This document shows positions 1 through 64,000 of a DNA stretch of 64,000 nucleotides, piece after piece; the stretch's first letter is position 1, and the number at the start of each line of letters is the position of its first letter. This DNA is from Plectrocnemia conspersa (lineage: Eukaryota; Arthropoda; Insecta; Trichoptera; Polycentropodidae): positions 124,001 to 188,000 of the forward strand of contig VTFK01000213.1 in assembly GCA_009617715.1 (NCBI GenBank). The letters are read 5' to 3'. The notes beneath the pieces were generated by a model. That model ran no database searches. It had not been told where the DNA came from and was given only the letters and a program-made list of their open reading frames with translations. The translations under genes and the position numbers were made by a program.

Positions 1-1304
1 AAGTAGCATTATTGAGTAATTTTTACTCAAATATAAAATTTACCATTTCTTTTATGAATATAAATTTGGAATCTAGCATTATAATCTAAACTAATTTCTG
101 AAATAAGTTTAAAATAAAGCACAGTAAATTTAACAAATTCAATTACAGATTTAACGATAAAGCGAACTTTCACTATCTTCGAATATATATTAGACTTTGC
201 CTTTTATTATGAATTTGTATTAAATTAAGGCATATATTTAACACTTTTTTATACTGATTTAGAAAATAATATTAATTATTTTTCATTGGACTAAAAAAAA
301 TGCTTGAAGCGTTGATTAAAAAAGATAAAATTAAGGGCCACATCGCATGTTTGACTATCTCAAGAATTGCACGATATATGGATCAGTCGGTGACTTAACA
401 CCTGAAAGATATAGGTTCGAATTGTACATGAACCCAACATATTTAATATATGAAGGATTTGTATGCGTGATTATTTTAATTTTAATTCCTACTAAACCTC
501 ATAGCTTATGTTTTCCTACAGAGCTAGATCGTACAAATATATAACTATAATAAATCTATTTAGTTCATACTGAATATCATACATTCAGGAAAGTTTTATA
601 TTCACGTGGTAATTATTCACATTAAATATTTTATGATTAAAGTATAAAATTTAAAAATGTTTTTTTATTAGTAAAATTATATACGATCTCAACCGCATTT
701 ATTAGTCATCTCCAGACCACAAAAATCGACAATTTTTAAAATAAGCTATTACAAATTTGTCGATCTAAAATTTCACCATTAATAATTAATAGTTTTATAC
801 ACTGTAATACCGTATTTTGATTTCTAGCGCGTACGTAGAGCAAATCGCGTTTTACGGTATACTGGTGTGCGAGTTACGTAATCGACACGGTACTTGGCTG
901 TTCTTAATTACGGAACAAACAGCAAATGCTCCGAAAACTACTGTTTCGAAACGTAAAATTATTTTTGACCAAAATTCACTGAAACTACAGTAGTCAAATT
1001 ATAAGTAAACACGCACAAACGCACTCAATTCTCCTTCCTGATTTCAATTTGATAGATTAGTATTTGTTAAGCAAACGACTTAAAGCATAACATTATAAAG
1101 AAATATGATTAGAAAGCACAAGCACTAAAAGGAATTGTTGCATAAATTTTCATCGCGCGTCGAATTTAATTACCAGAAAAACATTTTTTAATCACAGTAA
1201 AATTATGACAAATTGACGCTAATAGTAAATCATTTTTGCATCTATGTGAATTAATTATAGTGGTTCCAATGAGTGATTTTTAGCCTAGTTTGTTTATAAT
1301 TTAC
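1..1304 (-). other. Ance-3-like intron running off the left edge
   Basis: This is AT-rich non-coding sequence downstream of the zinc exon. I looked on the minus strand for the expected FHEAVG exon and saw nothing like it. Positions 800-910 are locally richer in G+C, with no feature I recognise. Confidence 0.6.
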
Positions 1305-1429
1305 CTGGATTTGCACCGTCTCTGTAAATCTTTGGTAGATGTCTGTACTGGAGGAAATATTGAATGTGAGTCAATTCGTGGTGGGCTGTTACTAAATCTT
1401 TCATGTTCACATGTGTGCACATTTTTATT
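1305..1429 (-). CDS. Ance-3: Ance-3-like exon 6: zinc-binding HELTH exon
   Basis: 125 nt, the same length and phase as the two alternative zinc exons of the neighbouring ACE gene. It encodes the disulphide Cys (IKMCT), [13 protein letters not shown] and RDGANPG. HExxH ligands and Glu are intact, but Met-Gly is replaced by Leu-Thr. The donor is GTAAAT. The next exon would begin with the FHEAVG third-ligand motif; I found none between 1 and 1304. Confidence 0.94.
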
Positions 1430-4400
1430 CTGTAAAATAATAGTGTTTTTTTTTTAATATTTTTCTATGAATTATATATTCTTATAATGTTCAAATAATA
1501 ACCTGTAATCTTCACCGTTGCAAAAGTCCCATGCAGAGGCTTGACAATGAACGTTTTGCTCCGCATTGTTTTCCAAAATTGATCCAGCCCAAAATGAAGG
1601 AGGAAGTGTGCTCATATTCAATGAAACGAAAAATTCTTCAGCCAATTGGAATACTGTTAATGGCGTGAATCCCTGAAAAAATATAATAGATAGTAAATAT
1701 TTATTAATTAAAATATTCTTTTGTTTTAATATATGTATGTACGCTTAAACAAAACAAATTTACAGGAATATGGTTTAAAAACAACTATGAAAATTTCTTA
1801 AAATAGTGTTCATAAAAATATTTTTCTATTCCATTTTTAATTAAGACATCTAAAACATAGCTAAAACTGTTTATAATAAATCGAAGTTTTAATCACAGAT
1901 GTATATGTGTAATGGCTTCATAACAGATCCAATTCCTTAGTAGCATATTGGATCTACCAACCTTAAGAATTAATTAGGGTTATGTCAATCCAATTAAATT
2001 TAATTATTTAACTGGCTCGTAGCTCTTTTGCACATTATCAGATAAGCAATTAAATTTGCGTGGTACAGCTGTTAGGATCTCACAAATCGATAAATTGATT
2101 TTAATGCATTTTATATTGATTGGCTTACTACTGTTTATTTTTAAGCTTAAATAATTTATCGTAGAATAAATTAAAAGTAGTCTTTTGCTAAAAAAAATGT
2201 TTCGACTATCATAGATAATTAATAAAAATATATTACTAGCAGAACATTGTTCTGAAAAACGTAAAATTATATTAAAAAAATAACGTTTTATAAGAAGTTC
2301 CTTCACATATATTGAAATAGTTGGTTGTTCAATAAATATTATAGATTAACGTTTTAGTGTTTATATAAAGTAAGTTTGAAAATAATATGTTATCAGAGAA
2401 TTTCAATAAGTATTTAATATGAAAAAAATATTTACTTTGATTTAATAATAAAAATTGAAACAATTTTAGGATAGTTAGGTTTAAAAATACGAGCACGGCC
2501 AGGGGAATAAATAAAATCATGTTTTTTTATTATTATTTTCATTGAATATATAGTAATATTTTTTTATTATAAATATTTTTAAATAGCAATTACTTCTATT
2601 AATTTTAGGATTTAAGAGGTGTTTTATTACATTTTAAATTAATATATAAACGCCAACTATAAACAACTTTTTTTAATTTAAGGTTCGAATCAATTTTTTT
2701 TTTTTTTATTAATATTTTTTTATAAACATGTGCTATTTTCTTAATTTTATAAAGATCAAATACACAGTAATAATATTTAAAAAAAAAAATTAGTTCAACA
2801 ATTTTTTTGTTTGCATATATCAAAGGTAAATTTAAAAAAATACTCCCTCTGCTTAAAGAAACCATTGATATGTATGTACATATATATGTTTTTTATATTT
2901 TATAATAATAAAATAATATGGTAATAATAAAATTGATTGATATTAACAATGTCTTTTAATTTAAAAATATTATATATGATTAAGTCTTAGTAATTATGAG
3001 AAACTCAATTTTAAATGGAATTTGTGATTAAAAATAAAATAATTATCAAGCACAAGATTTTTATATTAACTCTAAATCAGCAAAAATAATTTCAAGATCC
3101 AATTAATATTTAATATAGTTAGAACTAAAAATTTAATTTACTAAAAAATCACATTTTTTTTTAAATAAAAACTTATTTTTTAATTATAAAAAATATATAA
3201 ATCCTATTTGCACTGCAAATAGGATTTATATTTCTTGCACCACGAAAAAAATATAATATTAATGAATATAATCATAGACATGTGAAAGAAATTCTGGTTT
3301 TAGTGCAAAATAAAAATAAATTTACTGCGAGAATATCACAAAATATCTAGGTAGTTGCAAAAAAAACCCTATTTTTTTGCAACTAGAGTTATTGCTAACA
3401 ATAAATAAGTTTAGTGAAATTAAATTTATTTGAGTTAAAAATGCTGTACATAAATACAATGTATAATTTATAACTATAATTACATATAATTCAGTTTTTT
3501 TGCACTTTGAGACATCTTAATTTATTTATTTTTACTTATTATAAATGTATTAAATTTTATATAAAAATAATTTCGTTGTTATTGTATTTTAATTATGATT
3601 TCAATATTTTTTATTTTATATTGCTTAATTAAAATAACACATAATTCAAAAAAATATTTTTTTTTATATATTATATATGTATAATATACATATATATTTA
3701 TTTGCTATCATAATCCGTTAGACTAAAAGCGCAAATTTGCGCTACCCCCCACCGTCTCCAATAGCCGTGATCGTCTAGTGGTTAGGACCCTACGTTGTGG
3801 CCGTAGTAACCCAGGTTCGAATCCTGGTCACGGCAGTGGATTAATTCCACTGTCACGGTGGAGACTTTTTTATTATTTTATTTTAAATTAATCTAATAAT
3901 TCAACAAACCTGTTGTATCATTTCTTCACTGACGTCCAAGAAATTTCTACCCGGATACGGAATAGTAACATCCAAAATATTTGTCCATGACTGTCCCCAC
4001 ATGTTTCCCAAAATATGAGCCGGCAAAGGAGCGGATCTACTTATTCGTTCAGGACCATACAGATTCCTCAGCTTCCTTCGCACGTAAGCGTGGAGTTCTT
4101 CGTACAAAGGAGATATCCTTCTCCAAACTTCATCTACGTCCAATCTAAATGTGCGGGATTCGAACGGGAAAGTCCAATATTCAGCTCCATCGGTAAAATC
4201 TAAAATAATAATAAATTATTAATATAAATAAATATTAGTTAAATATTTTTGTGACATCTATGAATGAAAAAAATAAATAATTTTAAATTATGTTTTTGTA
4301 CATAGATGTCACTATTTATTTTTATTAAAACGCCATCAGATATTAATGGCAAACTATACAATTAAATACTAATAATGAAAGTAAATAAAAATGTGCTACT

Positions 4401-7400
4401 TCAGCATTTTTTAAATAATTTTAAGAACACTATATAAAACATTTTAAAAGAGTGTAATGACCCTCATCATCAAACTAGCTTATATTATATAAGTAATAAT
4501 AACTTTCTGACTAGCTAGATACATACTTGTAATGATTTTTTATAATATATATCAAGAATTACAATAAAAATACTAGTATAGGAAATTACAAACGAAATAT
4601 TCAAATATATCATTACTAGTACCTATTGAAAAGTTACATATAAGTGGCTAAATATAATATGTATCTACTAAACAAATAAATATCTGTTTAATAAATAATA
4701 TATGCACCTAAAAATGTTTGTGTATAAAATTCAGATGGCGCAATATACGCTGCCTAGAAATCTTCTATGGTTCAACAGTTAATGCAGCATAAAGCCCAAT
4801 AATGAAAAGCTCAATGTTTTAAACAAAAATCATCAAGATAATTGAAGCTCATTTTCATCTATCTGTATATGTGAACAGAAGTACTGTTTTATGGTGACGT
4901 GAACCATCAGGCTTGGGAACTTCTGCCTATAGATAAATACTATTCTTACCCAATCGGGATTTTGCATCGGTACGCTGAGCGGACCGACACTATATCCAAC
5001 CTTCTTCCAGGACGTGTAACAACCATGGACGGATTATCGTCTCAAAGCTAGTGATAATATCCGTTTCTAGATACAGATGGATATGTGAACAAGTGAAACT
5101 CTCTTTAATAGGGAACTGAAAAAACCTTACACTATACACAAGATACTATTACATCTTTTCAATAGGGTTTATTCTGAAAAGCTAATTGGGCCCTAATTCT
5201 TTGAATATACAGTGACACTGGCAGGCATTACAGTTGTGTTGCGTGAGTTTTTTAAACCCAAATTAGATGCGTTGCTGTTAAAGGATCACTAAGGAACGAA
5301 GAAGTATCATCAAAGAACATGGTCCTATCCATGATGGTCGTCATGTGCGGTATTTGTGTTGCTCTGAATAATGATAGCAAAGTAAGCGAAAAAACAGCAT
5401 AGAAATTAATGACCCTGAAATCCAGCTGCCCCCTGAAAAATGCGTTAAAGCAGATACCAGGTGGCTACCTAACCTCACACTACTGGCCATTGTTTACATT
5501 GGCTGGTGGTGTCTTTCGAATATCCCCCCCAAAACAGTTTTCGTAATAAAATATACTACGTTAATCTTAAAAACATTACTAACTGCGTGATTCTTATATT
5601 TGATTGTTAATTTCTTACTATTTAACTTTGCAGCTTGGTTCGTCAAATCAGCCAACTGTTCATAATGATCTCTGAACTTGAGACCAGTATTTCTCCTCCA
5701 CTCAGTCCAAACGTGCTGGAGCTCAGGCCAATCTCTAGATTTAGCCATCAATAGTGTCAAATCCGGTTGCAGTCTCAATCCACATTTGAAGGGCTCGTTG
5801 TAAGCGCATATTTCAGCGTTGTTGTACACAGCCAACATATCGTTGATCAAACGGTTGTACTGAAATTATACAGAATAATTTGAATTAGCATTTATTGTAG
5901 ATATCTATCTTATGTTATAATCATCACTTACTCTATCTAATTGATCTGGAGGCAGAGCTGCTGGACCGATTATTGACATAAGTCTCAATTGCCTATAAGT
6001 ATCGACGTCGTTCAAGAAGTCTTTGTTTATACCGCTGACTAACTGCCATAACCCTCGTTGAAATAATGAATATCTTTGTTGAGCATCCAACTATAAAAAG
6101 CAATGTAACATAAATATTAACCTCTTATTTTCTATGCATTTCAAATGATATGAATTATTATTATATACATCTATTTAAAAGCTAAAAAATTCTAAGCTAT
6201 TTTAAAGAAACATTTAAAATAATTACTTAAGTCAAAGCTTTGTCGTAAATACAGTACATTTATTTTGTGTAATTTGCACCTAAAAGTTTTAATTCATTTT
6301 TAATCAAGAACATATTTGTCGTTTTGCTTTTCTGTAAAACAAATATTTTGTGTCGTGTCTGTTTTTAAAAAGAAGTCTTCGATTGTCAACAACTTACAGT
6401 ACAAGCTACAATTATTCAGTTTGTGTCGCGTATTCTAATTAGGAAATTACTCATAATTAAAGCCTCATTAAAAACTGCTCTAGAAAAGTGAAAGCACGTG
6501 GACAAAAACAAGACAACAACGCGTTAAGTGACTTTTTATGCAACTGATTGCATTGTTATATCAATAAAATAATGTTATAAATTTATATTATAATTATTCG
6601 CCTTTAAAATCAGATCCTTCAATTGCTCGTTTGTGTCATAGTACAATGTACATTATCATAACAATGATGGATAATTGCAAGATCGCATGGCGATGTTAAA
6701 TAATATTCTTAACGTGTGTAGTAAACGAGAGGTATAAGGTTGTTGATATTTTTTCTCAATAAAACGTGGTTATAATTGTTAACCTTGATTATGTGCGAGA
6801 TTTCATGCTGTTGGATAATACAGATTAAAATTACAGCTTCTCGGTACAAAGGGTTAGTGTGTATTTATTGAGGCGTGGGAAAAGTGTACACATAATCGAA
6901 GGTTCCGTTTATATGCGACAATAATAACTGATTGTTGATGATGAATCTTTAATAGCTTTGATCTTGATGCTTATGTAGTGATGTTAGGAGTGGTTGTTAA
7001 TTAAATGTGAATACATGTACTATATATTTATTAGAGAGGTATATGGGATTATTTTATTTAGAGACATATTTGCAAATATTATATTTTATAATATATATGT
7101 TTAATGTACTTTTCATATCGATAGGATTTAGGGAATTACCATTGAAAAACATTTTTTTCAGTTATGTTAAGAAATTGAAACAAACCAAGTGGCTCTTGTA
7201 AAATAACAAATCATTTTATGACATTAAAACACTAATCAGTTTTACTGAGCTTAGAATAATTAAATTATTTGTTGTAAAATGTATGAATCAATTTAAACAA
7301 ATAATTTATATTGTAAACGTTTATAGTTTATTCAATAGTTATTATAATAATGAATCATAAAATATATAATTGCAAGTTGTATACATGCATGTAATTCGAA

Positions 7401-10400
7401 ACGACCATCTCAGAACTTTTTATAGCGTATAATTGTTATTTGCACCATGAATACATTACGATCCATAAAATTATATGATTTATTTATTATTCCATTGATT
7501 AGTCATATACATCTTATTCATACTTAGACTTGTCATATCTGTAGAGTAGATTATTAATCTATGATTTAAAAGTTTGATTAATAAAATGAATAGTTTTGCA
7601 TAATATGACAGAATAATTATAGCACAACTGCCATCAGAATTATACAACTTACATAATTATTTTTACGGGGCACATTAATACAACAAAAAAACACTACCAA
7701 AGGAAAGTCATATCTATGATGAACTAATAAATATAGGACAATTTCACATTTGAGACAAATATTACCCTATTGTTCTTCAATTCTCAAATAAGTGTTATAA
7801 TCTAAATTATCTTAACAAAAAATCTATTGTGATACGCATTTTCGTATACGAAATAAACGCACTTTTAACAATGAGTTAACTTTGTCAAATCGTCATTATA
7901 TTAAAGCTTATTCAAAGGTCACAAAACGGTTACCGCAAGAAAAATTTCGCTTTTCAAAAACGAATCACCACCTTTACTTTTCAACGTATGAGGTACGTCC
8001 GTTTGTCGTTTTTCTACTTTAGCTTTCCATTGTTTTGTGCTAGTGTTGAACGTGGGAAGCACAATGCAATTTATAGTGTGTTTCTTAATCAGAGCTTCTC
8101 CATATGCCATTTCTAGAAAACATTTTTTATGAGATTTTTATTTTTACTTTTAAAGATAATTTGTTTTCAAAATTATTGTATTTTTATGCTATCGTTGGAC
8201 AAGTTGAACTTTAATGGAGATGCTATGGGGATTTGAACCATCTGCATCAATAATTAAGAGCTCATTCTAACGAATATTTTGAACAAATATAAAGTAATAC
8301 CAACTCCTCTCGAAAATAAGGCATAATGATTGAAGTGAGAACTCTGAATAAATTGTTAATTTTTCATTGATAGCCTATTAGCATATCTAACCTAAATCAC
8401 TCGTAATCACTCATAAAAACCGGAAAAACTAGTCTTTTGTGTGAAATGGATGCGCATTAGACAATGCGTTCTACTCTGCGCAAAAAGACTATTGTTATTT
8501 TTAGCCCTTTATTAATGATCGCCGAAAGTGGCCATCTGAAAGTTTCACTTTTAAAGCCTAAACACATTACGTAGGTGTGTCCAAAAAGCGATGCAATTAG
8601 TCCGCCAACATCCTCATATGCGATTCACCAGAGCTATCTCGAGCCAGCAATATAAGAGATGTGACACTTGCTCATAGAAGGAGCAAAAGCAGACGAGCAG
8701 ACATACAGACAGAAGAAGATGCTCTAGAGACGCCAAGAAGTCACAGCACTAGACACGTCAACGGATCGCTTTATAAGATTCCCATGTCGTATGGACGAAG
8801 TACCGTCACAAATTCTGAATTGTTAAATGAATAAATTTGATTAACTAACAATACCACTAACTTCATTCCATAATTTTGTTACTTATGTATCTGATTTTTT
8901 TAATTTTGCGCAGAATTTCAAAGATCTTTTAAATAAATATAATTATTAAAGTCATTATTAAATGTGTTCCTACTATTGTTGTTTCCAAAAGCGATAAAAT
9001 ATTAGTATTTATTATAAGAAAATAGCATTATTATATAATAAAAATAAAATAGTGAATATTTCTTTAGAAGCGCAGGGTAACACCCCCACGGTGTACGGCC
9101 GAGAGGCAAATAGTAGTGGATTCTAATTAGAATGTAACGGTAAACCGTCGAGCTCGATAGGGAATCGTCTAGCATCATCACGACAGATCACAACCGATAA
9201 AAATTTAATTTGACACCTCAGCGAAGACTCTCCGATTTTCGAGATATGCCATTTCGACACCTCTATGTATATAGATGTCACTGATTGTCAGGCTGTTTGT
9301 TACATCTGATTGACTACAGATTTACCCCATTGTAACGCATTGGGCTTACGCCGAATAGGTTGAAACGGAAGATGTAAAGAAATGGTCAGTTGTTAATCGG
9401 TCAGTAAGTATAACAAATAGTGAGTAATTATATTAAACGGCCAGTACTTATAATGAAAGGAGAGGTTTTTTTTTATTGGATTTTCGGTTAAATTCTAGCA
9501 ATTGATTGAATAAAACTATTAAACTTGTTTTTTTAATATCAGATGCATCAAACGCAATGCTTAAGGGATTTGATGAAGTTTTTGGTGATGATGAAAAAAA
9601 TACTTTGCTGGAACACTTTAGAAAATTTAATCATAAGTTGAAAGAAATTTTAGAGAAGAAATAGTTTGAGCCAAGAGCAATGATTAATTAATAATATTTT
9701 AGAATTTTATTTTTTATATTTCAATAAAATAGTAGTATTTTAAGACATATAGATTTGTTTTATCTGATAAATTAGTTCAATAATATTAGTTTTATAAATA
9801 TATTAAACTGGCTCTTTGAAATATCTTTACAGAGCATAAGTCTAAAAGTTAAAGACCGTTTTCAATAAAATTACTGACCATTGTTTACAAAGCTACTGGC
9901 CGTTTGACAATTGACCATATATTAATAACATTACTGACCGTTTTATTTCAAAATTACTGACCGTTTATCGTTAAGAAACTGACCGTTTAATTTGTAGCTG
10001 TTTTTTGCTACAGTTTTTTATATAATATTAAAAATAATTAATTATTAAAATTAAGTACATTATTGCTTTTATTTCACTATTTTTAAACTATTTTCAAATT
10101 CTATTGATTATTTAATTAGAAAATATTTAATTAAAAAACTAACATGTAAGCGAAATAATACTCGTCGTTTAGAAGAATTACGACATTTATGCGAATAACT
10201 TAGTCATTCGTACAAAAGAATGCATTGTATCAGTCAAGTACGAAACATAATCTCATACTTTTTTATATGTGTACACATATGTATATATATATTTTTTCAC
10301 ATCAAGCACAATGTACTTTTAATAATTTAAAATAATCTATGAACACTGCTATTTTATAAGAAAAATTATAAATGTTTATTTACATAATAATATTATATTT

Positions 10401-13400
10401 TGACCTAGAAATAACGATTGTGATGTGAATAATAATGTGCATGTAAGAAATGAAATATTTTCGTGCTAACTACCTAAATTTCATAATCGAAAATAGATCT
10501 AAGAAAACAATATGAATCCAAATTCCCATATAAATTCGAGTCAATTGAAGCATATTGTTTATGAAACAGATTTGTTAAAAAAGGTTTATTTTGATTTATT
10601 GTATCGTTTTTGAAATAGATTTTATTTTTACGCTAATAAATGTAACAAATAAGCTAGTTTATTTTAATTATTTCAAGGTATAATTGTACCCAATGAAGTT
10701 TGTGATGAAACGTTAACAAAATGCTTATTGTATTACATAATGAAAACCGCAACATTTCATAGTTTCACATCACCATACAAAATGCATTGTTTTCAGTGAT
10801 TCAATACATTTCAAGAGCATGTCGTTTTATTCTTTTTTGACCTCGACATGCATGTTTTAACATTGTTATTTAGTCATTTTGTTAAATATAAATTAAAATT
10901 TATTTATATAAGAAAGATTTAATTAAGTTGCATTAGTCATTAGGAAGTGGATGCAATAAATCATAAATTATAAGCAATTATTATGAGCAGTGAAGCAAAT
11001 ATTTAATATATAATTACGAATTATTATTCATTATTCTAATCTAAAAACTTTATTCATGATAATTTTAAGTGTATTTCATATTAGGAAAAACAATATTTGA
11101 CTACGGATTTTTAATTTTAATCAATATAATTGTATTATTAAATAAGGATAAATCTGAATTGAGTTTCATAGTCGAATTGAGAATAATCTTTGTTAAAATA
11201 TTCTACATTTCAATAATTGGCAAGATTTTTTAAAACATTTTCGGTTAACAAGAGCGAAAAAATATGCATCTTTAATTAAAAATATATTAAAATACTAGCT
11301 TTTTAGTTTAATTTATAAAATAAGTTTTTTTTTATTTATTTAAAATATTTTTTAATTAACGGATCTATGTAAATTATGGCAAGAGATTAGACAAAGTGGA
11401 TTTTCTCAAACTATTTCAGATTATTCTGAACTAATCGGATTATTATCCGTTTCTAGAAATAGCATAATTTTCTATATAAATATTATGATATATATTATTT
11501 ACAATTTTGTAACATACATATTTTGTAAGAACATTGCAGTGTTATTTTATGCATTAAAAATTCTCTAAATATAGTTATTTTAATTTAATTTGTAAGTTTC
11601 TCAGGTTTACTTTTAAAAACTGGTTGTATGTTTTGCTACTTAATTTTAAAATACTTAAATAACCTTTCATTTAATTTAGCATCAACCATTTTACAAAATT
11701 CCAATGTTTTGTTGAAAATCATACAGCAATAAATATTTAATTGAATTTATTCACCAGTCAAATTTAGAAAAAAATTAAACACAGATTGAGAGTGCATCCG
11801 TTATTATTATTATCGGACCAAGACATCTAGTCTTGAGAGCACTTCTCTTACACGATCCATTTAGCTCCTCAATGAGCTTGATGGGAATCCAGCAATGATT
11901 GGCAACTTTTAGCTGCGAGCTTTGGAGTGTCCTAGAGAGTCGCGATCGCGTCCCTTATTCGTCAACCCTCGAGAAACTTCCTCTTACACGAACCATCCAG
12001 CTCCTCAATTAGCTTGTCAAACATGTTTTTGGCGATAGCTATGAAGAGCTGGGTAAATATTATGTGGAATGCTGCTCATTTATTTTAGGTGTGCAACAGA
12101 ATTGTTTTTTTCTAATTTTTTTAATATGTAATGGTATAATTTAAATTTTGTGTAAATCTTTAATAATATGTATAATGCACACCATGACGCATTGGGGAAA
12201 CCTGTCAAGTCAATATGGTCAGATTTATATTAAAAAAAAAATAGTTAAAATGCAAATCAGAAATTATTAACTGACACAAATGTGATTAAACAAATACAGT
12301 TTTATTTTGAATAGTGTTATGATATCATTGGTATTAAGAAACATATTATATGTTTCATCTAAACCCATTATTATTTCTCAGTTAATCATCTCACCTTGCA
12401 TTTTAAATTACACATATAAACACAAATCTATATTTGTACCATTAATTTCACGGACACTCCTGACATTAAAAATAATATATTTAACAATAGCAGCATGTCA
12501 GTGTTTGTCAAATGTCAATTTTGTCATACATCAAGAAAGCCAAATATGGAACACTAATTAACATTCGCTCTTACAAGTCGATCGATAAACAAAACTATAC
12601 GATTTATTGTTAAACTTTTATTGTTTCCTGACAATTGTACGTTTCATTGATACGTTTGTCTTTTATCTTTTATTTGCTCGTTACACAACCGGCAAAAAAC
12701 AATAAGTGTCGTTTGTGTAGATTTGTATGAGTCTATGTCCATATGCGAAAGTAGTTAAAAGGTGAAAAGATTCAGAAAACTGCGATCTTGAACCGCTTAA
12801 AAATGTTTTATATATTGTGCTTTTTCATTGTTTAAAAATATTTTGGGAGTCCAACTATTTTAAAGTAAAACTAAGGTCATGTAAAAGGTCAAGCGACAAA
12901 AGGTTCACTTATTATGATATTAGTGTAATGATTTTCCTCTTAAAATCCCACCCATCGTACACGAATTGTGATTTTCTGGCGACAATGGTGTGCGTAATTT
13001 GTAAATCTAGCAAATTTTGGGTGCTATTAAATATTGGATGTTGAATGAGGTGCGTGTCGCAAATCGTTAGTAAGGCATTTGCCCGCTAAAAATTGGCGGT
13101 CATGGTTTGGTGACCATATGAAAAAAATCTAATTGAATCTCAGAATTCATTAAAAATAATACATTGTCAAATGCAATTATTCTGTGGTTAAGTAATATAC
13201 TAAGAAATTGATGCACATTTTGTATGAACTTAGTAAAATATTTGTATATGTATGAAGATATCTACATCATAATCTCACTTTGAAGTTAATGCTCAAAATA
13301 GGTTTAATTACATCTTAGTATTTTGGCCAAATTTCCAATACTTAAGCTTAAAACATCCAGCCAGCAAAAAACATGTAAATATATAAAATTACTGTAACTT

Positions 13401-16400
13401 AACGGCTGACATGATATAGCCAACAATATATTTGTATACATATAAATACTAATGAATCTGCTTTTTTTTCAATTATGTTTCGAAAAATCTCTATTTAGTC
13501 AAACATATTGCATCAAAAAATAATAAAAAGCTCCTTAACTATAGTAGCTCACTCCTGCTGAAATTATATTATATAATTCATACTTTAGAAAACTTGTACG
13601 TGGACATCAAATTTGTCAGATTTGGTACATGACTATGTAAAAAATGTAATAATTGAATAAATATAATGATTGATACGCTATTGATTTTTAATAAACTTTT
13701 AATAAAACTAATTTATCGCTTAATAACTTCGAAGGTTCATTAAGATTAATGTAAATGAACGAATTTATTTAAATATAGCTAAATATATTAAACGTTTATA
13801 ACATTTATAAATCTATATTTAACCGAGAAAAACCTTGAGGTTAAGAGGTGACATTCAAAATATAATTTCTACTAATACGTGTTTTTTTTTATTGTTTTAT
13901 GTTATGCATCTATGATCTGTGTCAGACTGCGTCTACGTTATCCACCAGAGCGTGTCGGGTGTTTTTATTTTACGTTTTCATTTCGCACTTCATGCACGTA
14001 AGATTTTTTTACCAGAAGGCTCATCACGTAGTTAGAGTGATGCTGTTAGAGGTCACTTGCGAAATCTTGCGTCCCAGATTGATCTGCATTGCTAAATATT
14101 ACGTAGACGCACGTAACAAGAACGATCACAATCTCGATAGTGTCCTTTGTCGCAGAATCGTTTACGTTTCGATGCACTTTGTGTCTAATAGCAAATCATT
14201 AAGACAAAATGCTTGATGTTTCTTGGTAAGTAATTGATAAATAAACACTAATGCATAATACGCAAATCGACAGCCATCCGTAACAATCGTTTAAAAGGTG
14301 TTGTCGAGTAACGAACTTGACCCGTATAAAATGCTTGAATGGATATAGTCTCTACAAGTTTATGTATTAATGATAAAAAATCGACATTTTATTGAACCAT
14401 AGCTTGTTTTAACCCAAAACGATATATGGTGTAACAAATTTTCCTTTATTAATAGATTTTAGATTAATAAAAAGCTCCTGCATATTTTCCGAATAGCTTA
14501 ATTTTAAATATTTAAAATAATTAAAAAGTCGTTTAGAGTAAGCTCTGTATTATCTACTTATATATTGCTAAACCTTAATTATATATATAATACATTAAGA
14601 TATAATAATTTATTCACGATTTTTCCCAATACATTAGAATAACTCTTAGCTGCAATTAAATTTCGTAACCGAAAAAGATTAAACCAATATTTGTATAAAA
14701 GTATGTGATATACACGTTTGATAAAAAAATATCTTACTAACAATTAACTGTGTATTTATCTAATAAAGTATAGAAATTAAATTGATAAAGATTTTTGTTG
14801 TAATAGAAAAAAAACGAATCATTAAAAAATGTAATATCGATATTATTTTAAAACATATTAGCGAAAGATTTCTGAAAGCTAAAATAAATTAAGATTAGTG
14901 TACTTGTAAAATAGTTACATAATTAAAACGTATTGGCATTATTCTTTTAATTTGCAGATTTTATATGAAATACTGCTTACTACAAAAGTAACTTAATGTT
15001 TTTTTAACTTATATAATTTTATAAATTGCTAATTTTTTTTTAAATAAATTTGTGATATATTATTTTTATATAATAAACTTAATTTTTTTCTAATATTAAT
15101 TAAAAATATTTTTGCGTAAGTGCAATGGCGTAACTAGAGTTTGTGCAGCCCAGGGTGATCCTTAACTTCGCCCCCTCCCCCTCATACAATTATCTAATAC
15201 AAAATCTGACCTTCCTAAAAATCTGTAATTTAATGCATGTCTTCAATATGCCAAAACTTTCCGGGGCAGGCAGCCTTTTTTAACCCCCCCCCCTAGCTAC
15301 GCTGCATATCCTTCACATATAAAAAATATGTAAAATGTATAAAAAACAGTTTTGAAGTTTAATTAAATAATGGTTATCAATCAATAAAAAACATCTGGAG
15401 TAACTTCGACTTTTACCGATTCTAAAAAACTGATTAGCCTTTAACTATTCGTGAATATATATTTTTTAGCACATTTAGTTTAAAAACGACACTACATGAT
15501 CTGTCCCTCTATCGCGGAAATGCCGCCCCCAAATGGGTGCCGCCCTGGACGGTCCACCCTAGCTAACATATAAATTTTTAATCAATTCATGTGAACCTAA
15601 TTTATTTATTGTTGTGCAATTTTTTTTTATAAATTGATATACAAATCTAAAATAAAAGGTTTGAAAAATAAGTATAGTTACAGTAGCATAGTTACCAAAA
15701 TTTTTTTTTAATATGCGCGAAACATTTGAAGCGATAAATTGTGTACTAAAGTTGCTCCTATGTAGCTTAACCTATGTTTTTTTATTGTTCAACTAACCAT
15801 TTTGTAACCCATTTAATCAAAAAATGTAAAAATAATGTACATATATCATTGATATTTCAAGAATAAGAAATATTTCATGACTAGAATTAACTAATAAATA
15901 TATGGATATACATATGTAGGATTGTACAGTGCATTTTTAATTATTAATATAAGGTAATTCTATTAGTTACAGTATTAAAAACTATTAGTGTCAAAATCAA
16001 CATAAAACCTCTCTCAAAAAGCACAAATGCTTCTGCGAATATTTATGATAATATTATTGCAAACTAAATTTTTGCTGTCGTCGGTCTAAAATATTTATTT
16101 ATTACTACTGTAAACTATCCTGAAACAGTATATGTTGAGCAATTTTAGTCATTTAGTCACATATTTATGTTTAAATATTTATCATTGAATTCTATAAAAC
16201 ATTTTTTGCAATCCTTAAATAAAAAAAATACTAATAAAAAAGTGATTTTTCATATATTTGACTTAGGTATTTTGGTTAATTTAGAAATGATCATATAAAA
16301 CTCTTATATTTAAAAGCAAAACCTTATACAATAAACACCCAAAATAAAAATGTTTTTTAATGTAAATCCGATTCTTAAACCAAAGTTGTTTAAATTAACA

Positions 16401-18074
16401 TAAATAATAATGAATTAATAAGCATATTTAAATTGTAATGAAGCTACTTAAGACATATATACAGTGCAAATGTAAAAGAGTGTAAAAATCTCTTGAAAAA
16501 GCATATTTTTAAGATAGTTGCTTTTTAAATTATTAAGCTATTAAATTTATTTTAGATACAAGATTTAATTTAGTTTAGATAAAATTGATAAAAAATAAAT
16601 CACTTGAATTAAAAACTTCATACTTGTTAATTTTACAGAACTAATACATATGGATTGGTTTTATTTATTGAAATAAAATTCTGGATTTGTTATTTTCACA
16701 GAAAAAAATATACCATTGGTTCATTCAAGTACATGAGTTGTCAAACTTTCTAGAGACGCTTATTTATGATTACTTGATATTTCAGAGATGGGAAATTTTG
16801 ATATCATATGTATCAGAATGATGGAAAAAAGTGATATTAATAGGTTATTTTCACACAGAATTACAGTTAGTCAATTCACACTTCATAGATACATATTTTG
16901 TTTCTTAACTATATATTGTTGTATGAATCTTGTAGTATGACTTTGAATTACCTGCTTTAGAAGAGACAGTAATTTTTTGTATATATTCAAATAAAACATT
17001 ATTGAATATTCAATTTTGCCAATCATTCTTTAAAATTCATCTATATTAGCAAGTCTGAGGTGTAATTACAGCACATGTTTTAGAATGAAGTCATTTTTTA
17101 GCCAAAGTAAACTTAAAGGCATTCATATGTATAATTATATATTAATGAATTTTAATTTTACATGATATAACTTGAAGTAATTTAAGTTTTAGACTTTAAT
17201 GATCATATTGTCAACTTATTTAAAATACTCCTTATTGATTTTAATTTAAATTATAAATTTTAACTGGTAAAGTAACCGTATAATTTATTATTTTACAATA
17301 ATGCATATGAGTGCATAGTGTTTATTACGGCAAAAAATCTATGTGGGAGCTATCATGCGACAACAAAAGAATAAAGAGACAAGTCAAGGTAAGTTTTCCG
17401 CTTATGTAACAATTGAATTTCCCAGTGTGTGCACAAGAACCTACAGCACGGAAAATTAATAATGAATAAAATTGACTCACAGCAGCCAGTTGTGAGACTT
17501 CGTTGACATCCGTCTCAAAGTTCCACTGAGCAGCAACGTTATTTGCACATTCTCCTGAAGCTTGAACGTCTATCTGAGATAGCAGCTTCCTGAGCGCCAA
17601 AGTATCTCTATGTTGATTAAATTGTTGATTGCCCTGCTGATTACCCTGCTGAGAACCTCTAAACCCATTCTGATTCCTATAGTAATCTTCTTGATCCGCA
17701 TCCGGAAATTGTGGATTTTGATTGTAGTTCCTGTTATCAGGATCGTTTTGATTCGAATGACCGCGATTTGTAACGTCAGGGTTTAAACCTCTAACATAAT
17801 CTTGTGGATATCCAGGCGTCGAAGAATAGACATTTTGTCTCGGAGTGGACGAATAAGGATTATTGTATTGGTCTATCTGGGGGTTGTAAGGCCTAGCTGT
17901 GGATATCCCGTTGTATTGATTGAAATACTCATTCGGTCTTGGAGAACTCGATCCTGGTATGTCCAATTGAGCCTGTGCGTTCAATATCAACGAAAATATA
18001 TTTACGACCAAAACTGTGATTTGCTCCCTCTGGTGCCATATAAATGGTATTCTTCTTCTGTTTACACAAGCCAT
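1305..18074 (-). CDS. Ance-3: ACE-like (Ance-3-like) gene, 5' part, six coding exons
   Basis: This gene encodes a peptidase-M2 (angiotensin-converting enzyme) family protein, the secreted or surface zinc dipeptidyl carboxypeptidases of insects. I built six exons (17481-18074, 5932-6090, 5619-5859, 3910-4199, 1503-1672, 1305-1429) from GT-AG sites with consistent phase, giving about 526 residues before the window ends. Residues 1-40 hold a basic stretch and a hydrophobic segment ending NAQA, a likely signal peptide or anchor. Residues about 40-160 are Asn/Gln/Pro/Tyr-rich and unlike any ACE domain. The M2 domain then runs to the zinc motif HELTH at 502-506. The usual motif is HEMGH, and the conserved CHASAW motif reads CQASAW, so the His equivalent to human ACE His353 is Gln472. 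The exons carrying the third zinc ligand and C-terminus are off the left edge. The Ance-3 name is an inference from the long leader and tandem position. Membership of the M2 family is certain; catalytic activity is doubtful. Confidence 0.93.
1503..1672 (-). CDS. Ance-3: Ance-3-like exon 5 (CQASAW)
   Basis: 170 nt. It encodes [19 protein letters not shown] through [15 protein letters not shown]. The usual CHASAW His, a substrate-binding residue in human ACE, is Gln here. A further unpaired Cys replaces the aromatic residue of WDFYN. The acceptor is TTTTTCAG and the donor GTTATT. Confidence 0.94.
3195..3231. repeat. Perfect 18-bp palindrome
   Basis: Arms 3195-3212 and 3214-3231 are exact inverse complements around one central base (core TTTGCACTGCAAA). 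It is in an intron of the Ance-3-like gene. No associated element is recognised. Confidence 0.9.
3353..3385. repeat. Inverted repeat with A/T-rich arms
   Basis: AGTTGCAAAAAAA is followed by TTTTTTGCAACT a few bases later, a 12-bp stem. This is a probable remnant of a small foldback element. Confidence 0.7.
3764..3835 (+). tRNA. tRNA-His (anticodon GTG)
   Basis: A 72-nt cloverleaf. The acceptor stem GCCGTGA pairs with TCACGGC, and the discriminator is A. The anticodon stem CTACG/CGTAG closes the loop TTGTGGC, with anticodon GTG at 3797-3799. The T arm contains GGTTCGAATCC (B box) and the D arm TAGTGGTTAGG (A box). No CCA is encoded, as expected for a nuclear gene. A T6 run at 3866-3871 is the likely Pol III terminator. 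The gene sits antisense inside an intron of the Ance-3-like gene. Confidence 0.96.
3866..3871 (+). terminator. Pol III T-run terminator of tRNA-His
   Basis: Six T residues 30 nt past the mature 3' end. The trailer between them contains a 7-bp hairpin (CAGTGGA/TCCACTG, 3834-3852). Confidence 0.7.
3910..4199 (-). CDS. Ance-3: Ance-3-like exon 4
   Basis: 290 nt (phase 1 to 0). It encodes [13 protein letters not shown], then [17 protein letters not shown], the ACE motif whose Gln (human Gln281) contacts the substrate C-terminus; that Gln is kept. The donor is GTTTGT. In the paralogue at 25.4-31.6 kb this single exon corresponds to two exons, so an intron was gained or lost after duplication. Confidence 0.94.
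4251..4309. repeat. Inverted repeat GTGACATCTATG
   Basis: GTGACATCTATG and CATAGATGTCAC are 12-bp inverse complements about 35 nt apart. The same half-motif recurs near 9274-9283 and 29,757-29,772, so it may be the end of a short dispersed element. Confidence 0.65.
4730..5480. other. Higher-complexity intron block, unidentified
   Basis: This stretch is clearly less A/T-biased than the surrounding intron, has few homopolymers, and shows short open stretches on the plus strand (around 4895-5050) broken by stops. It looks like an old insertion or an unannotated transcript. I do not recognise a protein. Confidence 0.35.
5619..5859 (-). CDS. Ance-3: Ance-3-like exon 3
   Basis: 80 codons plus one base. 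It contains the paired cysteines of the first conserved ACE disulphide ([13 protein letters not shown]), then [20 protein letters not shown] and NQAAKLN, which is diagnostic of M2 peptidases. The acceptor is TTTCAG and the donor GTAAGA. Confidence 0.93.
5932..6090 (-). CDS. Ance-3: Ance-3-like exon 2
   Basis: 53 codons, phase 0 to phase 0. The acceptor is TTTTTATAG and the donor GTAAGT. The product contains [14 protein letters not shown], matching the conserved ACE helix region around 'LGxAALP'. It lies 11.4 kb from exon 1. Confidence 0.92.
7919..8107 (-). other. Open, GC-richer segment; possible exon or gene fragment
   Basis: On the minus strand, TTTTCTAG is followed at once by AAATGGCATATGG and 62 open codons. 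The product begins [20 protein letters not shown] and is Lys/Thr-rich. Base composition differs from the surrounding intron. I do not recognise the protein. It could be an internal exon of a nested gene, a transposase fragment or chance. Confidence 0.25.
8510..8765 (+). mobile_element. LTR-like fragment, family shared with 39.78-40.10 kb
   Basis: Several blocks match the sequence at 39,780-39,930: GATCGCCGAA with GCCATC, GATGCAATTAGT, and AGCAATATAA followed by ATGTGACA. The last looks like a TATA-type promoter block. Spacing is similar in both copies, suggesting a solo-LTR-like or promoter-bearing retroelement end. Confidence 0.5.
8768..9173 (+). mobile_element. TIR element (406 bp), copy 1 of a MULE-like MITE family
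   Basis: This is homologous over its length, in opposite orientation, to 56,445-56,925. Shared blocks include AAGATTCCCATGTC, GGACGAAGTACCGT, ACACCCCCACGGTG and TAACGGTAAACCGTCGAGCT. The left end GCTTTATAAGATTCCC is inverted, less perfectly, at 9160-9173. No target duplication is visible here. There is no coding capacity. Confidence 0.75.
9375..10000. mobile_element. DNA transposon relic with subterminal ACTGACCGTTT arrays
   Basis: At the left end the motif AACGG(T/C)CAGT occurs at about 9384, 9398 and 9437. At the right end its inverse (A)CTGACCGTTT occurs at about 9852, 9872, 9893, 9911, 9931, 9954 and 9977. Opposed subterminal arrays are typical of transposase-binding ends. Between them, an AG acceptor at about 9540 is followed by an open frame to a stop at 9664 ([20 protein letters not shown]), which looks like the last exon of a transposase. 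The superfamily is not assigned. Confidence 0.65.
11838..12025. repeat. Duplicated segment, about 137 bp apart
   Basis: CTTACACGA(T/A)CCAT is followed in both copies by AGCTCCTCAAT and AGCTTG (11,849-11,880 and 11,984-12,016). On the minus strand both copies read KLIEEL(N/D)GSCKR, so this may be a decayed coding repeat from a mobile element or gene fragment. I do not recognise the protein. Confidence 0.5.
13899..14216. other. GC-richer intron island
   Basis: A sharply bounded stretch of higher G+C and CpG in an AT-rich intron, open on the plus strand for 105 codons but with no recognisable protein. A conserved non-coding element or enhancer is the simplest reading. Confidence 0.3.
15123..15567 (-). 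mobile_element. Composite hAT-type MITE, reverse orientation
   Basis: The ends match the intact copy at 37,338-37,602 in reverse: CAATGGCGTAACTAG with GGTGATCCTTAA at the left, and ATGCCGCCCCCAA with CCCTAGCTAAC at the right. A further terminal motif (TAGCTACGCTG, 15,294-15,304) and a C-run lie inside, so one copy seems to have inserted in another or been rearranged. Confidence 0.7.
17481..18074 (-). CDS. Ance-3: Ance-3-like exon 1: signal segment plus Asn/Gln-rich leader
   Basis: 198 codons, ending in phase 0 at donor GTGAGT. The start ATG at 18074 has a good context (GACAATGG). Residues about 19-36 are hydrophobic. Residues 40-160 are low-complexity, with repeated Tyr-Asn-Pro and GNQQ units, and are likely disordered. 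The last 35 residues begin the ACE fold ([20 protein letters not shown]). A second reading frame over the same bases is only a shadow. Confidence 0.9.
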
Positions 18075-18383
18075 TGTCACTTTGGTAGGAACAACTCAAA
18101 CACTTATGGTTGATTTGAAGGCATAGACACGTTTTCGTACTTCCTAGGTGCGTTATCACCGCAATGACCCAGTAATACACGTTATCTCTGGTTAGCGTGC
18201 GAGTTACGACTGAGTCGCCGAAGCCGGGAGAGTTCAGAGGTAAACCAAACCGACACCTGTTTTGTGCGGCCCTCCTCAAAGACACGCCGGTAAAACAACG
18301 ACTATTGTTCTGCAATTGCGCTAATTTATTCACACCCGACGACCGCTGAAAGCGCAGCCGGCTAATTAGAAGTAATACTAACC

Positions 18384-18435
18384 TTGCCACCGGATTTAGT
18401 TAGTCATTGATGAGACGTCGTGGACACTATATAGA
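18384..18435 (-). promoter_or_regulatory. Candidate core promoter/5' UTR start of the Ance-3-like gene
   Basis: On the minus strand TATATA (18,434-18,429) is followed about 23 nt later by CTCATC, an Inr-like site. A possible short 5' UTR exon ends at donor GTTAGT near 18,384. The 300 bp between here and the ATG are GC- and CpG-richer than the flanks. This is inference from motifs only. Confidence 0.35.
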
Positions 18436-20149
18436 ATTAAGCCCTTAGTAACAAAATATATTTATACTCTAACTAACTAAATTATTATCAACTGCTAGTA
18501 GCAATTTATGAAAAACATAAGAAAAAAATAAAAAAACAAAACATTTAAAAAAAAATAACAATTTATTAATATCACACTTTAATTTAAAAATAAGATTTTT
18601 CATTCCTCGATAAACTAAAATTTGTTTCGAAAATTCACATAAAATATTTTTGCGCTAAAAATTAAATTTATACGAATATTTTGAACAATTTACAACAGCT
18701 GCAGCTCTGCAGACAAATGGTGGTTATTATTCGCTAAATTATCTGCATTCAGAGCAGGTAGTACAAAAAGAGACAGAGATTTCCGATTAACACTCCGAAA
18801 ACATTGTTTGCCAATATAACTTTTATGGCCGGCTCTAGGAATTACGTTTTATTTAGACATTCTTAAACAATTGCCAGTCAACAAAAAATTAAGTCTTTGT
18901 CTAAATGAGTTAATGTTTTCATTTAAATTCTATAAATCATAAGACAAGCTTATCTAGTCGTAGCTCGATTTTGTACAGTACTACACAAAAAAATAAATAC
19001 TGTTTCTGTACTTTTTTTATTAATACTCATAGACGAAATTCAAGTGTAAGTGACAATAAATTGCAGGAGAAATTTAAAAGTAGTTTCAGCAAGCTCATGA
19101 TATTTAGCTTCGTCATCAGCTAGATCCAACAGTTTAGTTCTATAACTATATTTGCTTCAACAGAGAAAGAGGTTGCAAGTTTGGGGTTTTAAAACACGCG
19201 ATACGGATATACGTTCGATATACTTATCATTACTCCTGTTTATATTTTGAACAAATTTATTGAAATTAAAATCATTACTATATTTTTTATATTCATAAAT
19301 CAATCAGCTAATCTTTAAAGCTAATAGTAGGGCCATAAACACAAACTTTCCATCTCTTTCTCAATTATGAATAGTGATGAAATGGACAGCTGACTGACTT
19401 TGTTAACGCAAATAGAGTATAGGAAAGTTCACCGATTGGTAAATTTGTCCATTCTTAATTTTTCTTAAATCGTTTTTTTTAATTCATAATTCTGTAAACT
19501 ATTCTCATTTTTAATTTTTAATTATTTAGAAAAAATTAAGCTTTAAATTTTCCTTGAAATTTACAATAATTTTACACTATATTTAAATAGACAATAATAT
19601 GTAACCATATTATAATTTTTTCTTCCTGATAATAGAACACATAGTAGATATAGGTAATTGTATAAATTAAACAGATTTGATATATATTAAAATAACGATA
19701 ATATTGAGATTTTAGAAAATTGTAATTTTAATTAAAGTAATAAAAAAACATGTTTTCTAAGTAACCGTGTACTTTATTAATCTACTAAAAAAATAAACAT
19801 TATTTTTTTATAATTTTCACAACCTTAATAGCTAACAACATATTGTCTTTCAATACAATTTACTTGATTGTGCATTCTAGATTATATTTTACAATTTAAA
19901 AATATTCATAAATACTATAGTTCTATACTGAATAAATTCCATAGTTTTTATTTATTAGTTTTCGAATATTTATCCAAATAATTGTAAAGTATTTATCCAT
20001 ATTTGCATCGAATATTAATATTTATATTCGAATTTTCAACAACGCAGGTAGTCTTTTTTTCTCTCGATGAACTTGTTCTCTATTTTTGTTTTGAAAAATG
20101 TTTATTTCAATCTCTGCTATTTATAAAAGCCTTGAAATAATAGCTCAAA

Positions 20150-20520
20150 CCCAACAATAATACAGCCGCATTGTAAATAATAAAATAAAAAAGAATTTGT
20201 AATTGCTGAAATTCCAAAAAATATTCATATTTTTTAGTTAATATTATGCAGCTGTGGACTTTTTTAACAGCTTGTATAAATATCTCTTTTAAATGCGAAT
20301 AATTTCATTTATTATAATGATATTTTTTTAAGTATTTCGAATCGTAGTTGCTGCAATACATTGTGGCGATGAAGTTTATATTAACAGCAAGTAAATGAAT
20401 TTTCTTGGCAACATATATGTATTTTAAAAGTTTAAAATATTCAATGCTTAATTATTTTAAAATCAAAATAAATATTCCTGATACTTTTTATTGTTAATAT
20501 ATTTTTTTGTTTATTATCCG
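20150..20520. repeat. AT-rich dispersed repeat, copy 1
   Basis: Blocks TTTGTAATTGC, CTGTGGACTTT and TCGNNTNGTAGTTGCTGCAA-type sequence recur at 21,600-21,900 and 57,860-57,990. A weaker copy is at 22,700-22,830. No coding capacity is seen. Confidence 0.55.
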
Positions 20521-21599
20521 ATATTCATATATTTAAAAACAACAAATATTTGAACACTCTAGTGATGATTTTTCGTGGAGATGTAACATCAAACACTTCA
20601 CTTGAATCAATGGTAGTTGCTAAGTTGTGATAAATGTCGTAACAGTTTCCCGACATGACTATCGATCAACCATTACTTTACAATGGAAGCCATCTTACCT
20701 TAGGTGGTAGTGTTGAGATCATGTAAGCTGGGAAAGGTACCTGCCAAGTAAGCCAGCTTGATTATCCAATCCACATGAATAATCTGTTTTTTTACGTAAA
20801 CATGAATTCGATAAGCTTCTAATTATTGATCTAATTATTTAAAAAATACCACTTATAACTTTCATTCACCAATACTTGCATGGATGTTTATTCCTATCTC
20901 GCACCCGATCCAAACCACTCTCTAAAATTTTCTCATTTGTTAAGATTGATATTAAAAAATAACTTATAAATAAAATCTGAATTTAATCGAAATTGTTATA
21001 TTATATTTAAATAATAAATTTATATATATTTGTCAGGTTTATTAAAAAAATTCATGTTCTTATTTTACGTGCATCGCATATATATTTGTATTACAAAAAC
21101 TTTTTTAGAAGAAATATGTAGTACAAGGTGTAAAAATGAGTATTTTAAAACCCTTGCGACCAAGGTCTGTCACATTGTTGTTCTTAGTCCGTTTCACGTA
21201 GATGACGTGACGCCGTTTACAACGTGCACCTTTGGCACGTGAAAATAGAAAATTAACAATGGGATTTTTTCGTCGTTTTCATTCTATCCGAGCATGCTCC
21301 GCCCTTTTTTTCTCACGACGTTTTAGCATCGGACATTAAAATGAGAATATTCGACGATGTTATTAAATTTAGGTGGAAATTAAATGACTAAAATCTTTTA
21401 ACGTGTATTTTATTAGTTAGATGTGTCAATAAGAATATCATTAGCGGGCTATATTTTTCTGTATATTTTTTTATTCCATCATTTTTACGAATAAACATGC
21501 TTTTAATATTTAGCCAGTATTGCACTTATTGATATTTTTTGCAGGTAATGATTTTTTATCTGATATAGTTTTGCGAACATCATCTTGCTTTCTTTATGT

Positions 21600-21900
21600 A
21601 TTATATTTACTAATAGCCGGCAAATAAAATAATAAATTAAAAAATACTTTGTAATTGCAGAAATTTAAGAAATTACTCATATTTCCGAGTTTTTATTGCG
21701 TATCTGTGGACTTTCTCAAATACAGGTATTGAATATTTAATCTCATAAAGCAATAAGAATAGGTGATTTATTAAGGTAATAATTTTTTGAGCAGTCATTT
21801 TGGTGGCAGAATTAATTAAAATAAAACACTTAATGCTCTAATATTTTTAAAATAAAAATAAATAGTCTTACTACTTTTTATTATTTTTTTTAACATAGAA
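21600..21900. repeat. AT-rich dispersed repeat, copy 2
   Basis: It matches copy 1 through TTTGTAATTGCAGAAATT, ATCTGTGGACTTTCTC and CTTAATGCTC. It is preceded by CAGGTAATGATTTTTTATCTGAT, whose near-copy also lies at about 22,698, so the unit probably starts near 21,540. Confidence 0.55.
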
Positions 21901-23206
21901 TTATGTGTTTATGAACTTGTATTTATTATCCAAACTGTAATTTTTGCTCTTTCATAACTTCTAAAAATCGAATACTTCATCGTTTATTCCAGTAGTTAAA
22001 ATTAACGATTATTCGTAAACTCTACTAAAAACTAATAAATCGGATTACTTTTCGATTTAATCCACTGTTAAATTTTAGATCAAACACAGACGTAATCATC
22101 GAAGACGAACGACCCTGATGCAAAACTATTATAGCGACATTTCCTACATAAAACGCACCATTAGCGATGCGTATAAATAATTAAATTGTACAAAAATGGC
22201 GTTAATCGATCGTTTATTTGACAAAGCCATTTAATCAAAATCGTCCTTGCGCACATTAAAACGTCTTTGGATAAAACTGATAGGGAAACGATTGCGACGA
22301 AGACCTCGTATTTCAATGATGCTATGAAAAATTCATTGTTGGGTTCGACGATCATTATTGTAATGAAACTTGAGTTTTTCCCATGATTTACGCGTTGGAC
22401 GCTCGTTTTTCCGCCATTACAGCAACATAATGCGATTGTGAAACGTTTGGCGTTGTTTTAATATTATTGTATTATACGCGTCCTTTAAAGACATAGAAAG
22501 AGCGTCTGACATACGATAGGATCAGCTGGAAATTAAATCGTATGTTTAAAATATATGGTTACAAGTTTTCTATTACAAATCTTATTCGAACCCATATTTT
22601 TAATATATTAAAAAAAGGCTTATTTTAATCATTAATTAAGGAATCTTATTTATATATAGTTTAAGTCTTCGTCGAAAAAAAAACAAGTATTATTTCAGGT
22701 AATAACTTTTAATCTGATTCTTTAATTTCTTCATATTTTATGAATAAATATTTATATCAATGACAATAGTAATAAATTATAAATTAAAGCATCCTTGTCT
22801 TTTATGCAAAATAGTGGCTTTCTTCTACGTAAATTGAACGATTCATAGTCCTTGAATCGTGTGAATCTTCTTAATCGGGAACGATCCAAGGGATCTTTGA
22901 GTCATTGTAGAATTTTATAACAATGGACGCAGAATGCATATTGGCTCTGCATAGAAGACCCTTTCACACGGTAAAATATTTCCTCGTCAAGTAATTACAT
23001 CTTGCGTAATATATTAACGTCATTCCATTTTTTTAATTTTTGATCATATAAAACATTTTCTTATAAACTTATTTAATATGTTATATACATTTTTAACTCT
23101 GGAATGTGAGAAATTAACGTGCTATTGTCTAGTTTATCCTTATTGTTGAATGTTTTTTTCAGTCACAGTAATTACGCGAGTTTCAAGAATATGGTCCTTC
23201 ACAAAC

Positions 23207-23242
23207 GTGGGCATCTGTGTGGTCCGACATACAGATGCCCAC
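23207..23242. repeat. 12-bp perfect hairpin
   Basis: GTGGGCATCTGT and ACAGATGCCCAC flank a 12-nt loop. It is GC-rich in an AT-rich setting. The loop is too short for a typical microRNA precursor. Confidence 0.8.
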
Positions 23243-24675
23243 AGATAAAATAAAAATGTAGCGGGTTTCCTCAATGGAATAAAGACACACCTTCGTGCAT
23301 TAAAAAATATTTTTTTTGTTATATTTTATATATAGGTACATACATATGTTTTGATTATATTTGTTTAGTGTATAAACAATAAGCTAAATAAATATACTGT
23401 AACTGTAACACCTGGCAAATTGCAACGAAAGATTTTTAAAAAAATGATACCTTGTAATATCATCACATTCTATAAAGAATAATGTAACCACCGAATTAGA
23501 TACATTTCATGTGCTATAATTATTATCGAAATATAGTCTCGATTTTTGTTAATCAGAAAGTCCAAAAAAATATGTAGATATGAATCATAGAAAAATCAAA
23601 TATTTCCATATTAAGTTTTTTGTTGCTCATAACATAATCTATTTTAGACAGTTATGTACGTTGTGCTATTTCCTTCGTTAGATTCTTTTAGCATCATTAT
23701 GAAATATAAATTTGCCATTTTTTAGTTATATTTTAAGGACTATGTACACCTATTACATTTACCCAGTTACAGCAGCGTACAAAACTACATAAATAAATGT
23801 TTTATTGAATGATTTACTTTACAAGTGTGTTTTTTCCACAATACTATTACCGTTGTTAATAAAATTTTCTTTTTCTTGCACAAGTCGTAATTTAACTGTA
23901 ACGATTTTCGTCATGCGTACAAAAAGTATGTAGTAAGTGTCAATAATGAAGACGATAAACACTGTCGCTCCATTTCAATAATTTTTCCAATTGTTGACAT
24001 CCTAGACACGTGTCCGCTTTACTCATAATGTTTTTCTTTGAACGTGTCAAAGAAGTGAAACTCAAAGTCGCCGTTTTTTTATTATTTATTTAGAACTTGA
24101 AGGTACATACACGTTGCGACACCCGAAAGACAATATCGTGCTTTGACTGCCAAACCTCAAATTGTGTTACTTAAAAATGGATTTATCACATTTCGTGGTT
24201 TTAAGTCTTAAGGACTTATCATCAAGGGCGAAGTCGTCATGTTTCGATTGCGATATTTACTCATATTCATTAGCCATAACTTTCTATAATTCATATAGGA
24301 TTTACCAAAGATGTGTTAAGAATGTATTTTTTGATATTATTCGGTGGCAATGATTCTATTTTTGAGTTAGATGAAATAACACCTCAAATAAAAATATTTA
24401 CAATTCCTAGGCAACCTTTTTTCTAAACATATTTCGTTTAATTTTATATGTGTAATGTTTGAATTAATATAGTATTGTAAAACTTTTAAAAATATGATTA
24501 TATTTTAGAAAATGCATCATTATATCATATTATACCCCTTTATCGCTTGTGTTGAATTCGCCATTATTATTTGTAAAATAAAATCGAATATAGCAATATA
24601 ATAAACACCCAGACATACGTAAAACGCTTCTGAAGTTATTCATAAAATAAATATTATATATAATATGTGTATGCT

Positions 24676-24800
24676 ACAGTGATTGTGTATTACCAGTGAA
24701 AATGTATTCTTACTGTCATTTCAGTGAAAGCATATCGGAATACATTTTCATCTATAGATATGTTTACTATTGAAAATATAATATCACTCACAGGTAACAC
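24676..24800 (+). mobile_element. MITE fragment, ACAGTGA...TATTACCA family
   Basis: It matches the left 125 bp of the copies at 26,967 and 53,072: terminal ACAGTGATTGTGTATTACCA, then TTACTGTCATTTC and CGGAATACATTTTCA. The right part is missing. Confidence 0.75.
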
Positions 24801-25269
24801 ATAAAAATCTTTAGGTGACTTTGTATTTCTTTTACATATTATTTATTGATTTTTTAACTAGTAAAAATATATAATTGTAAAACTTACCATATACATACAA
24901 GAAAATTGGCAATGAAAATTCACCCAAATATTATTAAAACATGTAATTATTATTCAATTAGTGAGTTTAGACTGTTCAAGTATTTTTTTGAAAGAAAAAA
25001 AATACTTTAATAAAAACATTTGTATGTGTTATTGTTGAGTGTTTTTCTTTTTCTTTAAATAATGTAATAAACAACCTTGTCATCTCAAAAACACACTTTA
25101 AATTGGACGCTCATTGTGTTATTATCTAAGCTTAAACACATGTTATGACAATCGGTTCATTGTACATTTTTTTATAAAAACAAGTACAACGAATTAAATA
25201 TAATGCATTTTCTTATATATATTAAAATTAAATAGTAATAATAATATAGCGTTTATTTTTGAAGAAAAT

Positions 25270-25286
25270 TTTATTGTCAATTTATT
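25270..25286 (-). terminator. Ance poly(A) signals
   Basis: AATAAA occurs on the minus strand at 25,286-25,281 and 25,275-25,270, 75-90 nt after the stop codon. Cleavage near 25,255 is expected. Confidence 0.75.
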
Positions 25287-25360
25287 GAAAGTTAATAGCT
25301 TTAGCCAGATATAATATTAAGTATACAAATATAAAATGAAACGTAGTTCTGAATGTTGAA

Positions 25361-25371
25361 TCAACAATATT
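25361..25371 (-). CDS. Ance: Ance exon 12: terminal coding exon
   Basis: Eleven coding nt after a strong acceptor (TTTTTTTCTATTGCAG) add Glu-Tyr-Cys and stop TGA, in the required phase. Two AATAAA signals follow within 100 nt on the minus strand. The short tail lacks a membrane segment. Confidence 0.8.
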
Positions 25372-28300
25372 CTGCAATAGAAAAAAATATTATATAATGT
25401 AATGCTTGACATTTTAAATTAAAGCATAAATATTATTATACATACCAACTTTACTTGGTTCCCAGCCAATCAACTCCCCAGTTCTTTTATTTTCTGCTTC
25501 TAACCATTGATGTAAAGGTTTAAAATATTCTAGTATTCCACTAGCATCCATTTTTCTTTGACCTGTCAACATTTCCATGCCGTCTTGCCACGGCCGAGAT
25601 GAACCCAATTGCAACATTTTTCTTAAAACAGTAAACACAATCAATGAAAGATACTTATTATGAAATCTATTATATTTTATGTCATAATCAAATTACCCTA
25701 ATGCATTTCCAGCTGGAACACTTTCATATATATCGCAATCGGTGAGCTTTTTAGAATCATCTCCTGGTACGTATTCGCCAGCTTTTTCGCAAAGTGACCG
25801 ATGGAATTGGAATTGGATGATGAAACTCACATAATATCTATAGTATTTTAAAACAAAAGTTAATAATTGTTATAAAAATAATTATTAATATCTCTATTTA
25901 TTAAGTCTAATTTTAGTTTAGAGAGCATTTAAGAGAATGTAATACTTTCTAGTTGTAGACTATATTTGGTTTAATGTATTTTATGAAAGCATCAACAGTC
26001 AGACAATTTCAATTTCATTGCTGCAGTAACTGCAGTAATTGAAATAACATCTAGTTAATAAGACAATTGTTGTTCAACACAGATTTCAGTCAAAGTAATA
26101 TTTTGCACAACGATTTGTTTTTATATGTTAAAAACAATGATGGTTAAAATCACCTCTTGACTTTTATTCTAGGGATATTGTTATATTGTAGTAAGAGGTG
26201 TATAAATCTACGCCACGTAATACAAATAGATATAATCATAAAAGTTGGTACAAAAACAAAAAAGGACCATTAGTAATAGCAATAAATGATGCTTTTATCA
26301 GATGCATTAATAAAGTTAAGGAACACGATTTTTTGTAGCAATACTTATGCATCACCATTTATATACGAACCTTGCATATTCGACATCAGCAGATACATGA
26401 TATTTTGCTGCTGCATCAAAGTCTGCTTCGGTACGTTTCGTCGGAGGCTCCAAACCTTGATACGATTCTCTCAATTTCCAGAAATCACAGTTGTAAGTAT
26501 TTGGTGTAGTATCACCTCTGAATATGGCGTAACGATATTTATCGAGTAACAACGCAAACGGCAAGAAGACAACTTTATCGATACCCTACGATGATAATAT
26601 ATAATGTAGTAAAATATTGTAAGAATGTATTTAATACATTAAAAGATATTTACCTTAGTATATAAGTTGTTAATCTCTAATTGTGCATCGTCTGGAATAT
26701 CACCTAATAGTTTAATTTTCCTCAAGTGTTTTGGGGACGATACTGAAAGAGCAATTGTGTCACCAACGGCTTCATGAAATCCTAAAAATGATATAATATA
26801 TACATCAAGTATATAATTGTTATTATGAATATGTTATAAGTATTTAGGAGTTGTATAAGGTTAGTGATATAAATTAATGACTATATCGAGACCATTCGAC
26901 GTGACATATAAAATCGATATGTGATATGTCCATTTTATACGATTTATTTTATATATATGTATACATGTTAGTGAATGTGTATTACCATTGAAAATATATC
27001 TTACTGTCATTTCGGTAAAATCATAACGGAATATATTTTTACCGGTAGAAAAAAATATTTCAACTAAAATATAATTTCACTGACAGGTGTTAGTGAATTT
27101 ATATGCTACTCTAAGCTGTCATTTTACAGGTGTCTATTTAAGTTCTTTTAAGAAAAAAAATTATTAAAATTAAAAAAAAGTTGTAGGATGACACATCACC
27201 TGTTAATGTCAAAATGTTCAAACCCAAACTACAGTTTTTGAACTTTCATTAGATCAAGTTGGATTTGGTTTATTCGTTAAGGTTAGGTTTGATTTGAACA
27301 GCAAATGGATGTTTCGCAACTGTCAAATTGGGTTTCAACGACAGTAGGGCGATACATTAAAGTTAGGGCAAAAATGTTCAGTTTGATACATTTTCACTGG
27401 TCTAGTTAGTGAAATTATATTTTTACTAGTGAAAATGTAATTTCAATGAAAAATACATATTCACTGTAACATATACATTATATATGTACATATATGCAAA
27501 TTAAAATTAGAAAACTAGTATTTTAAAGCTGTTCATCCAGACGTGTTCCAAAAAGAGTTATATTAATGCAATCCGGGGGCAGAATTTGGTCACATGATAA
27601 TGGTATTACTTAAGGTGACTAGCTTTTGTAAATATTAAAGGAAGACACTAAATATATAAAGGTCATTTCAAAAGTTTTTCTGAAAAGATCATCAAAATTT
27701 TTTTGAAGAGAAATTGCTACGGGGGCGCAAAAAAAGTCATTTTAGAAATTTTTATTTAAAAATGACAAACGAGGGCAACATATTTGAAGAAGACAATCCT
27801 CAGAGTAGGACGTCTAGTCACTTTACATTACTTATTCTCCAAAATTCAAATTCAAATAAAAATCTCAAAATAATACTATTTTATGATGGAATCTTTTAGC
27901 ACAGAAAGGCAAATGTTAAATGTAATAAAAAATGCCTTATTAATAATTAACGTACGTTTTTCGTGTAACTAAATGTGACATGTCTGATATATAATAGATT
28001 CTAGATATCATAAGTTTATTCTGATTCCTTAAATGAATTTTAGATATGTCACTTCAACATTAGAATAAACTTGTGATTTTTACTGCTATCATTATATGTA
28101 AGTCACCTAGCATCCGTAAAAGATTAAGCCACTATTAGAAGAATACGAGAGTATACATTGATTGTTATCAATATTCACAAACCATTTATGTAAATTTCAC
28201 TACAACTATTAAAAATATCTAACTACACAAAATACACATACACATATCACATCACGAAGCCGTAATAACTAAACTTTAAAATATTTAAACTACCACTAAA

Positions 28301-31300
28301 AGGATCACAATATACAAAATAGATACCAACACCATTCTTATAGACCAGCCCAATAAAATAGCTGTTTTATACCTGGATTGGCACCCTCTTTATATACGTT
28401 CGGTTGATCTTTATACTGCAAGAAATATTGTATATGGCCCATTTCGTGATGAACGGTCTCGAGTTGGTTATGAGTCACTACAGTGCACTGTTTTATCCTT
28501 AAAATTGCAAACAGAAATTGTTAGTCGTGCGTTGAATTAAAATAGGCATACCTGGATTGGCTCCTTCTCTATAAATAGCCGGTAGATGTTTATATTGCAA
28601 ATAATACTGAATGTGGCCCATTTCATGATGGATAACTCTAAATTCATCATTGTTAACGACTGTACACATTTTTACCCTTAAAAGTGAATTGTTATAGATA
28701 AAGGCACCGAAGAGCAATCAAATCAATGTTATCTGAACGTTTTAATCAAACTTATATGAGAATTGATCACATTTCAATAATAATATGTATTCTGTATTAA
28801 ATACAAAGGTTGATCAAATAAAATCTTCAAAATTGAAATAAAATCAAAGGCATCTTTAGTTGATAATTTCGTTATTATAGACTTTAAAAAGCTGATAGCT
28901 ATGATTCCAAAGAGAAGCATTATATTATCAGTTTTTTTAAGCAGTAAAGTAATGATATCTATTTTGATGATTAATAGGCGAATGTTTTCTTATGAGTATG
29001 AAATTTCGTTATGTTATGACCCTACAAGTCATTCTACATGCAGACAAAATACTTTTTTTTTAGAGAAATCCATGCACTTTGTAAAAGATGGTGAATTTTA
29101 AATTAAACATATTAGAAACTACAATACATAAAAAAAAGATCAGGATAATTATGTACTAATTTTGCTCAATAAATGATTAAAAATATATATTAAAGATTTC
29201 GTTTGAATCGCCCTTGTTTAACGAATGGTTGTATATGAAGTGTAAATCAACCTAAAATCTTCTCCGTCGTAGAAGTCCCATGCGGACGCATGACACACCA
29301 TTTCTCTACCATCATTGGGTTTTTCTATGATCGAATTTTCCCAAAACTTAGGTGGCATTGCCGTTAAATTGAGTGATTTGAAAAAATCATCGGAGAGCTG
29401 GAACATCTTCAATGGTGTGTATCCCTATAAAAAAAATTGTGATTAAAATTACAAATTTAAGATATTAATCTATAAATATAATACTTGAGCTATCATTTCA
29501 GGAGTGACATCTAAGCTCTGTTTGTCCGGGTAGGGTGTGGTAAATGATGCCAAGTTACCCCACGATTGCGCCCATACATTTCCTGTAAACATATCATAAT
29601 GAATCTATTCAATTATAATAACAATAATTATATAAGAAACACCTAATTACGCATAGAACATTAAAAACTTAGTAACGAGGTAAATAATTAATATTTCATT
29701 ACTGGTTTTAAAGTTGGCTAAATTAATTTTTGGTTTACTTTAATATTTTTACTGTTCATAGATGTCTACATGTGTAAAAATAATTGAATATTTTATTATT
29801 AAATTTATAGTGGATCTATATATAACAGCAACCTGTCTGATTTTATAAAATACAACAATATTTTCGAGCAATTTATAAACATTTGGACTTAGGCTATTAA
29901 GACAAATAAATATAAAAATCTCTTAATTTGTGTATACTACTTTTTCAATAAGCATGATTTATAATTACTAGTTTATGTAAATATAAATTGTTCCAAACGA
30001 AGTAGCACATTGGGTGTTAGTTAATATTAGAGCGTTAAAAAAAGAAGTTATGATCAGTTGTTATTTAGAATTTTTGAAAACTATATCCTTTTCATTTGCT
30101 TTTCAGTATTTGTTCTAATTTAATTTTCTATATTGTTTAAGAATATAATGTCGTTCTAATATTTTAAAATATATTTCAATATATTAAATATTAGATTTTT
30201 CGATCAAACATAATGAGTAACAGTTTTGGTTATACTGCTTTATACATAAGTATAAAACAGTCCTCTAATTTTAGTTTCATACTAAGGCTCTCATATAAAT
30301 ATAGTTCTCTGTTTTGAGTATATAATTAACAGTCAAGACCCCTTGCAAATGATACACTTCTTTAAAGCCAATGCCAAATTAAGACCTTCAAATTTTTATG
30401 TGTAATTTTTCTGAAGAATCGCCTTTCACACAAATATGTCTATAAATATAAAAACAATGACTTTCTAAATCTTTTTCTAAGATTTAATATAAATCAATCA
30501 CAGATTGATTTACATTAAATCCAACTGCTGGTTACATATTATATAAAGCATACCTAAAAGATGAGCTGGGATCGGTCCTTTTCTATTGATTACATCTTTC
30601 CCGTATTTATCGTACAACCTTTTTCTAACATAAGCGTGCAATTGAAGATATAACGGCTTCATTTGCTCCCAAGTTCTATCCATTTCATCTTCAAAGTTGT
30701 CTTGTTCGTATTCTCGAAGCCAAGACTCAGCATTATCGTTGTAACCTGTTTCAATTAACAATATAAATTAATATTCAAATACATTTATGCATATAATCAT
30801 TAATATTACCATTTAATTTAGCTGCTTCGTTACTGAAGCCAACATATTTTATGAACAATTCTTTAGCTGGCCGACCGGCTGCTTTGTGCCATTCTAGCCA
30901 GGTGTGCTTAAGTTCCTCTGGATTTGTGCTGGTCGCAAATATTTCAGTAATATCTAAACATTGCGTAATATAAAGCATTAAATGTTAAAATATATAGTAT
31001 TTAACACAATATGTATATGACTTACCAGGCTCTAAGCTTAGATCACATTTTGTTTTATTGTCAAAAGCACATATTTTTTGAAGTCGCATAATTTGTTTGC
31101 ATGTCCGACAAAGCTTTTTGGAGCTGTTCAAATTTATCGGCCGGTAAAGCAGCCGATCCAAGTTTAGAATATTTCGAAAACTGTCTCTTCAAATCTTTAT
31201 CTTGAAAGTCTGTCCAGTTGAACGCCGTCGTATCTTTCCATGCCTTTTTACTTTCCTCGGACATAACCAAGGAAGCGTTCAACTAAAATATTTTATTTAA

Positions 31301-31570
31301 TTAGAATAGGTACAAAAGATACTAATAATAAAATACAATAAATTTTCAAACCTTCTCTGCTTCAGTTTCAGTTGTGATATTGGAAGCGTAAGCCCATTCA
31401 GCTAGAGCTAATAGATTTTGTCTATTTCCTGCTTCAACGTTCAGTTTTTTCATGTACTCTCTTCCCCGTTGTTCTTCATCCTCTAGATTTACATCTTTAC
31501 CTTTTACGGTGACTGCAAAAATTATACCTATAATAATGCCCACCAATACGACCCCGACTCCAATCTTCAT
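25361..31570 (-). CDS. Ance: Angiotensin-converting enzyme (Ance), complete single-domain gene
   Basis: This encodes a peptidase-M2 zinc dipeptidyl carboxypeptidase that trims C-terminal dipeptides from peptides at the cell surface or in haemolymph. Twelve exon positions in consistent phase give 625 residues (Drosophila Ance is about 615). Residues 4-22 are a hydrophobic signal or anchor. HEMGH is at 378-382 and the third zinc ligand at Glu406 (FHEAVGD). His348, Lys506/His508, Tyr515, Arg517 and Tyr518 match human His353, Lys511/His513, Tyr520, Arg522 and Tyr523 with exactly the human spacing. The protein ends soon after the domain (...KVEYC), with no C-terminal membrane segment. Two oddities stand out: two alternative versions of the zinc exon (28,552-28,676 and 28,373-28,497), and one surplus base in exon 2. 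Its paralogue lies 7 kb downstream in the same direction. Apart from the exon-2 shift the enzyme looks active. Confidence 0.95.
25446..25621 (-). CDS. Ance: Ance exon 11
   Basis: 176 nt encoding [18 protein letters not shown], then [20 protein letters not shown] and [15 protein letters not shown], the end of the M2 fold. Acceptor TTTTAAG, donor GTATGT. Read-through of the donor would add about ten residues and stop. Confidence 0.94.
25697..25837 (-). CDS. Ance: Ance exon 10: Arg-Tyr-Tyr active-site helix
   Basis: 141 nt encoding [17 protein letters not shown] through [19 protein letters not shown]. Tyr518 equals the transition-state Tyr523 of human ACE, and the preceding Arg equals chloride-binding Arg522. 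FHRSLC replaces the usual FHEALC. Acceptor CTATAG, donor GTAATT. Confidence 0.95.
26371..26585 (-). CDS. Ance: Ance exon 9: Lys-Tyr-His substrate site
   Basis: 215 nt encoding [19 protein letters not shown], then [16 protein letters not shown] and [13 protein letters not shown]. Lys506 and His508 equal human Lys511 and His513. Acceptor ATCGTAG, donor GTTCGT. Confidence 0.95.
26654..26781 (-). CDS. Ance: Ance exon 8: third zinc ligand
   Basis: 128 nt encoding [19 protein letters not shown] through LEINNLYTK. The Glu of FHEAVGD is the third zinc ligand, 28 residues after the first His as in human ACE. Acceptor TTTTTAG, donor GTAAAT. Confidence 0.95.
26967..27472. mobile_element. MITE, ACAGTGAATGTGTATTACCA family, in an Ance intron
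   Basis: The left end (GTTAGTGAATGTGTATTACCA) and right end (TATTCACTGTAAC) are inverted. The interior holds the block GGTTTGATTTGAACAGCAAA that is found inverted at about 53,200-53,290. It lies between exon 7b and exon 8. Confidence 0.8.
28373..28497 (-). CDS. Ance: Ance exon 7b: alternative zinc-binding exon, version B
   Basis: 125 nt, 25 of 41 full codons identical in product to version A. It encodes IKQCT, then [18 protein letters not shown] and YKEGANPG. Acceptor TTTTAAG, donor GTATAA. Residues equivalent to human ACE 376-380 are Asn-Gln-Leu-Glu-Thr. No stop, frameshift or lost zinc ligand is seen, so it is not a decayed duplicate. IKQCT resembles the common ACE sequence more than version A does. 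Confidence 0.93.
28552..28676 (-). CDS. Ance: Ance exon 7a: alternative zinc-binding exon, version A
   Basis: 125 nt. It encodes the disulphide Cys (VKMCT), then [18 protein letters not shown] and YREGANPG. Acceptor TTTTAAG, donor GTATGC. It has the same length, phases and borders as version B 54 nt downstream. Residues equivalent to human ACE 376-380 are Asp-Glu-Phe-Arg-Val. Using both versions (250 nt) would shift the frame, so only one can be in a functional mRNA. Confidence 0.93.
29252..29424 (-). CDS. Ance: Ance exon 6 (CHASAW)
   Basis: 173 nt encoding [20 protein letters not shown] through [16 protein letters not shown]. The substrate-site His348 is present, unlike in the paralogue. 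The donor is the weak GTTGAT, which may matter because the next exon is chosen between two versions. Confidence 0.94.
29485..29582 (-). CDS. Ance: Ance exon 5
   Basis: 98 nt encoding [19 protein letters not shown] to MIAQ. The Gln in WAQSW corresponds to human ACE Gln281, which holds the substrate carboxylate. Acceptor TTTACAG, donor GTATTA. Confidence 0.93.
30554..30745 (-). CDS. Ance: Ance exon 4
   Basis: 192 nt. It encodes [13 protein letters not shown] through [18 protein letters not shown] and GPIPAHLLG. Acceptor TGAAACAG, donor GTATGC. An intron interrupts the codon of the conserved Gly after AHLL; the paralogue lacks this intron. Confidence 0.94.
30810..30953 (-). CDS. Ance: Ance exon 3
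   Basis: 144 nt. It encodes [20 protein letters not shown], then [18 protein letters not shown] and NEAAKLNG, a clear M2 segment. Acceptor TGTTTAG, donor GTAATA. Confidence 0.94.
31026..31282 (-). CDS. Ance: Ance exon 2, with one-base frameshift
   Basis: 257 nt. Flanking exon phases (0 in, 1 out) require 256. The reading frame is ACE-like ([15 protein letters not shown], then MQTNYATSK). It then hits a stop unless one A of the A6 run (plus-strand T-run 31,074-31,079) is dropped, after which [16 protein letters not shown] follows, the conserved disulphide loop. Either an assembly or sequencing homopolymer error, or a disabling allele. Confidence 0.9.
31352..31570 (-). CDS. Ance: Ance exon 1: signal/anchor and start of ACE domain
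   Basis: 73 codons from ATG 31,570 to donor GTTTGA. The N-terminus [20 protein letters not shown] is a strong hydrophobic segment with no clear AXA cleavage site, so either a signal peptide or an uncleaved anchor. [14 protein letters not shown] is the conserved ACE N-terminal helix. The exon's acceptor (GTTTCAG) lies six bases before the ATG, so at least one upstream exon exists. Confidence 0.93.
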
Positions 31571-31728
31571 TATAGTCTGAAACAAAACATATATTTTAAT
31601 ATAAGATATTCTGCTGCATAACATCTTACTATTAGGTAAGTAAGTCTAAGCATGTATTTATGAATATATCTATTTATATGTATATATACGAAAACAATGC
31701 TTGCAATTTAATTGCTAAATAACAGTAC

Positions 31729-31790
31729 CTGTTGCTTACAAATCTAAGACAAGACTGAATCTTCCACACAGAATTTTCATTCTTTTATTT
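31729..31790 (-). promoter_or_regulatory. Ance proximal core promoter and tiny 5' UTR exon
   Basis: On the minus strand AAATAAAAGA (31,790-31,781) lies about 30 nt before TCAGTC, a match to the arthropod Inr consensus, with the predicted start A at 31,756. A 27-nt untranslated exon would end CAACAG at donor GTACTG (31,729), and the next acceptor is at 31,577. Motif evidence only. Confidence 0.5.
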
Positions 31791-32843
31791 CCCGAAGAGT
31801 GCAGGTCATTTATTAGTTGAGTGGCAATATATTTTCGCTTTATGACGCAAGGTTAGTTTTTTTAGATAAATAGAAATCGGAACAGTCTTTCAATATTATG
31901 TAACAATAATTTTACTAGAATATTATTAATATACTGTAATATAAACGTCAATAATTGTTTTGCCAAAAATAATAGACAACTTGTATATGTAAAATAAAAA
32001 GTAAATTTTATATATTTCTTTTTAATAGCAAGGATTTTAATAACATTTACTTTGACAAATATAAAGATATATTATTTAAATTAAATTTCAATTATTGATT
32101 ATGATTTTTTAAGTTGTGTGATGAACTCTAGAAAATAAATTAAAATTCGCTACAAAAATATACTCGATAATATATATTTGTATAAAAATATTAGTTTTTG
32201 ATATAATCTTTAGCTGTATATATATATATATGGACATTTTGAGTTTTGGTTATTGTAGCAATATGGCGAATTTGTTGTTGTATATTTTTTTTACCAAATA
32301 GATATTTTGATGCATTGCTGTCTAAATAATTTCGATGCAATTTAGCAATATAACGATTATCGAATTAAATTTTCTATATTGTAATAAAAAATGTGAAATT
32401 TACCTCTGTCCTATATATTTCTATACTTATTAGTTTATTAATAAATTTTAATACATATAAGAAATATATCAGAAAGTAAAGATACAAGGTTAAAATCGAA
32501 TATTGTTTTTATTCGATTAGCAACACTGCCGTCAGGGCCGACTAAGTACAAAAGGAAAATGATTACTTGGGGTTTAACTAACTTTATAAATATTAACAGC
32601 ATTCTTTATTACAAAACTGTATACGATAAAATATTATCTAGGTCTTCGCTTGTGGTATTTTTGACCTCTATTTGTCTACCTGAAATGCCTTTATATTATA
32701 TATAATAAAATAAGAGAGAATGAATCAGTTTTAAATTTTAACGATAATTATCAAACAAAACATTCACAAAGTAAACAGCTGCGTGAAACTCTTTTAGGAT
32801 TACAATTTTACTGAATGATATGGTTTGTGGGTGCTCGAATTTT

Positions 32844-32960
32844 TCCAGACAGGATTATTCCGGACACGAATTTTGCGGACACAATCTTTCTGGACAGTGA
32901 TATTTCCGAACAGGATTTTTGCAGACACTGATAATTTCGGACACAGATTATTCGGAACAA
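32844..32960. repeat. 15-bp-period minisatellite
   Basis: About eight degenerate units of the form TCCGGACACGAATTT run head to tail, mostly at exactly 15 bp. It lies in the possible first intron of Ance, or intergenic. Confidence 0.8.
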
Positions 32961-33323
32961 GAGAATATTTTTAAAATTATATTAAAACAAAGATCATTAT
33001 GATTGTTAAATTTATAACTACTAAGTTCAATATAGCAATTAATTTAAATAAAATCTAGTGAATAAATATTTACTTGATGAAAAACGTTTTATCAGTGTTT
33101 CAAAATAACCGTTGTAGGTATTTTGATTATTTTTATCGCATTTTTAACTAGTTCAAAAGGATTTACGACCTTGATCACATCGGCAATTACTGGCAACCAA
33201 TGATAGTCTATCACCAATCGAATCATCAACGACTACAACGAAGACTCTCGAATTGACTGAATTTGGAATTTACTAAAAAGTGCAACCAGCTCAAACGAAT
33301 ATTTTATAAAATACTCTTTAGAT

Positions 33324-33560
33324 TGGAAGCGGATTATTGTTATTTGCACAGACGATGCCCCAGCAATGACAGGAGTACATTCTGAAGTAACCTCAAAAAT
33401 TCGAGCGGATGCGAATTTTGATTTTTTAAACAATCACTGTGTAATCCACCGTCAAGTACCGACGTCGAAAATAATGCTTCCCGAACTCTTAATATTTTAA
33501 AATAATTCTATTAAAGTTGTAAATTTTATAAGGAAACCAATTAATAGTAGGTTATTTTAA
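33324..33560 (+). pseudogene. hAT-type transposase relic (ZBED5/SCAND3-like)
   Basis: One frame reads WKRIIVICTDDAPAMTG, then VTSKIRADANFDF, NNHCVIHRQVPTSK and, after an in-frame stop at 33,498, IKVVNFIRKPINSRLF. CTDxAPAM, HCxIHRxxxxSK and a following VVNxI...NSRLF are the hallmark order of hAT-derived (Buster/ZBED5-like) transposases. Internal stop and missing ends make it a pseudogene. Confidence 0.8.
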
Positions 33561-34323
33561 CAAAAATGTAATATAAATGTATGAGGTCTAAATACAACGA
33601 TATTTTGTATTACATTGAAATTAGATGTCTAAATTATTTAGGATTATCTAAATTATTTAACAAGGAGGAATGGACCTTGAAGTTGACATAATTAACAAGG
33701 TAAATTAATTGAATTTACAGCTTCAAAGTGCATTACCTTGAAGAAATTGACTGTGTAAAGGAAACTCTTCGCGCGTTGGGTGTCAAAACTTTGAGCATGC
33801 GCAAGAAACTCGTTTTCATGCTCACCAGATGTATCGAGGTACATTGTAACTGTTTAACATATATAGAGAGGTGTTCTAAAAATATTTTAGGTTAATACAA
33901 AATATCTGGACATTTTTTCCTAAATATATGCTTATGATATTTTGAATATATATGTATGTGTACAAACTATATGCATTTGAATTTAAAACATATTAAAATA
34001 AAGAATTTTCGCCTTAATATAACAGTTTTATGTAGTAAAAAAAGCTATTTATTCACTTCATTAGTTAAGTTAATTATGTTTAACTACTTCATTAAAAGTT
34101 AATTAACATCCACCAGTGATGTAAGGTTTATTTATTTAAAGCGTGCAAATGAAAATCTAACAAATCTATGATGTATACGTATAAAAATAAATAATACAAA
34201 TTATCAGATAGTTTTTTTTCAATATAATGCTTGAAATACCGATAGATTTGAGTGTTAAAAATAGCAATTGATAAATATTTACAATAGAAAAAATCAATAT
34301 AGATAATAATCACATATTCCATG

Positions 34324-37300
34324 AAAATATAATATTTTAATTATGACTGGTACATTTACTTGATAAATAAGATATGTTTGTATTAATTTGCATGAACATT
34401 CATTATAATATTGTTTATGCATTTAGATGAATATTTTCGAGTGCTTATTAAAAAATTAATTATTCAAAAAATATAATATAAAATAGTAATAAAGTATCTA
34501 AAATAAAAGCATTTCATATATTTGAGCATATAATATACAAATAGGTATAAACGTATTCGTCTGAGATCGAAGACCTCAAAACTGGTTTGTTAGTTAAATT
34601 TTATGCACAAGCACTAAGCAATAATTTAAATACGAATATTTTTTGTATTTTAGATTGTAAAACGATAAATATAATAATTATATTGCAGTTTCTATCTATA
34701 TGAAGTATAATTAAGGCTTTAAAAATATTTAATATACATGTGAGTACATAATTGCTTGTTAAATAAAGAAATAAAATATTCACAGAGTATTGTTTTAATA
34801 TTCAATGGAATTGTCTTTACAAATATCCATTTATTTTATTACATACTTTTTTTTTAATGTTATTTTTGTGTTATATTTAATTGTTACAACGTTATTTGTG
34901 TTATTTACTAACAGAAAGAATCTATATACATTGGTTTTAATGTCACCTTGCAAAATTTGCAAAAATATGAGATCTAATGTCTGCGTTAAATAGTTTGGTA
35001 AACTTACAATAGTTTTAAACCAGTTTTGCACTACCAAGTTATAAACCATACTACCATGAATTTGCATTTTACATTTTTCTTTGTAATAATATAATTTGTA
35101 GTTATATTATACAATAATTTATTCACATAAACACGTATTAGTTTTTTATAAAATAATTTACTGAAATACAACGTATTCATTTTTGCAAGTTGAATAAAGT
35201 TTTTCATCGCATATTGTATTATATAGCGTTGATGAATTATTAAACATCGAACGCGACGGGTTTCTTAAATATTTTAAGCCGGCTAGTTAATTTATTTTAG
35301 TATTAAATTATTTCCTTGTATTAAATTGATACGTTGAACTGCTAAACTTATTCAAATTAGAGAAACACAATTTCTTGGCTACGAATATTAATTAGCACAG
35401 GACATATGCAATGTAATTTCATATATTATATATGGATGGTTTTAAGTTTAAGTGGTCTAAATTCATATTTTTAAACTTTATATGAGAGTAAGCGATTTCT
35501 TAGGAATAGAGAACAGTCAAATTTATGTCGCTCATTCTTTTTAAAAGCAAATTTAAAATTAAATTTATGCCTTTAAGATTCAAAGATTTTATGTTGATAG
35601 TTAAATTTAAATTTGATCTTGTCGTAATCACCGATTCTGGGATTAGTGGGTTAATATGGTCTCGCAATGTACTAGTATTTTTATAGCAATGTTTTTAAAT
35701 TGTTGGTGTATGAAGTCTACCAAGAAGTTATTTTGAAGTTGGTATAGAAGGGTGTGTCATATATTATTTTTCAAGCTTGCAGTTGAGAAAAAAAAATAAT
35801 TACTGGTGTTACTCCACACTGGACAAGTGTATGTTAATACCGATCTAATAAGCTGTTTACATAGTAAAAAATATGTTTTTTTGTTAATGAGCTTTTCTGT
35901 TTTAGGGCCGCAATGACGGAAAGCCTTTCTGTCATTTACGCGAGTTTAGAATTTAAGCTTGAAGTTTTTGACGCTCACCCTCCATTTTATAAATGGTTAA
36001 ATAGTGGTGGAAGTATGAGATATAAAATGATGGATAACATTCTATACTCATATGGGTGTCAAAGTGAAATTATACAGGGTAATATCATACGTGATAAAAA
36101 TACAAAGCAAAAATTACACAAGGAAGAAATTATACATAAAAAAATATACGTGATAAAATTTCACAACAAAAAATGATGCAACTATATACCTAACCGTCCA
36201 CCTTACATAGTGTAACCGCTATGCAAGATTATTTATTTATTTAATAATCCTTTAAGGATTTATTCCGAAATCGACTCGTTAATTCAAAAAGACAACTTAT
36301 TAATATTCTCAACGATATATTTTGTTGTTCATGACAACTTGCATGCGATTTTGAAATCGGATATTTTAAATCTCTCTGATTTGGTAGAATGGTATTTGTA
36401 CATCTAATGATATAAATGTAACAATTATATAATACTACTTATGTTTACAATCAAAAGTTTAAATCAAGATTGGATTCTGCCCCAGAAAGAGGTCAAAGTC
36501 CTTGCAATGTCGGTATAGAACAGTTTAACTATGTTACAACATTTTAAATTAGACTTAACGTCGGAAATTGAAAAACGTATCTTGACAAAAAAGCATCTTT
36601 AAAATCGTTGGAAAAATAGCAAAAAAGAGTGTTTAATATCGAGATTATGCACTCACGGCGTCGCTTGCGTGTCAAATTTTGACTATAAAAATCAATCCTT
36701 GTCGCGTAAACTAGCAACTGCACATACAGAACAACATAATTAAATTGAATGTATATCCGTCCGTTGTAAAAAAAATATTTCACGATAAGCTACAACGGTG
36801 TAAAATAAAAGCTAAAATCCTTACAAATATCTTTGAAAAAATAGTTCATAATTATACCTTATTTAATAATTGTTTTTTGCGCTCTCACATTGGTCAAAAT
36901 TTGGTTTAGATATGCTTCATTCGATTCTCACTTATTGTAAGTCTTAAAATTGTTATACAAAGTCTTAATATGAACGATAGATAACCGAACATTTCACGAT
37001 TTTATTAATTTAAACTGGAACGCCACCTTGAATTTGGCTAGAATAATACTATAAATATGAAATTAAGCATAAATATTAAAAACACTACCACTAACTAATC
37101 TCCCTGGAAAAAGTTGAAGCGACGTCCCTACATTTGACGCTTTGAAAACGCATGATTATTGACAGCTTTCTGATTTACAGTTTTGCCAACATATGAAACT
37201 TGAATTGAATTAATCTGTATAATGGCCGATTTATTTTTCTAAAAAATATATTTAACTAGTGCAATAAAAATATACGCAATGGAGAAGTTGTAACATATAA

Positions 37301-37329
37301 ATGAACCAACAATAATATTATAGTATCTG
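34324..37329. other. AT-rich non-coding stretch
   Basis: No supportable gene. Short open frames here have no recognisable motif or splice context. Positions 35,600-35,850 are slightly richer in G+C, without a call. Confidence 0.5.
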
Positions 37330-37337
37330 CATGGAAG

Positions 37338-37602
37338 CAGTGGCGTAGCTATGGTGAGGCGGAGGGGCGGGCCGCCCCGGGCGGCACTTGCTTGGGGGCG
37401 GCATATTCGCGATGGGATCGTCTAGTGTGGTTCTTAAACCTGAATGTACTAAAATATATATAAATCCACGAATAACAAGATCTTAATAATAGCCAATTTA
37501 TTATTTTAAGAAATGCTGATTTTATGACCCTGCAAAAACTGTATGGTAGGGCGGCAATTTTAAGGATCGCCCTGAGCGGCACATACCCTAGCTACGCCAC
37601 TG
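37338..37602. mobile_element. Intact hAT-type MITE (265 bp)
   Basis: Perfect 14-bp terminal inverted repeats CAGTGGCGTAGCTA / TAGCTACGCCACTG. Eight-base flanking duplications CATGGAAG (37,330-37,337) and CATGAAAG (37,603-37,610) differ at one base. An 8-bp duplication and CAGTGGCG ends fit hAT. The GC-rich interior has no transposase. Confidence 0.9.
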
Positions 37603-38549
37603 CATGAAAGGACAAAAAAATCGTCACGATGTGAATTAATCGTATCTTATAAAATAGCTATTATTCCCATATAGTAAATTCTTATATTATATAAAAAAAA
37701 GTAATGCAAAATCACATCTTCATATGGAAGATTGATTCAAGAAATATCATACGATGGACAAATATAACTAAACATCAAGTATATAAATATGTATAAGTAA
37801 TAATTGTAATATACATACATAAATATATTTAGTGTTTCATATATCAAAGTAATATCGTAGAGCGAAACTTTCATTCTTTTGACATTGAATTCTTGGGTGT
37901 TTTTTTAGGTATATATAAATCAAGCTGTTTTAAATCCATTATAATCTAAGTATGTAAAAAGAAAGTTTTAAAGGTATATTATGTATTCAATATCTGATAA
38001 CAAAGGTGCTTGTTTATGACAGTTACATCAACAAACACATATACATATGTATTATATATACAAAAAAATCGTTAAAATTCAACCTTCATTTATTATTTAT
38101 ATATATATATTTTTTTAAATGGAAATAATATTAAAAAAATATTTTTACATGGATGTATGCATATAATATATTGCATATTTTTACTACGTTGTCTACTTTT
38201 ACTAAAAAAATACTGATTTCGCACAACATATTTAATTTAACCAAATCACCTGTCGTATATCATCGAGAGGTATTGGGATGAACATATATAAATATAGCCA
38301 ATTTAGTTTTATTCTACCAGTTTAATATTTAAAAAATAATATCATTTTTAGTATAAATAACATATTCAATATGCATATAAAGGCGTACCTATACAATTCA
38401 TATAGAAGAAAAAAATGAGATTTGAGACAAACAAAAAATGTTGATGAAAATAAATAATAAATGAGTCGATTCATATAATTTGTGTTATTCATTTGATAAA
38501 TTTATTGGGAAATAAAAAATGTGATTAAATTTATGGACGATAAACTTAC

Positions 38550-38564
38550 TTTTTTATTGACCAT
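38550..38564 (-). CDS. Ance: Candidate upstream first coding exon of Ance (five codons)
   Basis: ATG in a strong context (GCGAAATGG) is followed by MVNKK and a consensus donor GTAAGT, ending in phase 0. Joined to the acceptor at 31,577 it reads [15 protein letters not shown] in frame with the Ance start. It would add seven residues and give the hydrophobic segment a basic N-terminus, favouring a type II anchor. It sits in a GC-richer island (38,580-38,930) that looks like a promoter region. It could instead belong to an unrelated minus-strand gene. Confidence 0.45.
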
Positions 38565-38930
38565 TTCGCCTTGTGTGCTCTTCCACACGCTCAAGCCAAC
38601 AAAATGAGCAAATGACAGGTATAGCACAAGGCTTTGCAATTGTATTATGTGCTAACGTGTGTGAATTTAGATAACGCAGCACATAATCGCGTCGTTCAAC
38701 CGCAGAACGCACACAATACAAATCGCAGAGTGAAAATCTAACGGAGCGCTAAACTCGGACACTGTCACGGTTATGACTGGAAACAGTAAACCGATAACTG
38801 GGCGAGAGGGCAGAGCATGTTTGCGTGAACTTCTACCTTAAAGTTAATTATTGGTATACGCCCCGAGTCACCCGGCGGTGATTGACGAAGGAATGTCAAG
38901 AAGGAACACCAACTCCTACATCCCACGCGC
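38565..38930 (-). promoter_or_regulatory. GC/CpG-rich promoter-like island
   Basis: A sharp rise in G+C and CpG immediately upstream of the MVNKK exon on the minus strand. No TATA box stands out; TTTTCACTC near 38,730 is a possible Inr. Confidence 0.4.
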
Positions 38931-39570
38931 CGTTCTTGCCAATAAAAAGACGACTTGTATCATAACATAACGAGGTTACGAAACTAAACATGACAATATC
39001 AATCCAAGTTACAGGGCGACTACATTTCGCCAACATTGCGGGACACGTACGTATGTAAATCGCGTGACGCCATCGCAATTGCAATTCGAAGTCGCATTGC
39101 AAAAAATGACAATAGCAACCGTATAATGGATCTTTTTTCATCTCTGTGAAGGTCAAAGAGATTAAAATCTGATTCTCGTATTCTTATCATGTTGTGTTTA
39201 ATAACATAATAACATTAATAATACAGGTATTGTTCCATCTCATGCTTTGTATAGGTCTAGATAAATAATTGGTAAATCCAGTACAATAATACTAATCTGA
39301 GATAAGATTTTGCTTAATTTATTTATTCCGGATAAATTTTACGATTTTGTAATTAAATAATTTTAATATTTAAAGACTCGCAAGGAGAAGATATGACAAA
39401 TTGATAATTTGTCTAGAATTAGTAACAATATCCACTAAGGCCATGTGTATCAAACCCGCGTCACATAAAAATAAATATTAAAAGAGCATTAATTAACTTT
39501 ATTAATTTAAATAAAAGTTTAATTATTCCAGTGGTGCAAAATTCCGTGTGTTTTAGAATTGATGGAATCT

Positions 39571-40300
39571 TCAACTTTTTGCAACATTAATCACAAATTT
39601 AGATGTCACCATAACTTCACTTGGACAACGAAAAGAGAAATCTCCTAAACTACAACAGAAATGAGATTTCGGTACCACAAAAATAAAATTACACAGACAT
39701 CGAATAGTACTACCTTTTGTATGAGAAACGCGCGCCAAAGATAATACCTTCGACTTTGAGTATATTATCATTATTCTTCGAACTCCATAATAACTGATCG
39801 CCGAAGTAGCCATCCGGACCGTGTTTTCTCTCAAGGCGTGAACTGTGTTCAAGAAGTGATGCAATTAGTTCCTAAAAATCCATAGCTGTCAGAGCTGTTT
39901 CAAAAGAGCAATATAAAATATGTGACACAATGTCACATCGAAGGCTGACAAGAGTCACAAAGCAGCAGAGGCAGATCGACTAAAGAGTATTACGAAAACA
40001 CGATATCCTGACGACTCCACCAGCACTCGGCCGACTATTACAATTCAACACACCAACTCGGATTTTTAGGAGCCTTATTCTGATACGACACTATTTCGAT
40101 ACTGTGGTAAATTGTACCTAGTAAATAAATATTTGTCTGTAAAGTCACACCCCTTCGACCTCAAAACTCGAAATTACAATTCGATTGATAAACGGATTAT
40201 ATGTTCCGTAAAAGAACCACAAAATAAAGTTCGTATCTGCTATTGTTTTGATTTTCGTTGTTCAAGTGAAGTTATGATGACCTCAAATTTGTTATTATTG
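39571..40300. mobile_element. Foldback-like element with inverted arms
   Basis: Positions about 39,585-39,640 and 40,245-40,300 are inverted copies; both read TCAAGTGAAGTTATG or its close match on opposite strands. The middle (39,780-40,100) carries the LTR-like block shared with 8510-8765, including ATATAAAATATGTGACA. Confidence 0.6.
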
Positions 40301-40307
40301 GCGCAAG

Positions 40308-40596
40308 TTGAAAATTATTTAGTTTGGTGGTCTACATTTGGTATAATCAAGTCAGTTTTTGCAATCTGACGAAACCAATACACTGGAAATATTATCAATA
40401 AATTAACAGAAGGCAACGTTTGATTCCTGCACTAGTAAATCTAAAAAGTCTAATTCTCTTATACGACAATGCAAGGCCACACACCGCAATATTAAACCTC
40501 CAAAAGTTAAATGATTCAAGATATACAATATTGTCGTATCCATTATACTCGCCAGACATCTCAACAACTAAGTTGATGCCAAAAGTGCATTTCTAG
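40308..40596 (+). pseudogene. mariner transposase relic, C-terminal half
   Basis: Broken frames read YLVWWSTFGIIKSVF, then IPALVNLKSLILLYDNARPH and TILSYPLYSPDIS. These are the mariner motifs VWW..G, LLHDNARPH (second catalytic Asp) and YSPDL. At least two frameshifts and stops are present. Confidence 0.88.
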
Positions 40597-40639
40597 ATTC
40601 TACAAGACTTTAGAACCTGAAATTTTGCACTACCTAAAT

Positions 40640-40870
40640 AAATAAACTATAATTATGCGGTACCCATTTGTCAAAGTGTTCTATAACTATTAGATTACTA
40701 GTACCTAATTTTTGTGCATGGTACTGAATCAATTAACGCCTTCAAATTGTCGCTATTAACAGTAAAAGAACGCCCACAATCTTCTTCATCTTTGGGGCTC
40801 TCAGCACGATTTTTTTTGGAACCACTATTGCACCGTACATACCTTAACAGTACCTACAGCAAAATCATTT
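40640..40870 (-). pseudogene. mariner transposase relic, N-terminal half, opposite strand
   Basis: On the minus strand WFQKK, then DEEDCGRSFTVNSDNLKALI and, later, HFDKWVPHNYS match the mariner helix-turn-helix region and the WVPHxL linker. Orientation is opposite to the C-terminal half beside it, so the element was inverted internally or two copies met. Confidence 0.75.
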
Positions 40871-41099
40871 TTTAGTTTATGAGTATCTACTGCATTACGA
40901 ACCGTTTAAAAGTCTTCAAAAAAAATATTATTCATGTTTTCCTATTTAAAGCAAAATCATAGAAACATTGGTTATAGTCCTATGTATTCGAAATATTGAT
41001 AGAGATAAAGTAGCAAACGCAACATTAGCAATATTTCCCCTAATCATCAACAAAATATCAGTATAATCACTGATGTTACGTCAACTATGATAGGAAAGT

Positions 41100-43780
41100 A
41101 AGAAGGATTAACAAAACTAGTGTAGAAATGATCGGTAATTATTGTTAAGTATCACTTTATAATACAGCAACAAAAATAATGTGCAACGACGTTAAAAATG
41201 AAAAAAAATTACAAAGATTTTAAAAGTTTAACAAGGTTTTTCAATAGTTTTAAAACTATGTAGACATTCTGTACCTTATGTGGTAACATGGTTTAGTTTT
41301 GCTAAAATGCTTAAATGTTTTTTACTTAACATAAAAAAAGGTTAAAATAAAATAATTTCTGAAATTTTGTTCTATCAAACAGCAAAGACTTTAGCTACAT
41401 ATTAAACAAGATATATTTAAAAAATAAATATATCAATTATTAAAAACATTCAACAGAATCTTTGAAAGCAGACAATATGGTAATGACAGAAAGCTTAAAA
41501 TAAGAATATATAAACAGAAAGCTTAAAATAATTACATGTATATTAAAAATGTATAAAAATGGATATTTACATACAACGACACAAAAAAAACTAGTTTCTA
41601 CTCTGTGTATCAGCAATTGATTTATATAATGAATTATTATTCTTCAGAGTTTCTTTCTCCACAGTTTATCACAACGACTTCAGGATGCTGATAAATTAGG
41701 AAAAATAAAAACATATGTACTCGGTGTATGATGCAATACAGGAATAATTAGTTATAAATTGGATTAGTCGTTAAGGGGAACTGGACATGTCCAAAATTTA
41801 TAAATGTATTAAAAATATAACTAGTATTTTGATATTGTGATCAAAGATCAAATTGGCGTTTATTTGAATTATAGTTTTGGACATGTCTTCGTTTGATGTT
41901 AACTATGTATATGTATTTCTGAATATAAAAATAATATTACTATACTTGTCTTATTTTATCAAAATTAACTTCGAAAACAAGCAATATAATATTCGGTGGC
42001 ACCACAGAAGCGACCAAATGCTATCGGCTATTATTATTCTAAGTAATAGCCGATCGCATAACCAGGGCTTCGAACATGAACCTATTATCATTATGGTCAA
42101 CCTATTGTCCAATCTTATCATTCGACATTTAATATGAATTTATTGTAATAAATCACAAATACAATGAAATTATACAAATAGTATTAATTATAATTTATTA
42201 TATCCTATCAACTCTTAATATTATACTTTACAGAATATAGGCCATATACTATTTTAATATTATATTATTACTAATATGATTTTTACACTTCTCAATATGC
42301 AGAGATAAGCGATGATACTGACCGTTTATGACCTGATATTCTATATGCATTTTGAAAATCTAAGATATCTGTTAATTACAATCTAAAAAAACCAAACATT
42401 TTAAAAGAGTAGCTTTTCCATATGTTTAAAATATTAGCAACGGTATAATATACGTTTCAAAAAAATTTTTGTCCCGTTGCTAAAATTATAAAGGAATACA
42501 ATGCTTTTGATCAGTATATCTTAAAGCACTGATTATGTGGTATGCATATTTGAAAGAATTATTTTGATCTACATAATCTAAACTTTCAAAAACAGTTAAC
42601 TTGTAAAAAAGTGATTTTTCACAGTTGCATGATGATATTATTTAAAGTTCTATAGCAATTAAAATGCTTGATGTTTGCATTTTGCATAAGCAACCAATTT
42701 AACAATACGTAAATAACTATTGAACAATTACATAAACGTTACCAGTAAATAGTCATTGTTATAAATGGTAATTTATTTATAATGACCAATTGTTGACTAA
42801 GTTTCTATTAATTTATTACAATATAAAAAAATGAATAAATATAAAACAATGGATTATTTTCATACAAATAAAAATGCTTTATAAAATTACTTAAATGTTA
42901 ATAATAAAAGTAAATTTAAACATTACACATAATGACGATGACTACAACGAACGTCCCCATGTTGACAAATAATAATGTAAAACGTCAAATATGACGTATG
43001 TTGCCATTAGCAAAATAAAGAGTTTGCAGACGCATACTCATATGGCAATTTTGAAAAATTAAAAATTAAAATATATAAAAAATAAAGATAAAAATAAATT
43101 TGAATGTATTTTTTTTTGAATATTTAACTGCTAAAAATAATTAAACAAATATTACTTTTAATTGAATATAATTAAAGGGTAAAAACAAATAATCTAATAT
43201 ATTTATATTTGCCAAAATAATAGTTTATTGAAAATATACAAAAATATTTCTTACATACGAAAAATAAAAAAAAAATTGAATATTGGTTAAATAATAAATC
43301 AATATTAAATAAAAAGTAGGGGCATTCTTCCAAATCACTAGTCTGGGTTAGTAGTCTGAGTGGCGAATTTACTTCACTAGGGACCCGAGGCATTACAATT
43401 TTTTAGAGGTTCTCATATATATAAAAATATTTAGGACCCGGTTCCAAACCTGCCACCCCCTCCCCCTCCCTATTATAAATAATATTTTTCAATTACCCCA
43501 AATATTTTTATATTGTATTATATATCATGCATAAAACATTATAAAACTTCTCTCTCTCTCTCAAAAACGTTATTAAGAAAAATAAAATAAGCAACTTTGT
43601 TTTAATAAATTAGTTCGGTAAAAACCACGAGAAGTTATTTTGCTCGCACTATTATTATCGGTTTTTCATTTACGTTTTTACTGATTTTAAAAAGAACGGA
43701 TTTCATTGTTTTGTAGTTGAAGCATAAGGCAGAAAATTGGAGATTTGCTTAAATTTTTATTTCTCGGTTGAAAACCGTTA
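41100..43780. other. AT-rich intergenic stretch
   Basis: Apart from the hairpin at 42,023 and a short (TC)n tract at 43,550 I see no supportable feature. Confidence 0.5.
42023..42054. repeat. 11-bp perfect hairpin
   Basis: ATCGGCTATTA and TAATAGCCGAT flank a 10-nt loop. No associated gene. Confidence 0.8.
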
Positions 43781-43893
43781 TACAGGTTGACCCAATTCGA
43801 GTTTTCTATGTTGAGAGCACTGTAAATTAAAGAGTTGCCAATAATCTTACGTGCAAAGTGTCAAATTGTAGATTGCAACAACACATTTACGAA

Positions 43894-44368
43894 ATGGATC
43901 GCTTATCCACCGCTCAACGCATTAAAATTATTTTACAGAAATACCAATTCTGTATGAACTTTGCATCAAAATTTATGGAAAGATTATGGGCAATTTTATC
44001 ATCCTATTGAAAAAATTTGAAAAGAATGTTGGCGACAGAGATAGGGTAACGACTGTGGCGTCCTTTCAGCCAATAAAATTGTTGCTGTAAGTGACAGCGT
44101 GCCAAAAACCCCGAATTGTGGATTCGTCGGCGTTCGCAGCTTTTGGGGTTTTCTTATGGCTCCCTTTGGCGTATTTTTTATTTGCTCTTGCACCTCCACT
44201 TTCAAATTCAGATCACACAATCATTTAAGTTCAGAGATTATGAACAACAAAGACTTTGGGTGCGCAGATTGGGTGTTCAAAATAGTTCGGAAACAAAAGA
44301 TGGATCCCCTATTATTTGCCGTTCATATTAAAGGCATTGTCATAATTTTGACAGTGACAATATTTTAA
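43894..44368 (+). pseudogene. IS630/Tc1-mariner (ITm) transposase relic
   Basis: The start ATG gives MDRLSTAQRIKIILQKYQF, the typical 'xERxTxxQRxxII' opening of insect ITm transposases. Later frames give SDSVPKTPNCG, IRRRSQLLGFSYGSLWRIF and LHFQIQITQSF...YEQQRLWVRRLG, matching the second helix-turn-helix and linker. Several frameshifts and a stop mean it is dead. Confidence 0.8.
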
Positions 44369-45427
44369 AAAAAAAAAATTGTTTAATATTTTTAAGGCTT
44401 GTTCCCTATATTCAATGTAACTCAATTTTATAAAATTCTAATAACCGTTTCCTCATCTCATTGAACGTTAACATATCATAAAATAAACGTTGATTAGTTT
44501 GTATGGCATATATCTAGCCAAGAATCAATAATTAATGAATATTATAGTTTTCTGAAACTCTGAGATTATTATTTCTTTAACTAAATTGTTCATTAAATTA
44601 CTTAATTCGTTACAAGTTGTGTGAGATAAATATTATTAAATATCCGATATTATTAAATATTTTTTATTAGTTTTAAAGTAATTCATTAAATTTGGCTTAT
44701 CATTCTATACATGTAGTTTAATTCATTAGTCAATAAATTATATATGTTGATTAATGTTTAAATTTACACAAATATTACTAGGATAGAAAATATACAACTT
44801 ACTAATACGCGACGAAAGTCTGATTTAGACTGATTTAAATTAACAGTTTTCAACCATCGTTTTGTGAAGTAAAAATATTTCGTCATCGAATAAAGACAAA
44901 AACAGCACATTCGCATGTATTCACAGAAATACGTATGTGTGTGCGCGCGTAAACGCCCCCTTTATTTATACTACCGCCTTTTTCGGAAAATAAGACATCC
45001 TTCAAAAATAAGCGCTAGCGTGATTTTCAGGAGTTTTTGGAATATAAGCCCTCCCCCGAAAAGAAGCCCTAGTTAAAATAAGATGAACGCCAACATGTGG
45101 CGATTATTACAACATGTGGCAAAAAATATTTTTCAAAAAAGCCCTAAGAGAAGTGTTTCCCCCGCTTGTGTGTAAATCCAACATTGTTTAATATTATAAA
45201 GACTACGCTGTATCACCTTTTTAATTTAAAATATACAGGCAACATAGGTATAAAACGATTCAAATCGGTACAGCATAAATCAGGATTTCTAGGCATACAA
45301 ATATACTGACTAAATTTTGAGGTTAACTTAATTATAAATTAACTGTAAGATTATATTAACTAGTTAACATTGAACTTTATTCGGTAATTTTATTTTTAAA
45401 AATATGTATACATTTTTAAACAAGCTA

Positions 45428-45690
45428 CTTACATTTTAAAATGTATTTCATTACTCCAATGACATTTCTCGCCATTGTTGTCGGAAGATGTGCGTGTCAT
45501 TTTTCCGCACTGGCAACACCGCACGCCGTGCTTATATGACAGTCCGCTATCGTGCTTCGGTGTGGTGGGGTCGGTGCGTATCGCGTTCGCGTTCTGACGT
45601 TTGTGATATGTTATCATCCGTTGAATGATCGACGCTTTCAATTAATGCCATCTTCAATAACCTCTTCGCTAACGGTATGTATACTCACTA
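45428..45690. promoter_or_regulatory. CpG-rich island with outward-facing donors: candidate bidirectional promoter
   Basis: A CpG-rich block centred on 45,500-45,610. On the plus strand it runs into GCTAACG with donor GTATGT (45,675), a possible first non-coding exon of the AGAP gene. On the minus strand it runs into an ATG (MTRTSSDNNGEKCHWSNEIH) followed by donor GTAAGT at 45,433. The plus-strand half fits the gene at 47.8 kb; the minus-strand partner exon was not found. Confidence 0.45.
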
Positions 45691-47659
45691 ATGACCATTC
45701 GTCCCGAAACGTGATCGTGATTTTTTGCTCAACTCTCAAGAATTTCCAACAGCGACTTCATCCAACAAACATGCGACGTGTTATTTTTTTTAACAACATA
45801 TCTTTTCATAACAATTCAACGTTGAACCTACATACCAAAACAAATGAATTAGAATTGATGAAATAAACACAAACATAATATGTTTTTATATTAAATACAT
45901 ATATGTGTGTAACATTTAGTATCTGAGTGTTAAAACTATACAAATTATATTATGGTGCACTTGAATTGAAAATAAACTTGTTAAAACACATAAAATATTT
46001 TATTATTTACTGCGCAGTTGATCGCAGTTTTGCATTAAATATGTTTGTATACAAAAAATACATTTCAATTCAACGTATTTTGCACCTAAATCTATTTCTT
46101 ATTAATACTATCGTACAATTTTCGACACCTTTAATATCAAAAATGAATAATGAATATATCGACAATAGTTCTTAATATCGTATAATTTATACCATGCAAA
46201 TCAAATATTTTTTTAATAAAAGATGATCCATACGATCAAGAAATCTGATAATAATGTTATAGTTTTTACTGTCATATTATAAATATATAAAAATATTTAA
46301 AAAAACTACTGTATTGCGTTTGATCTCTAGGCCTAGGGAATAAAATGATTACTATAATAGTTTGACATAGAGTGCGGTGATGCATGACGACTTGATCTAC
46401 AAATTTTAAAAATGTAGGACTATCTACTACAATCCATACGTTTACAAGGGTAGAAGATTTAGTTTCCCTATATAATGAATACTTATTACCGCTAATAATA
46501 CCAGAGAGTAGTTCATTAAAAAAGTTTGTTATTGTTTCAAAAAAAAAAAATCGCGTTTATCTATTGTATTTATAGTTTTTAAACCAATTGCCAGTAAATT
46601 TCTGAAAAACTATTTCTTATAAACCTTTCCACCTCTAAAAAATATTTCGAACTAACACTCAATTGAGTTACTGCGATGTTGGTGGGCGATAAGGAAATAT
46701 AAAAAAAGTGTGTATTTCATTAAAAGGTTGCCGATCCCTGAATACACATTTTAATGGTTCCAGATAATTTCTCGTATAAATTATAAAAGTTTTCTTAAGT
46801 TTTACTCCTTAAATTGTAACTATTGTTTTATTTTTCAATCTAATAAATTAGTTTAGAGTGTGATTTAAAATATGCTATATTAATGATCAACTTGAACTTA
46901 AATTTGTAATTTATAAGATTTTTTATGTCAGTAATATTACAGTAGTTTGCAAAAAACTGCAGTAAGATTTATTAAAATCTGCCTAATATCTAAACATTTT
47001 TCGGTATAAAAACTACGTATATATTGTAATCAGTATTTTTTATCATTATATACAAAAAATGTAGATATTTTATAGTTAATCTTGCAACGATCTTGATGAA
47101 AACGATTGCTATATTCATTCATTGTTCTCAAGCTTCTACTTTTGTGTGCTTATCGCGAGCTACCCTTTTTTGCTGTTTTTCACGGAAGGAAAGATTAAAT
47201 TATCAATAGAACGCTCGAATATGCTATTAATTTTGGGTTTGTCCTAAATTTTAAATGAATTTAATGTATTTAGAACGACAAAGCTATTTTTTATAAACTA
47301 TCTAAGCTTTATTGTTTTTTTTAAACGTGATAGTCGATTTAAAAAAGCTATTCAAGTTTAGCTTTCTATTGCTTTTAGCTTTTTTTAAATTACCTATTAT
47401 CTCATAAGCATAATTGTGTTTGTGACATCCCATATAATTATTGATTAAAATTATGGTTTCAAATGTTCAACGATCGGAATTCTATGAATTTGATAACGTC
47501 ACTGCGCATATACACATACCTAAAATCGATTAAATTAGACCACAGCTTGCGTCTTTATAATGAACAAGTATTCACAATGTAAACATCAAATACACCTTGT
47601 TAATTACATAACAGTTTCACCAAATGCAGATATATAACTTATGGCATTTTTTTTTCTAG

Positions 47660-47797
47660 GTCGACATGTGATGAGCAGGAATGTAATGATGTGTTAGAAT
47701 AAATTATTATGAAATCGAAAGGTGAAGGACGTCGATTGTGCGTTCGTGTGTTCTTAGTTACATAAAAAGTGAAAAGTTATCGTCGAAATCGCATATC
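47660..47797 (+). other. Candidate 5' UTR of AGAP exon
   Basis: A strong acceptor (TTTTTTTTTCTAG, AG at 47,658-47,659) precedes 138 nt without an in-frame start that reaches the coding sequence. It is likely the untranslated beginning of the first coding exon, spliced from a first exon upstream such as the 45.5-kb island. Confidence 0.55.
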
Positions 47798-47972
47798 ATG
47801 GCTTCGAGGCCGTACTTGCAGCCCTTCTTCAACAACTCCTTGTCTATAAGACAGGAGATACAGAGGTTCGAGAGCGTGCATCCCTCCATATACGCTATAT
47901 ATGACCTTATCGAGTTGATACCCGACGGTATCGTGGCGCAGCAGGTCAGGGATCACGTCGTATGCATTGAAG
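47798..47972 (+). CDS. CenG1A: AGAP (centaurin-gamma) first coding exon
   Basis: 58 codons plus one base. AGAPs are Arf-GAPs with a Ras-like GTPase domain, a PH domain, an ArfGAP zinc finger and ankyrin repeats, and act on endosomes and actin. The exon encodes the region before the GTPase domain: residues about 17-28 are [12 protein letters not shown], followed by [13 protein letters not shown] and [14 protein letters not shown], a signature shared by fly CenG1A and vertebrate AGAP1-3. The ATG has A at -3 and G at +4. The exon ends at GTAAGA in phase 1, so the next codon (G plus two bases) can give the conserved Asp. Codon use is GC-rich compared with the flanks. No second exon (FVNSQEW...) is seen up to 64,000, so the gene continues off the right edge. 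Confidence 0.92.
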
Positions 47973-48639
47973 GTAAGATTTTTAATTAATATTTTTAAAA
48001 CGCGACTTTAAATTTCTCGATATGCGGCCTAACAAACATACAAATTGAAAATATATTCTACCAACATTTGCTCATTCTTGAAACAGCGCGCATCAAAACA
48101 TATTGCGCCAGAGTCTATTTTAAATTTTTATATCAGATTATTTTTTTATTATACCAAAAAAATATGCTAACCATTATACTATGGGTTATGTTTTGGTTTA
48201 AAAATTCCAGCGTGAATGCGGATAGTTTCATTCTTGCCTCTGCAGAATATACAATATCTGTGTATATGTACATATATTTGGCTAGACGTGTATGTATGTA
48301 GGTAACTGTATCATTATATACATGCCGAGTGAAGTGTAGCAAGGCAGTGCTTCCTAAACTTTCAATATTGATTTGACTATATTGTATGTTAGGTTACGTT
48401 AAGTTTTAAGTTACATATCTGGTCTATTGACAATTAGGTGAACCTTTTCTTGATTTGGTATATCATTGCGTGGAGTGGCCAAATAAACTACGTATGTAGT
48501 TTTTTAACCCTTTGCACTTCTAACAACTCCAAGTCATTTTCAGTGAATTTGTCAATAATTATGTTTAAGGTAATACAGATTTTAATATATATTAAAGGGG
48601 GCTTAAATTATGATGACAAATTAATTATAAAAATTAAGT

Positions 48640-49730
48640 AGTCACACCTTGATTTGTGCGGTAGATAGGTTCCGCCAAATTTCGCGTAAATCGAGGCATA
48701 AAACACATACAAAAATGGAAGATAAGTTATAAAAAAGTCGTGTAAAGCTAACACATACAATTATGTATGTATATCAATAATAAAAAAAAAATCGCAGTGT
48801 GGTAAAAATATTATTTATTATTAATTTACAAAATATGTACTCCAAAATATTACTTAACAATACATAACTTAAAACAGTATAACAATTTAAATATTTCTCG
48901 TCGTGGCTGCTTTTAATCTACCCTGTTGTTTTCTTAGAATTGGTTTCAAAACCATCAGTCATATTCTTCTGGATTTACCCTTATTTAGTACACTGTTTTA
49001 TTTTTAACAGTATTTTCTTGACCGCGTTAAAGCGAAACTACGTAAAATGTGATATTTTAAAAAACATTTTTAAGAACATTCGAGTACTATTGCGGTACTC
49101 ATCCTCAAATCCTGATTGGGATCTATTATTGAATATATAATCCAAATTAAGTATCCAGAAGATTTAAAAAGCCTTTATGGCGAATTAAATATTTAACCAA
49201 AAAATGCTCCCTGAAATGAAAAGCTCGTAACCAAAAGGCTTTCATATTCGGAATATAAATACTATATTTATGGTTTTTATAAGAAATACTATCGTTTTGA
49301 CTTCGGAGACAACTGTCCAGTTATGTCAAATATAATTTTTAGTGCATACAAATTTATTTCTTAAAAAAATAATAGAACAGCGCTTGACATTTGTGCTAGT
49401 TAAAAAATTTATACCAGTTGCTAGTTGAAAAATTATATACAACTTTTTTTATAACTGTCCTTACTTGTTACATCTACACATGGTGGTAAAATGGGATCAA
49501 CCAAAGTAGAAACCGAATTATTATTCCTAACTCGCACTTAATTTCTCGGAAAGATTTCTTCCTCCGGATTGAAATACATTATAAATGGTGTGGATAGTGT
49601 AAAGTCAGTTACATCAAGATCTTGGAATATTTCAAATTGTTTAAAAGCTTCGTCTAAAATATTCATGTGATAGTCACCATCATTACTACCTTCAAATTAA
49701 TCTTTGTTTGAGTCATTCTTCTGGATTATA
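48640..49730. mobile_element. Possible DNA-transposon relic
   Basis: GTCACACCTTGATTTGTGCG and TAGGTTCCGCCAAATTTCGCG (48,641-48,690) resemble a transposon end. On the minus strand 49,699-49,541 is open for 53 codons, acidic (DGDYHMNILDEAFKQFEIFQ), then stops. It may be the tail of a pogo/Tigger-type protein, but I see no diagnostic motif. Confidence 0.3.
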
Positions 49731-51133
49731 AGAAAAAATGTCACACTCTTTATGTGATTAAATAAAGATGTTCACAGACTATTGTATGAAGCACCCGCCA
49801 CATCGGCCAAACAACCTTAGACCATTTTTAATGAATGTCTGTTTGGTCGTAAAATGAGCAACATTATTATTCATAAACCGTATCTTGTGATGATGAAGGA
49901 ATATTGAAATTAAATAGTCAATTCTGGTTTGTCTTTTTTGTATATAATTAAGTCCTGTATTAAAAAATCCTATATTAATAACTAATCAACAACTATTGAG
50001 CAATTTTGTTATATATTACAATATTGCAATTCAATAATGCATGATATTACGTAATTGAATGCAAAACAATATTGCAATAAGCATATGTATTTTTTATTGT
50101 TATGTTTTATCAACATTCAAACAGTCGTTATATAACTTAAGTGCGTTGTATTATTATTTTTTACAATCCAAGTATAATCAGGTGTTTATTAAAAGTCAAC
50201 TCTTTCTGCGTCTACATTTGGTAATTGCGCGTGATTTCAATGCACACCTTACTGTATTTTATAGGTCATTCGTCATCACCATAAATACTTAATATTTATT
50301 ATTTTTATTGACGGATTTTCAAAAAAACCCACCCTCAACTATGTAGTGGCTAACTTGGAAGCTATCGTATTTTTCTCTTCCGTTTTTTTGTGTCCTCATT
50401 GTCTTCGAACTGAGACAATGATCGCTATTGTTATTTGGATCTTGTCGTATAGTATATACGTATCTATAATGCATGCATGAAAAACTAGTCTCGTCCCTCG
50501 CCGCGTTGAATATCAGTTACGTGGATAGATAGATAGATATGTATCTAAAGGTTGTCCAAACAAAGATTTGGTTGTGTTCCTGTGTTGTATAAATTTAACT
50601 ATGCGGGCTAACTGATTGTAAACGTGCGTGCAAATTAAACACCAGCATGTTGTTATACGCTTTGATTACTAGCTCAGACTAGGCACTGATGAAGGTAATT
50701 CAAAACTCATGAATATCCTTACTAATAAAGATTTTTATAGTATTTCATTAAGGCTTTTTTACAATCAATTAGACTCGACCTATTTAAATATTGTTTAGTT
50801 TTGATAAATGTAGATGGATTCAAATAGTTTGTTTCTTTAGCTTCTTACTTTGATTATCAAAGTTACCGTTCCATCCTTACAAGGTCAAAGTAACATATTT
50901 TACTGACATGTATTTATTTTTTATCGATTTTGCGATTAGCATACTTCTATTGCATGTTCTATATTAGGGCGATGAGCAATTTGATGGTTATTTTTTCGGT
51001 ATGGACAAATTAGCTGGTTTATGTTTCTTCTTTTCATTCAATCGAAGTATCGCATTAAATAATAATCTTAATTGTAATATGGTTCCTCCATATAATTATC
51101 GCGTAGCGAGCAGTAGTAATTTTAACACCTTAC

Positions 51134-51143
51134 TGGCGCCCAA
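51134..51143 (+). mobile_element. Retroelement primer-binding-site-like motif (LTR relic)
   Basis: TGGCGCCCAA follows ...CACCTTAC, the usual arrangement of an LTR end next to a tRNA primer-binding site in gypsy-type elements. Sequence 51,145-51,370 is GC-richer, as in a leader. No gag or pol was recognised, so only a 5' remnant is suggested. Confidence 0.4.
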
Positions 51144-53071
51144 GTGTGAGGTAACACGTTGGAAGGGTAGAAAAATTGGGAACGGTATAACACAAAAAAT
51201 CTATTGATTCATTCACTTGTGCCGTATTCTGACCACGAGCTTGTAGTTTTACCTGTGCCGTTCTACCTGGAAGTTTATGTGTATTGTTAGGAACGCTGGA
51301 GCGTGGGAGGCACAGGTAGGTAGTCCTCAAGTGAGAGCCAGGGGTAGTTAAGACTTTGGGAACAGTGGAATAATGTATGAAGGTCAGAAATTTATACGCC
51401 AGTATGGAAGTTTTTTTGCCGACGCTGGGACATTGAGACATTCGTGCAGCATTTCCTTGAGGATATTGTTTTTTTATATTTTATTTATGCGTAGTAGCAG
51501 TCGAGTTTTTTTGAATTTGGAGCTGTATATTACATTGGTGCCTTTTGTGAAATATTACATGAATAAATTTGCTTGGAAACGCCTGGAACATTATAGGTCA
51601 GTCCGTTTGCTTATGCAGCTTCGAAACGTACTCATATTTAATGCATTTTCTAAATCGATATTATAATGGTCGCAAATGTGACTTTGCATATAGAAAGCTA
51701 GCTACATATGTCTAAATAATTAATGTATTTAATATTTCTCATACTATCACGACAGTATGGATTTTTTCTAATAAAATAAAATTAAATAACAACATATTTG
51801 ATATAACAAAGATTTTTTTGAATAAAAAAATAGTTCTAATACCATCTTTAGGATAAATTGTAAAATTATACATAAAATAATTATATAATGATTTTTTATT
51901 ACTTTGTATTAATTTGATGTCAGTAACGTATTTAGTAAAGCAATATTATTAATTATATCATAAAAATATTATTGCAAGCCATATAAATCAAATAAATATT
52001 AAGCTAAAATTCAAATTAAATCTAGCATAACTGATAAGATACAAGTAATAATTTAAAAACTAAATTAACTCAAACACAAATATTAACACAAAATTTTTAA
52101 ATTAACCTTCCTCTTACAGTGCAAAAAATTCATAATGCAAATTAGAAAAAAAACATAATTATTATTACGATATAATCATTATAATAATAGTCAATGTCAA
52201 ATCGTAACTATTATTGTTGTATTATTGCTAAAACGAATTTTTTGTATAAATGCAAAAATTTAACGTACTAAATATTTATTTATAAAATAAGTTTTAACTG
52301 TTTAAATGCAAGCATCACTCCCATGTGAAGCGAAAAATCCTACTGGCATAGGTTTCTTAATACCCGATTTTTGACTAAATATTTAGTTTATATTGTAATT
52401 ATCTAATTCAATCGTGAATCATCTAAGAATACCTAAAATATGAACATTTTATTCATAAATATATTCACGAAATTAGATGACATGTACACTCGGTGTACAT
52501 CACAGTAAAGGTACATTTTATGAGATGTCTTGTGCGTGTGTATGCGATTGATCCAACAAAACTGTCCAGACTTTTAAATGTTTTTAAATATCAATTTTAA
52601 ATTTATATTATAGCAATATTTTTATCAATAATTATCTAGTAACATACTAAGCAGTTCATACATATTTTGTTCGAATAATACATTTTTAAATTATTTTATC
52701 TGTCATAAATATCAGTGACGTTTACTTGAAAAATCTGGGTTTGAATCTCATTTTAAAGCTAGTGTTCATCAATATCCATCGTGTGTGGGAGATCGGAATT
52801 AACGATATTAATGTAATTTTAATTCTAATCGATTATCACAAAATATATTTCAACTAAATATTATCATGTTTTTAAAAAAAAATAGAACCATGTGCTTAGG
52901 AACATACTGTATAATATAATATAAACTGTAATACTAGTCCAAAATTAATAAAATAAATATATTTGAATTACAGATTTGATTTCAGTCTGCTGTCTCACTA
53001 CTTATAGTTGTCGATTTTGCATACCCCTTTGTAACACATTGGGCTAAACCAGATTAAAATATATATATGTA

Positions 53072-54150
53072 ACAGTGAATGTGTATTACCAATAAAGGAA
53101 TATTTTCGTTGGAGTGAAATCATATCCGAATACATTTTCACTGGTAGGCGCTAGTGAAATTATATGGTGCCCCAAAATGTTTATAAAACTCAATTTGACA
53201 GATGCGAAACGTCCATTTGCAATTCAAACCCAACATAAAGGAATTAATCAAACCCAACTTGCCCCAAATAAAAATTTTAAAACTAAGTATAGTTTGAGAA
53301 CCTTCATTACGTTAGTTCGTTTTAGATTTATTTAAATTTATTTTAAATACTGTAGTATTTTGTTAAAGATGTGATGTGTGACTGATTATGTGGAAACACG
53401 CGTATCGTATTCAGGGCCGGCCCTAGCTCATTTAGCGCCTCAGGCAAAAAAAACTAAGTTGCTCCCCCCACATATTATCAACACATTACATTTAAAACAT
53501 CTGCTCATATTCAATTATCATACACCAATACTACTTTACCATAAATTATCTTTCGCAAATATTTTTGAATTACGTAGTAGTTGTTTATTGTATTATAAGT
53601 TAATGCATTTAAGACCTAAAATAGTAGATCAACGATAAATGCAGCGGCGAAAACAACTGTATGGTAACCACAGAACAAAGAATATAATATAAAGTGTGTA
53701 TATAAGAGCGACAAGGTGCAGATAGTAAAATATATGGTACCATGAGACTATCATCGATTTGCTAGGGGATCTAAAATAATAATTCTATCATTTCAGTGCC
53801 AACCCGTTTTATTAAATCTAAAATTATAATCTGTATATATTAAAAAAATTAGAATATATTTTGCATTTAAACATTTGACAAAACATAATTTGTCAAAAAA
53901 GTCATAAATCGTAACATTTCCTTAAATTTTTGAAGGAAATGTTACGCCTTTATTTTGAATTTTTAGCGCCTCTCTAGAGCGGGCGCCCCAGGCGTCCGCC
54001 CGTCCAGCCTGCCCCTCGGGCCAACCCTGACCGACATTGAATAAGCATTGAAATTGTGAAAAATTGTTTGATACACTTTTGCTGGCTAAGTTAATGAAAT
54101 AAAATTTATAGTAGTGAAAAATAATTTCACTGGTAATACACATTCACTGT
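53072..54150. mobile_element. MITE with 20-bp perfect TIRs, split by a second MITE
   Basis: ACAGTGAATGTGTATTACCA at 53,072-53,091 is inverted exactly at 54,131-54,150. The interior shares GCAAATGGACGTTTCGCA-type sequence (inverted) with the copy at 26,967-27,472. A different GC-rich element (53,412-54,029) lies inside, so the host unit is about 460 bp. Confidence 0.88.
53412..54029. mobile_element. Nested GC-end MITE (CAGGGCCGGCCC family)
   Basis: Left end CAGGGCCGGCCCTAG and inverted right end CAGGGTTGGCCCGAG match at 12 of 15 bases. GCGCCTC-type motifs follow both ends. hAT-like ends, but no target duplication could be seen. It inserted in the MITE at 53,072-54,150. Confidence 0.75.
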
Positions 54151-54914
54151 ACTATAATACCCTAAATATTTATAATACATTTGTATACCCAATATATTTT
54201 AAGATGACAAGATTAAATTATAATTAATACAATTAATTAGAACCATATTAATTAACTTATAAAAATATTCTTAGATAATTAGATAAGGATATGGACTTAG
54301 TAGAAAATAATTAAACACATTTTATTATCATTAATTTAATAATACATAACAATGTTATTAAACCAGTATCTGATACAAAGTTATTACCACTTTCCCTATT
54401 TGTTATCAATATTGTTATCGTGAGCAAAAATATATATTCATATTCCTTATCGTCCCTCCATTTTCAATATAGAAAGTGCTGTGGTTGACTCTCGAATATA
54501 TCTGATGCAATGCACCTAGATAGCCAATTCTCTAAATTCACTTAGAAAGCAGTAAATGCGCACATATGTGAGTCTGTGAAACTTTGCGGGTCACATTTGA
54601 CCCGTGGCGACCTTCAGACTGCGACTTCATCATATATTTTTATCATTTTCATTGCCCTTCATTAAATGTGCTCAAGGTTGTACACACATGTGTACATGCA
54701 ATTTTTTCTACACAAAAGACCCATATTTAATTTATCATTCGCGATTATGTGCTTGTCAAGACCGCATGATTCCATTTGGCTACGTAAATTAGTTATTATT
54801 AATACTGTAAGTTTCATACATCGAATCGAAAAGACTGTAGTATGCTCTGATACTGCAGAGCGCTCAAGTCACTAAATAATTTAAAGTGCCATTTACTAGT
54901 TAAGTACGTGAAAG

Positions 54915-54985
54915 GTCATATTTTTGCACGACAATGCTCGGTCACTGCACACATTGCAGCCAAAACTGTAACTTAACCGAATATC
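54915..54985 (+). pseudogene. Tc1/mariner transposase fragment
   Basis: IFLHDNAR and, one frame over, TAHIAAKTVT reproduce the D-N-A-R-P-H-T-A catalytic region with a frameshift at the Pro-His. Nothing else of the element is clear. Confidence 0.6.
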
Positions 54986-56444
54986 TATATTTACAAAACT
55001 TTTTTTTTAGTATTTGAATACAAGTAATCTGGATTTTGAATTAATATGATATAAATGGTAATATAACCGGCGATATATGAATCCTTGTCTAATATTGTTA
55101 ATAATATAGTATTTACCTAGTCTGAGATTGAGTCTTGAGGCGCCGTCGAGACCAGTGTATCAATCAAGCATAGACAGTAACCGGATACTGGATGAGAGAT
55201 TGCCGTTTTTGGTCGTAAAAATATTTACTAAGTAAGATTGACGTTTATTGAATGAAGGCTCTGAACCAAAGTAATGAAAGCCTTGAAGTGCTTCTAATAG
55301 TGTGTATATTACATATGAGGAAATCAGACAGATTCAATGTAATTCGAATTACACGAAGTTTCACTGTCTCAAGGGAGTTTGTATTACATGTGAATTTTCG
55401 TTTTGCTTTCTATGTATGCTTTTTTTCTTACAAGAGTTCAGAAGTTACCCAAGGGACTGCATTGCAGATGTTTCCCTTAGTGCAGGATGCGGTTCCGTTT
55501 GCATTTAACTGATCGAAACTAGAATTTTTTACGACTACACCAGCGATTCTTAAAGCATAAACTAGTTTAACACATAATTAGGCCAGTGTGTCAGTGTGTT
55601 GAACCCCTATCATGTAATGTATGTATATCTTAATTTTTACAATGTTTTTCTATTACGCGAAGGGATTTGTAATTTAATTGCAGTTTCAACACGTGGTTCT
55701 GTTATTAAACACATTAATATTCATACCACCTTTGGGGGAGATGAACATTCTATAGCGCCCTTCTTGTGCTTTCTCCCCTGCTTCTTTAGGCTTCTGCTAC
55801 TACAATGCCTCAAACTTTTATGTCGACGTTTATGACCTATAAATTATGACTTATTAAACAAAGGCGCGTTTCAAATTGAAAAACCGAGCTGATTCCTAAA
55901 TCAAAATGTTTTGATTAAATTGTCAGATGCTTGTCAAGACCGTGAGATATTAAGCGGTTTTAATCGATTAATAAAAGTTGGTAAATTATTTTCTTAATAG
56001 AATATGTGCGAATAATCAGGTCAAATTTTATTGAAATGAATCTTATTGTTTTATTTTTATGATTGCTAAAATTATAGTGTACCGAATCAAGTTGGTGGAT
56101 ATGATGAATGTGGTAACGGCTTTTGAATAACAATAACCTGTGTGCCGTTTAGCATTGTTATGAAGATCTGCCTCATTAGTATGTATGTAAAAGAGTATTG
56201 TTAGTTCACAAACCATTAGCTATATTTGCTTGATTAGATATAGTGTTTTATGTGTGTATAAATATGTTTCTTAAAGGAGTTTAATTTAAATTTAAACAGA
56301 CAGATTTGCGTGGATCTCTCTGAAGTTATTCGCGAGTGAAATAATAAATATATTAATTATTATGAGATATCAACATATGTTTATTTAAACATAATTCAAG
56401 TTTATTTTGATAGTAAATTTATATATTATATTGATAGCCCATAG

Positions 56445-56925
56445 GCATCATAAGATTCCCTATCGAGCTCGACGGTTTACCGTTACATTCTAATTAGAAT
56501 CCACTATTATTTGCCTCTCAGCCATGCACCGTGGGGGTGTTACTCTGCGTTTCTAAAGAAATATTTACCATTTGATTTTTATCATATAATAATGCTCTTT
56601 TCTTATATTAAATATAAATATTTTATTGCTTTTGGAAACATAAATAGTAATAATACATTTAATAATGACTATAATAATTATATTTATTTAAAATATCGTT
56701 AAAATTCTGCACAAAATTTAAAAAAAATTTTACATAAGTAGAAAAATTATGATATTTTAGTGGTATTGTAGGTTAATCAAATTTATTTACGTAACAATCC
56801 AGAACTGACGCCGTTCCCCAAAGAAATAAAAGTGGGAGTGGTGTTGCATGCAACGAAGAAAGAGATAAAGCATGCTCTTTCGTGTAACGGTACTTCGTCC
56901 AGATGACATGGGAATCTTATGAAGC
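56445..56925 (-). mobile_element. MULE-like MITE (481 bp), copy 2, with 9-bp target duplication
   Basis: 16-bp inverted ends GCATCATAAGATTCCC / GGGAATCTTATGAAGC have one mismatch. Flanks AGCCCATAG and AGCCCGTAG look like a 9-bp target duplication with one change. It is homologous and inverted relative to 8768-9173. A 9-bp duplication suggests Mutator-like mobilisation. Confidence 0.75.
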
Positions 56926-57859
56926 AGCCCGTAGAGACTATAACCCGAATATCGAAAATGTGTGCCCGTTTTTAAACTATTCGTTATTCAAATATTTGTC
57001 AAACTATCTGTAAGTATTCGTTCATATTTGTAATGAAATATTTTAACATTTTTATTTTCTGGATGAATTAATGACACAAGTAACCAACTTTTTCTGAAAT
57101 GTGCACATGTAGCCTGTTTTCGTTTTTTTTCGAAATTTATTTTCCTATCTTGAAGTTGTTAATGACATTCAATGCCAAGCTATAAGCTGACAATCAAGTA
57201 GTCGTAAACAAAATAATGAAAAAAACGCGGATATTTCAGATGACCTTTGAGACGGGGTATTTTTTTTTTTTTTAAGACAAAACTCAATGTTATTTAATTT
57301 TTGTGCAAAAATTAAGATCATAACGTACAGTTTGTGTAGGTTTATAATACGTAAAGTTTTCAATTATATTAGATAGTTTTTAAAAAAGATTTTCTCAAGG
57401 CGTTTGCCACGGAAACTCTTAATCTTTCTTATTCATGGCGCGTACATAATGCGCTTAAAGGTTTTCTCACGGTGGTGTTTAATTTTAGCAAGGAAGACCC
57501 GTTTTGTACTAGACATTTAAACCATGTCTTTGCATATCACATGCCAAAACTGGTTTAGTGATTAAATAGCATAATATTCCAATTCTCATCCCTGTAAATA
57601 TTGCTAAAATCATTTTTTGATCATTTTTGGATCTGCCGATTTAATGGAGAGTCCAATGTTGAATGGAAGGGTGGTTCAATTAACGAACTTTTTTTTAGCC
57701 ATGGTTATAACAACTTATAGCGAACAAAGAAAAAACATTTTTAAATTACCTAGTTCATATTATAAAGTAGTGGTGTTTCTTAATATTTTATTTCTTTCAA
57801 ATCAATACAAATCATGTTTAATTTTAAGTTTGTTAAAAATCATTTTATATAGTAATATT

Positions 57860-57990
57860 TTTTGAACATATCGAGTTGTAGTTGCTGCAACCCGTTGACT
57901 AACAAAAATGTAATTCATACTTATTTAATGCTCTATTATTTTTTAAATTAAAATAGATAGTCTTGATCACGGATTTTTTTTAAACAAAAA
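57860..57990. repeat. AT-rich dispersed repeat, distant copy
   Basis: GTTGTAGTTGCTGCAA and TTTAATGCTCTATTATTTTT match the family at 20.33-20.50 and 21.83-21.90 kb. Confidence 0.5.
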
Positions 57991-60900
57991 AGGTGCCGGA
58001 ATTCAGTTATTGTCAAGCACATTACTAAAAAAATGATATGCATCTATTTATAGAAAATTTAAAGCAGCTATGCCACGAAGTGCATAAAAAATTAAACAAA
58101 ATTTATATGAGAGATTTATTTATTTTAAAATTTATTAATATGAGAGTGATCCAAATGTAATCAAACCAAATTTTGGAGGGCGCAAAAACAATTATCACTT
58201 CTCAGAATTCAAAAATTCGCGTCAAAAGCAATAAAATCGTGTCGGTAACGGCACGTGTATGAACCTGTATTCAGAATTCAAACTGTATTTTTCGGTTCTT
58301 CATAACTTACAATGAATAAATTGGAATATTTTATTTAAAATAACATATATGCTATTTTCAATAAAACATTAAAATATTATCTTGAAAAAAAGTCTTATTG
58401 ATGGTTGTTGATACATGCGTATAAAAATATCTTGACCGGTTCAAGAGAGAAAATGTGCATTATATTATTATCTTATCTGCAAAGTGTGTAGAAAATATGT
58501 TATTATTATGATGAATTATTACAAAGACATTCCAAAGAATCATTTCATTTATATTAAAATCTCAAATACACCTTACTTATTTAAAATAAAATATCGTTCT
58601 ATTTTAACATACTATAGTTCTAAATATAAACGATGGATTATATATAGACTACGGTAGCGTTTGTCGTCGGGAAAAATGCGTCATTTACCCGAAAATAACT
58701 AGTGTTCATTTATCTTATATTTTGCAAAAATTCTTGAGAATATATTACAATATTTGTCATGCATCCATTTCATATGCACAAATTCTTTTGTGCCAAGAGT
58801 CTGTCAACGCCTGTGGCTTTCAAATGCAAATTTTGCGAACGCATTGTAGGAACAGGTGTGTTTTAATACGCCATTCTGTCACCTGATTAATGTCGCTAAT
58901 TTCGCACGTCGTCGTTTCAGCGACTCAAGTTTTAGCAATGTATTGTAAATAGGTATATAAGCAAATTCGCCATACGCTCGTTAATTAAACACTACGTACG
59001 AAATTGCGTTTTTTTTATTATTAGCAAACATTTACACATGGCCGATACGCACCGCATTGTTGTTTGTAGATATGGAGCGCAGATATTGCTGTATTGTTAT
59101 CATGAGAGAATAATGATGATATGACGTGGTCATCCAGGTCACGTACAAAGGTTTGGTCATCGCGACGAGGTCGTTGCCAAAATTGCACTAGTCGTTATAT
59201 GGGTCTGTGCTCTATTTTCATTTTTTTGGAGGACATCAAAGGATGTGATAAATTATGTATATATTTACTTATTCGAGACTGTCTACTATGGTTTTGCTTT
59301 GTTAAACGATCTTAATTTTTTAACCAATGTTCGGAAAGTTAATCTTATTAACAAACTCGAGTTTTTCCCCGGTTTCCTGCTTCGTCCGCTGCAATTAGCG
59401 AGATGGGTAAAATGGACAAATTTTCAAAAAATAAAAACGTAATTGCGTTCTCTATTATTCCATTAGGGAAATTACACGACGTTCGTGTCCGACAAACTAA
59501 ATTCCGCTTGATTTGGCGCCATGTTATAAAGTTATAATCAACAATTTTGCTCCGCGTCTGGTTTCGACCTCCTCTCAAATATTGTTAGCATAATAAAATT
59601 TGTTTTAACGTAGTTTAAAATTAACCGATTCAAACTGGAAATAGTTTAACTGTAACTGAGGGCTATCCATCATAATAAATTATGATCGTTCTAAAATACG
59701 ATTATTTTGCCAGTACTTTGAAGGATGGTCTACGGAGAAGGCCAACATTAACTGTTATAAATTAGTAATTCGCCAAAAAAAATCACATAAGTTTCATTAG
59801 GCGGTGAAATAGTTTAATTTTATTTGGTATTCGAATGTTCGAATATTCGAATTGGTGTCTACAGGGAGCAAATATTTTTTGACTCGGGCTAGTATTTATC
59901 AAAATCATAATTTTAGTTTAGTGTATCGCTTAATTAGTATAAAAATATAGTTAAGTCTTATGAAAGTGCGATGGTTAAATTCACACGGAATTGCACATCA
60001 TTCGGAAGTTATATTTTGGCCATAAAGCGCAACCGTAGTAAAAGTTTATGGTTCAATATATTTGATGAAAACTTCGCAAATGCGCAGTTAAATGTAGTCC
60101 TCGTTACATACTCCTAAAGATGGAAGACATTTATTTTACGTAACACGTACAAAATATCGTCTAAGCTTTTTATTATTTTTATAAAAAAATGTAAATTTGT
60201 TTCAAGCACGATATAGTTTTTAATTAACGTTTCAGCTTTAATTTAAATACATTTTGCACATCGCCATGGACCAACTGGACGTTTTTAATTAAACCTTAAT
60301 TAGTTTCAAACTAGCTAGCCGCAGTTCACCAAACAAGCTCGAATATGTAACCGAATATTTTTTCTCATTCCAAGCGAACAATAATGTATGTATACAAATA
60401 TATATATTTACACATTGCATATTTATGGAAACGTTGCATTCAAATAAAGCACATGTGTAATTTTAATACAGCATGGACCGGCGGTCTCTGCGGCTAATCG
60501 CATATAATTAAAACGCGTTTCAAACACAAACAGCAGGGGTTATAAACTATGAGATGCAGACAAACGATTTTCGTCTTTGATAACACCGTGCGATGACCCA
60601 AATGCTTTCCGACCAAAACTGTTCATTATCAACGAACCGAGGTTTGTTCACGCGTGTAACATATATATAGTGAAAGTGGTGTTTTATTATATTTATTATT
60701 ATTTCCTTATTACGTCGGATGTATAATAAAAAAATGCTGTACTAATTGGATGCGTCAAATCATTGTCTGCCCATTAAGGGCCCTGTCCTTTATTTTGTAT
60801 GTATTCATCGGAACGTTAATTTACGTGAATCAACTATTGAAATATGTATTATATGCATGTACACTTACGTATGTATGTAATGACGGTAGCTGGTATGCTT

Positions 60901-61099
60901 AAAAATACAGGACAATACCAGAATATCCACCGCTGTTTGTTTTTAATCTCTCGTTGAAAACAAATACATTTTATGAAATATTAAAAATTATGAAAGTGAC
61001 TCCTATTCATTAAAACAGATGCAAATCTATGATAGAGACTTATAGGCTTGTGTAGAATTTATCAGCAATAATTTTGTGACGAAAAATCTTAAAATAGGC

Positions 61100-61530
61100 G
61101 ATCAAAAATGTATCATCTACACTGATTTTGAAAAGGCTTTTGATCAAGTATGTCATGCCTTAATCAAAAAATTATTTTAATTGTTTTTTTTTTTTTTGAA
61201 AAATGTAGAGTTTACCTTCCATCGCACAGGAATAGTAACCGATTTGTGTCCTAATTTAAGAGCACTACAGATTACTCACCATATATAAAATATGCAATAA
61301 AGCCTCTTGTGATACGCGCGGATCAATTAAGGAGCTCGAGAGCATTGTGTGCCTCGTATAATCACTTCATGCGCAGTACCATTGAGCAAGATTCTATAGT
61401 CTGGTTGCCAAATAATGCAACTGACTTTTTTAACAGTAAAAGGTCCAAATATTATCCATTTTCATTTCCTACAAAATTCTTATAGGGTATGCTGGGATAT
61501 GATTCCCTCGAGTCGCGTCGACGAGTGTAC
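61100..61530 (+). pseudogene. Non-LTR (Jockey-type) reverse transcriptase relic
   Basis: 61,100-61,180 reads IIYTDFEKAFDQVCHALIKK, the catalytic block A of Jockey-type reverse transcriptases. Farther on, HFMRSTIEQDSIVWLPN and MLGYDSLESRRRVY match the 'LVRSxLEYxSIVWxP' and 'LGLxSLxxRR' C-terminal blocks. The catalytic FADD region and much else is missing, and frames are broken. Confidence 0.8.
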
Positions 61531-61589
61531 TTAGAGAAGCTTTTCTTCCAGTTTTGACAGAGAATATTCATAATGAGATTCTGAAAGAA

Positions 61590-61632
61590 CGGTAAAGCAA
61601 GCGCTACTTAATTACTTGCGCTTGCTTTACCG
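61590..61632. repeat. 15-bp perfect hairpin
   Basis: CGGTAAAGCAAGCGC and GCGCTTGCTTTACCG flank a 13-nt loop, just past the reverse-transcriptase relic. It could be part of that element's tail or a later insertion. Confidence 0.85.
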
Positions 61633-63672
61633 AGTATTGCTTGAAGTACCGCATGCAAGAACAGGAGTATTAGACTACTCCCTAATAAGCACAGCTATCT
61701 GACATTTTAACCATCCGTCGAATAGCATTGATTTGCTTTCATCCAGGTACTCACAGTTGGTGGACGCATTGTAAAATATATTTATAATTTTGTAATTTAA
61801 TTTTAATGGAAAATACGTACTATTATATATTTTAAGCACGTTTCTAGCACATAATTATTGTGAAATTTATTAATTTTCCGCTGTGAGCATAAAACATAAG
61901 TTTTACGCTCAATGCAAATGCATTCTGAGCGTGTTTAATTTACTCTAATACTTAAATAAAAATACGATGAAATACTTTGTATGAAGTTTAATTGGGTCCT
62001 TTTTCTTGTCAGTCTGAGAGATTTCAAAAGCGGAGTTGGTTAATTAAAAAGTTTCGTGAATTTGTATGCAGTGTGGCGATTTACTTTGCATATTTTAGTT
62101 TTTTGTTCGTAGAGCTTGTCAAAGGAATCCTATTGTCTTAAAGGGTATTTAAATAATTTAATTTTCATAATTCATAAAGTTTAATTAAAAATAAACTCAT
62201 TATATATACAGCTTTAATAAAATGAAATGGTTTATAAATGGAATTTATGGTTTTCTTCTTTATATCCCTCTATTATCAAAAAGAAATCCCATAACGCATC
62301 CCTCACGTAATCGATTTACTCGTTTGTTTATTGAAATCCATTATAGAAGTTGTAAAAGTAATAAGAATCTTTATTTTCGTGAATTATGTATGTAGTATTG
62401 TAAAACCATTTTTATGATACATTTATTAAAATGGTTGTATAGTTTTGCTTTAAAATATCCATGACTATTATTTTTCTATGATACAGATTATATTTGATAT
62501 TCTTTCATCTAGTAATTAAATAAATTATTTATAGAAAAAATAGTTGATGTGATAATATGAGATGTTTGTTTTATATATACATATATTAAAAAATATTTTA
62601 GCTGTTATTTTGCTTTTATTTCATCCACAGCGAAATCGTGCATCATCTCCATAAAATTATCCACATCAGATTATTAGGCAGTTCTATCTCACGCTCTAAA
62701 GATTTATATATTATTTTTTAAGGCAAACGTTCTAGCATGAACAATAAGAGAATGACTTATTAAAAAGCAAGAAACTTTCAGTTTCAATTTCCCTACAACT
62801 TTTCTGTATTTTTCAATTTTTTTAAAATGAAAATAGCATCACTATCGCAAGCCGAAGTGTATGTACCACACAATACATAGCAGTGAAGTCAGAAATGCCT
62901 GTGACGCTACTTAGAAGCAATGTTTCGAATTGCGAAGTATTTTTTTGCCCTAATGTCAAATTAATATAGCTATGTAGTATGTAATATTATGTGTCTAACA
63001 CAACATAAAGTCATGAAGATGGTACAAAATACAGTTTGGTTTCAGTCGAAAATGAAAAAGGCATATGTCAAATGAGTGAAATGCACTACGGATTTGCTTT
63101 TTATCTATTTAACATACCTGATGTAACATAATGAACTCTGTTTCCTAATTAACATTGAGACGTGTTTACAACCGTTCCAAGATTAATTACCACCGCGCGA
63201 GGTGGTCCAGTCTTCTCTTTTCGAGCGTTACTATCGCAGGTGTAAATCGGGCTTTATCTCGACGATTTGCGAAACCGCATTAAACCCTGCAAAACAATGT
63301 TTCTTCCGTTTTTAATTCTCAAAGCTTATTTGCATAAGCGCGCCGTGGATCAGACCAGATATATCCGGACCCCTCTGACCCACCTTTTGATCCCCTTTGT
63401 TGGCTCACGTGCCTCACCTGTGGTAATCCGTTACTCGGCTGGGCCATTCAGTTAATTTACCAGTGATTTTTTACTGGTTGGGCGCGCGCGATGAACGAAA
63501 AAAACATAAACCGTCGAGTCAGTTCGTTCTGTCGACTAATGGATGCTGAAAAGTTCGTTCTGTTTTGTTTAAAATAAAAATGTGATTCGACTATCTTGTT
63601 TGCTTTTTCATGACATTTTAAGATAACTGAAAGTTGCAAAATTTGTCGCGATTTAGCGTTAACGCATTTTTT

Positions 63673-63712
63673 TATATAAAGGGCAAAGTTATTTGTATAA
63701 TAAACAGTTTTG
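63673..63712 (+). promoter_or_regulatory. TATA/Inr core promoter candidate
   Basis: TATATAAAGG (63,673) is followed 33 nt later by AACAGTTTTG, close to the Inr consensus. It lies at the edge of a CpG-richer block (63.15-63.53 kb, with CACGTG). It might be an internal promoter of AGAP, but no exon is visible before the window ends. Confidence 0.35.
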
Positions 63713-64000
63713 AATCCCGTACAATTCGCAGTTTTGTTTGCGTTTTGTGGAAGTCTCTGAAGATTGGGTTAAACTCTGGATTTCGGATCTCGTAGCTGGT
63801 CCACGAAAGCGGGCTTTCGGAAAAAACTGAAGTTATTAATTGAAGCTTCTGATGGAAATAGTCTATGTATGTTATGTACGTGTTTTTATACGCTAGTCAA
63901 AATGGAAGTTGTTCTTTTGATATGTTTGCTCTCGACGTGTTTTTTTTAAAAAAACGTTTTTTTTTTATTTTGAACAGCTGGAGATTCAGCCATACTTTAA

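Follow-up and report, generated by a model that had tools for sequence, protein, structure and literature searches.

Tandem alternative versions of the zinc-segment exon, with probable mutually exclusive use, in an ACE gene of the caddisfly Plectrocnemia conspersa

An ACE gene with two tandem versions of exon 7

The window, the whole stretch of 64,000 nucleotides analysed here, corresponds to C200:124001-188000 of the Plectrocnemia conspersa genome assembly (393 Mb in 959 contigs). The pair under study belongs to a single ACE gene that occupies, in the splice model, the minus strand between 31570 and about 25414, with exon 7 present as two tandem versions, 7a and 7b (Table 1). Exons 3-11 match the Peptidase_M2 profile (PF01401) with 729.2 bits (E = 4.7e-219) when joined through 7a and 730.5 bits (E = 2e-219) when joined through 7b, against a Pfam cut-off of 23. 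Both the HExxH zinc motif and the downstream Glu ligand are found, the former as HHEMGH in 7a and 7b and the latter as FHEAVGD in the shared exon 8. The closest full-length protein, among the best 120 of 7731, is ACE-like isoform X2 of another caddisfly, Arctopsyche grandis (P0003), with 73% identity, and it clusters with the window gene in the rest-of-protein tree at an SH-aLRT of 98.

Table 1. Features of the ACE gene in the window, in order of transcription.
Feature	Position	Strand	Basis
ACE exon 1, with start codon and hydrophobic N-terminal segment	31352..31570	-	splice model; N-terminus like Arctopsyche P0003
ACE exon 2, frame broken at T6 run 31074-31079	31026..31282	-	splice model; compared with P0003
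ACE exon 3	30810..30953	-	splice model
ACE exon 4	30554..30745	-	splice model
ACE exon 5, carries 2 of 3 variable S2' residues by motif placement; one copy found	29485..29582	-	splice model, published subsite table, tblastn
ACE exon 6	29252..29424	-	splice model
ACE exon 7a (KMC type), HHEMGH zinc segment, alternative 1	28552..28676	-	splice model, tblastn, divergence counts
Intron separating 7a and 7b, 54 nt	28498..28551	-	splice model
CTAAC branch-site-like motif, A 30 nt from 7a donor	28520..28524	-	motif match, predicted
ACE exon 7b (KQC type), HHEMGH zinc segment, alternative 2	28373..28497	-	splice model, tblastn, divergence counts
ACE exon 8 (third zinc ligand, FHEAVGD)	26654..26781	-	splice model
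ACE exon 9	26371..26585	-	splice model
ACE exon 10	25697..25837	-	splice model
ACE exon 11, drawn to first in-frame stop (actual 3' end may lie elsewhere)	25414..25621	-	splice model

The initial annotation had placed two tandem 125-nt exons at 28373..28676, and the splice model returns the same coordinates. The splice signals described there as intact are indeed so: the acceptors read ...ACTTTTAAG (7a) and ...CAATTTTAAG (7b), the GTAT donors read GTATGC (7a) and GTATAA (7b), and the two exons share their phases, entering in phase 2 and exiting in phase 1. Over whole codons 25 of 41 residues are identical, as are 85 of the 125 nucleotides. Joining exon 6 directly to exon 8, or to exon 8 through both 7a and 7b, breaks the frame and produces in-frame stops, as had been claimed. 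Tandem homologous exons of equal length and phase with compatible splice sites, and a broken product from both or neither, are the marks of a mutually exclusive exon cluster, and each of them is found here. With the 7a peptide as query against the window and five further genomic stretches, tblastn recovers 7b at E = 4.7e-19, so the likeness is not a product of chance; a relaxed tblastn search (E up to 1) detected no third copy of exon 7 in the gene. The zinc ligands and catalytic Glu had also been reported as kept in both exons. This stands for the two zinc histidines and the Glu, which lie within HHEMGH in 7a and 7b alike; the third zinc ligand falls outside the pair, in exon 8.

Compared with relatives, the reading frame of exon 2 breaks in this assembly at a six-T run of the plus strand. 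Assemblies commonly contain one-base errors in homopolymer runs, and a base-call error or a recent lesion of this allele is the favoured explanation. The break would also be expected if the gene were a decaying pseudogene in this species, with the pair inherited from a functional ancestor, and no second copy of the gene was found in the assembly (family scan, at least 33 exon matches). However, the other 11 exons are open and bounded by GT-AG sites, and with homopolymer errors being so frequent, decay of the gene is improbable.

Each of three other ACE-like genes has one exon-7 match: L010 on C105 (HHEMAH), L009 on C515 (HHEMGH) and a gene within the window (match at 1303-1434, HHELTH) that we take to be Ance-3-like. 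No match above chance was obtained in L011-L013 by tblastn with the 7a peptide. With a single match each, or none, these genes were rejected as the source of the 7a/7b pair. The Ance-3-like gene is itself large, extending over 1303-18095 of the window on the minus strand with very long introns, and continues in L012 and probably in L011; L010 and L009 represent divergent ACE-like genes.

Selection on the two exons and their probable single use

Nei-Gojobori counts between 7a and 7b give differences at 20 of 23.2 synonymous sites (pS 0.86, saturated) and at 20 of 99.8 nonsynonymous sites (pN 0.20). Neutral simulation to equal nucleotide divergence (5000 runs) introduced a stop in 78% of runs, and 25 residues were kept in 0/5000. 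Saturated synonymous divergence combined with the retention of 25 of 41 residues thus indicates that both exons have long been under purifying selection as protein, which agrees with the earlier proposal that selection preserved both versions. An arrangement in which one exon is a relic or decoy, either never used or acting as a poison element that lowers output when both are included, would fit the stops produced by double inclusion. It is nevertheless very unlikely, as the reading frame, splice sites and zinc motif are intact in both exons, whose synonymous divergence is saturated, relatives have one type or the other on cDNA-like contigs, and both are named isoforms in a katydid.

Mutually exclusive use of 7a and 7b is the best reading, with a probability of roughly 0.8. 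It is drawn from equal length and phase, the loss of frame with both or neither, saturated synonymous sites with the protein kept, and the same-species pairs, differing almost only in exon 7, that are present in moth and katydid; for Plectrocnemia conspersa itself, we infer that each transcript would take either 7a or 7b.

The anatomy of the pair suggests how single use might be enforced. The 7a-7b intron is the shortest in the gene model, the others measuring 60, 64, 68, 69, 72, 75, 533, 575, 971 and 1591 nt, and the A of its CTAAC motif, a predicted branch site, is separated from the 7a donor by 30 nt and from the 7b acceptor by 23 nt. Under a simple ad hoc score, with all sites being predictions, the best branch motifs of six other short introns lie 33, 40, 41, 41, 50 and 55 nt from the donor, the value of 33 belonging to the intron between exons 8 and 9. 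For human mutually exclusive exons, a donor-to-branch-site distance below 50 nt is given as the limit for steric interference (PMC5740500); the predicted distance of 30 nt lies under this limit, and the other short introns reach 33-55 nt. Because introns of 60-75 nt occur elsewhere in the gene and the exon 8-exon 9 motif sits at 33 nt, the 54-nt intron and the 30-nt distance are not far beyond the usable range, and that motif argues against a sharp steric limit. Most likely, the short intron, with its putative branch site at a donor distance of 30 nt, would hinder the joining of 7a to 7b, and frame loss followed by decay would remove wrong products as a backup.

The introns flanking the pair (window 26782-29251) also contain 14 pairs of AT-rich inverted repeats, and one intron-6 stretch, 28945-28966, has two possible inverted-repeat partners at 28002-28018 and 28315-28328. 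Competing RNA structures that the 14 pairs might form were set aside, being judgeable only with relatives.

Exon 7 pairs in other insects and the age of the two types

Three protein searches, each contributing its best 120 (of 6219, 7731 and 7991), yielded 239 proteins, and 142 of the first 150, together with the window isoforms, were screened for same-species pairs after eight partial or double models had been dropped. Among the proteins retrieved, P0001 is a two-domain ACE fragment labelled as a Gammaproteobacteria MAG, which looks animal-like and may be contamination. The initial annotation had proposed a search of related insect genomes; the protein searches gave same-species proteins differing only, or almost only, in exon 7 in moth and katydid. 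Over whole proteins, P0010 and P0069 of the moth Spodoptera exigua are identical at 604/605 positions outside exon 7 and at 29/43 inside, and isoforms X1 and X2 of the katydid Anabrus simplex at 602/602 outside and 31/43 inside. The corresponding values are 602/604 and 38/43 for Aphomia sociella (P0036/P0043) and 601/603 and 38/43 for Chilo suppressalis (P0056/P0062), both of which belong to a second moth ACE gene in the rest-of-protein tree. Across the five pairs, the window included, exon 7 differs by 5 to 16 residues. In the second moth ACE gene, the differences of the Aphomia and Chilo pairs lie mostly in exon 7 and include residues 360, 363 and 387.

The database pairs could instead represent separate near-identical genes or haplotypes, as the Aphomia pair lies on contigs of unequal size and the S. 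exigua and Chilo pairs derive from sequences of unequal size, probably from different assemblies or annotations. However, 604/605 identity outside exon 7 against 29/43 inside is unlike ordinary gene duplication, Anabrus X1, X2 and X3 are named isoforms from equal-size contigs that differ only in exon 7 or exon 5, and the window pair is seen directly within one gene, leaving a very small chance that separate loci account for the pairs.

Further models and contigs carry one or both types. The models of Timema californicum (P0008) and Gryllus bimaculatus (P0195) each have two unlike exon-7 segments one after the other, as when a predictor fuses both alternatives; Cherax P0004, whose two segments are identical, was discounted as a repeat introduced by assembly or gene modelling. 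Close moths are recorded with opposite types at about 95% identity elsewhere (for example Loxostege/Ostrinia, Galleria/Achroia). Open reading frames of 645-648 codons fill about 90% of 2.1-kb contigs that look like cDNA, with the 7a type in P0005 and P0074 and the 7b type in P0089. Transcripts with one exon at a time are represented in relatives only, by single-exon reading frames on such cDNA-like contigs and by the same-species pairs. Moth and katydid appear to share the arrangement, and the exon 7 switch would then not be private to Plectrocnemia conspersa.

The history of the two types was examined with rest-of-protein and labelled exon trees of 58 proteins, hand-picked from the 239, and the two window isoforms (60 rows), with trees for this gene alone (26 proteins and the window pair, 28 rows) and with a similarity comparison of 22 moth proteins. 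In the rest-of-protein tree the KMC and KQC labels require 12 changes against a shuffled mean of 12.8 (60 rows), and for this gene alone 12 against 9.7 (28 rows). In the exon tree with the label column included, they require 1 change, and 14/14 KMC exons lie on one side of a branch with an SH-aLRT of 87 (43 columns; 1 of 54 branches starred). With the label column removed (28 rows), 3 changes are required against 9.6 when shuffled, and 0/500 shuffles are as low. In that tree a supported clade (99/97) unites the 12 moth 7b types. The 7a types form no resolved group, window 7b and the Arctopsyche exons are placed weakly among them, and one KMC clade appears in 0/200 bootstrap trees. The AU test rejects grouping by label for the rest of the protein (p 9.5e-58) and does not reject it for the exon (p 0.196). 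Mean similarity, again with the label column removed, places 7a closer to moth KMC exons (176.1 vs 165.2) and 7b slightly closer to KQC exons (169.1 vs 166.4).

Across moths, then, the types lie scattered over the rest-of-protein tree and come together on the exon tree. We read moths as having carried both exons throughout, with annotations picking one or the other. On these trees, the two exon types are older than the sampled moths and likely older than the caddisfly-moth split. A single origin of all exon-7 pairs was considered and rejected: in the Timema californicum model the F type precedes the Y type, opposite to the order in the window, and 375/380 residue combinations vary freely over 276 segments, so separate duplications of exon 7 are possible.

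Substrate-pocket residues, related systems and meaning for ACE

Eleven subsite residues differ among Drosophila AnCE, human cACE and nACE (PMC12025037, Table 3), the fly enzyme being compared here through this published table. With AnCE numbering placed via the zinc ligands His367 and His371 (PMC12025037) and the human sequences, the two listed S2 residues (375 and 387) and the three S1' residues (360, 363 and 364) all lie in exon 7; exon 5 holds two of the three listed S2' residues (266, 268), and 0/3 of the S1 residues fall in exon 5 or 7. At 360, 363, 364, 375 and 387, respectively, window 7a/7b read D/N, R/E, V/T, Y/F and E/E, differing at four of the five. The same positions read Q/V, L/Y, T/T, F/Y and E/R in Anabrus X1/X2, E/E, R/Q, T/T, Y/Y and E/D in S. 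exigua, E/A, A/K, T/T, Y/Y and G/R in Aphomia, and A/E, K/T, T/T, Y/Y and G/A in Chilo. The Anabrus swap exchanges F for Y and E for R at exactly the two S2 sites where the human domains differ, the C-domain having F391 and E403 and the N-domain Y369 and R381. These two positions, 375 and 387 in AnCE, are linked to domain-selective inhibitors, and nACE R381 may be a weak target (PMC11880972).

Over the five pairs, with the Gryllus pair left out, 16 differences fall at the five pocket columns; for five random columns this gives P 0.0035 when all 43 are drawn from and P 0.068 when the 23 variable ones are, the latter being the fairer control. Single pairs give P 0.056 (window) and P 0.017 (Anabrus), and the entropy ranks of the five positions among relatives are 7, 1, 24, 16 and 5 of 43. 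The location of exon 7 over the S1'/S2 pocket is striking, and the excess of pocket changes in these alignments is suggestive only. Exon-switching of the catalytic centre, as initially proposed, needs rewording: the segment does appear to be switched, the catalytic centre itself is unchanged, and it is the S1' and S2 pockets around it that change more.

As zinc ligands and catalytic Glu are kept in both, both isoforms should be active dipeptidyl carboxypeptidases. Differing in S1'/S2 pocket residues, they may provide two ACE activities from one gene, with different peptide or inhibitor preference, and a change of enzyme specificity through the 7a/7b swap is slightly favoured. It is possible, and less probable, that exclusive splicing is real and serves the timing or place of expression, with residue differences that are near neutral. 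Four of the five pocket positions do rank among the 16 most variable of 43 columns, and the enrichment is weak under the fairer control; against this, across many families the moth 7b types have remained a single supported group (99/97), separate from the 7a types, and between the two exons of the window there is a charge reversal at an S1' position and a Y/F difference at an S2 site tied to human domain selectivity.

Exon 5 offers a parallel. Between Anabrus isoforms X1 and X3 (P0179) the only differences lie in residues 272-301, which are exon 5, where WAQSWA of X1 reads WASTWG in X3; by motif, this replaces the equivalent of AnCE Gln265, a residue said to be conserved among homologues and assigned to a conserved carboxylate pocket (PMC12025037). 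Timema tahoe and Timema cristinae models contain two exon-5-like segments. Exon 5, with its S2' pocket residues, also appears duplicated and alternatively used in P0137, P0146, P0179 (Anabrus simplex), P0193 and P0201 (Timema). No second exon-5 copy was found in the window gene by relaxed tblastn. Tentatively, at a little under even odds, exon switching of the substrate pocket may be old and widespread in insect ACE, with caddisflies and moths switching exon 7 (S1'/S2) and the katydid and stick insect also exon 5 (S2').

The closest known parallel in design is coq-2 of C. elegans, helminths, annelids and molluscs, in which exons 6a and 6e are likewise internal and equally long, at 134 nt, a length not divisible by three, and are used singly (PMC7434440). 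The coq-2 swap remodels the enzyme core near the substrates and changes substrate choice, which resembles the switch proposed for ACE; the enzyme and phyla differ, and specificity was tested there by exon removal, whereas in ACE it is inferred from sequence (PMC7434440). It is described as rare for one splice event in a catalytic core to alter enzyme specificity clearly (PMC7434440). In the fly, mutually exclusive exons likewise fall at the active site of CG42249, one of the systems treated in a survey that counts nine such events affecting catalytic sites; it is a probable nucleotidase in which key catalytic residues change, whereas ACE keeps its zinc ligands and Glu and changes the pocket (PMC7954323). 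Exons 4a/4b of OGDH set calcium sensitivity rather than the substrate pocket (PMC7969005).

Within the family, Drosophila AnCE and Bombyx BmAcer (P0082) resemble the window gene in being single-domain enzymes with the zinc motif, and BmAcer falls in its rest-of-protein clade. BmAcer differs in being recorded as the 7b (KQC) type, with no second Bombyx type among the matches listed (best 120 per search). The N and C domains of vertebrate somatic ACE are like 7a and 7b in being two catalytic units with one type of zinc site and differing S1', S2 and S2' residues (PMC12025037, PMC11880972); they differ in standing together in one two-domain protein, whereas 7a and 7b, if the present reading is right, would give alternative single-domain proteins through exon duplication. 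A retained intron has been reported in aphid ACE (PMC4351530). The initial annotation knew of no described catalytic exon switch in an insect ACE, and a literature search, with subscription papers mostly outside its scope, likewise found, among the papers listed, no earlier description of mutually exclusive, alternative or duplicated exons in ACE; the word 'angiotensin' is absent from the main text of the insect mutually exclusive exon survey PMC3303723 and of the effects survey PMC7954323.

If the proposed switching of the pocket is true, splicing would let insects draw several ACE specificities out of one single-domain gene, a task for which vertebrates have two fused domains. The reason for keeping two ACE domains with different pockets could then be studied in insects as a choice of splicing made tissue by tissue, and the five pairs would supply naturally occurring enzymes separated by 5 to 16 exon-7 residues around one active site. 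Work on insect ACE that relied on a single cDNA may have overlooked part of the enzyme, a point of relevance to studies of peptide turnover, reproduction and inhibitors.
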